DNA from: Muricea muricata
Lineage: Eukaryota; Cnidaria; Anthozoa; Malacalcyonacea; Plexauridae
Direction of reading: 5' to 3'
Assembly: GCA_963855995.1 (NCBI GenBank)
Contig: OY979716.1
Coordinates: 92,511,369-92,575,368 of the forward strand
Length of the DNA: 64,000 bases
Shown here: positions 1 to 64,000 of the stretch, piece after piece
Layout: the number at the start of each line of letters is the position of its first letter
How positions within the stretch are numbered: position 1 is the stretch's first letter
The notes under the pieces: generated by a model
Seen by the model: the letters and a program-made list of their open reading frames with translations, nothing else
What the model was told of the DNA's origin: nothing
Databases searched by the model: none
Translations under genes and position numbers: made by a program

Positions 1-2325
1 GTTTTTAGGTTACTTTCAAAATTGGACATTATCAAATTCAGCATAGCGTTTAAATTTAGCATTGCTTCAATTTCAACATGTTTCCGAATTCAGGTACTTT
101 TATAAATTGAACATATCTGAATTCAGCATGTACGTTAATCAAACGTTGAAGTTTCAAAACATGCATGATGAAAACGAAAACTACATGAATTTGCTGCAAC
201 CCGCAAAATATCCGCCAATATCAAAATATCCGCCAATATTAAAATTTCCGCCAATATTAATTATCGAATTCCAAGGCCTTCCCCCCCGGCATGCACATTG
301 CACAAGGATCACAACATGGCGACTGCGAATAAAAATATAAATAAAAATATAGTCGCTGTTGAAGACTTGAAGATATAATACCGAGATTTATAGAAGGCCT
401 TGGTGGTCCAGAGTCCAGACTGTGTTCAAGGAACGGTACAGCTTAAAACAAGTGCACACTAAGCAACGTGGTAGACGAGCAGACCTGCATATCACAGCAT
501 ATGATATTGATATACAAGAATTTAGGAACCAGGTTTTAAAGTTAGCGATGTGAGCAGTATGACTGGTGCAAGAAAAAGAACTTTAGCATCATATAGCTAA
601 TCATGAGAGCATTCAGATCATGACATGTCAATAATGTATGTATACGGGCTAGACCAATTACCGAAATATTCATGAGAACTAAACTAAACTAATCTAGACC
701 AGTAGCATTACCTGGCAGTATGGCCACTTGGTTTATGTGAGAGGGTAACCCTCAACCTCGATCTTTTCTTAAATTAGGGAAGGGAAAAGGCCCTGGCATC
801 GGCTGGCCTATTTTTGTAATCCCATTGGCTCATTCAAACTGTCAATTAAATCATTTAAGAGTATAATTTATTCATAAAATACAACTGAAGAGAGACTTAA
901 ATCATTTAAACCCTTTGCTTAGTTTGTTCATGTAGCTTTAAATCACTTATTCGGCTGACTTATAACACTCTTCGTATAAAGTCATACATGCAGAATATCT
1001 GTATGCTTCACTATCGGAATTTGATGAAGGTATATAGGGACAACTTATGCATGTTATCAGCTCACACACAGCAATCTTCTAAACAAGTTTTAACTGTATT
1101 ATGCCTACTAAGCACTTAATTACTCTACCAGGTTTAACATATTACTTTATTTAATTGGGCATTGTAGTGTCATATGTACAGCCAAAGATGTACAGCCAGC
1201 TACAGTCCGTAGAAGGTTGCTTTTATAGAAAGTTATTTACCTTAAAGCTAGCTGTATTGCATAGAACGTTAAAAATTACTTCTCTGATTTATTATTTATG
1301 CAAACACTCACAGAGACCACAGAAATTAACATATTCTTACACCCAGATATTCTGGGTGTCATGTGACCAGCCGATGCCAGGGCCTTTCCCTTCCCTAATT
1401 TAAGAAAAGGCCTAGTAGTGGGATTGAGCTTGGGTAACCCTAGCAGGATGGACAATTGTTAATTTACAACCTTGCACAATGCACATGTAGGGGGTTGTGT
1501 TGAGTAGGGTGTCCTTTGTACCCAAGACCATATGAACAAGGCCTGAGATTATGCAAAAGGCATACATAAATGATAAATTGTTGATATGTCATGATCTGAA
1601 TGCTCTAATTATTAGCTAATTTGCACTAATAATTAGTTTATGTGGTGTTCCTAGAAAATTTAACATATATTGTTCAAACTTCTGGTCTCCAATAACTAAC
1701 ATAGCAGCTTTAAACTGCTACACTATGTGATGCTAAGGTTCTTTTTTTAACACCAATCATGCTGCTTAATTATATCACTGACTTTAAAACCCAATTCCAA
1801 CAAAAATTTTATTTGTCTCTCTTGTATATCAATAACATATGCTGGTCTGCTCGTCTACCACGTTGCTTAGTGTGCACTTGTTTTCCCCAAGTCATATTGT
1901 CATTCCTTGAACACAGTCTGGATCACCAAGGCCTTTTATAAATCTCGGTATTATATCTTCAAGTCTTCAACAGCGACTATATTTTTATTTATATTTTTAT
2001 TCGCAGTCGCCATGTTGTGATCCTTGTGCAATGTGCATGCCGGGGGGGAAGGCCCTGGAATTCCATAATTAATATTGGCGGAAATTTTAATATTGGCGGA
2101 TATTTTGGTATTGGCGGATATTTTGCGGGTTGCAGTAAATTCATGTAGTTTTCGTTTTCATCATGCATGTTTTGAAACTTCAACGTTTGATTAACGTACA
2201 TGCTGAATTCAGATATGTTCAATTTATAAAAGTACCTGAATTCGGAAACATGTTGGAATTGAAGCAATGCTAAATTTAAACGCTATGCTGAATTTGATAA
2301 TGTCCAATTTTGAAAGTAACCTAAA
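1..2325. repeat. Long palindrome (foldback) open at the left window edge
   Basis: The first ~812 bases return as their reverse complement at about 1365-2325, leaving a ~550-base unpaired centre (813-1364). Direct reading shows arm identity at the outer edge (1-340 against 1989-2325), in the middle (361-591 against 1740-1975) and near the centre (745-810 against 1370-1440); indels such as the one near 1610-1660 separate the blocks. The two 92-codon ORFs at 62-340 (+) and 1989-2267 (-) are the same arm read twice, differ at two residues and resemble no known protein. The outer left end lies beyond the window. No transposase is seen, so this is either a large foldback or non-autonomous TIR element or an inverted duplication. 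The centre holds nothing recognisable. Confidence 0.85.
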
Positions 2326-2392
2326 AACGGAAACATGTTGAATTTGTAACAACATGAATATTGGCGGTGATCTGACGCCATAAGTTTATACA

Positions 2393-2830
2393 GGGGTCTC
2401 GTACCTAAGAGTTGATAGGTTTCGATATCACCAAACTTGTCAGCATTGTGATTACCAATGTCTTCAATAAAGCTCTCATTCTATACCAACAATGCAATTT
2501 GCTGGTACTTTTAAATAATTATTAATAATACAAGAATAATTGACGGAATAATGTATTAGGGCATCCACCGAACAAGCAGTTTTCGGTATGCAGTTTAGCA
2601 TAGCGTGTTTATTAAAACACGAAATGAATGTGAATAACGGTACATGTTTTCTTTGAGTGATATTTCTCAAAAGTAATCGAGAATATAAGCATATTTTACA
2701 TAAAAATGGCTCTGTAAATAGCCTCAGATGCCGCACGGTAAACCCATGCTGAAAAAGCAACAGATATAGTATTTAAAAATAAAAACAACAATTATATACT
2801 GCAATATACATGCAGGCAGAACAACTATAC
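2393..2830 (+). repeat. Dispersed repeat, copy 1 (other copies at 55.85 kb and 51.3 kb)
   Basis: This non-coding block matches 55850-56432 in the same orientation over almost its whole length, with the same order of landmarks: a start at GGGGTCTCGTACC, a shared AATAATACAAGAATAATTG segment, and an end at TACATGCAGGCAGAACAAC. The 55.85 kb copy carries an extra MITE that this copy lacks, so this copy serves as the empty site. A further related piece, covering the downstream part, lies at 51310-51490. No ORF of note is present. The repeat class is unknown. Confidence 0.8.
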
Positions 2831-2880
2831 AACGGTATGTATGTTAGGATAATGTAGTCAAGCAAGCTATGAACATGTTA

Positions 2881-3260
2881 AGGTTCGTTTGTCAACGTCG
2901 AAAGAAGGTGAAGCTTTAAGACGTCTTTATAGCAATTTCAAATTTTACTTTCGATGTCATCTAATACTATATGCAGTGATTGATGCTAAGACCATCTAAA
3001 TATCCGGAGACGTCGAGTCTAACCCAGGACCTGTATGTATCAACATGTCTACCAACATTCGACAATCTCAAAGTTTTCATAACTCGCGTGGCCTTGAAAT
3101 TGCGCACCTCAATATCAGAAGTATTTTAAGTAAAATGGACACCCTGAACTTACTAAATGAAAATCCCTTTGATATCTCATAATATCCGAAGCCAGGCTAA
3201 CCTCTAATATATCGGTTGATGAAATCTCCATTATAATGTATAGGATGGTATATCTGTCGG
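2881..3260 (+). pseudogene. LINE 5' relic with a 2A-like peptide followed by an endonuclease start
   Basis: In one frame, 3000-3032 encodes ISGDVESNPGP, which matches the 2A consensus D(V/I)ExNPGP. It is followed directly by a peptide containing LEIAHLNIRSILSKMD, the usual opening of an APE-type endonuclease domain in CR1/L2-like non-LTR retrotransposons. 2A-like ribosome-skipping signals are known at the N-terminal end of such LINE ORFs. Here an in-frame TAA lies just upstream of the motif (2997-2999), and the reading ends at a TAA a few residues after the ENPFDI stretch. The copy is therefore dead, and the reverse transcriptase that should follow is missing. A LINE C-terminal piece resumes at about 3545. 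Confidence 0.7.
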
Positions 3261-3544
3261 GGCTCAAGATGTTTTCTCCAGCTGATTCCGCCGTTTAAAA
3301 CGTGGGAGTGTGGCAATGGATGTATGTCATGATATCAATGGCTACACGGACATGCGCAGCTGTCTTTTGTTATTTATATAATATCCCACGAATTAGACCT
3401 TACTTTTCCAGACAAGCCACTGAGACTCTTGTCTATGCGTTTATAACTTCTGTAAGCTGGACTATTGCAATAGTCTATTCTATGGTGAGCTATCATACCA
3501 GTCACAGAAACTGCAACATGTTCAAAATGCAGCAGCATGTCTAA

Positions 3545-4450
3545 TCTTTGATGAAAGCAAGTTTTCCCACATTACAGCTATACTAAAATCCTTACATTGG
3601 TTACTAGTGTTACGAAGCAGTACATCAATAGCATAAAAATAGCTAAGTTAAGTTCTCCAGGCAAGGTAAACACTAGATACGTCAGTGGGAAAGATAATGG
3701 GCATATTTGGTTGCTAAGGAAAGCTTCAGAAATCCAAAACCTAGAACCTGATTGGCTGAGCCCATATCAGCCCACCATTCTGTTCACATGCACAAAAACT
3801 CCTACGACCGCTAGTATAAAAGACCGCCCCAGCTGAATCCCGAGCAGTAGTTGCTGAGTAGTCGAGAAGTGAAAACTCTACTCAAACGAACAGACAGAAA
3901 AGACAAGACAGACCAACAAACTCAGAAGAAGAAGACGACTATTGAACTGTAGAATTAATACCTGTAAAGATTCCCTACCTCGCGTAGTCTGAATAAAGCA
4001 ATACATAACACTAGTTTAGCAACGTGTCGGTTTTAAGATATTATTATTGACTTCCAGAGCTATTCATGGCTGTTCTCCACAGTTAATCACTGACCTAGTC
4101 ACCATTAAACAGCCAAAAAAATACTCCTTACGTTCACTACCATAGAACTTGTACGATCCAAGGATAAATTTCTAGCTACGTTGGGATATAATTTGTGGAA
4201 CAATTTACCTACGGAAATAGGAAGCATAAAGACTATAAACTCACTTAAATCGTCACTTAAGACCGTTCATATTAAGAACGCTTTTTAGATAAGATTTTTT
4301 TGATGTAAATAGGTCTATATCTTTATTAGTTATAACTATAGTTATCATATTATGCTTGTAATGCGCATTTGAAAACTATTTTTTAAGTTGAAATTTGTGC
4401 AATATAAATCAATGAACTATTATAACTATCATTATTATTATTATTATTCA
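3545..4450 (+). pseudogene. LINE C-terminal relic, split by a solo LTR
   Basis: Before the LTR the + strand encodes a ...LKSLHWLLV stretch. After the LTR, from about 4011, the same reading continues with a KILLLTSRAIHG stretch and then, after a frame change, LGYNLWNNLPTEIGS and a final LKSSLKTVHIKNAF. These are the hallmark C-terminal blocks of CR1/L2-type LINEs. The element ends in a short ATT-repeat tail near 4425-4448. Stops and frame changes make it non-functional. The 5' piece at 2881-3260 may be the same insertion with its centre deleted. Confidence 0.7.
3608..4010 (+). mobile_element. Solo LTR (403 bp) with a 4-bp target duplication
   Basis: The segment starts TGTTACG and ends CATAACA, so it has TG...CA ends within a 5-bp inverted repeat (TGTTA/TAACA). 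It is flanked by CTAG on both sides (3604-3607 and 4011-4014). It carries a TATA-like GTATAAAAGA near 3817 and an AATAAAG polyadenylation-type signal near 3991, as an LTR should. Removing it with one CTAG restores the interrupted LINE reading. No internal region is present, so it arose by LTR-LTR recombination. The 4-bp duplication and length suit a Ty3/Gypsy-like parent, but no coding evidence supports that. Confidence 0.8.
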
Positions 4451-4499
4451 CTGACTGTAAACGATGGAATTGAAAGCCATTGTGTGGTATGTTGGCGTT

Positions 4500-6060
<1,561 letters not shown>

Positions 6061-6065
6061 TGCAT

Positions 6066-6430
6066 CGCTACGTTCTTTTGAAAATTTCATCTAAGCTGGT
6101 CTATATATAAAATCAAATTGCATAGAATTCCAGGATTCCCTAAAAACACTTGGGTGGTGCTTCCTGAAGCTTATGGGTGCTTTGGGCTACTTTTTTCAGT
6201 ACAAACGGCAGCCCTGCAAATGATAATTTTGTAAATATAATTCCATGTTCAAATTTCTGGAAATATGACTTTCAACCGGGTCTGATTTTTTTGGAGGGGG
6301 GAGGAGAAGGGGTAAGCATGTCGTTGTACAGGAAGGTCTTTCATTAAGACACGGTTGGAATTCAAGCTAGATCCGCTCCTGACTTTATCAATCGTAGTTA
6401 AAAAGAATCACTGCTCCCAAATGGTGTGAA
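6066..6430. other. No gene recognised
   Basis: About 360 bases without a supported feature. It holds a short G-rich stretch near 6290-6312 and is otherwise ordinary sequence between two LINE relics. Confidence 0.5.
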
Positions 6431-7040
6431 TTTTTCAAAGGTATTTCCAGTACACAAATCTGCAGTACGCTCGTCTTTTGACAATTACGAATATTTTGGA
6501 AAACGTTATTGAAACAACTGTTTTAAATCTTCAAGTGTTTGACTATAATAAAATGATGCATTATTATCTCTAGCTGAATTTGTATTGTACCGTAGTTGTT
6601 CCACACAACAGATAGTGAATCGCTTAACAGAACTCATTTAAATGAATGCGGGCAAAGCAAATTGTACAGGAGCCTTGTATCTACACCGACGATTGACTTT
6701 TGACAGCGTACACCATGGATATGTTTATTACAAAAAACCAAATGTTGTGGTATTATCGAGAAGGAATTAATTAGAATGGTTTGGGAACTATTTGTTTTTT
6801 AAGAACCAATGCGTGGTATATGGTGAGATTATATCTCATGCTTATCATATAACACACGGAGTCCCTAAGGGATCAATCCTGGGTCCGCTTCTCTTTCTCC
6901 TATTGATGAATGACATGCGCGCCACAGGTTCTGAGTAAATATCATATATTGTCATGTGCAGATGACACTGTCTTTTTTCATGCGGATAACAAAGCTGAGT
7001 TAATTTAAGGTGGCTCCCTACAGTTGCAGGGCAGACTATA
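6430..7040 (+). pseudogene. LINE reverse transcriptase relic (second copy)
   Basis: The block HGVPKGSILGPLLFLLLMNDM at 6851-6914 matches the conserved non-LTR RT motif (G-V-P-Q-G-S-x-L-G-P-L-L-F). After one frame change, CADDTVFF near 6957-6980 matches the catalytic [FY]ADD block. Weak upstream similarity to the ...ISKVLEK... region begins about 6440. The reading is full of stops. It belongs to the same broad LINE class as its neighbours and is cut at its 3' side by the TIR element at 7066. Confidence 0.6.
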
Positions 7041-7065
7041 TAGATCAGTGTGAAGCTTCGCCGAC

Positions 7066-7448
7066 GCAAATTTCGATTCCGTAGACGGTCGGACACCTCC
7101 AAGATGGCCGACCACCTCATTGATCTCGTTTTCTAGCCTATGTGTCTGATGAAATTAATAGATTTTTCTTTTTAAATTTTAATAATCCAATCCCTGACCC
7201 AAACCCTAAACCTAACCTTTAGAAAAATCGTATAAAAGTAAAAAATATAAGAAAAAAATTTTGACGAACTTTAAAAGCCCCTGCCTACAATCTATTTGAA
7301 ATCCCACGCTTAGACGACTGAGCTAACAACGAGCTCGCTGGAAACCGTCGAAAACTTCGTCTAATTGAGCCAGAGCAGTCTGGGAATGAGATAATGAGGT
7401 GCTCGACCATCTGGGAGGTGTCCGACCGTCTACGGAATCGAAATAGAC
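7066..7448 (-). mobile_element. Short TIR element with 9-bp TSD, Mutator-like; copy A
   Basis: Both ends carry the same terminal inverted repeat, CGATTCCGTAGACGGTCGGA..., for about 35 bp. The element is flanked by near-identical 9-mers TTCGCCGAC (7057-7065) and TTTGCCGAC (7449-7457). A second copy lies at 33640-34050 in the opposite orientation. A 9-bp duplication with long TIRs suits the Mutator (MULE) type; no transposase is present. On the minus strand the interior contains the same tRNA-like segment as the other copy, but its B-box half is deleted, so this copy should not be transcribed by pol III. Confidence 0.8.
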
Positions 7449-7457
7449 TTTGCCGAC

Positions 7458-8040
7458 CGGCAAATGTTTTGAAATGAAATGAACGGCACATGAAAAGTTG
7501 TGTTTTGAGGTTTTTCTACGGCGAAATCACTAAGTGCTTGGTACATGATAAAAAAATTTGTGAAACCTGAACAGTATGTTTGTTTTCAACTGGTCTTTTC
7601 TGTTTTCCGACCGCGTTTTCGTAAGCTTTTACGTTTAATTAGCTCTTTCCGAAATCCGAAATATTTTTCGTATGTCGAGTTGAAATTTTATCACGTCAAC
7701 AATGATTTTATGGATTTTAGCCTTGATTATCCGCGGTTTCCTTCGGTAGATTTTTTTAAAACTACGTCCAGTTGTTATACCATATCTAAGGTAAGACATA
7801 TTTGAATTTAAAAAAATCTACAAATACGTTTTTCCGCAATCAAAATCCACGAATATATCAAAATCTGAATTGTAAACCTGTCTTCAAATTATGATGTCTT
7901 CTTCTTTTATACATCAATGAACAACTAAAAAAATGTTAACGACTTTTAAAGAAAATGTTTTGCCAGGCTTAAGTTACTTTTCCGTGCAAGACAAAACATG
8001 GTAAATCCCTTGTAAATACTATATACAATTATATGATAAA
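7458..8040. other. No gene recognised
   Basis: AT-rich sequence. An 86-codon ORF at 7545-7805 (+) has no recognisable motif and is probably chance. Nothing else is supported. Confidence 0.5.
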
Positions 8041-9101
8041 CCAATTATTATTATTATCATTATTATTCAAAAATCTTTATACATGGTAGCCTATTCAGTA
8101 ACCTATCAATATTTAACTATTTACAAAACTGATTTTCAAAGGGCCGTGTGTTAAAAGCGAAAATCCTTATTAATTAATTAATAATTAAACAACACATATG
8201 TAAATAAATATATATACAAATACATACAAACTAATTAAAAGTATAAAAACAAAAAAAACTATATAAGTATATAAGTATAAAAACCCAATCAATTGCTTTT
8301 TTCAAGTCATCGCTTAAAAGCACTAACTGATAGCTCGCGGAAATCACCAGTTATTTTGTTTGATAATTTGTTCCAAGACTTTGCTGCTCTATAGGAAAAG
8401 CTCCTTTTCAGGAAATTAGTCCTAGATTTTGGGAGTGCTAATTTAGTATTCTTACTTCTCAGGCTAAAAATATCATTATTGCACTCATTAAATAATTGTT
8501 CTAAATAATCAGGTCCTAGTCCGGTTAAAGCTTTAAATGTCATAACAGTCTCCCTATTTTTTAAATCAACCTCAATTGGCTTCCAATTAAGATCTTTCAA
8601 AATTGGAGAGGAACAAATGTCATATGTACTAGAGGTAATTATACGCGCAGCTCTCCTTTGTAATTTTGATAGCTTATTAATTACACTACTTGAGCCATCG
8701 TTCCATATTGTGGAGCAGTAATTGAAGTGAGGCTGAACAATCGCATTAATTATACATCAGTTTTATTAACGTGTGTCTTGGGCTATGCTGTTAGAAATTT
8801 TTTTGCATTGCACTTCATTGTGCTTGTCCCACTTCAACTGCTCGTCAAGAACCATACCAAGCGATTTTTGTAGCGAACATGTCTTATATGTCTGAACCCT
8901 AGTTTCAAAATTGGTCTATCATCAATAGAGGCAAGGCGAGATCTTAAACCGATAAGCATAAACTCAGCTTTCTCATTATTCAAACTAAGCTTGTTTGCTG
9001 TTAGCCATCATTGGACATTCTCAAGTTCTTCATTAAGTTTAATTTCAAACTCATTTGAGTTTTGTCCAATACAGGTAAGATTTGTATCATCGGCAAACAT
9101 T
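8041..9101 (-). pseudogene. 3' half of an antisense LINE (RT palm remainder, thumb, C-terminus, tail)
   Basis: Read on the minus strand, this continues the LINE of 13701-15950. Just after the interruption it encodes ADDTNLTCIGQNSNEFE, the catalytic ADD block and what follows. It then has thumb-type blocks, and at 8307-8600 a clean ORF with LNWKPIEVDLKNRETVMTF, FSYRAAKSWNKL and the final FRELSVSAFKR, a typical CR1/L2-class C-terminus. A 3' UTR leads to an ATT-repeat tail at about 8041-8068. Between 8600 and 9000 the frame shifts several times. The element was whole before the 9102-13700 insertion and decayed afterwards or in parallel. Confidence 0.85.
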
Positions 9102-9297
9102 GTAGCCTGAGCCAGACGAATAATGAAAAATATTCGTCTGAGAACATTCGTCACCAATCTTGCCCAGTGACGTTGACCTTTAGTCGAGATTTCGATAACA
9201 AATTTTCATTGGTCAAATGAAAACTGGATGTATTGTACTTTTTTATTGGTTCATTGCGCTATAATAATTGCATTGAATAAATTATCAAGATGGCGGA

Positions 9298-10652
9298 ATG
9301 TCAACACCAAAATACTTAAGGAAACGTAGAATTAATAAGGTATTAAATGACTTTCAAGTACCTTCTTTGTATAAAGAACAGGAAGAGACACTTGCTCAAT
9401 TTTTTTCCAAGCGAGATGTTTTTATTAATCTCCCAACATCGTATGGAAAATTGCTTATATTGCAAGCTGCACCCGTAATGGCTGATAGACTCTTTCGAAG
9501 AAGTACGGGACCAGCGTAGTAGTCGTTATTTCACCCCTAAAAGCCCTTATGGAAGATCAAGTGAGAAATCTAAACAAATTAAGTTTATCAGCTGTCTGCG
9601 TATCGGATCAACATGACGACCAACTAGTTCAAGATGTCATCAGTGGTCAGCACACACACGTTTATGGTTCACCTGAATGCTTTCTCAAATCAACCTGGCG
9701 AGGAATATTTGGAAGCAAGAAATTTCAAGAGTCATTAGTGTGCATTGCCGTCGATGAAGCCCATTGTATCAGTCAATGGTAAGATACATACCCACCTATT
9801 AATTATCATTTATTGTAAAGCAAGTTTTAAAGCAAGCACAAAAGATTGTAATTTTGACAGCTGACTGATAAAATATTATAATAAAATTGCTATTGTGTGT
9901 TCTGGTGTTGTCTAGGGGTTTGCCTGGTGCTAGACGAAGTAATGTTCCATTCAGATGCTGGTATGGGAACCTTGGGGAGTTAAGATCACTTTCACCACAT
10001 GATGTAAACATTCTGGTGGTAACAGCATCGGCTACCAAGGAGACCAGGTCTATAATTTATCAAAGTTTAAAGCTAAGCCATACTACTGCAGTGGTGTCAA
10101 AATCACCCGATAGGTCAAATCTGCAGTATATTTTGCAGTATATGGATAAGAATATTTCACTTGATTTGTTATTCAATGAAGTAATTAAGGATATAAAAAG
10201 TAATGGCATAAGAGCAATAAGGAGTATTGTTTACTGTCAAACTCGAAAGCAATGTGCAGGTTTGTACCGCTTTAGGTGATTTGGAAACCGCTTTAGGTGA
10301 TTTGTTTTATAAGGACGCTGAACCTAACTGCAAACGTCGCTTAGTGGACATGTACCATGCTGAAACACCTGAACCAATAAAAAAGCATATTTCAAAAGAT
10401 ATGTCAAAAGAAGATGGCCATATTAGAGTACTTATCTCAACTATTGCATTCGGGATGGGTATTGATTGCAAGCAAATTAGCAGAATTGTTCACTTTGGAC
10501 CATCTAAGAATATTGAATGTTATGTACAGGAGAGTGAACGTGCAGGAAGGGATGGGTGTAAAAGCAAGTGTATATTATTGTTAAATGGCTTGCTTTCTAC
10601 ACATTGCATGCTCACGATTTTAGAACTTCCAGTGCATGGCGTGTATTTATGA
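9298..10652 (+). pseudogene. RecQ-like DNA helicase, broken
   Basis: A superfamily 2 helicase of RecQ type. Visible motifs in order: motif 0/I region with LPTSYGK (Walker A variant, about 9430-9452), Ia [16 protein letters not shown] (9522-9566), [11 protein letters not shown] (9755-9781), III LVVTASATKETR (about 10012-10047), [22 protein letters not shown] (10438-10467) and [11 protein letters not shown] (10531-10557). The motif VI serine replaces the usual glycine in QEIGRAGRDG. A GT-AG intron of about 135 bases follows DEAHCISQW (9780-9914). Frameshifts occur near 9505-9515 and near 10265-10290, the latter beside a 21-bp tandem duplication. The RecQ C-terminal zinc and winged-helix part is absent. 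It sits inside a TIR element, so it is transposon cargo and not a host repair gene. Confidence 0.85.
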
Positions 10653-11987
10653 AGTTCTTTCAAAATGGTTGTTATTCCTTCCGCCTCATTCTCATTGTGG
10701 TATAACACTCCAAGAAATGTCTTGAAAAAGTATTAAATTTAATTTTAAATTTATTTGTACATACCAACAAAATCTACTCACATATAAACTGTACAGTGTT
10801 CTTCTAAGGATTCAATATGGTAACTGCTACATGTCACTTCATTGCTTAGCAAAGCAAATACAGTATGGCACCTATTGGCACTTCAATCATTAAATACACT
10901 TTTGACGCCAGTTTTTCAAAGCAAGTTAAGATTAACACTGGAGTAACTTGAAATTTAAGCTAAGCAAATTTTTAGAGAGCTTTCCTGTCAACTTTAAAAC
11001 ATTTTCTAATAAATCTCAAGTGAATTAAAAAAACTTGTGCTTTATGTTCTAAAGTTCTTAAACAAAACGAAATATTCAATAACCATTACCTAAAGCAGAG
11101 GGTTAAATTTTAACCCTAAGATAGTGCTAACCAGCTTTGAACAACTGACACCAAGAGGCATTCACAAATGGACTTAAAAAATTATCTGTTGTCAGTATTT
11201 CAAAATTAAATACCTTAAGCTTTTAAATTGGTGTAATGAGAAAGGATAGATGGCATTCTTAGGGCAATAAACTGCTATACAGTAGTTATTATAATTATAT
11301 TTACTTACTGGTTGTGTAGGTTGTTTGTTCTCATTGCCATAAATATGAGAAATGCAGGGTTTACACCATGAAGTACTTAATATTGGTCACCGCTGACCAC
11401 ATGGGACGAAAGGACGATTGTTGTTGTTGTTTCATTGCGAGTATCGCATATTAACTTTGCTAGAGTTTACGTGCTATTATTGTATATCGCTTTCTTCTTT
11501 CTTATAATAATCGGCTGGAAAGATTATACAACCTTCCTGTAAGTAGTAACTGTATTTTATATTATTGTATTCATACTCTTCATTGTTGTAATTTTGATAT
11601 TATTTTTGTAACAGAAAGTTCGTTTCATCGTTGGCTAATAAATCTATTAAACAAGTGAGAAGCGTATTTCTTCAAGAAATATGGGTTTCAACAACATCTT
11701 TGAATGACTCTAAACATGGAATATTTTTCACTATGCTCTTTGTGTAAGTTGTATATAATTTTCTCTTTGCAAAAGTTGTTCCTTTGAACTCGGAATACAT
11801 ATTCCATTCTCAAGACTTTTTAGATTACCATCATCTGGCTGTTTGGTGCTTAGATGATTACCATTTATTCGGTTCTCAGTGGCACAAACTGTCAAGTAGT
11901 GTCTATCTATGGTCTGATTATCTTCTGTCATATGATGCACCTCTTGACCATTGGGTGGAGCTTTCAAAGGTGGTTTGTGCTGTGTTA

Positions 11988-12224
11988 TGGTAGGTCCTCA
12001 TCTGGTGAAGAATTTCGGTCACTGTCACTGCTCGATTTTTGATCATCGTCAGTAGAACTTGCTTCTCTAGCTGATGCTGTCAACTTTGCTTTCATCCATT
12101 CACATTCTTGCTCCTTCATTACCTTAACTGAATGATCATAATCATGCCCAAATTCAGTGAGCTTCCTATACAGCTGTGTATGCGAGACAACCAGACGCAA
12201 CATTTTCAGTCTTTTCATTGTAGG
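11988..12224 (-). pseudogene. Downstream exon of the zinc-finger/transposase-like gene
   Basis: A likely acceptor, a T-run ending TAATAG, is followed by a 77-codon reading MKRLKMLRLVVSHTQLYRKL... that ends in an acidic serine-rich tail and stop. The LVVSHTQLYRKL block resembles the segment that follows the NAVQ block in the same remembered family, which is why I join it to 12845-13499. The best visible donor upstream (GTAGGT near 12738-12743) gives the wrong phase, so an indel is likely. The tail is much shorter than expected, so the protein is truncated. Confidence 0.4.
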
Positions 12225-12844
12225 CTATTAAAAAAAAATACAGTCCAATATATAATGCTGATCAAAAAATACTGGTTTATGGTGGAGACTGAAGTAAAGT
12301 TAGTAGCAATAATCACGTTGTGGCAAGTCTAGAATACTCTTATGCCAGTTGCATAGACATTGCTATGAACTTAACGGTAGCTGAAGGGAACCCATCTCAA
12401 AGTAGGACTTTGTGTTATATTTAAATTATGAGCAGGAGTGCTTTATCAACAAATAAAACTGACGACACAGCTAAGAGTTTTAGATGCTGATAAAGCAGAA
12501 CTGCAACCATTTTAAATGGCTTAAAGAACAACCAATGTTATAACCCGACCAGAAAAAAAAATTTAAAATGGACAAAGCGGCTATATCACAATATATAGGC
12601 GTTGATTAAAATTGTTTTCCTTTGAACTTTGTTCATGAATTATGATTTTTTAATTCAACACCTCTAGATAATCTGAGATTGCACCATGTACTTTTCACAA
12701 ACATAATCTGTGTCAGAGAAAATCCAACAAAAATATCTATTGACCTACTTGAATGATACAAAAATTTGCTCAGCATTAATTGGACAGCATTCATACGTGA
12801 AGATCTGTTTCTCGAGAGAATTGATGCCGCCATACCAGCATTTG

Positions 12845-13499
12845 CTATTTGTGTATATGTACCACGAAAGAGAATTTTACCCAAAGACTGCAAGTCATCT
12901 GGTAATCCTCTTTCTTTTTGACTGTACGTTTAACCACTGTAACTTTACGCTTACGACACCAGAGGATTGTTGTGAGCCTGTAGGTAATATATAGGCACAT
13001 TCTGTGATGTAGGTAACGCGGTTGACTGTTTAGTTGGTGTGGAATGGTGAACGACCGATGGAGCATGCGATAAAGAAGGGTCCTCCATACTATGAAACGA
13101 CAACGAACAACCAGTTCGCATCAACACAGGTGATACGGGTGTTACAAACGGTATAAATTTTGATTGAATGCATCGTTTCTTTGCTATATTGTCACACTCA
13201 GGCGATCCTGGCGGCGAACTGAGAAGAGAACATTCACAAGTGTCCGTGACTTGTTGACGCGAAGTAGCAAACTCTATTAGAGTAGCAAGCAATTCACGTT
13301 CCTGCCTTTTAAAATTGTCAAGTTTCTTCAGCTTGTCTAAGCACGATTTACAAATATAAGCAGAGCCAATTTGTACAGCAAAAGGCAAATTAGAGCGCAG
13401 CGAAGCACGTACATCGAACTTTGCCTTTCCATCAACCAGGTAACGCTGATAAGCTTTCTCTATTATACCATGACACAGAGTGCAACTTATTGGTTTCAA
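12845..13499 (-). pseudogene. CxxC zinc-finger protein, N-terminal exon(s); putative transposase of the helicase element
   Basis: The 183-codon reading opens with CTLCHGIIEKAY and, 40 residues on, has SAYICKSCLDKLKKL, a CxxC...CxxC pair like a ZAD-type or treble-clef module. A serine/proline-rich linker follows. After one frame change near 12960 come a basic VTVVKRTVKKKEDYQM block and, at 12780-12893, SLGKILFRGTYTQIANAG and SILSRNRSSRMNAVQLML (with a small gap between them). The latter resembles, from memory, the conserved core of DUF6589-type proteins of animals and fungi; this is inference. No ATG is visible at the start: the reading begins at a TTG. The gene is convergent with the helicase inside the same TIR element. 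Confidence 0.5.
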
Positions 13500-13700
13500 A
13501 TAAAAAAACAGTTATGGGTAATTGCAATGCGTTTCTTTTCTAAAAAATATGACCACTCATACCAAGCGCCTTTGTTTTTGACAGAAACGAATTATGCAAA
13601 ATTACGTTAATTTATGTTAAATTATGCTAATGAGACCGAGCAAGATCAGTGACGAATGTTCTCAGACGAATATTTTTCGTTATTCGTCTGGCTCAGGCTA

Positions 13701-15950
13701 CAAACATTGAAGGTTTTGACGTTTTCAAGCTTTTTGGCAAATCGTTAATGTACAGTAAAAAAAGAATGAGGCCAAGATTCGACTCCTGTGGAACCCCGTA
13801 TTTAATATCTTTTACAGATGATTTCTTACCATTGATTGGACAAACCTGCTTTCTACCCTTGAGGTACGATTTAAAACACTCTAGGCTACATCCCTGAATT
13901 CCATATTTTTCTGGTTTAGCAAGTAAAATTGAATGATCGACAGTATCAAATGCCTTTTTAAGATCCAGGAAAAGGACTCCAGTAAACAGCCCCTTATCCA
14001 TATTGCACAGCCATTCATTTGTAGATCTTAGCAGGGTAGTTTCCGTGGACTGTTTAGCACGGAAACCCAACTGAAGATCCACAAGAATGTTGTTCTTTGT
14101 CATAAAGGATTTTAACTGCTGGAATACTAATTTTTCAAAGACCTTAGCAACAACGGAAATTACCGAAATTGGTCTGTAATTTCCACAGATATTCTTATTA
14201 CCATCCTTAAAGACAGGTGTTACTTTAGCCAAATTCCAGTCGTCAGGGAATATATATACCAGTCGGAAGTGATAGATTGAAAATATCGACTATGAAAATA
14301 TTGCAATATTATGTGCTGCATCTTTTAGCAGTTTTGCGCTAGTTCCATCCAGTCCTGAAGACTTTTTGACGGAAGGAGATCTATTGCACTAATTACTTCA
14401 TCAGTCATCTATAGTAACGAAGTTAAAGTTAAATATGTTATCATGCGTAACAGTCAAAAAGCTTAACGGATCAGTGTCACAGTCCTTAATTGCTTTGGAT
14501 AACATACTACCTATAGTAGAAAAATATTCATTAAATCCAGCTGCTATCTCCTCATCTTTTGTTACGGTTTTGCCATCAAAATTAATTTCCCTTATTTGGC
14601 TGGTTTTAGAATTTTTATTCAGTAACTCAGTACTGTTCTTGGAATCACTCAATTTCGCCGTAAAATAATTCTCCTTTGAGGTTCTTATTAGATTGGTTAT
14701 TTTGTTTTTACATTTTTTACAGGCGGTTTCATAATACACAGATCTCAATCGAATAGCTTGCCTTTTTAAATAATCTCTGTGGTAAATCAGATGCTTGATT
14801 TCGCTCGTAATCCAAGGGTTAAATTCCCTTTTAACACGCCTTTGTTTAACTGGCGCATGCTTGGCGGCAATACTAAGGAATTTGAGTTTAAAATCGCCCC
14901 AAAGTTCATTCGGATCATTTGAAACGGGCGAATACAAATTGAAAATTTCATTCAAGTCATGATTAAACGCATTAACGTTATGTCTTTTGTATTGTCTCGT
15001 TAGGACAAATTTATAGGTAATTCTTTGGGGAAACTAATCTTTCGGCATATGTAGACAAGGTTTTGGTCACTGACTCCAAGCGGAATGACTCCTGTTTCTA
15101 ATGTTTTGTTATCCCCAAAAAACGTAAATATAACATCAATTAAACTAGATGTTGTTGGGGTAACTCTCGTCGGTTTTTCAATGTGTTGCTGTAATTGATA
15201 AGTATTCATTAGGTCGAGTAATTTATATGTAACTTGACCCTTTGGCGACTCCGAAAAGTTATAGTTAAGATCACAAGCAATGATAATTTCTATATTTTCA
15301 TCGTCAACTAGTTTTAAGAAGTGTTCAAATTTTGAAATAAATCATTACTAGAATTTGGTGGTCTATACACCATGTTGCAATTAAAAAAGGCTTGCTTTTT
15401 TGCTTTCTAACCTCAATATCAAAGCAGCTCAAGAGCATCAATTACTAGATCTTGCCGAACAATATATGATATATTTTCCCGAATAAATATTGCAACACCA
15501 CCTCTGCTCCATTTCGATTACGATCTAGTCTAACAATATCATAGCCAAGAATCTCAACTTCACAGTCAAGGACAATTATATCGAGTTTAGTTTCGTTTAC
15601 AGTTAACACATCGAGAGATTTCCTTTGCATATATACTAAAAGTTCATCATGATGTTTAACAAGACTGGCTATGTTAATCTGGCCAGTTTAAAGCCTTTAA
15701 GTTTAGAGAAATGAAAGCTTGCGCTAGATTCCAACATTGCGAGGTCGGTGCTGTTTTTATGCCCTTCTACATTGATTGGGACATCAGTAATCGACTGTCA
15801 ATTACAATGTTTAAAATACTCAATAAATTTTCCAGCTAATTTTGTGGAGCCTTGCTTATTCACGTGTTCTTTCAATTCTCCCTTTATTGTTACCTTGTGG
15901 TATCTGAACTTTCAAAAAGATTGAGCAGGAAGCTGCATTAAATTCAGGAT
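13701..15950 (-). pseudogene. 5' half of the antisense LINE (endonuclease, linker, RT fingers/palm)
   Basis: Minus-strand blocks in order: a FKLKGFKLARL-like stretch and DELLVYMQRKSLDVLTVNET (APE endonuclease start, about 15570-15700), LDVIF..GDNK and VIPLGVSDQNLV (15060-15150, endonuclease end), a long linker with RREFNPWITSEIKHLIYHRD (14780-14840), and RT with VTPVFKDGNKNICGNYRPIS, FRAKQSTETTLL, GVLFLDLKKAFDTVDHSILL and GVPQESNLGLILFLLYINDLP (13740-14225). The reading stops at the ADD motif, where the helicase transposon is inserted. A few stops and frameshifts occur (for example between 14232 and 14401), and GVPQGS has become GVPQES. It is one of the better preserved LINEs here. Confidence 0.9.
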
Positions 15951-16084
15951 ATTAAATTTGGAACAGGATAGTTTTACGAACATACGAAAACAAAGTATCA
16001 GTAGCAGTGTATGTTTTCAAGTCACTTGTAGTCAAGTAGAAATACAAGAGGGAGCCGATCAACGGTCATTGTCCCTAAGATTCG

Positions 16085-16217
<133 letters not shown>

Positions 16218-16221
16218 TCGT

Positions 16222-16283
16222 AGACCTGCTGTGCTACTCCGAGTTTCACGCTATAAAGCGATCGTCAGGCAACTGACAAATCT
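16222..16283 (-). ncRNA. Hammerhead ribozyme motif in the PLE 3' UTR (minus copy)
   Basis: Read on the minus strand this gives AGATTTG, a short loop, TTGC, then CTGACGA, stem II CGCT/AGCG with loop TTAT, GAAA, stem III ACT/AGT with a 3-base loop, the cleavable GTA, GCA, and CAGGTCT closing stem I. All core residues of the hammerhead are present. Compared with the + copy, one stem I base differs (U for C) but still pairs as G-U. The 10.1/11.1 position is a U-U mismatch instead of the usual G-C. Hammerheads in Penelope-like elements are established knowledge. Confidence 0.75.
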
Positions 16284-16580
16284 GGTGAAGCTACTCTCTA
16301 TTTACAGTTTGATACTAGGTATCGCGTTACATGTCTACACTTGGTAAATAGTTCGGTTCGTTTGTTCAGTAAGGCATTATCTTTGTTCTTCATGATGGTC
16401 AGTTTTTCCTCAAGGCATAAGTTACATCTTCTGGAACCAGCTTTGTAGGCAGGAACCTTCTTAAGTAACGACCATTTGATAGTGAATGGCTTTTTCGCTT
16501 CCTTCAGTTCCCATACATGCTTTGATAGCTCCGTTTCCGTTGAGTACTTCTTCTCAGCGAGTGATTTGGCGTGGTTTCTA

Positions 16581-16786
16581 AGACCCCGTTCACATGAGAC
16601 CGGATCCGTGTGATCTCGACATTTAGTTCGGTCACTTTACGGTCACATTTACTCTTACCACTTTTTCTATGATACGTTTTAATTAAGTTCTGTAATATTA
16701 TCACAAATTTAAGAGTCATGCTCGTCTTGAAACTTGTCAAATTGATATGGTGACCATACGGATCCGGTCCCGTGTGAACGGGGTCT
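16581..16786. mobile_element. MITE, family M1, complete copy inside a PLE endonuclease
   Basis: 206 bp with terminal inverted repeats AGACCCCGTTCACA.../...TGTGAACGGGGTCT. The empty site is available in the + strand PLE copy (around 18139-18150), where GGTTTCTAAATC is uninterrupted; comparison suggests a TA (or at most TCTA) duplication. Four relatives are in this window, near 32955, 47382, 50121 and 56104. No ORF. The TA-type target and short TIRs suit a Tc1/mariner- or PIF-like driver. Confidence 0.85.
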
Positions 16787-17486
16787 AAATGTTGTTTTGA
16801 AGTCGTCGGCGGTGACTCCAATGTACTTTATGGGCTTGTTATCTGCTGTAACTTCCGCTTGGTATACCACGCTTTTTGTGAGGCATTTACCTTCGGCCGG
16901 GCATTTGTTGGGTTGTCTACAGTTGCACTGTCACGTGTTCTCTGTGTTGGTTACGTTCGTTTGTCTCGTGTGTTTATTTAGTATTTTCCTGTTGTGTCTG
17001 TTTATGAACGAGCTCATGTTGTCTAGGCAACTGTAACTAATTCGCACGTTGTGTCGATTAAAGATTTTCTGTAGTTTGTTAGAAGAGGGGAAGTGTTGGT
17101 CAATCAGTTGGAGGAATCGTTGTCCTGTGTTTGTTTTTACGTTCTTGCTGTAAGGGGGGCTGTACCATACAGTGTTGCGTTTTCTGTTTCGTCTTTGCGT
17201 TTTGTTGCTGTCGCTGTTTTCGTTGCTTGTAAATTGCTCGTAGGTTAGGGTTTCGTCGAAGTTGCTTTGTCTTAAAGCGTCATTGTACAGTTGGGATGAG
17301 GCGTCAAATGTTTGTTTGTTGCATGAGAGTTTGTTGATACGTTTGTTGATGGATGAGGGTAGCTGCTTTACGATAGCAGGTGGGTGGTTTGAAAGACGGT
17401 TGATGTACAAGGGTTCGTCATTAGGTTTTCTGTACGGTTTGTATGTGCCGTCCGTCAAGTCAAGTGTTATGTCTAAGAAGTTTACT

Positions 17487-17689
17487 CAGTGGCGGATCTA
17501 GCGTAAGTCAAAATAAATTACCACAGCTCATTCTAGGATATATTTACATTTTAAAATACCTTCAAAGCAACTTCATTGGTTAGATTTTATTCTTTTGAAA
17601 TTCATAACCTATGACATTGCTAAAAAGTTATTTTGAATTTAAAATTGAGCTGCTATAATTTTTTTTGACTTACCCTGGATCCGCCACTG
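17487..17689. mobile_element. hAT-type MITE with perfect 8-bp TSD
   Basis: 203 bp starting CAGTGGCGGATCTAG and ending GGATCCGCCACTG, with the TIR continuing as GTAAGTCAAAA. It is flanked by AGTTTACT on both sides (17479-17486, 17690-17697). Removing it restores the PLE reading VNFLDITL on the minus strand. A second copy is at 24735-24927 and a related terminus at 63389. The 8-bp duplication and CAGNGGCG ends mark the hAT superfamily. Confidence 0.92.
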
Positions 17690-17728
17690 AGTTTACTCGC
17701 CTCAGGTTTGCCGTAGCTGTGATGAAAA

Positions 17729-18732
<1,004 letters not shown>

Positions 18733-18873
18733 ACATTACTCAGGAGAATAAATGATTTTGTGCATCAAATCAACCTTTATTTTTATGATTATCAAAGCTA
18801 GTGGATTTTCCAACAGGATTTTCTAATCGATCAGTGTGATTGGTGGTTATATATGATATGTACTACAGTTCAG

Positions 18874-18932
18874 TTAGTTTTCTGCGTCTACTTTTCTTTT
18901 TTGCCTGTTCTTGAACTTCAACAAGCACTGCT
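18874..18932 (-). CDS. Candidate terminal exon of the VWD/EGF/FN2 gene
   Basis: On the minus strand an acceptor with a T-rich tract ending TTTGCAG (18933-18935) precedes 59 bases. Joined in phase 1, like every other exon of this gene, they encode a short basic tail (EQCLLKFKNRQKRKV...) and a stop at 18874-18876. An AATAAA signal lies about 95 bases downstream (near 18777-18782). Because the exon at 19936-20109 already carries a stop at its last codon, this exon may now be only 3' UTR. The assignment rests on splice-site quality and phase, not on homology. Confidence 0.3.
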
Positions 18933-18957
18933 CTGCAAAAATAATAACGAATGGATT

Positions 18958-19935
18958 TGATTTCCTCCATCTTCTAGTTTGACATTTTTCGTTTTTTCGG
19001 TATACAGGAATTATACAGCTATGTCATACCATTATGTGAGTCAGTTATGTAAAAACAAACACTTTCTTTCCATTCGAACTTTAATATTTTTTAAATCTGT
19101 TATAATAATTGAATATCTAAATATGTTTGGAGATACATATTGGTTTAAAAGGTCAAATTCAAGTAGCACTCAGAAGTTTGATTTCATATCCTAAAATATT
19201 TTGACTGACTGGGAAATCTGCACTACATGTAATTGCGAGTATACATGGACAAAGGAAAAATTCAAAGACATTCGTTCCTTAAATTTTATCCAAAATGTAA
19301 ATTTTGTACATGTTTTGAGGTACAATATGATTTTAGTGCGACTATAGTGAAACTTTTCACTTGACTTGATGTTTACGAGTTCGCAGATCTTTATATAATA
19401 TTACCCAACTTGCAACTATGGAAATTGAATCATACAACTAAGTTAGATAACACTCGCGTGAGCGTAAGCAAAGACTGTCTACGTATCAATATTTACAAGT
19501 TATTTTATGCACTAGCTAGTAAATGCGATATGTCTACTTCTAATGTTCAATATTGTTCCAAAGTTGAGCAATTTTGCTTGAAATGCAAACGCGTGGGAGA
19601 CACTACACGGTATGTATTTAAATTACGTGCAAGCATTGAACTCAGAAAATAGATTGAATATATTATAAAGACGCGTTTTTGTTTTCAAGTATAACGCATT
19701 TGCTCAACGCAGAATGAACTCAATGAACTAGTCATTTTAAACAAAACACTTGCAACAGTCTTTAAGTTTAATTTAAATGATGCACAGTGATTTGCCAATA
19801 ACATTTGAGATTTTACACTACTTAACTTTAACGTGCTTTAACAGGCGATTATTCTTTCTATTGGTTCTTTTGAAAACATGCTTAAGGTTGTTTGTTGTAT
19901 TTCGTTTGTATGTGTACCATACAACTATTGCTTAC
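18958..19935. other. Probable last intron; nothing recognised
   Basis: An 80-codon ORF on the + strand (19410-19652) has several cysteines but no recognisable pattern, and I do not call it. The rest is AT-rich. Confidence 0.4.
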
Positions 19936-19936
19936 C

Positions 19937-30154
<10,218 letters not shown>

Positions 30155-30159
30155 CTATT

Positions 30160-31460
30160 CCGTCACTCTATGAAACGTATGGAAAATATTTTAGGATTAA
30201 ATGCAAACCCAAGTAATTATTGAATTCTCAATTATTTTAATTTGCACTCGCTTAAGGTGTAAGCTGCATGTAACAGCTGTAATTATTTGAAAGGACATGG
30301 TGCATGGGACCAGATTGCTTAGCTGCCACATGAAAATACGACTTCCGGGTGCATTGAAAGCAGGACAATCACAATTGCTAGTAGCTATGCTTCAGCTTTT
30401 ATCGGCCACAATTTGTAGGCAGCCAGTATTTTTTGTTGCCTCAGTAATTGAACTAGATCTCGCTCTCATGTTATTTGTTATCAAGAAGCAAACGAAATAT
30501 AATTGGACATTAATCTTCTCAAAACGTTGGAATTCGAACTCAATAGTATTTGAAAACAGAAGTACAGTCTTTGTATGCTTATTTTTCTCCCACTTACCCC
30601 TTTCAACTGCTCTTGATGAGGCAAAATATTCGACAACCAGTTTGGAAATCTTGCTTTGTTTCTTCCACATAGACTTTCGAATCTGAATGTCATTGATAGG
30701 TGTGCTAGATGTTTAAATAGGCACCCTCTTGGTTATGTTTAATGTAATAAATGACAAGTCATTGGTAAAACTGATCGTAGCTCATGGACGGCGTGGTGTG
30801 TTTGCTTTTCGTAGACAAAAAACTGAAGTGCAGATGTAAAATTTGTGTACTTTAGCCATATTTCTGTGCAAATGTTTGAAGATAACTTGATGAAAAAATG
30901 TCTCAATTCTGTTCTTTGTATATGTAATTGATGCCGAGACATATCTGGGAAATTTCGTTCAAAACAAAATAGGTTATTACTGATTTCAAGAGAATCAAAA
31001 TGCATATGTGAATTCTAAATTTAAAAAAACCCTAAGCCATAGTAAAGGCGGCAGCGACCGTGTGGACGCCCCCCCCCCTCCTCCCCAGGGAGAAAATGGA
31101 GATTTGTCGGCAAATCGATTTATGATCATTATGTCGGTTTTGGTAAATGTATCGATGGAATATATATAATATTTCAATGATATTGAAGCAATCTGAATCA
31201 ATAAATTTCCTTCGTGTAGAGAACATGATGCAACCATTTAATAATTCAACCACTAATAATTCAACCATTTTAATCAGTAGTTCAACCATTTGTAAACATG
31301 CATTGCAAATCGAATGAACATCATAAATCAAAGAGATGTGTACTGGTAACTATGATGAACAACTGTCGACTGATTAATGACACACATAGGGCAAAGAAAA
31401 CTACAACAGAGATTAGGTGGTGTACGTGATACCCCCACTCACTTTCGCAAACCTGGTCAA
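30160..31460. other. Upstream flank of the VWD gene; no gene recognised
   Basis: Contains a C-rich run (31067-31086) and three short TTCAACCATTT direct repeats (31215-31300). ORFs at 30297-30686 (+) and their shadows show no recognised motif. Confidence 0.4.
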
Positions 31461-31464
31461 CAAA

Positions 31465-31750
31465 GCAGATTTAATGCCGAAAATAGAGAGGCTTGCTGAT
31501 AAATAGAATGGAAAGTGTCAGGGTAAATTGTCAACATATTTGACATGGTCGGTAGATCAGAATGATTTCGTGCCTGTTTAGACGAGAGGACTGTTTAGAC
31601 TCAGAAAGCCTAGGTCTTCTTAATTCGCCTTTAAATCCAACTAGGTTGTTATAATCTGACAGTATAATTGAATTGAATCCGTTAATACTGTCGTCGGTTG
31701 TACTAAAAAGTGATTAAAGTGAACTATGATCATTGGAAACATCAAGCAAT
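31465..31750. repeat. Direct repeat, left copy (pair with 34363-34650)
   Basis: About 285 bases, beginning AAAGCAGATTTAATGCCG and ending near GATCA.TGGAA.CATCAAGCA, recur at 34363-34650 in the same orientation at high similarity. The pair brackets 2.6 kb that includes a copy of the large repeat family (32240-34355). Confidence 0.8.
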
Positions 31751-31754
31751 CAGA

Positions 31755-32240
31755 ATAATATGTATTTCTTACTTATAAACTCATCAGACCATATTCTTTT
31801 GTTTTTCGTCGGTTTTTAACTTCGTCGTACTAGGTTATTACGGAAAAGTAAAAACCGATTACCGGGTTATTACGAAAAAGTAATAACCTACGACAAGTTT
31901 ACATTCAAAATCAAGCTTGCGCAGCAAAACACTTTTGACATGCATGATTTCAAACAATTCATCTAGTATATCTGCCATGCACGGATTATACACTCAAACG
32001 CGTTAAGCTATCAAACACAAACACAACTGTCCTACACACAGCAGACACAAAGTTTATCATCAGAGTGTAAAGTTAAGTCGCAGCTTCCTCATGTCAGCTG
32101 TGATTCTTCCTTAACTCATTTTTCACAATTCACCTCTTCTACCTAAGCCGCAACTTTTTTGACGGCGTTAAATTTCGGTACAAAACAGACGAAACGCTTT
32201 CCTCAAGTCCTTTAACATATGGTTCGAAAAGAAATTCAAA
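31755..32240. other. No gene recognised
   Basis: Holds two GGTTATTACG.AAAAGTAA repeats (31838-31888). Otherwise AT-rich and featureless. Confidence 0.4.
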
Positions 32241-32954
32241 AATGCATAAAACATCGCCAATTGAAAATCTACATACGGTTTGAAATCCATGCCATTCTAT
32301 TTTCTTACACGGGCTAATCTTTTAAATTCGAGCAAGTAGTTAGCGAGAATTTAACTTTTAGTGAATGCATGCAGTTGGAAAATTTAATTTGCCAGATAGG
32401 TTTAATTTGATCGCATGGTCAACAAACATATTTTCTAAATAGGTACTTGTATCTTTTATTGAAAAATAACCCCGCTTCTTTTCCTATTTTCTTCTTGGCA
32501 ATTGTACCAGTAGCATCGTCTTTAAAAGCTCTTTTTAGAGAGTTATATTTCACAACTATACACATAGCCTATAACTGCTAAGAACAAAGATAAATAATCT
32601 TAATTGATAGCATTCCATTGCAGGCGGAAAGTTATGTTTTGTGACCCCAAAGTCTAAACTATACGAAGAATGATCCCTACACAATCAAACACACTGGCAA
32701 TCAATTCTACGGATCATTTTATTCCAATGTATACGTATTAAACGTGATTCAGACTATTGCATCAGCGAATATAAGCCAAATTTCGTCAATAGCGTGTTCG
32801 TATGGAAATTTCCGACAATATAAAAGTGCTTGTAAATAATCTTCTACTCCATGTATTGAATTAAAGTTTGAGTATAAAGGCATTTAAATACAAGCTCTAT
32901 TTTATTTTAACAAGTATCTGATGATGTGGCCCCAAATCAGTGTAGTTTTAACTA

Positions 32955-33173
32955 ACACCCCGTTTACAGGGTACAGGATTCATTTGATCACGATATCAAA
33001 TTGCATGATAGTTTAAAGACGAGTATAGCTTTTAAATTTAAGATAAGATTACGTACAGAGTGTAACAACAGCCAAACATGCATAATGTAGTACGAGTTAA
33101 CATGACGGCAAACTACTCGATCCCCATGTCATGATCATGTGCAAGTGGATTCGATTCCGTGTAAATGGAGTCT
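32955..33173. mobile_element. M1 MITE copy inside repeat family L
   Basis: ACACCCCGTTTACAGGGT... to ...GTGTAAATGGAGTCT. The interior (ATCACGATATCAAATTGCATGA, AAGACGAGTATAGCTT) matches the copies at 47382 and 50121. Present at the same place in all three family L arms, so it was part of the ancestral repeat. Confidence 0.75.
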
Positions 33174-33639
33174 TATAAAGACGCGAGTTACTGCGGGTGA
33201 GTTTTGAATCAAATTTTAATATATTTGTAAGAATAGTGTTTAACAATAATATCTACCCCTTGTTGGAAAGCTTGTTTTATAGGGAATATTGAAATTATTC
33301 GAATTTTTGACTCATTTCAAGGGAAGGGAGGCAAACACGAGCACAGAAAATTAGATTTTAGTGCTGCAATTTTAATTTACGTCTGGAAAGAGTAAAGGAT
33401 GAAACGGCGTGAATTTGCTCTGTGACATGTGATACATCGTATACTTCATGCGCTTTGACGACAGCCTTAAAATTGCAGGTCAATTTGCATCTTCTGAGGT
33501 TTACTGAACAAGTATTACTGCAGCTACCCACACACCAGGCAGTTGCACTCAAATTGCAGAGGACCTATACAGCACGTACACACTTCACTTATATCCGTGT
33601 AAATAAACTTGATTAATTTTTTTGCCGCACGGACGTCGA

Positions 33640-34050
33640 CGCTTATTTCGATTCCGTAGACGGTCGGACACCTCCCAGATGGTCGAGCACCTCATTATCT
33701 CATTCCCAGACTGCTCTGGCTCATTTAGACGAAGTTTCCGACGGTTTCCAGCGAGCTCGTTGTTAGCTCAGTCGTCTAGGCATGCGATTTTGAATAGATT
33801 ATAGGCAGGGGTTCGAATCCCATCCGAGCTTTTTTTTATTTTTAAAGTTCGTCAAACTTTTTTTCTTCTATTTTTTTACTTTTATACGATTTTTCTAAGG
33901 GTTAGGTTTAGGGTTTGGGTCAGGGATTGGATTATTAAAATTTAAAAAGAAAAATCTATTAGTTTTATCATACACATAGGCTTGAAAACGAGATCAATGA
34001 GGTGTCGGCCATCCTGGAGGTGTCCGACCGTCTACGGAATCGAAATTTGC
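33640..34050 (+). mobile_element. 411-bp TIR element with 9-bp TSD and an internal tRNA-like unit; copy B
   Basis: The ends are CGATTCCGTAGACGGTCGGA and its complement. GACGTCGAC is present on both sides (33631-33639, 34051-34059), while the two related family L arms (near 50779 and 46095) have it once, an uninterrupted empty site. This makes the 9-bp duplication certain. Long TIRs with a 9-bp TSD suit Mutator-like elements. The interior carries a tRNA-like segment and a T-run. The opposite-orientation copy is at 7066-7448. Confidence 0.9.
33754..33830 (+). tRNA. tRNA-like pol III unit (not a functional tRNA)
   Basis: A 77-base segment: acceptor AGCTCGT pairs with CCGAGCT (6 of 7), D-stem TTAG/CTAG with a CTCAGTCGT loop, A-box TTAGCTCAGTCG, T-arm AGGGG-TTCGAAT-CCCAT (4 of 5) and a consensus B-box GGTTCGAATCC. 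It is followed at once by TTTTTTTT (33831-33838), a pol III terminator. The anticodon arm cannot be folded, so it should not work as a tRNA. Sitting inside a TIR transposon it could still drive a short pol III transcript. Confidence 0.5.
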
Positions 34051-34362
34051 GACGTCGACAATGTGTTCATGAACCAAAGTATTCAGTGCATTTTAATTTG
34101 GTACCATTATTGCTTGTCCTGAATCCATATCTTGATTTTTTAGTCAGATGCGAGTTTCTTAGATGAATTTCCTCTGATTACACGATGACACCAGTTCTTC
34201 AAATATAATTCTGCATGTATGAAGCGTGGCCAGAAATAATTAAAGGTTAAGGCATAATTAAAACAAAAGGGGTATAGTTCTCAGAGCAGAAATAATTTTA
34301 AAGGAACAGCTTTTGGGGACAAGACTGTGATTTTCTTCACCTTCAGGCTTGCTAGGTAGGAA

Positions 34363-34650
34363 AAAGCAGATTTAATGCCGGAAATAGAGAGGCTTGCTGA
34401 TAAATAGAATGGAAAGTGTCAGGGTAAATTGCCAACATATTTGACATGGTCGGTAGATCAGGATGATTTCGTGCCTGTTTAGAAGAAAGGACTGTTTAGA
34501 CTTAGAAAGCTTAGGTCTTCTTAATTCGCCTTTAAATCCAACTAGGTTGTTATAATCTGACATTATAATTTAATCTATTTATACTGAGGCCAGTGGTATA
34601 AAAAGTGATTAAAGTTAACTATGATCAGTGGAAGCATCAAGCAATTAATG
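34363..34650. repeat. Direct repeat, right copy (pair with 31465-31750)
   Basis: See the left copy: same sequence and orientation. Differences are scattered substitutions plus a small indel near 34570-34590. It begins directly after the end of the family L copy. Confidence 0.8.
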
Positions 34651-34689
34651 TATTTTTTACTTAATCACTATTTAACTACAAAACAGCTC

Positions 34690-35240
34690 TTATCATAAAA
34701 AGTGACTAAGAGTTGTATAACATTTAGGGGAGGGGTTGTATACTTGCATCTTATTAATCGTGTATTTTAAATTTTTTTAGTATCTCCCCGCTTGGGCCAT
34801 TAGTAATTGTAGGAGTTGCATGTTCGGTAAAGCCTACTTACTGTGGCTACCTACTACCGACAGCCTACTTTGTAATCAGACTAAATGCATGTAGGAAGTT
34901 CAGTTCTTACTAAAAATTCAAGATCATGCACGAAAATAATAACTACGGCGTACTAAGACATATTTGGGATTGATGAATAACTGTGCGGTTGGCAAGAACA
35001 AATTATTCAAGTATATTTAGACATATTTACTCCAAGCGCACTTGCTTTGTGTCCTCCGCATTTTGAGTGCTACTGTCTAATGTGTGGGAAGCTGCAGTAA
35101 TATTTATTTACTATACATTAGAAAATGCAATAAACCAGCAACTATCCGGGCTGTCAAAATGTATGAGATGTATGATGTAGCACAGGTCACAGAACAAATT
35201 CGCACGGTTTCATCCTCCATGCGAGGGATAGGGTAATTTT
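34690..35240 (-). repeat. Diverged inverted piece of repeat family L
   Basis: Blocks such as GTAATTGTAGGAGTTGCATG, AAGCGCACTTGC, GTGGGAAGCTGCAGTAATATT and GGTCACAGAACAAATTC match 45700-47130 in order, the left arm of the 46-51 kb palindrome. With 32240-34355 it forms a decayed version of that palindrome. Confidence 0.65.
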
Positions 35241-35244
35241 CTCT

Positions 35245-36250
35245 TAATATTGAGTCTTTCTTTGAGCGAAATGTTGACAATATGGTTGTTGATTCCGTAA
35301 ACATCGCAGTTTTGACAAATTTTAATACAACAGGACCTTCGAGATAAATGTCGCTACGTTGACAGAACCTTGCACTCTAGGTTTACGACGTCGATCCTCT
35401 AGTCAAATTTAGAAATCGAATTTCCAAAGTTTTGCTGTGCATGGCATCAGTTTATCGCTTTTCTGCTTCTGTAAACCTGATCAAAACAACGGACGATGAC
35501 AACAAGCAACTTCTTTAGATATGCTAAGATACTTAAATTTTGACATGCTAAAGGATAATTCTTATCCACCAAACACAATGCTTAATCTAAAGCGTTCTTG
35601 AAAATACCAACTATTGCCACTTGGTGGCGAGGCATCACTAATAACTGATAAACTTTGCCCTCTAACTAGTGATTTTATAACCTAATCTACCCCGAATTGA
35701 AAAAAATAAACTTTTCAAGGATACTACATACATGTAGACATAATTAACCAAGACAGTCTAATTTACGGTATCAAAAACGAGTAAAAAATGAAGTTTTTTG
35801 AGTAAAAGATTTTTGGAATAAGCAGCATTTTAATGCACATGTACATGCATCTTAATTATTGCTCAGCCATTGGAACAATTGTATAAAATTCAATAAAAAA
35901 CAGCCATAAAAGGAGTTTTCTTTTACAAAAAAACTTCTTTCTCGCATAATGTGTTAGATTATGTAATTTTATTCATGGAATAAACAAAAAAGGTTTACAA
36001 AAGGTTTTTCGCCTCAAACAATATGGCAGACATTTTGAACGTTCGACAAACGTACTAATCACGTGTCCGTAATTAATTTATGCAATATCAACTATAGTTA
36101 CGTAACTTGAAGTAATTAAGTCAACATAATGATCATCATAAACTTATCCCCCAGTGTTTTAACGTAAGGAAATCAAGGCTTGTCAGTAAATCATTTTTAA
36201 AGTAAATATAAAAAGAAACAAATTTCGTCAAAAATTCAAAGATTTCTAAC
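35245..36250. other. No gene recognised
   Basis: AT-rich, no coding or repeat signal that I can support. Confidence 0.4.
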
Positions 36251-36279
36251 AAAGCCGGTCAAATTTATAGTTATTTATG

Positions 36280-36960
36280 ACACTAAACGAGTTTCGTTTT
36301 TCGTTTCTAAGAAAGACAAAGTTCCTTGTCTATCGCGTATTAATTTTGTTTACGAGGTTTCATGTCCAGGTTGTGGCAAAAGTAATGTAGGTATGACAAG
36401 AAGATGTTTATCAGTGCGTTTAAAAGAACATGCAACACAACTCACCACAAGTGCAATAGGAAAACATCTTTCAGACTGTGAACACGCGCAATACCTAGCA
36501 AGCCAACAAAACCAGTACTCTCTACTAAATGACATCCCTCTTCCTTCAGACAATGTGCCCACTCCTATTGAAAATTTAGTTCTCAAAAACTTCCGAATCT
36601 TGCACTTAACTAGATCTACCAGTTACAATATCCTTGCTTTTCTTGAAGCTTTACTAATTATATACAACAATCCACAACTTAAGACAGGACTGAAGGCTAG
36701 CAAAGAGCTTCAACTCTTCACATAATGGCGCTCCATCTACATTTTCACTTTTTACCAGTTGGGTCACTGCTTGTCTACTTGTAAATATAAATATAAATTT
36801 CTATCATGTAAATATAGCCTAACAGTCTTAGGTAATCTCTCGCTTCCGGTGACGCAGTGCTTTCGCTATCTTGCTCTGTATATAAGCTGTATATGTAAAG
36901 TGTTATGTTTCCTTCTGTCTGACGATAACTTTGAAATAAAGTCGAAAATTTATAGTTTCA
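36280..36960 (+). pseudogene. Penelope-like element 3' fragment (GIY-YIG endonuclease, third lineage)
   Basis: KVPCLSRINFVYEVSCPGCGKSNVGMTRRCLSVRLKEHA (36318-36434) is a GIY-YIG start with the CPGC knuckle, followed by IGKHLSDCEH and a C-terminal block ending LKTGLKASKELQLF (stop at 36723). The YIG half reads NVG, so its tyrosine is replaced by asparagine and catalysis is probably lost. The 3' UTR has CTGACGA (36919-36925), a stem ACTTT/AAAGT and CGAAA, hammerhead-like, plus AATAAAG. RT is absent. Confidence 0.75.
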
Positions 36961-37060
36961 ATTGTTTGTCTTGTTTTTATTCATATCTTGAATTGCAAGA
37001 TGACTTTATTTTTCGGAATTTGTTTCTTTTTATATTTTTACATTTTTAAAGTGTTGTCCA

Positions 37061-38130
37061 ACATATCGAGACAATAATATTTCTACGATAATTAAGCAAT
37101 CTAAATTAATAAAATTTTCTTCATGTAGAGAACATAATTCACATTAATGTATCAAATCTTTTAATAACCAATGAATGAAAACGAAAAACAAGACAAATGT
37201 CTGTGTGAGAGAAATGGGTCAGTGGGGGTGAAGTGCTTCGATGATAAAGAATACTACATAGCATTATCAGTATTGTCATAAACATGACTCATAAACATGT
37301 AAAACTTGATAACCTAGCGGACTGTATATATGGACAACACTTTGAGCCTGAAGGCCTTTGAATTGGGGTTATAATCCCCGTCAGGCAATGTTAGCTAGAC
37401 TGTTTAAAAATCTCTCTGGCATTAGCCAGTTCAAGGGGTTGTTATATTCTCCTTCGACAATTCCTAAAAATTGCATCGATCATATTTACCATAAATAATA
37501 AGAGTCGATGTACACAAAGTGATCATTGAAAGCATTTCAATCCCATGACCATGTATTTATTATTACAATAAAAGCCAATTACAATAATATAGCAAATCCA
37601 GTAACTTCTTGTACCAAACTACAATACTTCGATGTCTTTCTCTAATATCTTTTCGCTTGGTTCTATCGCCATTGATTATGTTTACATGCAAAATTATATA
37701 ACCTAGTCGGTTGTATACATGCCTGCTTGGAGACTAAAGCCCTTTGGGTTTGCAAAGCCCTATCAGACAAGCTTAGAGGGTTACGATCCTCTGCCCCCTA
37801 ACAATAACATATCCCGCTAGAATTTATAAGATGTGTATACTGGAGTTTGGTGGAAATGTCCTTTTTATTCTAATGAGGTGGGTTGCTGCGAAAATATTTA
37901 GGCAGCTCTCGCACTTCCTTTCTCCGCTAAGGTTAGGGCAAAGAGATACTTAACACACATGTATAACCAGCATATGTCTTACAAGACCTTTTCTATTGGT
38001 TAATCCAATGTCAACAAAACAATATGACATTTTTGTCAGCTATTAGGGAGCCTTCCCTGATATGCACACGCTGCATCATGCGCAGAGCGTGATCACTGAT
38101 GCCCTACACACGTAAAAATCAATTTGTTTG
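37061..38130. other. No gene recognised
   Basis: Two stretches beginning ATAACCTAG.CGG.TGTAT (37307 and 37700) resemble each other over ~25 bases. Nothing else is supported. Confidence 0.4.
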
Positions 38131-38134
38131 AAAA

Positions 38135-38590
38135 ACCTTGTAACACGTCTGATAGTACTATCAAGCTTGTTACAAGTTGTTAACAGCTTGTTTCAAATTT
38201 GTAAATTCCAACAAACACGCAAGCAGTGCGAAGACAACTGGCGAACAGACTTGTTACAAGTTGTTTGCAGACTTGCCACCACCTGTGCGTTTTTACTTGC
38301 CGTGTAGACCAAACACGTTAAAGCGCACAACTTGTAACAAGTACGTTTCCGTCTTGTAACAATACTGTCCCGACAACTTGTCAACAATATGTTTTCGCAC
38401 TGCCGATAACAAGATGTTGCAACAAACTTGTAGCAGCTTCTTGACACATTGGTAGTAAGGCTGTCGTGACAATGTTGTAGGAAGTTGTTGAAACAAGCTT
38501 GTAGAAGGCAGGTTAACAATTTGAAACAATGCTGTAGCAAGTTGTAAAATTCAATCCGTAACAACTTATTTCTTCAGTGCTGTTACAACA
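38135..38590. repeat. Cluster of short degenerate ACTTGTTACAAGTTGTT-type repeats
   Basis: The motif TTGTTACAAGTTGTT or its complement occurs again and again in this ~450-base block (38167, 38250, 38330, 38380 and on), mixed with GTTGTTGAAACAAGCTTGTA variants. Each unit is itself an inverted repeat (AACTTGT/ACAAGTT). ORFs here are artefacts of the repeat. Confidence 0.7.
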
Positions 38591-38599
38591 TGGCAGCTC

Positions 38600-39027
38600 G
38601 TGAAAGACCTGCGCGTAAAAAACATGCTTGTGTATTTCACCTCGCGTGTCTTCCCAGGGTTGTACACAATATAATTCCCAAGATGTTCAATTTTGACTTG
38701 CTATATTTAATATAGTATTTAATGATTAATATACAAGAATGTGAACAAGAGAATACAAACAAATATACAAAATAATGGCTAAAGACAAAGGTGAGTATAC
38801 TGTGTGTAAAAAAACTTTATTGGGCATTCAGTTGAGAGTGCAGCAATATTACAGTATTGCATAAAATATAGTTGACATATATATTTTAAATTTATATTTT
38901 CACAAACATACAAAATATAACTATTAAATAAATCCAGAGTTTATCCAGATGAAGTGATGGACATTTGGTTGCTCATTGACAGACTTTACCAATTACCATC
39001 CGGAATTCGACTGTATGTATGCTTTAT
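38600..39027. other. No gene recognised
   Basis: AT-rich flank of the BEL element. Confidence 0.4.
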
Positions 39028-39032
39028 ATATG

Positions 39033-39291
39033 TGTTTACGACGGCAAACTTGTCAGAAAAGTTGATTTTTTAACATATATTTTAGGATAAAACGTAAAGT
39101 TTTTTAACATATATTTTAGGATAAAACGTAAAGTTTTTTAACATATATTTTTTAGGATAAAACGCAAAGTTCTAAAATACATTGAACTGTGCTAATGTAA
39201 CAACAACCATGTGTTTTTTCACGCGTGGCTAATCCCGCGTGGCCAAACGTCAACCACAAAAATGTCTAAATATCAATATCTGTCCAAAAGA
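39033..39291 (-). repeat. 3' LTR of the BEL element, with tandem 34-36 bp repeats
   Basis: It matches the 5' LTR except for three tandem copies of a unit TTTTTTAACATATATTTTAG GATAAAACG... (about 39066-39172) where the 5' LTR has one. This explains the length difference, 259 against 188 bases. Its inner terminus reads TCTTTTGG instead of TGTTTGG. A GGGTGGGGG purine tract (minus strand, near 39292-39300) abuts it. Confidence 0.9.
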
Positions 39292-39326
39292 CCCCCACCC
39301 GTAGCGTGAACCCAAGGGGGGGAACG

Positions 39327-42300
39327 TCACTTTTTTTCATTATGAGCCTCAAATAAAGCCAACTTCCCGACCGGACGAACATAAGTTCCCGTTTTCGTTA
39401 CTACTTCGGCCGATCTCACGAGTCCGTCAGCACTTGCGATAGGTGCTATGACTCTGCCCAAACGCCATTGACCCCTCGGAACATTGTCCTCAACAATTAG
39501 AACTAAATCCCCACGACGGATATTACGTTGTATATTACGCCACTTGCTACGTTCAATCAAGTGCGGCACATACTCTCTTCTCCATCTTCGCCAAAACTGG
39601 TCAGCTAAAAATTGACTATGTCTCCACCGACGACGTAAAGACATATCTCGCTGGACAAACTCTCCCGGTGTTAGATTTGAGCTCGCACGTCCGTGCAGAA
39701 AATGATTGGGCGTTAGAATACTCACATCCGTAGCCGAGGTACTACTTCCACCGTAGACAAGTGGGCGAGAATTCAGAAGCGACTCAACTTCGGCGACTAC
39801 TGTAAGGAAGACTTCATCGACCGTGACTACATTCCCCATGATCGCTTTCATAGACTTGATCAAAGATTCCCAAGCTCCACCAAACCAGGGGGCAGCAGGA
39901 GGGTTAAAAATCCAACGGACTCCTCGGGCACTAAGCTCGTCAGCAACTCGTTTCTGATCGATTTCTTGCAATGACTTTATCAACTCTGGCTCCGCGCCAA
40001 CAAAGTTCGTACCGTTGTCGCTCAAGATACGGACTGGGTTTCCACGACGGGACTGAAAACGTCGCAAGGCCATTATAAACGAATCTGCTTCTAGGCTGTG
40101 AGCTACCTCGAGATGGACGCCACGCATGTGTAGACATGTAAACAAGCATATATAACCCTTCTCGATTCGGTTACGACCAACACGGACAGAAAATGGACCA
40201 GCATAGTCCAAACCCACGTACTGGAATGGAACACTAGCATTGGCAAGACGAGTGGATGGTAGATCACTCATTTTCTGGGCAAGTGGTTGAACTCGGCGTC
40301 GGTGGCATAGGAGGCATTTGGTGGCGCAATTCTTGACTTCAGAACGACCGTGCAGTATCCAATACTTTTCTCGTATGTGATTAAATACGTGTTCGACACC
40401 TGCATGGATCAGCCTCCGGTGATAGTGAATAACAATCAAACGAGTAATTTCGTGCGAATGATCTAATACGATGGGGTGCTTCGTTTCCCATGACAACTCT
40501 GCTTTGTCGATGCGTCCCCCCACTCGCAGGACTCCATCTGTTAACTGTGGATCAAGACTTGCGATACGGCTCCCTCTTGCGATCGGACGATTTTTGGACA
40601 ATGACTCAATCTCTGCTCCAAACCGGTCTCGTTGTGCAAATTTGATCCAATATTTCTCGGCCTGCTTCAATTCTTCCACACTCAAAACTTCAGCGCTACG
40701 CCGATCTATCTTGCGTAGATTGTGACAAAACTGTAAGATCCAAGCTGTTACACGAACGAGTCTGAGCCAACTGGAATAGGCGGCTGGATCAAGACCTGGG
40801 ACAGGAACTTCTACCCTTAATACCTTCTTCTTCATTTCCATTTCGCTAGCTAGAGGGGCTGAGCAGCTAATGTCGTCAGTCGGCCAGTCCGTTTTGTCAC
40901 TCTTAAGAAAATCTGGTCCGTTAATCCAATCTGATTCAGGTTGGAGATTTTGGGCAGCAGCTCCCCTCGTTGCGATGTCTGCAATATTCAAGTTTGTTCT
41001 GATGTGATGCCATTGTCCGGGATCACTCTCTGACGTCTCTTCCGCAACTCGGTTTGCAACAAATGGTCTGAAGTTCCGTGGTTCTCCATGTATCCACCAT
41101 ATCGCCGTTGTCGAATCTGACAAATAAATGACTTGACGCATACTAAAATCTAACTCTTTGCATATGGTCTTCGCAACACGAACAGCTAACTGGCAACCCA
41201 TAAGTTCACCTCTCGGAATGGAGATGGTTTTCAAGGGCTTTAGGCGTGTCTTTGCCATGATCAAATGACAAATAACTTCACCGTCCATAAGAACAGCACG
41301 CATGTAGGCAACGGCAGCGTAGGCATCTTCGGAGGCATCACAAAAGACAACAAGCTCTCTCGTCAATGTCTTTGAAGACAGGCTGTAGATATACCGTGGC
41401 ACTGCAAACAATTTCAGGGCAACCAACTCTAATTCCCATTTCGACCATTCAGACGCGATGTCGGTCGGTAAAGCCATACCCCAATCCAGACCTCTGGCCC
41501 ATGTTCGTTGCAAAATGATCTTTGCACGCACCGTAAATGGACTTGACCATCCTAACGGATCATATAAACTGGCTAACTTGGCCAGGACTCCCCGTTTCGT
41601 CGGCGGTGTATTTAGGCTTTCAACATGTGCATAGGCAAGTCCAAGCGTATCCGACTGCGCATCCCATCGAGTTCCCAACGCTCGACCGGAGGGTAACTCT
41701 CCTTGTTCAAGGGATTCATCGGAAATACTTCGTTCAGCTTCCGGTATGGTTGCGAGCACCTCCGCTGAGGACGAGAACCATTTTCGCATTGGGAAACCTC
41801 CTTCGGCCATCAGAGATGTGACATCAGCTCGCATGTCAACTGCCTGGGGCACATCATTACATGAAGTGTAGAAGTCATCTACAAAGATATCTCGTCGAAC
41901 TCTGGCTGAAGCTTCCGGCCAATGACCTTGATTGTCTTCAGTCGTACGAATCACAGCAATGTTGGCTTCACAAGGTGAACATTTATCGCCGAATACTAAA
42001 CAATTCATCTCATAAATGTCTGGAGGTCTTGTCGAATCCAGGTCGCGCCACAAATACCGGTGGTACTTGCGGTTCTCTTCCTTCACACGAACATGACAGA
42101 ACATATGAGACACATCTCCTACAAGGGCGACGGGTCTTTCGCGAAACCGTAACAAGATACCTGGCAAATCATTGTGAAGACTAGGGCCCGCCTCAAGGCA
42201 GTCGTTGAGGCAGACACCATAGTGCTTCGAGGCAGAATCGAAAACAACTCGTGGCAGTGGTTTGTGGGGGCTGATAACAGGATGGTGTGGTAACAGCCAT

Positions 42301-42749
42301 TGTTCACCGTCCATAGCGTGCTCCCTTGGATGTAGTTTACGAGCAAACCCCTTCTCAACATATGCATTGATAGCCTGGGAGTAACCATCCGCTAACTTTG
42401 GGTCCTTCCGCAAACGACGTTCCACCGATTCTAAGCGACACAGGGCTGTCTCATAATTGTTAGGCAGTTGTGGTTTGTCATCCTTCCAAAGCAATCCCAA
42501 TTCATAACCCGATTCTACCCGACGACACGTCTCATTCATCTTGTCAACAGCATGTTGCTCACTACCTGTAAAGGTTACCGTTTCCTCAGCACGCACACCA
42601 AAACTGTCTATCTCCCAGAACTTTCGCAACTGGTGATTGACATCTTCCTCGCCTTCCACGACTCGTGTACGCAAAATATGTTTTGCTGCATTGCTCATAG
42701 TTGGTACTGGACCTGCTATTACCCAACCAAGTCGTGTCACGCTTCCCAC
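39327..42749 (-). pseudogene. BEL/Pao pol: RT, RNase H, integrase
   Basis: 1140 codons open. Residue positions count from the first codon of the open frame. RT ~120-330 with catalytic FVDD at 289-292 and a first aspartate near 212 in VGDVSHMF. RNase H ~460-580 with D (VFCDAS, ~472), E (PRGELMG, ~515) and D (LSDSTT, ~545). Integrase zinc module ~777-815 (H..H...CLLC). Integrase core with D848 (VGLDYAGP), D911 (ILSDNGTN) and E961 (GGAWES). DUF5641-type C-terminal domain ~1045-1135 (RGQWRLGRVI). All catalytic residues are in place. It is cut off from gag-protease by a frameshift near 42740, so it is not expressed as the normal polyprotein. Confidence 0.95.
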
Positions 42750-44373
42750 GTCTCACCTCCAATGGTGCCATCAAGAATGCTGCATCCAACCCAAGTAACA
42801 CGTCAATAGTCATTTCTCCTACCGAGTCAACTGGAATGTCACGTAAGTGATCATATTGCTTCTTTATCTCCGTCCAGTTTACCGAGTGTTCTGGTTCGCA
42901 TACATTCTTCATAGTCCACGCATATGTATCAACCTTTGTTACAGCTGCTGCAAATTGAAGCGTACCCGCTGTGATTTGAGGATTGTCCTCACACCTCCAA
43001 CCGCATCAACAGTGAGATTTTGCAAACCCAGCCCTAATTAGGGTGGTCTCACTACCAGAATCTAACAGGACAGTCCCCCTGACTATTCCCCCCGCACTAT
43101 TAACAAAGGGCACAGCAACTGTTTTCAAGGCAACCCTGCATGACCTTATCATATTTACTTGTGTGTTATGTAATGCACAGTGAACTCCCTTAGAATCTTG
43201 TTCTGAGCTAGGTGGTATTGGGGTGGCATGTAGTAACTTATGATGCCCCTTCTCACAAGAATCAACTCCGCCCTTAGAGGCACTAGTGCACAAGCGGCGC
43301 TGATGTCCCTTTTGCAAACAACCAAAACATACCTTCTTTAATTTAACAAGCTCCCAACGCTGACTAATATTTGCAGCTAACAATACTGGGCAATCCCCCT
43401 CCTTATGCTTGTCATTGCTATCACATAAGGTGCATCTCCCTAATTGTGCTTTAGCTAGAAGGGCCTTCCTATTTGAGAACTTAGAATTAAACCTTTGGTC
43501 ATCTTTGGCTTGCACCTGTGTATTGTACCGATCACGCTTGCGCAGTGACTTTACCCTTAATTGAGCCCACTCTGCTAACCCCTTCACACTCTCTGTTACT
43601 TGCTTGCACTCTATTTGCCGCACCTATTCATCTTTCTCACTAGGTGGCAATTTACGAACAAGTTGTGTGCAAAGTGGTATGCTACTTAATTCATGCTCAT
43701 AATCTGGCTTATCTAGGGCAAATACTGCTGCCTGTAAGGCATCTGCATACCGCTCAAACCCTTCACGATCCCTTTCCTTAATATTATGCCAGTTGGTAAT
43801 ACGGCGCAAATGAGCATCTATGACTTCACTAGGGTCCCCATACCTATCACTAAGTAACTTAACTGCTTTTTGGTAGTCCCCAGGCTCCCCCGTCAGGCAG
43901 GCAATAACTTCTCTCACTTTATTGTTGATCGAGTTGTTCAGATGTGCTAGTTTAATTGCATCAGATAAAGATTTGTTACTGTCTACGAGTGAACTGAATA
44001 TACCCCAGAAATAAGGTCATTTGTCCGGGCTTCCATCAAATACAGGAATCTTTACTCCTTTCAAACCACCAGAATGACTGTGTTGTGTACTTACAACAGG
44101 CATTGTAGCACTTGACGACTCAGACGACTGTTCCTCACCACTTATCGAGGGGCTTTTGGGCTCTGGCTGATTTGATTCCAAATAATCAGCTATCTCACCT
44201 AGGACTTCAGTAACGTCACATTCAGCCTCTAGGAGCCATTCGCCATTAGCTTCGATAGAAGAAGGATCGGCGTTTTCCAGCTCTGTTATCACAGTCCGTG
44301 CTTTATCTCTAGCTTCTTCAATACTTTTAGAATACTGACGTACCTTTGAAACGCTGTCTTTGTTGCTCATCAA
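42750..44373 (-). pseudogene. BEL/Pao gag and protease, with three stops
   Basis: One frame from 44373: coiled N-terminal region, IPVFDGSPDK (start of the DUF1759 gag core), the core to ~43630, two zinc knuckles (CTLCDSNDKHKEGDC and CFGCLQKGHQRRLC) and a protease VLLDSGSETTLI with the DSG catalytic triplet. Stops interrupt the same frame at 44014-44016 (TGA), 43621-43623 (TAG) and 43003-43005 (TGA); no frameshift occurs until about 42740. Point decay of this kind is what a recently silenced copy shows. Confidence 0.9.
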
Positions 44374-44489
44374 CTCTCTGATCGACTCGATTTATATTCC
44401 TTGTAATGGCTGATCTGGCGACCTTTCTCTTGGATCGAAGTTTCTCAACATTTTCCGCTTCGACAGGCATTTCTTCACGATATTTTTAT

Positions 44490-44505
44490 CCGGCTCGAAG
44501 GACCA
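44490..44505 (-). other. BEL primer binding site, tRNA-Tyr type
   Basis: The minus strand reads TGGTCCTTCGAGCCGG, two bases inside the 5' LTR. It is complementary to a tRNA 3' end CCGGCTCGAAGGACCA, which is the usual eukaryotic tRNA-Tyr end. Confidence 0.75.
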
Positions 44506-44507
44506 AC

Positions 44508-44695
44508 TGTTTACGACGGCAAACTTGACAGAAAAGTTGATTTTTTAACATATATTTTAGGATAAAACGTAAAGTTTTAAAATACATTGAACTGTGCTAA
44601 TGTAACAACAACCATGTGTTTTTTCACGCGTGGCTAATCCCGCGTGGCCAAACGTCAACCACAAAAATGTCTAAATATCAATATCTGTCCAAACA
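44508..44695 (-). repeat. 5' LTR of the BEL element
   Basis: 188 bases, TG...CA bounded on both strands (plus-strand ends TGTTTACG and CCAAACA). One copy of the 34-bp unit that is tripled in the 3' LTR. Confidence 0.92.
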
Positions 44696-44745
44696 ATATG
44701 TATCATATAGTAAGTATTGTCTACTGGTCAATTTGAAGCTTGGAT

Positions 44746-45115
44746 ATGCCGGCGTTGCTAGATTTGACAGAGACGATGAGACTCAGGACCCGTAAGTATT
44801 TCTCTGACAAGCATTCATTGCCATTCGGTATGTTTTTAATAATAATTTATATATCTCTTTGTATTAAAGAACCTAAAATCAATCGCTGTTTTCAATTATA
44901 TCATAAATCGAAACAGACAACCTGGTACATTTTCCATACATATACCTATATATATGTAGATTGAAAGATAGCATAACAATCAATAATTACTTCAGTTTCT
45001 TTTTATAGGACCATCTCGCGAACAGAATTCTGCAGCCAGTCGGCCCACCACGTCCAGGAGAGATGCAGTGACTCGACCAAGATGTCTAAACGCTTTAAAG
45101 CACATTACACTTTAA
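44746..45115 (+). CDS. Weak two-exon candidate
   Basis: ATG at 44746 gives 15 codons to a CGTAAGTATT donor (GT at 44792). An acceptor TTTTTATAG (45008) then opens a phase-1 exon of 35 codons rich in R, S and T, ending at TAA (45113-45115). Frame and splice sites agree, but the peptide (~50 residues) matches nothing I know. It could be the end of a longer gene or chance. Confidence 0.15.
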
Positions 45116-45119
45116 AGTA

Positions 45120-45633
45120 CCTTAGTTTTCACGTTTTCAGAAACGAATATTTTCTCATTGAAATTTAGGAAATTTGGAAATTGGAAATTTGGAAATTAAC
45201 AATGAATATTACAAGCGTTTGTTACACACTGTGTTTAAATATACATTGCATTGTATAATAGTGTATTTTCAGCTGAAATCTTCATGCTCTCTACCAGCTC
45301 TTTCCTAAAGCCGGATAATTGAAAACTATCCTGAACGAAAATATTTCATGTCAAATAAATTCAAACTAATAACTCTTAAACACGATTTACCCGGATATTA
45401 GATATTGGCTTCAATTCAATGATGTAGCAAACATATATTGGAAATCAAAAATGAAAAAAAAAATCATAGGGATGTTTACTGGAAGCTATGATGAACTACT
45501 TGACTGATATTAATGTTCTTGACACAGATAAAAGCACTACATCAGCACTACTGTGTGACTCCCCCCCCCCCCTCCCGCTAACTTTCGCCAACCTGGTCAG
45601 TTAAAAAAGAGACTTACTCATAAATACACTGAA
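45120..45633. other. No gene recognised
   Basis: Holds a C13-14 run (45561-45573). The stretch near 45475-45510 (GGAAGCTATGATGAACTACT) resembles 31345-31370, so family L flanks are also shared. Confidence 0.4.
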
Positions 45634-47381
45634 AAGCTGACATAATTTTCTACTAGATTATATAATTATTAGGGCTATAGTATATCTGCTACGTTTTAGT
45701 TGGGTATACTTTTTTCTAAATTTTTGTAATTGCCTCTCCAGTTAGGATCTATTTGTAATCGTTGGAGTTACGTGCTCGGTGAAAGCCAGTATACCTACCA
45801 AGCCTGAAGGTGCAGAAAATCACAGTTTACTCCCCGAAACTCTTGAATTGAAATTATTTCTGGTCCGAGAACAACTCCTTTTGTTTTAATTATGCCTTAA
45901 CCATTAATTATTCCTGGTTGTGCTTCATACATGCAGAATTATATTTGAAGAAAAGGTGTCATCGTGTAATCAGAGGAAAATCATCTAGGAAACTCCGATC
46001 TTACTAAAACTGATTCAACATATGGATTCAGGACAAGTAATAATGGTACTAAATTAAAATGCACTGATTACCTTGGTTCATGAACACCTTGTCGACGTCC
46101 GTATGGTCAAAAAATTAATCAAGTTTATCCCCTAGCCGCAGTGCGGAGCGCTGCCCAGGCGAAGCCCGGAGCGAGGGTTACTAATTCTGAGATGCCAAAG
46201 TCATCCGCCATTATGTGTTGGTTTGCTTTGCTTGGGACGTTCGACCTTTTTGCTCACGTCATTGAATTCCGAGGGTCTTTTAAAATAAATGTCAAGAAAT
46301 CTGTAGGGGAACAAATCGAAATCATAAAAAAACAATAAAAATAAATCAAAAATACGGAAAAGACGACGCAAAACGCGCCAACAGAAGGAAACAAGAACGC
46401 AAACGTACATAAAACGTAGCTATGTTCAAACTATTCAGTAGCCGTAATGATTCCACATCTTAATTTCGAAGTTTAAGTTTCTTTGTTTTGTAAAAGCAAG
46501 ACTGTAGTTTTATTTATTAGTGTGAAAATAATCTACAAGTAAAAAATACGACCGTAGCTATTTTGATAAAAAATGCATGGCTTGAAATGGTTTTTAATGC
46601 AAAATAAAGATTTAATAGTTTATAAATATTCATCAAAACGTTTTAATAATGTAGCACAATAAATTGTATTTCATACCGTACCAAAGTTCGCCCTACGCAT
46701 GATGACATACGGACCACAGACATTTAACAAATTAAGTATTTTGTCATTAAAACTGGTATTTATTTCATTATTTTCACAGTTGTTTAAAAAATATAGAACG
46801 CATTATTAAAAACTGCCGTGTCGGCGTGTTGCTATGACAATGATCCTGAGAATACTTGATGCTCCGAAAATATAGTGGCATCTTTGATATATTGAGGCGA
46901 GGGGGTTTGCATGCATGCATGTACTTCTGGTTTACACGGATATAAGTCAAGCGCACGTGCTGTAGGTCCTCTCCAATTTGAGTGAAACTGCCTGGTGTGT
47001 GGGTAGCTGCAGTAATATTTGTTGAGTAAACCTCAGAAGATGAAAATTAGACCTGTAATTATAAGGCTGTCAAAGCTCATGAAGTATATGATGTATCACA
47101 TGTCACAGAACAAATTCACGCCGTTTCATCCTTTACTCTTTCCAGACGTAAAGTAAAATTGTAGCACTAAAATGTAATTTTCCGTGCCCGTGTTAGCCCC
47201 CCTTCCCTGAAATGAATCAAGAATTCGAATTATTTTATTCCCTATGAAACAAGCTTTCGAATAAAGGGTAGATGTTATTGTCAAACAGTATTCTTACTGT
47301 ATTAGTACAGCATCCTTATTGTAAATATATTAAAATTTGATTAAAAATTTAGGCCTACCCGCAGTAACTCGTGTCTTTATA

Positions 47382-47588
47382 AGACTCCGTTTACACGGTA
47401 CCGGATCCGTATGATCACGACATGCAGCTCGCTCGAGTAGTTTGCGGTCATGTTAACTCATACTACATTATGGATGATTGGCTGTTGTTAAACTCTGTAA
47501 TCTTATCATAAAAGCGATACTCGTCTTCAAACTATCATGCAATTTGATATCGTGACCATACGAATCCTGTACCGTGTAAACGGTGCCC
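47382..47588. mobile_element. M1 MITE in the left palindrome arm
   Basis: AGACTCCGTTTACACGG... to ...CCGTGTAAACGGTGCCC. Mirror image of the copy at 50121-50335. Confidence 0.8.
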
Positions 47589-49534
47589 AAGCTAAAATTA
47601 CACTGATTTGGGGCCACATCATCAGATAGTTGCTAAAGTAAAATAGAGCTTATATTCAAATGCCTTTATACTCAAATTTCAATTCAATACATGGAGTAGA
47701 AGCTTATATACAAGCTCTTTTATATTGTCGGAAATTTCCATACGAACACGCTGTTGACAAAATTTGGCTTATATTCGGTGATGCAATAGTCCAAATCACG
47801 TGAAATACATATACATGGGGTAAAATGATCCGTAGAATTGATTGCCGGTGTGTTTGATTTTGTGGGGGTCATTCTTCGTATACTAGACCTTGGGGTTACA
47901 AAACTTAAGGTTTTCCGGCAGCAATGGCATGCTATTAAAATTATTTATCTTTGTTTTCAGCAAATTGTATGCGTATAGTTGTGAAATATAACTCTCTAAA
48001 AGGCGATGCTACTGACGGTACAATTGGCAAGAGGCAAATAGGAAAAGAAGCGGAGTTATTTTTCAATGAAAGGTACCTATTTAGAAAATATGTTTGTTGA
48101 CCATGCGGTTAATTTAAACCTACCTGGTAAATTAGATATTCCAACTGCAACTGCATGCATTTACTAAAAGTTAAATATCTCGCTAACTACCTGCTCCAAT
48201 TTAAAAGATTAGCCCGTGTTAAAAAACAAAATGGAAGGGATTTCAATTTCAGGGCTATTTCAGGGCTTTTTCGCCGCTCATATTTTACGAAAGATAAGAC
48301 CTCCTTAACTCACCATTAAATCCATCTAGTAAAATAGTAGTTTGATTTGGTATATTGTATAATTATCAGCGCTTTTTTAATTACATTTGCATGTTGTTAA
48401 CAGCATATGTATTTCTAAACGTTTGTAAGCCTTCCCCTTTTGAAATCTATTCGTGATTATAGGATATTTGTGATTATTAAACATGTCATTAAAAAAAGCA
48501 TGCAACAAGCACATCGTGTAAAATCAGACGAAATTCATTTAAGTTACTCAGTTCACACTAAAATCTCAAGATATGGAACCACGAAAAGTAATGTGGCGAA
48601 CTAATATATACTACAAATAATTATCTTGCCATTCATGAACAGTTTGTCTGTGTGTCAAAACAAATATTTATCCAGATATTCTCCAGGCCTATACTTACTG
48701 CAGGTCCTCAGCCTTTTTTCCACAAAAATTCGGGCTGTGAGCAAGGTACATAAAAAGAGGCTCAATATCGCTAAGAAAATAACCCACTTTGTTCCATGAC
48801 CTGTTCTACATCATATCAAGGGCGTTGTCAGCCCAATAATTGCTGCTCTTATTGCATTTACTGCACGGACCTGCCCACACACCAGACAAAAGGCTGAGGA
48901 CCTATAGCAAGTGCGCCTGGCGAATATCTGGATAAATATTTGTTTTGCCACACGCACAAGTTGTTCATGAATGGCAAGATAATTATATGTAGTACATATT
49001 AGTTCGCCATGTTACTTTTCGTGGTTCCATATCTTGAGATTTTAGTAACTTAGATGAATTTCGTCCGATTTTACACGATGTGCTTGTTAATTCTTGTTAA
49101 ATAACAGATACGTTTCATCAAACTCGTACAAATACACGTGCAGTTAACACGTGTATACTAGATGGATTTAATGATGAGTTAAGGAGGTCTCATCTTTCGT
49201 AAAATATGAGCGGCGAAAAAGCGCAAACATAGCCAATTGAAAATCTACATTCTGTTTGAAATCCCTACCATTCTGTTTTCTAGCAAGGGTTAGTCTTTTA
49301 AATTCGAGCAGGTAGTTAGCGAGAAATTTAACTTTTAGTAAATGCATGCAGTTGGAAAATTTAATTTACCAGATAGGTTTAATTTGATCGCATGGTCAAC
49401 AAACATATTTTCTAAATATAAGTACTTGTACCTTTTATTGAAAAATAACTCAGCTTCTTTTCCTATTTTCCTCTTGGCAATTGTACTAGTAGCATCGTCT
49501 TTAAAAGCTCTTTTTAGAGAGTTATAGTTATTTC

Positions 49535-49714
49535 GGGCCGTCGCTAGAACGTTAATTGGGGGGGGGGGTGCATAATCATGTATTCATGTTCTGCCCAACA
49601 GGTTTCTTTTCAAATCAAATTCAAATTCCTCAATTTGAAAAGAAATCTGTCGGGCAAAAGATGAATATATGAATAGGCACCCCCCCCCCCCAATTAACGT
49701 TCTAGCGACGGCCC
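49535..49714. mobile_element. 180-bp foldback MITE with G10/C12 runs, only in the right arm
   Basis: GGGCCGTCGCTAGAACGTTA followed by a G-run pairs with a C-run and TAACGTTCTAGCGACGGCCC. Neither the left arm (near 47985) nor the 32.5 kb copy has it; both read straight through GAGAGTTATATTTCACAAC. It therefore came after the palindrome formed. An imperfect TTA(A)TTTC flank duplication fits a hAT-like 8-bp target. Confidence 0.85.
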
Positions 49715-50120
49715 TTAATTTCACAACTATAGACATACAATTTGCTGAGAACAAAGGTAAATAATTTTGATAGCATCCATTGCAGCCGGAAAACGTTATG
49801 TTTTTGTGACCCCAAAGTCTAAACTATACGAAGAATGATCCCTACACAATTTAACACACTGGCAATCAATTCTACGGATCATTTTACCTTATGTATATGT
49901 ATTTAACGTGATTCAGACTATTGCATCACCGAATATAAGCCAAATTTCGTCAATAGCGTGTTCGTATGGAAATTTTCGACAATACAAAAGTGCTTGTAAA
50001 TAATCTTCTACTCCATGTATTGAATTAAAATTTGAGTATAAAGGCATTTGAATACAAAATCTATTTTATTTTAACAACTATCTGATGATGTGGCCCCAAA
50101 TCAGTGCAATTTTAAGTCTA

Positions 50121-50335
50121 AGACCCCGTTTACACGGTACAGGAATCGTGTGGTCACGATATCAAATTGCATGACAGTTTGAAGACGAGTATAGCTTTTA
50201 AATTTAAGATAAGGTTACAGAGTTTAACAACAGCCAATCATTCATAATGTAGTATGAGTTAATATGACCGCAAACTACTCGAGCTCCATGTCATGATCAT
50301 GTGCACGTGGATTCGGTTCCGTGTAAACGGAGTCT
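50121..50335. mobile_element. M1 MITE in the right palindrome arm
   Basis: AGACCCCGTTTACACGG... to ...CCGTGTAAACGGAGTCT, closest to the 32955 copy. Confidence 0.8.
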
Positions 50336-51309
50336 TATAAAGATTCGAGTTACAGCGGGTAAATTTTGAATCAAATTTTAATATATTTGTAAGAATGGTG
50401 TTTGACAATAATATCTACCCCTTATTGGAAAGCTTGTTTTATAGGGAATAAAATTATTCGTATTCTCGTTTTATTTCAAGGGGGGGGGGGGCAAACACGG
50501 GCACGGAAAATTACATTTTAGTGCTACAATTTTACTTTACGTCTGGAAAGAGTAAAGAATGAAACGACGTGAATTTGTTCTGTGACATGTGATACATCAT
50601 ATACTTCATGCGCTTTGACAGCCTTATAAGGTCTAATTTTCATCTTCTGAGGTTTACTGAACAAATATTACAGCAGCTACCCACACACCAGGCAGTTGCA
50701 CTCAAATTGCAGAGGACCTACAGCACGTACACTTGACTTATATCCGTGTAAATAAACTTGATTAATTTTTTTGCCACACGGACGTCGACAATGTATTCAT
50801 GAACCAAAGTATTCAGTGCATTTAACGCACTGTAGTGCAGTGAGTTTCTTAGATGAATTTCCTCTGATTACACGATGACACCAGCTCTTCAAATATAATT
50901 CTGCATGTATACAGTATATGAAACACAACCAGGAATAATTAAAGGTTAAGGCATAATTAAAACAAAAGGGGTAGTTCTCAGACCAGAAATAACTTTAAAT
51001 GAACAGCTTTTGGGGACAAGACTGTGACTTTCTGCACCTTCAGGCTTGGTAGATATACAGGCTTTCACCGAGCACGTAACTCCTACGATTACAAATAGAT
51101 CCTAAATGGAGAGGCGATTACAAAAATTTAGAAAAAAGTATACCCAATTAACACGACGCAGATACACCATAGCCCTAATAATAATTATATAATCTACTAG
51201 AAAATTATGTCAGCCTAGTCGGATTTAAAGGCGAGTTAAGAGGAACAGAGATCTTATCTTTAGTCCTAACAGAGGTGAAATCTTTCTGATTTAATGTCCA
51301 TAACAATTA

Positions 51310-51490
51310 TACATGAATGCAAGGAGAAGGAGAAGAAATGATTTAGCTATTGTTTGATTGTGAACTCCAAACTGATATCTAAAAGTGGTTGCGCACATTA
51401 TAAAACCTTCCTCATTGTATCAACATGGTAATGTTTGACGTTAATCGGTACGATGCGGTATACTGTATATTGACTATGAGGTTATTTATA
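51310..51490 (+). repeat. Dispersed repeat, partial copy (see 2393 and 55850)
   Basis: GAAGAAATGATTT..., TTATAAAACCTTCCT.ATTGTAT and GGTAATGTTTGACGT.AATCGG match 56460-56575 in order. Confidence 0.75.
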
Positions 51491-51859
51491 CGGGGAACGG
51501 GGTCGTGGGGACAGAGACGAAGTTAGGTTAATTTTAAATAACTACTCATGGGAGCCATCAGAAAATTTAACCCCAATTGTTGGCAATGCGACCGTTATTT
51601 AATTGCCGTTATGGATATTTTAAAGACAATTTCTGGTCCGACAGGACTAAAAACATAGGTTGTGTGAGTCTATAATTTGTTCTTAAGTATTCCAGAAGTT
51701 TGATAATTGTAGAAGTTTTATATAAGACTGAATTTTTCCCGAAAATATATACTTCGAAAAGGCAATGCAGACAGATCTAACGTTCGTGGCATACAGAGGG
51801 AATATAACATTAGTATCCATAAAATATACAATCTTTATCATGGTTTGCATAATTTTAAA

Positions 51860-52230
51860 ACACTTATTATTGTTACACTCTGTTCAACTAAATACACCCA
51901 AATCGTTCACCTACTTTTATTGAATAACTATATATCAACTACTCCTTATGAGACGATTGCGAATACAACTTTATGTTGCATTTATCAGAGCAGACTGCGT
52001 CATCAGACCATTTTACTAGATAAAAATAGTATAATCATGTTCCTGAATATTACGGAGGACTTTCCACCAATTCCACAACCTAGAGGAGATAGAGGTTAGC
52101 TTAAAGCTGTTATTGAGACAAACAATATGTTGAAAGCTTGTTTGGAAATTACAAGACCAATGCTAGAATACGCAATAGCAGTCTGGCAGGCTATCTAATC
52201 ACCGAGCTTGAGGTGTTTACAAGTAATAAT
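51860..52230 (+). pseudogene. Possible LINE thumb-region relic
   Basis: Near 52140-52190 the frame reads LEITRPMLEYAIAVWQA, like the IRPLLEYASPVWHA block of LINE reverse transcriptases. Nothing else is clear around it. Confidence 0.35.
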
Positions 52231-52239
52231 CAACACAAC

Positions 52240-54900
52240 TTTTAATTACAAAAATTAACTTAATTACTGATAAAAAAATTTTTTACGACATTTCATACAA
52301 ATTTTATAATATATTTTCCATAATTTAAGATGATGTAGACCTAGACTCGGTAAATCAGTGTTGCACTTAAATAGCAATCTCCAAGAAAGTCTAATATACC
52401 TACTATTATGAATTCAAAATGAGAAAAATTTTGCTGTTAAGCGGATATCCGCTTGTTTCATCAAACATATGTTTCATCAGATTTGATAACACCCGATATT
52501 CGGTAACATTCGCGACTCAATAAAGAATCAAGCATGTCACGGTTAATCCTTTTCCCGACGAGTCATGGCCTATATTTTCCTCTTCACAACTGTTTCCTCT
52601 TAGCTGTTTCTTTCGTTTTCTTTTTTCTTTCCAACAGCACCAAAATATCGTTTTTGGATTTGTCGGACTTAATAAAATGTTGTAATAAATTAAATACTTT
52701 AAATTAGTGTACACAAGCACGTGTAAACAAGCACGTTGCTTTTTTGGGATCTAATTTTCTCGGAGATGAAAACCAAGACTCACTTGCAATCGTCAACATA
52801 CAATCAAGTGCACTGGAAAATTTGCCTTCCAATTCCCATCACAAAATCCAGTATATTGCAGGTTAACTGGGTGTTTGGGACGTCCGACAGGCATTACTGT
52901 TAGGAAATCTGTCAGATTATCGGATTGCCTTGCATTAAAATATCTGGCATTAACTAAAGAAATTAGAAGAGACGTTCTTCATCGTGTAGACATATTATAC
53001 ATCAGTGGATTGTTTAATTATGTTTTTTTCTCTTTCAACTGTATGCATTGCTTGATGATCTTTTTAACTTCAATTTATCGCTTCTTGACCACTGAGGAAC
53101 CCCTATGCATTGATTATATGACATCATATGATTGAGTAGTTGTTTGATAATTTTTATTTAATGTATTGAAATTTCTATGTGGCGTGTCAAAGCATACTAG
53201 TTGCATAATAAACCAATATGTATAAATGAATGTAGCTACTCATGCAAATATTTAAATGCATAAGATTTAGCGTACTTGTGTTTAGTGACTTCTTCTTTCT
53301 ACCGTAAGCTTAGTTATTTCGAAGTAAAACTCCAAAGATGCAATATTGCTTGTCAAGAGTGAAAATGTCAAACTGATCCTTTAGTGTCTCGTGAGTTCCT
53401 AGAGAGCTGTTTTGGTGATAAATTCCGAAGTGAAAAGTTAGATTGCCATGTGATTTTAGACATTTTAAGGGGTATTGCTACTCAAAACAGCAGAGTAAGA
53501 AAGTTCTTTTGAAAAATATTGGCCCCCGTTTTTATAAAGAAATACATGATCAACATCCTGTCCGTGTCAGTCGCCTTTATACTTTGTTTTTTTTTTACCC
53601 TTTTAATGCTATTCTATATATTAGTGAAAATTACTAATGAAACTTGAGTCTCCAATGCTAAATAAAATCCAAAAAATGTTCTAAATTGTTCATAGAAAAG
53701 TTATGGAAATCGAATCAATATCAAACATGTAAATGAGGCAATATTAAATAATGGTACTCGTTTCACTGCAAGCATACGTCATTGAACTTGTACCAAAGAA
53801 AGTGTTTCCATATCAGGCAAATAGTTGCTAATATTACACTACTTCGCATTCATGGCATAAATAAAGATATGGCTTTATAATTATGCGAAATCCTTATCAC
53901 CTGATGTACTTTTAAGCTTTCAAGTGCATTTATAAAGTCCACGAGTCAACTGGCTCTTTAATGGACATTCATATTTAATGGGACATAAAAATTATTAATT
54001 ATATTGTCTCTCTACATTATGATATACTGTCATGCACAAGCTTTTGGTCTGTTAAAAATGAAAAACTTCCCACGTGTTATGGAGACCAACGCCGTGAGCT
54101 GCAATTGCATTTTTACTTCATGGAGCAATTCCTATTTCAGAAAGTTAAATATATAAGTTTCTTTGAGACAAATTTCCAATTCTACATCAAGCAATTTATG
54201 ATTTTGCTATCTAAAACCATTCGGTTTTTTAAAGTCGATTGTTGTTGTCTATCACCTCGCCTGTTTTTTAATACCCATATTTTGATGCTTTTTACCGTAT
54301 TATATATTCCTTCAATGCGATTTCATTTTCATGTACTCGCTGCTCTCTTTGTTTGCATATTTTGACATTTCTTAAATCATTTTTTTAAATTAAACATCTT
54401 TTTGATTAAAATTACACTCATGACGAAATTAATCAGCTGGCCTTTGTGATCAGCAGTGCATCCATGCAATTTCGACAACTCGGCTGTGCAATTACTGTCG
54501 GAACGTCATGACGAAAGCAAGTCCCCCACCAAACGGCGGATTTATACGTTATATGACGCCATTGACCCGGCTCATTTTTAAACCATAATATATAGTTTTT
54601 ACCTTTCTCTGGCTTTTGAAAAAAATTATTGTTAAACTAAATGATTGATCGAATAAAGTTTTCATCATGGGTGAATCTACTCCCGGTCTGTAACGAGGCG
54701 GTTAATTTCGCATGCACTTAAAATCAATTTAAATTTGTAGCATAATTTTGTTGTGACATTCAAACTGGTCAATAAAAAGATGTGGATCGATGAGTAAACA
54801 TTTTATTAACTAATTTTTTTTGTAAAATTTAAGCCTGTTTTCATTGAGTAAATTATGTTCATTACAGTCAACACCAACATGTCCACCGCGTAGAAGATTT
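52240..54900. other. No gene recognised (2.6 kb)
   Basis: AT-rich sequence with several chance ORFs (52875-53135, 53443-53637, 54105-54365) that show no family motif. A weak LINE-like signal around 53640-53950 is too poor to call. Confidence 0.4.
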
Positions 54901-54918
54901 CTGATACGTCGTGCACTT

Positions 54919-55228
54919 CTAACACTCCGCCCTGATGTCAATACATATGAATACGATAGTGGGAGTTGGTCCATTTGGGCCTTGTAGACACGCAGCACTG
55001 AAAGGACAAGGGTTCAAGGGTAACATTGATTTGCTATTTTACTTTTAATATAGATACGTATTTCATAGAAATTCGACATCATTTAAAACTGCATTCTAAA
55101 ACTGTTTACAAAAACAATCAGAAAAAAATGGCCTACCACTTTAGTCCTGGACCGCAGGGTCTTGTACGGCAGTCAGGAGGAGCTGTAGTACTTGGATAAT
55201 AACCTCTTGCAAACACTGGTTTCTTCTC
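54919..55228 (-). CDS. Candidate last two exons of an unknown cysteine-containing protein
   Basis: Minus strand: acceptor TTTTATCTGCAG (55229-55240), exon 55228-55137 encoding a YYPSTTAPPDCRTRPCGPGLK-type peptide, donor GTAGGC, a ~140-base intron, acceptor CCTTTCAG (54998-55005), and exon 54997-54919 encoding CAACLQGPNGPTPTIVFIC and a stop. Frames agree across the junction (phase 2). Cysteine spacing hints at a secreted peptide; no family recognised. Another frame of the last exon (RRIRNLLRGGHVGVDCNE) recalls the end of a thrombospondin type 1 repeat, so a decayed TSP1 exon is an alternative. Confidence 0.3.
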
Positions 55229-55229
55229 C

Positions 55230-55849
55230 TGCAGATAAAATTCGTGATAGAAACTTGAAGTTTTCTACAAAAACTTCACATTTTTTCTGTCACGACAGTC
55301 TGTTAGGATGCAATGCAAAATTAGTGGTCTGATCTGTAAAATTAGCTAGCTCTACAGGCATAGAAATATAAGCGGCGGAATGTATTTAGATAGAAAGCGG
55401 GTGGGTTTATTGTCTATATATGAACATAAACACATAATAAGCACCCGCAAAAAATTATATACAAGGAAATCCACAACATGGTACTCGCCCAGACAATATT
55501 TGTTCTAAAAACCGTTGAAGATGCACTGCCACAGTTTCAATGTTTTTTTGTTAAATGTAACATAGCTTTTCAAATTTTCATTTTCATAATTTCTATTCAT
55601 GTTTAACTATGACTGAGATTTTCACGCAAAACAATTAAAGCACAAGAAATTATGAACAACATTTTAGTGTGCAACTGAAACTGCAACAATGCATCATAAA
55701 ATTTTATCACACAGATAATCAATATTGCCAGGATCTTATAAACCAATAAATACATGGATCATAAAATGAGTGCGCCACGAAAAATACTGTTAAGAGTTTC
55801 AGAATCGCTAACTTTGTTTTTTCGTCATTTCTGCTAGTTTACATTGGGG
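55230..55849. other. No gene recognised
   Basis: AT-rich; no supported feature. Confidence 0.4.
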
Positions 55850-56640
55850 TCTCGTACCTCAGAGTTGATAGGTTTCGATACCACCAAACTTATCAGCATT
55901 GCGATTACCAATGTCACCAATAAAGCTCTCATTCTGTATCAATAATGCAATTAGCTAGTACTTCAAAATAATCATTAATAATACAAGAATAATTGACAGA
56001 ATAATATGTTATGCTCTCCACCGAACAAGCAGTTTTTGGCATGTAGTATAGCAAATTAAAACACGAAATGAATGTGAATATCGGTACATGTTTTCTTTGA
56101 GTGAGACCCCGTTCACACGGGATCGGATCCGTATGGTCACCATATCAATTTGACAAGTTTCAAGACGAGCATGACTCTTAAATTTGTGATAACATTACAG
56201 AACTTAATTAAAACGTACCATACAAAAAGTGGTAAGAGTAAATGTGACCGTAAAGTGACCGAACTAAATGTCGAGATGACATTTCTCAAAAATAGTGGAG
56301 AAAATGAACATATGATTCTGCAAATAGCCTCGGATCCCGCACGGTAAACCCATACTGAAAAAGGAACAGATACACGTATTCAAAATTTAAAAAAAACATA
56401 CGTACTGCAATATACATGCAGGCAGAACAACTTGCATGAATGCAAGGATAATCTTTTTGAGAAGAAATGATTTCTTGTTTGATTGCGAAATCCAAAGTGA
56501 TATTAGGAAGTGGTTACGCAGATTATAAAACCTTCCTTATTGTATGAATATGGTAATGTTTGACGTCAATCGGCACGTAATGTCGGAGACTGATATAAAG
56601 TAGACTATGCATGTATGACAATATTAAGAACTTTAAGTGA
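55850..56640 (+). repeat. Dispersed repeat, longest copy, with an M1 MITE inserted
   Basis: Matches 2393-2830 from GGGGTCTCGTACC to the CAGGCAGAACAACT block and continues to match 51310-51490. The MITE at 56104-56278 splits it. Confidence 0.8.
56104..56278. mobile_element. M1 MITE, truncated copy
   Basis: AGACCCCGTTCACACGG start and an interior nearly identical to the reverse complement of 16581-16786, but the last ~30 bases with the second TIR are missing. The copy at 2393-2830 gives the empty site (GAGTGATATTTCTC). Confidence 0.85.
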
Positions 56641-56934
56641 TTGATATTCCAACACAAACATGTGAGAAATATATTCTGAGAGCGAGCGAGCGAGAGTGAT
56701 ATTGTGATATTATTTGCATTTTCATTATTTGATCTTGAAATAAATATTTCCTAAAATTAAATGATCTGCAGTCCCCTATTGCAAAGGGCAATTTGCAAAA
56801 CGTGGCACCTATCCGACGGGATTTGAATTAAAGCGAGAAATGACAACACAAAAACCAGCGCTTGAGATCAAAACGAAACAACTGCAGATCACAGGGAAAC
56901 GTACGACGAATATTCTAGACAAAGGCGATGAATA

Positions 56935-56988
56935 GACGTCTAGTCGTAACTTCTCTACAGCGATGTAGAGAAGTTACGACTAGACGTC
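56935..56988. repeat. Perfect 25-bp hairpin with 4-base loop
   Basis: The left arm (56935-56959, GACGTCTAGTCGTAACTTCT...) is exactly complementary to 56964-56988 around a GCGA loop. It sits at the start of the decayed BEL gag. The free energy must be high; it could be a snap-back replication product. Confidence 0.9.
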
Positions 56989-57514
56989 GAAGTCGAGAAA
57001 TTAGCGGCCGAAGAAGACACAAGCGAGTGGGAAAACGATGTAAACGGGAAAATTGTACTTGCAGACGAGAGTGTACGGGCAACGAAAGTGTGGTTAAACG
57101 ACAACCAAAAGAGGTGAAAGGCGTTGGAGCGAGAAGAGAAGATACGGTTTGAGGTAGAACTACAAGAAGTAAAACTTAAACAGCAAGCAGAACTAGATAA
57201 TATTAACAAACAAATGTCAAATCAAACGCCGACCGAGCAAGATGGCGGGAATATGCTTGGATTTCGAAATTACCAATTAGTTAATTATTTCTAAGTTCAA
57301 CGGCGAGTACACGGAGTGGGTCAGATTTTGGGACAGTTTTCAGAGAACATCAATTGCCCTAATCTCAAAATTTTCCTATTTGAGAGAATTACTAGGTGAG
57401 AAAGTCAAGCACACAATAGAAGCCTTGCCATTTACACCAGGAAATCACAAGGCGTCAGAGTGTGCCAGCAAAATAGCTTGCAAAAAGTGTGGTAAACGCC
57501 ATCACACGTCGATG

Positions 57515-58080
57515 TCTGGGGATGTGCGTCTGGGGATGTGCGTCGTATTCTAAGTGCCTTAGTCAAAGGGTCTGGGGATGTGCGTCGTATTCTAAGTACC
57601 TTAGTCAAATAGACAAATTTTTAAAACGTTCATACAAGTATGGATATCTTGCACAAGAATTATCTATTGTCGACATGTTAAACAACAAAGACAGAGTCCT
57701 ATGGAAGAAAATAACTACAGATCCCAACCACGCCTTAAAAACCTTGTTACCGCCTCGACGGCAACTCGAATTACGCGACCGAGGACATAAATATGAACTA
57801 CCGAGAGTTAGAACACAACGGTTTAAAAGAGTGCTTGTCAATAGATGTCTTTTTAACTTCATATGATATTTTATAATATAATTCCAATACGATTAGAACA
57901 AATTGGAAATAATTAATATAGATGGAACTTTAGTTTCAATATTCAATTACTAGTACTATATATTGTAGGAAATAATTTAATATGAACTTTTATCATTATG
58001 TGCTACTGTAAGCCCACACGTTTGTTGTGAGGCGTTGCTTTTATATTTTCACATTTCAAATAAAGAGTTATATATTTGTG
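57515..58080 (+). pseudogene. LINE C-terminal fragment inserted in the BEL gag
   Basis: A TCTGGGGATGTGCGTCGTAT unit is repeated (57515 partial, 57529 and 57571, ~42 bases each). The frame then reads IDKFLKRSYKYGY, NNKDRVLWKKI, LLPPRRQLELRDRGHKYELP and a final RFKRVLVNRCLFNFI, a typical LINE C-terminus with a stop at 57866. A 3' UTR follows with AAGCCCACACGTTTGTTGTG, ending near AATAAAGAGTTATA (58058-58072). The BEL reading resumes at about 58080. Confidence 0.75.
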
Positions 58081-60419
58081 ATACCAACGAAAAGCCCAAC
58101 AACAGCGATGTTGCCATGACGAGCGGTGAGAAGAGCGAAGGAATTTTCCCGATCGTAGTTGTTGAAGTGAACGGCGTACGGTGTAGGGCCTTAATTGATT
58201 CAGGAGCAGGGAGCTCGTACGTGTCGGCCAAATTAATCAATGTTTTAAAAGTGAAACCTGTCGATGTAGAGACAAAGAATATAGACATGCTTATAGCATC
58301 AAAAGCAGCGAGATTCGAAGTTTACAATCTAGAGTTCAACTCACTCGACCACCTGTTCAGCCTTACTACGAAGGTGACTGTCCCTAACCCTAACTATGTC
58401 CAGCTCTGCCAGAACCAGCCCCACCTCAAGGGAGTAATCCTGAACGATGATAGCACCAAGCCTTCCCTTCCAGTCCACTTTGTATTAGGAAGTGGCGATT
58501 AAGCTGGAATAAAGACGGTGACGAAGCCACGAATTGGCAACGATGACGAGCCTATTGCTGAACTGACCAAGTTCGGTTGGTTTCTAATGTCCCCGGGAAA
58601 GGAATTGGACCAAAACGTGATGATGCTGACCCAAACGACCCACGTGGATTACGAAGAGTTGTGCCGGCTAGACGTGCTCGGGCTGGAGGATAGTTTGGAC
58701 AACGACCAATCGTTTGTGTCAATTAGCGTCCGGGATAATTGAAGAAGCACCAGTTGTTGCCTGAGGAAAGGAATTCTACATTCCTCATAAATGCGTGATA
58801 CGGAAATCGGCTGAAAGTTCGAAGATGAGAATTGTATAGGACGCTTCGGCCCGAGATTCGTCCGACCTACCATTACTTAACGACTGCCTTTACAAGGGCC
58901 CATCTTTACAAAATAAGTTGTGGGACGTGCTCGTATAACAGAGATCGTTTCCCGTAATAATCTCCGGTGACATCAAGCAAGCCTTTCTGCAGATAAGAGT
59001 ACGCGAAAGTGAACGGAACGCGCTCAGATTTCATTGGAGTTCCGCTCCTGATTCGAAAACAGTAACATATCGATTTACAAGAGTGCTCTTTGGTTTAGCA
59101 CCGGCATTGCCCTTTCTACTCTGGGGAGTACTGGAACACCACCTTAGTTCATGGTCAAAGAAGTGTCCCGATGAAATTGAGCGACTTCGCCGCAGTCTTT
59201 ATGTTGATGATATCCTAACTGGCAGCAAAGACGTCACCCAAGCACGACTACGCAAGTCTACTGCTACAGAAATAATGAATGATGCGAAATTCGAGTTACA
59301 TAAGTGGAAGTCAAACGTTGCTGAGCTAGAGGATGAGTGCCGTACACCTGATGATGATCAATCCCTTGCGAAGCAGCAATTGCAAGTTCTACCAAACCAG
59401 TCGAAGTTACTCGGTCTCAAGTGGAACAAGTCCACCGACACCATCTCCGTGGAGTTCCCCGAATGCATCTCTGCTATCACCAAACGAGGTCTTCTAGCAA
59501 CTCTAGCGAAGATATATGACCCCCTGAGGTTTGCATCGCCGATAACCTTGCGAGGCAAACTTATTTACCGATCGAGATGTATGCAACTCCAAAGTTAGCT
59601 GGGATGCTGACCTCCCACATAAACTCCAGCAACGATGGCATAAATTCGCTAATTCCCTCCCAAAAAACTGTAAGCACGCCAAGACCTGTAGCACCATTTC
59701 GACAACCAGTGCAGTCGGTCGAGCTGCACGCATTTGGGGATGCGTCTATGGACGGCATCCCCAGTAGCAGCAAAGTCTCGCCTAGCTAAAAAGAGTCTGA
59801 CGGTTCCCAGGTTAGATCTGGTAAGCGCCCATATGTTCATTAACCTCGTGATTAACGCCTTCGTCGAACTACCCAAGCCAGACATCTATGCTTGGTTATA
59901 CAGTACGGTGGCGCTACACTGGCTTCTCGGCAACGGTGAATACAAACAGTTTGTGGCCAACCGATTCGGCAAGATAAAAAAGCATGGTGAAATACAGTGG
60001 AGATATGTACCAACCAAAGAGAACCCGGTCGACGTCGCCAGTCGTGGCAGTGCAACTGTCTCGGAATCGTGGTGGAGCGGCTCAGAATGGCTGCCAGATC
60101 ATGAACGTTGGCCTGAGAACCCCGTGATTGAGAAATCAGAAACCTCCAAAGTTGAAGCGAAAGCCGTTAAAGAAATACTCACTGTGGCTCATGCAAATGA
60201 AACTGGTGATAGCACAGACAACATATTCGAAGAGCTCCTCAAACGACACGACTTGCAACGCAACATGAGACTGATAACAAGGGACACAAAACATATAGTA
60301 CGGACGATATTGAATGGTTTTTGCCAGCTGATTGGTTCTATGTCCAGAATCAACACGGTGAACGGTATTGCAGCACGCTTTCCAATCGAAGCAAATGCTG
60401 TACTTTCATAGACCCCTTC

Positions 60420-60780
60420 GAGGTTTAATTGTGCTTAGTGATAGAAAATGTATTTGGAACCAGCACAAAGATTTCTTTTTGGGAAAATAATGTAATAGAT
60501 TTTGGAAAAAGAGCGTGCAATATATCGATAGCATATGATATCGTAGCACATGCATGTTGCGGCGTTTACGCCTCGTCAGTGCAGCGTTGTACATACCCAG
60601 AGACATGATAACTCGAATATATGCACATGAGAGTGCTCTCCCCAGACGCATGTGGGACAACACGGCGACACCAACGCACCTAGGCATGTGCAGAGAGTCT
60701 CATGGGGCAAGAGAGCTCAAAGGACCACGAGAGAAGTGAGCTTTGCAATATTGCTAATTATTCACTGTTAATTTTAAGGA
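60420..60780. other. No gene recognised
   Basis: About 360 bases after the BEL relic; nothing supported. Confidence 0.4.
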
Positions 60781-60784
60781 GCTA

Positions 60785-61450
60785 ATACTACTCCAAAAAA
60801 GGAGTAAAATAAAGGTACCAGTTCAGTCGACTTTGGGGGTATTTTTTACTCCAACATTTCAACTCCATTTTTAGAGTACTTTCTACCTCACTAATAGAGT
60901 AAAATCTATCCTTACATGAGTAAAAACCACTCTAGTTTAAAATTTTGCTCTCATTTTGGAGTAAAAACTAACCCAAAACCAGAGTGAATTTTATTCCTAA
61001 TGGAGTTAAAAATACTCTAGTTTAAAACTTTATTCTCATTTGGGAGTAAAATATATACTAAAAGTGGAGTAAATTTTATTCCTTAAGGCCCATTTACATG
61101 GGCGATTTTAACTGCAATTTTAGTTGCAATTTTCTCCTTTTGGAGGATGTGAAAGAGTGGATTACTTAACTGCGTTATTATGAAATATCATAACTTGGAA
61201 CTTTTGTAACTCATCGACTTTTTCACATCCTTCAAAAGGAGAAAATCGCGCCGTAAATCGCAGCAAAAATCACTCGTGTAAAAAGGCCTTTATAGCGGTA
61301 AAAATTACCCTGATCTGAAACTCTACTCTCAATTGAGAGCCAAAATACACCAAAACTATATACAAGATATATACCAGTACTGGAGCAATTTTATTCCTTT
61401 TCGAGGGTGAGAACTACTCAGATACTGGAATAAAACAATATATAAAACAG
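60785..61450. repeat. Degenerate tandem repeat (GGAGTAAAAN.. / ..TACTC units)
   Basis: Units of about 65-75 bases built from ACTCTAGTTTAAAA.TTT, CTCATTTTGGAGTAAAA and GAGTAAATTTTATTCCT recur at about 60895, 60960, 61010 and 61065 and again after the MITE at 61300-61440. Copies have drifted. No coding potential. Confidence 0.7.
61086..61289. mobile_element. Foldback MITE with TTA target duplication
   Basis: AGGCCCATTTACATGGGCGA... pairs with ...TCACTCGTGTAAAAAGGCCT, and the pairing continues through TTTTCTCCTTTTG.AGGATGTG for ~85 bases on each side. TTA flanks both ends (61083-61085, 61290-61292), as in PIF/Harbinger elements. Inserted in the tandem repeat. Confidence 0.8.
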
Positions 61451-61670
61451 GAGTTCGCCTGTCAAGTTGGAGGCACGAACACTAAAACTGCAGCACATGG
61501 AAGAAGAATACTTTAATGAATATAACATTTTGGTACTCATAGGTATAAGGTGTAATAATAAATAATTATAGTTTTTTAAAAATAATCATTTCTAACTAAA
61601 TACTATATGTACCAAAATAGTTAATTAGTAATGAAATTCCTTAGCTAGGGTCAATGTCATTGCAGTTCCT

Positions 61671-62024
61671 CTAAGAATTTATTGATAGCCACTCTCTGCT
61701 TCCTTGGTCCTTTGCATCATAGCTGCTTCGAGGAGCAGGAACACGTTTTTGCTGGAGGCTGGGTATTCGATGTTGAGCACATGAAAGCAGCTTACAAAGA
61801 GGGCCAATGCATTTGCCATTGTCTTGGAAGCATTCAGTTTCATTAATATGTTTCCCTCTCCAGCAATGTACAATGGCTTTTACGTCACCAACGTCGCCAG
61901 CACCATCTAGGCGCGGTGCCACGGATGCTTTAACTTCATCATCAATACATTCATTATCCTGTTTTAATTTAACAAATTTTATAACGAATAGATGTTGGAG
62001 AACAGATCTTTTTGGGGGTGACAA
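61671..62024 (-). pseudogene. Conserved C-terminal tail of an unknown transposon-linked protein
   Basis: Two overlapping frames share a protein with a shift near 61870: first VGDVKAIVHC, then ALALFVSCFHVLNIEYPASSKNVFLLLEAAM. I recall the LFV..FVFNIEYP..L.....F motif at the ends of many metazoan uncharacterised proteins, some linked to transposons; function unknown. No start found. Confidence 0.35.
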
Positions 62025-62386
62025 CAGAGAGTAATTAATTAAAATTAATATTGTTACAGCAGATATATTTGGCCACTGTTACGTTGATTTAAACAGAATT
62101 GCACAGTCATTTTAAATTTGCCAATGAAATCATGTCTTTACAGCTTTTCCAGACGTTAGAAGAGCTCATATTTTTGTTTTTGAAAACTTACCCGACAAAT
62201 GTTCAATAGTGCAGTTGAGGCAGCTCGCTCCTTCATTAAAATTGGCAAAATTATAACAGCTAATGCTGTTGTGTCCCCAACATCTGTAAAAAGTGAAATA
62301 ATTTTGTTGTATTATCCTAAAATAAAACATTTAGTTTCATGTGATACGATAGTGATTTTCTGCTGCTCGGTACTGCACTTCTGCAT

Positions 62387-63388
62387 TCACTTCAGGCTTT
62401 CGCCGACGAGTGCTTGCAGCTGGCGTGATGGCTGTTGGAGTCTTGGTATCTTTGCATCTTTGAAATTGAAATGAATGAAAGCTGTACCGTCAATTAGTTC
62501 CTTGATTTCGTCTGCCATTGCGCGCGACCACAATAGATCAAAATTTTCTTGGGTACGACATCCACTAAGTGTTTTGATCACACCATCAACACTATTCTTT
62601 GCCGTAACGACATCCATTTGCTTCCCTTGCAGGTATCTGCTCAAACCATCGGTGTTGGACAAAATAACCTTTAATGCCATCAAACCAAAACGAATCGAAA
62701 GTCACAAATCAAATTAAGTAACGAATTGATGTCATTGTAGGTCTTTGGATCACGATCTTTTGCGAGTGAGAGAAGAGCCTTGATGATCTTTAGCAACTGG
62801 TTTACCACTGCCTTTGCAGCTGCCCAGTGACAAGACCATCTAGTAGCACTCTGCGATTTAATCGTCATCGTTAGATCTTCGTCCTCATCTTCCACTTCGA
62901 TATCCTTGAAGATGGCGTTGCGTTTGCGACTTCCTTCCAAGAAGTTTTGGAGACTCTGGATCACGCCTAAACCTTTTTGAAGTGGCTCAATTGTGGTCAT
63001 CGTATCTTGTAGCGCCAAGTTAAGCCGCTGCCCATGGCAATGAACGTAGATACTGAGAGGTGAACACTCCTTCATACGTGTGGCAGGCCCTTTACGAGCT
63101 CCACTCATATTTGCAGCGCCATCAAAGCATTCTGCAACTATGTCTTCCAACCTCAACTTCAGGTTTGCTAATGGCTGTCTTTACTAGCTCATATGGCACT
63201 TCCCCTTCTGTGGATTTGGTTGAATAGAAACCAGTAAAGGTTTCGCCGTTGAAAACATATCTACGGAAAAGAGATACCTGCTCTGTTCGACTGATATCTG
63301 CCGTTTCGTCGACAACTATTCCGTAATAGTCGCTACCTCTCGCTTCTGCTGCTATCCTGTCAAGCACGACGTTTGCTACTATTTCCAG
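62387..63388 (-). pseudogene. hAT-family transposase-like protein (ZMYM1/DUF4371 type), broken
   Basis: Minus-strand blocks: YYGIVVDETADISRTEQVSL (first catalytic D region), VAECFDGAANMSG (second), YVHCHGQRLNLALQD, SQSATRWSCHW, then ALKVILSNTDGLSRYLQGKQMDVVTA. This is the order in ZMYM1/DUF4371 hAT transposases. Frameshifts lie near 63160 and 62695. The 5' part is cut at 63389 by another hAT-like terminus, and the C-terminal dimerisation domain is missing. Not functional. Confidence 0.8.
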
Positions 63389-63500
63389 CAGGGGCGGATC
63401 TAGGATTTTTTAAACGTCAGTCAAAAATTTTGGGCAGTGATGACGTCATAGTGATGACGTCATAGTGATGACGTCATCAATACGATGACGTCATCATATT
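63389..63500. mobile_element. hAT-like terminus with TGACGTCA tandem palindromes
   Basis: CAGGGGCGGATCTAGGATTTT is a hAT-type end like those at 17487 and 24735. The adjoining sequence has four TGACGTCA octamers (63441, 63455, 63469, 63486) spaced 14, 14 and 17 bases. The other end of the element is not seen. Confidence 0.55.
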
Positions 63501-64000
63501 AGCATTAACTTTGTTACAGCCACATTTGAACTCCACTGCTGTTTCACCCAAAATCAGGTTCATCAGCATGCTTAGGAAAGGCATAAAGAGATTAATCTGA
63601 CACACAAGCTTTAGGTTATTATACTTGTGTGAGTTTGTGATTTATAATTAGTTGCTAATAAACACATATACACAAAAGATTTCTTTTTTGTTTGTTTATT
63701 TTTTGGCCTTCAAAATCTCATACACTTACAAAAGGTCACAACTAGCCTGCATGCTATATCATATTTCATATTCTATGTTGACTGCCTTATTAGAAACAAG
63801 GGGACTGTTGTTACTAAATATTGTTTATGTTTGCATGACACCAACATATTGTTAGAAAACATTGTCCATTGTACATGATACCAATATGGTTCCTATTACG
63901 TATTTGAGTATTTCTATTACCAGATATTGTTTTTTACCTTCCTTGTCTCATAGATTTACACTTGGTCACTCAGGTCTGACCCGCATGCTATATCGTGTTT
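63501..64000. other. No gene recognised
   Basis: AT-rich window end without a supported feature. Two stretches (63719-63755 and 63950-63990) resemble each other around ATA.ACTTA...GGTCAC, ...CATGCTATATC. Confidence 0.4.

Follow-up and report, generated by a model that had tools for sequence, protein, structure and literature searches.

A non-autonomous, probably AcademH-like DNA transposon with convergent helicase and DUF6589 genes lies within a LINE of Muricea muricata

The window analysed here is a stretch of 64,000 nucleotides from Muricea muricata (assembly GCA_963855995.1, contig OY979716.1, positions 92,511,369 to 92,575,368 of the forward strand). It contains an internally deleted transposon of 4,598 bp, copy A, at positions 9103-13700 (no strand assigned), which sits inside a LINE on the minus strand. 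The initial annotation had placed the start of the element at 9102 and given it terminal inverted repeats (TIRs) of 64 bp; the start is 9103, and the repeats are long but measure 61 bp with 95% identity by blastn (left TIR, 9103-9163, plus strand; right TIR, 13640-13700, minus strand). The termini read TAGCC...GGCTA, and the terminal 20-mer occurs twice in the window versus zero times in 100 shuffles. The left TIR contains the palindrome CAGACGAATA-N8-TATTCGTCTG and an additional ATTCGTC, which are possible candidate sites for transposase binding.

On both sides of copy A lies the 9-bp target site duplication (TSD) CAAACATTG, at 9094-9102 on the left and 13701-13709 on the right (neither with a strand). 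Copy A alone allows a TSD of 7, 8 or 9 bp, because the base beside each end is G or C. The length is read as 9 bp because copy C, a related copy elsewhere in the genome, has an exact 9-bp duplication, with TCTATGGAA directly before TAGCC...GGCTA and TCTATGGAA again directly after it. Moreover, a second family, which has the two genes described below, shows a 9-bp TSD in all three copies inspected, each with both ends present. The 8-bp duplication claimed earlier is thus rejected on the evidence of copy C and the second family. In copy D, another related copy, 8 of the 9 flanking bases of the duplication agree. At the spacing of copy A, 9-base flanks match by chance at 95 of 59,280 window positions, and the case for the TSD therefore depends on the TIRs, the LINE frame and the other copies.

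The upstream part of the interrupted LINE reverse transcriptase frame is located at 13702-14232 on the minus strand (RVT_1, E 6.9e-21). Once the element and one duplication are taken out, the frame reads through as ...TSKPSMFADDTNL... (...SMFADDT...), which bears out the restored frame described in the initial annotation. That annotation also had the element landing in the catalytic codons. The FADD box was indeed hit, but the insertion point is in the F-A codons, and both D codons adjoin it outside the duplicated bases. The landing in this box looks like chance.

The left gene of copy A encodes an SF2 helicase of the RecQ type, as had been proposed, in which both the DEAD and the Helicase_C domains were found. 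Exon 1 (9289-9778, plus strand) carries the DEAD part with the DEAH box retained, has a frameshift near 9490-9516, and reads GKL in motif I versus GKS in the relatives. A GT...AG intron (9779-9915, plus strand) separates it from exon 2 (9916-10628, plus strand), which carries the Helicase_C part, has a frameshift near 10270, and is truncated after about residue 245 of the 465-residue relative P0018. P0018 and P0017 are both RecQ-like, and P0017, a Dendronephthya gigantea protein named 'helicase Q-like SIM', aligns to 97% of the helicase query at 62% identity.

The second gene runs convergently on the minus strand, and its product is cysteine-rich, in agreement with the CxxC zinc-finger protein reported before. 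The N-terminal part, CxxC...CxxC, is at 12951-13499, and its match to zf-AD is weak (E 0.026, under the cut-off). It is followed on the same strand by a piece with KERGLPDDL...GMAAS...MNAVQLML... at 12672-12929, within which 86 residues are missing compared with P0005, by a piece with PTMKRLKMLRLVVSHTQLYRKL... at 11988-12224, and by a piece in two frames (EVHHMTEDNQTIDRHYLTVCATENR... and ...VKNIPCLESFKDVVETHI) at 11675-11997. The last of these lacks 11 residues (KITIDNIDYCQ in P0014), among them the first of the candidate D residues. A 321-bp insertion with AGAAAT on either side (11354-11674, no strand) then interrupts the coding part, and a short exon piece, SHIYGNENKQPTQP, follows at 11307-11353 (minus strand). 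The final surviving piece is at 10628-10726 (minus strand). The protein is therefore present where it had been placed, at 11988-13499, but its pieces extend beyond that range to about 10628. Three of four longer relatives score above the curated cut-off of Pfam DUF6589 (PF20231) and the fourth just below it, whereas the window pieces alone stay under the cut-off because most of the domain is deleted in copy A. The D. gigantea protein P0138 (LOC114533248, DUF6589) has transposase blocks in common with copy A.

Copy A is a non-autonomous deletion derivative from which neither protein can any longer be made; late movement, if any, must have been driven by another copy. In addition to the frameshifts and stops, the 86-residue loss, the 11-residue gap and the 321-bp insertion, it has a large deletion. 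Alignment to copy B places the junction at 10606 (no strand), where the left side ends at 36873679 of copy B and the right side resumes at 36884970. This deletion took the 3' ends of both genes, which copy B keeps. Regarding the candidate catalytic residues, the first-D block is missing from copy A, and the second D and the E are deleted. Copy B likewise shows the two genes converging, in the order seen in copy A; its right end was not found in the sequence up to 36917000. Copy C (C2:3999045-3999115) and copy D are tiny copies with the same ends and neither gene, and these remnants measure 71 bp and 34 bp. In a genome search with the TIR 20-mer at up to 3 mismatches, 23 matches were obtained versus 15 for the reversed control. 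Eight of them have 0-2 mismatches, and copies A, B, C and D account for six of these; at C13:3045244 and C6:8254413, also with 0-2 mismatches, no second end was found within about 1.5 kb on each side. The 15 matches at 3 mismatches equal the control level. The viral contigs contained no match to the 20-mer.

The pairing of the two genes is repeated across the M. muricata genome, which has at least 104 DUF6589 and at least 92 helicase matches. Among the matches listed, 41 DUF6589/helicase pairs lie within 6 kb and all 41 are convergent; three are split exons, leaving 38 loci. Tail-to-tail arrangement with a RecQ helicase applies to 40 of the at least 104 DUF6589 matches. The helicase list takes in copies A and B, with two matches each, and their DUF6589 pieces lie outside the DUF6589 list. 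The random control for pairing covered the DUF6589 matches on C1 only. For 30 of the at least 104 DUF6589 matches, loci were available, and a helicase piece was found within 1.5 kb in nine of these and in none of the other 21, four of which (L083, L091, L092 and L094) do pair within 6 kb. The helicase piece at L090, one of the nine, is weak (E 4e-5). A helicase-like piece was seen by eye at the DUF6589 locus L084.

The three copies of the second family, with both ends, are 99.4-99.8% alike where compared, and this near-identity suggests recent movement. A comparison of C1:65.3M with C63, seeking an element end, gave an edge that is an N run in C63. The DUF6589 alignment returned 56 stretches from the viral contigs and 80 from the genome contigs collection, none of which is a relative. 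The helicase alignment gave 32 loci in the viral contigs with 24-33% identity, taken as ordinary RecQ.

The Pfam family DUF6589 has no assigned function; its residue conservation, gene pairing and, tentatively, predicted fold make it very probably a DDE transposase, and the DUF6589 link and suspected transposase role in the initial annotation hold at that strength. In alignment A3 (25 rows), the candidate D, D and E are conserved in 8/8, 13/13 and 16/16 of the rows that have a letter, one of the eight rows being an exon-edge fragment and two being near-identical. When the predicted model of a DUF6589 relative was compared with 592 aligned chains, the best were the Hermes and HzTransib transposases, with moderate Z and 7-9% identity. 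Foldseek with the second DUF6589 model gave 48 matches, none at E <= 0.001. The first model, built from four rows, was discarded (pLDDT 31), and a PDB sequence search with the four-row alignment gave no match. The name DUF6589 was not met in the literature searched.

The intact form would be an element of about 7.4-7.5 kb with long TIRs, a RecQ-type SF2 helicase gene and a convergent gene for a zinc-finger DUF6589 protein, very probably the DDE transposase. The transposase would most probably bind the palindrome-bearing TIRs, and the D, D and E, in a predicted RNase H fold, would excise the element. Joining to the target would occur by 9-bp staggered cuts, the fill-in of which would give the 9-bp duplication. 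The helicase probably acts by unwinding the ends or by aiding repair of the donor gap, and incomplete gap repair could have given rise to deletion forms such as copy A and the 71-bp and 34-bp remnants. A useful by-product is a probable DDE transposase role for a Pfam family of unknown function. Several of the helicase relatives carry ordinary gene names in public records, for example 'ATP-dependent DNA helicase Q-like' in Dendronephthya, and if these are indeed transposon genes, relabelling would remove false host genes. Recent movement of the second family, if true, would make the helicase role in cut-and-paste transposition testable.

Copy A is most likely a non-autonomous AcademH-like DNA transposon, the intact form of which has a gene for a RecQ-type SF2 helicase converging with one for a zinc-finger DUF6589 protein. 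It was foreseen that copies lacking these genes, or ending elsewhere, would make the genes chance passengers. The outcome mostly favoured the initial annotation. The TIR-only copies C and D do lack both, but they have the same ends; in copy B both genes are present and ordered as in copy A, and 38 further loci from diverged families pair them convergently. Acquisition of the helicase by a single TIR element copy is thus scarcely credible, and it is ruled out by copy B and the genome-wide pairing. Kolobok elements duplicate TTAA, 4 bp, in contrast to the 9 bp found here, and a RecQ-bearing Kolobok element (KolobokH or Kolobok-1_CCri-like) is very improbable. Its likeness lies in a DDE transposase with a RecQ helicase: according to PMC9587614, Kolobok lineages with RecQ exist, and Kolobok-1_CCri has RecQ on the complementary strand. 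The same source, however, gives KolobokH as known from fungi only, and it lists a C/DxxH motif between the second D and the E as a Kolobok feature (PMC9587614). Such motifs are unconserved here, being scattered in at most 4 of 25 rows per column, with six rows spanning D-E.

It is unlikely that animal DUF6589 proteins form their own helicase-coupled DDE lineage, with tail-to-tail genes and a 9-bp TSD, distinct from the published AcademH transposase, and that the convergent layout (possibly with overlapping antisense 3' ends) is regulatory. Less likely again is a separate, non-Academ superfamily or lineage in which an element with a DUF6589 DDE transposase acquired its RecQ helicase and its 9-bp TSD independently. 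The opposite-strand layout in 41 of 41 listed close pairs speaks for such a lineage, as does the fact that the Academ link is drawn here from element features rather than from transposase sequence comparison. Against it, AcademH was reportedly described from animals and fungi, going by the title (Kojima, 2020), and TSD length and helicase both fit the AcademH features stated in PMC10045372. The initial annotation would have argued a separate lineage from an 8-bp TSD; this falls away, since 9 bp is within the 9-10 bp given there for AcademH.

Copy A, read as AcademH-like, looks ordinary for its class. The predicted DUF6589 model has its best fold matches in Hermes (hAT) and HzTransib; the TSD is 8 bp in hAT and 5 bp in Transib, and Hermes and HzTransib are not known to have a helicase. 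P0017 and P0138 of D. gigantea are similar proteins, but they are labelled as ordinary genes in their sources. When the helicase and DUF6589 proteins were compared by eye by the length of the single longest contig given for each, no contig common to both kinds was found, which says little about linkage. AcademX belongs to the Academ superfamily, as does AcademH, but has a 3-4 bp TSD and a nuclease instead of a helicase, according to PMC10045372, and was rejected for copy A on account of its 9-bp TSD and helicase. AcademH, by its description in that source, has a TSD of 9 or 10 bp and an SF2 helicase (PMC10045372). Copy A resembles it in its TIRs, SF2 helicase and 9-bp TSD, and differs in being broken and in having a probable transposase recognised through DUF6589.

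The TIR element in the window (copy A, 9103-13700, 4,598 bp) has inverted terminal repeats that end at 9103 and 13700 and read TAGCC...GGCTA at the termini. The initial annotation gave them 64 bp; window self-comparison confirms their presence and inversion and places their length at 61 bp with 95% identity. An exact search for the terminal 20 bases finds two occurrences in the window and none in 100 shuffles. Copy A is flanked by CAAACATTG at left and right, and because the bases adjoining the ends are G and C, a target-site duplication (TSD) of 7, 8 or 9 bp is possible from this copy alone. A TIR search of the genome (453 Mb, 74 contigs) added copy B at C1:36872181 to the one in the window, together with two tiny copies that run from end to end, namely copy C (C2:3999045-3999115, 71 bp), with TCTATGGAA on both sides, and copy D (C2:18237521, 34 bp), flanked by GTTTTTTGG and GTTTTTTGA. 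Copies C and D fix the termini as TAGCC/GGCTA and the duplication as 9 bp, which replaces the 8 bp first proposed. Two further TIR-like ends, differing at 1 and 2 positions and located at C13:3045244 and C6:8254413 (L048, L049), showed no second end within each locus, and are possibly solo ends or chance matches.

When copy A and one duplication are deleted, the reverse transcriptase frame of the LINE is restored exactly, as annotated, and reads ...TSKPSMFADDTNLTC...; the LINE flank contains an RVT_1 domain (E 6.9e-21). The insertion had been assigned to the catalytic codons. It does lie in the FADD box, and the codons struck are those for F and A.

Pieces on the + strand of copy A give domain matches to DEAD (E 5.7e-9) and to Helicase_C (E 1.5e-11). 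Among helicase relatives, the top score belongs to P0017, from the octocoral Dendronephthya gigantea, with 62% identity across 97% of the query; P0018 has 83% identity over 59% and P0019 88% over 56%. P0017 and P0018 are RecQ-like by NCBIfam, both below the curated cut-offs, and P0017 also by PDB sequence comparison, in line with the RecQ-type helicase originally reported. In the helicase P0094, the match to the window copy runs to residue 95 and resumes from 161, with an unrelated stretch between, as if interrupted. Alignment with relatives makes the - strand cysteine-rich protein the N-terminal portion of a longer protein, and relatives place further transposase pieces on the same strand at 12672-12929, 11988-12224, 11675-11997, 11307-11353 and 10628-10726. 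Three of four longer relatives pass the Pfam DUF6589 (PF20231) cut-off and the fourth falls just below it; therefore, the earlier guess of a DUF6589 protein was right. Named relatives of the copy A proteins come from octocorals, stony corals, and one sea anemone; on these relatives alone, an anthozoan host is probable.

Judged by its sequence, copy A is a broken copy. Both genes have frameshifts relative to relatives, 86 residues are missing near 12840 compared with P0005, and the transposase lacks 11 residues of P0014 (KITIDNIDYCQ). The transposase remnant also contains a 321-bp insertion (11354-11674) with AGAAAT on each side. A search of copy A for the C-terminal parts of the helicase and transposase gave a best match of only E 0.015. 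Copy B aligns with window 9103-10606 at 94% and then 10606-11185 at 92%. Between these parts it keeps the remainder of both genes, which converge: the helicase match ends at 36882777, and that of the DUF6589 part, with VGDQLTVER and a C2H2-like stretch, at 36883056. Thus, the window copy lost ~2.9 kb (by subtraction) at junction 10606, and with it the 3' ends of both genes. Copy B has stops in both genes as well, and an ~8.4-kb element is nested inside its helicase gene (C1:36873896-36882295; L036/L038). This nested element has similar inverted ends, GGTGT...GTCTCA...TCCCCCAGTCT. The right end of copy B was not found up to 36917000.

A second family with DUF6589 and helicase genes has three copies, each with both ends, on C1, C13, and C3 (L098-L103). 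Their identity is 99.4-99.8% over the end stretches compared, and the family was probably active recently. The termini are CAACCTCGTACCCAGG...GGTTG with a perfect TIR of at least 60 bp, and the duplications ACTTCGAAG, CTCTGCTGA, and TGTAAAAAA are 9 bp in all three. The C1 copy (29246764-29254208) is 7,445 bp long, in keeping with the 7.4-7.5 kb estimated for an intact element of the window family.

Across the genome, the PF20231 search gave at least 104 matches (102 of 515 candidates scored) against 0 of 14 control genomes, and the P0018 search at least 92 at E <= 1e-20 (91 of 522 scored). At least 41 pairs lie within 6 kb, all convergent, with no divergent or tandem pair; they comprise 40 DUF6589 and 39 helicase matches, each counted once, and reduce to 38 loci when split exons are merged. 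C1 holds 31 of these pairs, and when all 92 helicases were placed at random on C1 and paired with the DUF6589 matches of that contig, none of 1000 runs yielded more than 5 pairs. In a separate look, 9 of 30 extracted loci had a helicase piece within 1.5 kb, always 3' of DUF6589 and on the opposite strand. Under these cut-offs, 64 of the 104 listed DUF6589 matches are without a helicase partner. DUF6589 and the helicase make up a fixed module; the claim that the two genes belong together is borne out by copy B, which has both in convergent orientation, and by the 41 of 41 convergent genome pairs.

One DUF6589 subgroup (L067, L069, L071, L073-L075, L077, L079-L081, L084, L086-L089, L093) has open frames of 325-422 aa, and with 12 queries and a cut-off of E <= 1e-4 no helicase was matched less than 1.5 kb away. 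A helicase-like piece was seen by eye in L084, so the subgroup helicases may only be more diverged. Beside the DUF6589 exon of L083 lies a long TA-type microsatellite (475-1141) that translates as YIYIYI, and the window has another at 15958-16347. Window self-comparison also found long self-complementary stretches at 17484-17692, 25951-26399, 27652-28057, 49535-49714, and 61085-61290, which are fold-back or MITE-like elements, and several 0.3-1.4 kb repeat copies in both orientations, ~80-92% alike, at 32249-51214.

Beyond the observed TIRs, TSD, and gene pairing, the DUF6589 protein, whose transposase fold is predicted, would most likely bind palindromic TIR blocks as putative binding sites, excise the element, and insert it via 9-bp staggered cuts. 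The helicase probably aids end opening or donor-gap repair. Where such repair stayed incomplete, deletions would result, and these would account for the window copy as well as for the remnants of 71 bp and 34 bp.

Among known families, KolobokH and Kolobok-1_CCri are disfavored by the 9-bp TSD, as Kolobok duplicates TTAA, and by the C/DxxH motif not being conserved in the DUF6589 family alignment. Both also carry RecQ (PMC9587614). The literature searched contained no mention of DUF6589 and no paper joining DNA transposon, RecQ helicase, transposase, and coral. According to Kojima 2023 (PMC10045372), AcademX has a TSD of 3 or 4 bp with a nuclease, and AcademH a TSD of 9 or 10 bp with a helicase. 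The window family shares the helicase and the 9-bp TSD with AcademH as stated there, and on that description the element is filed as AcademH-like, a candidate member of AcademH.
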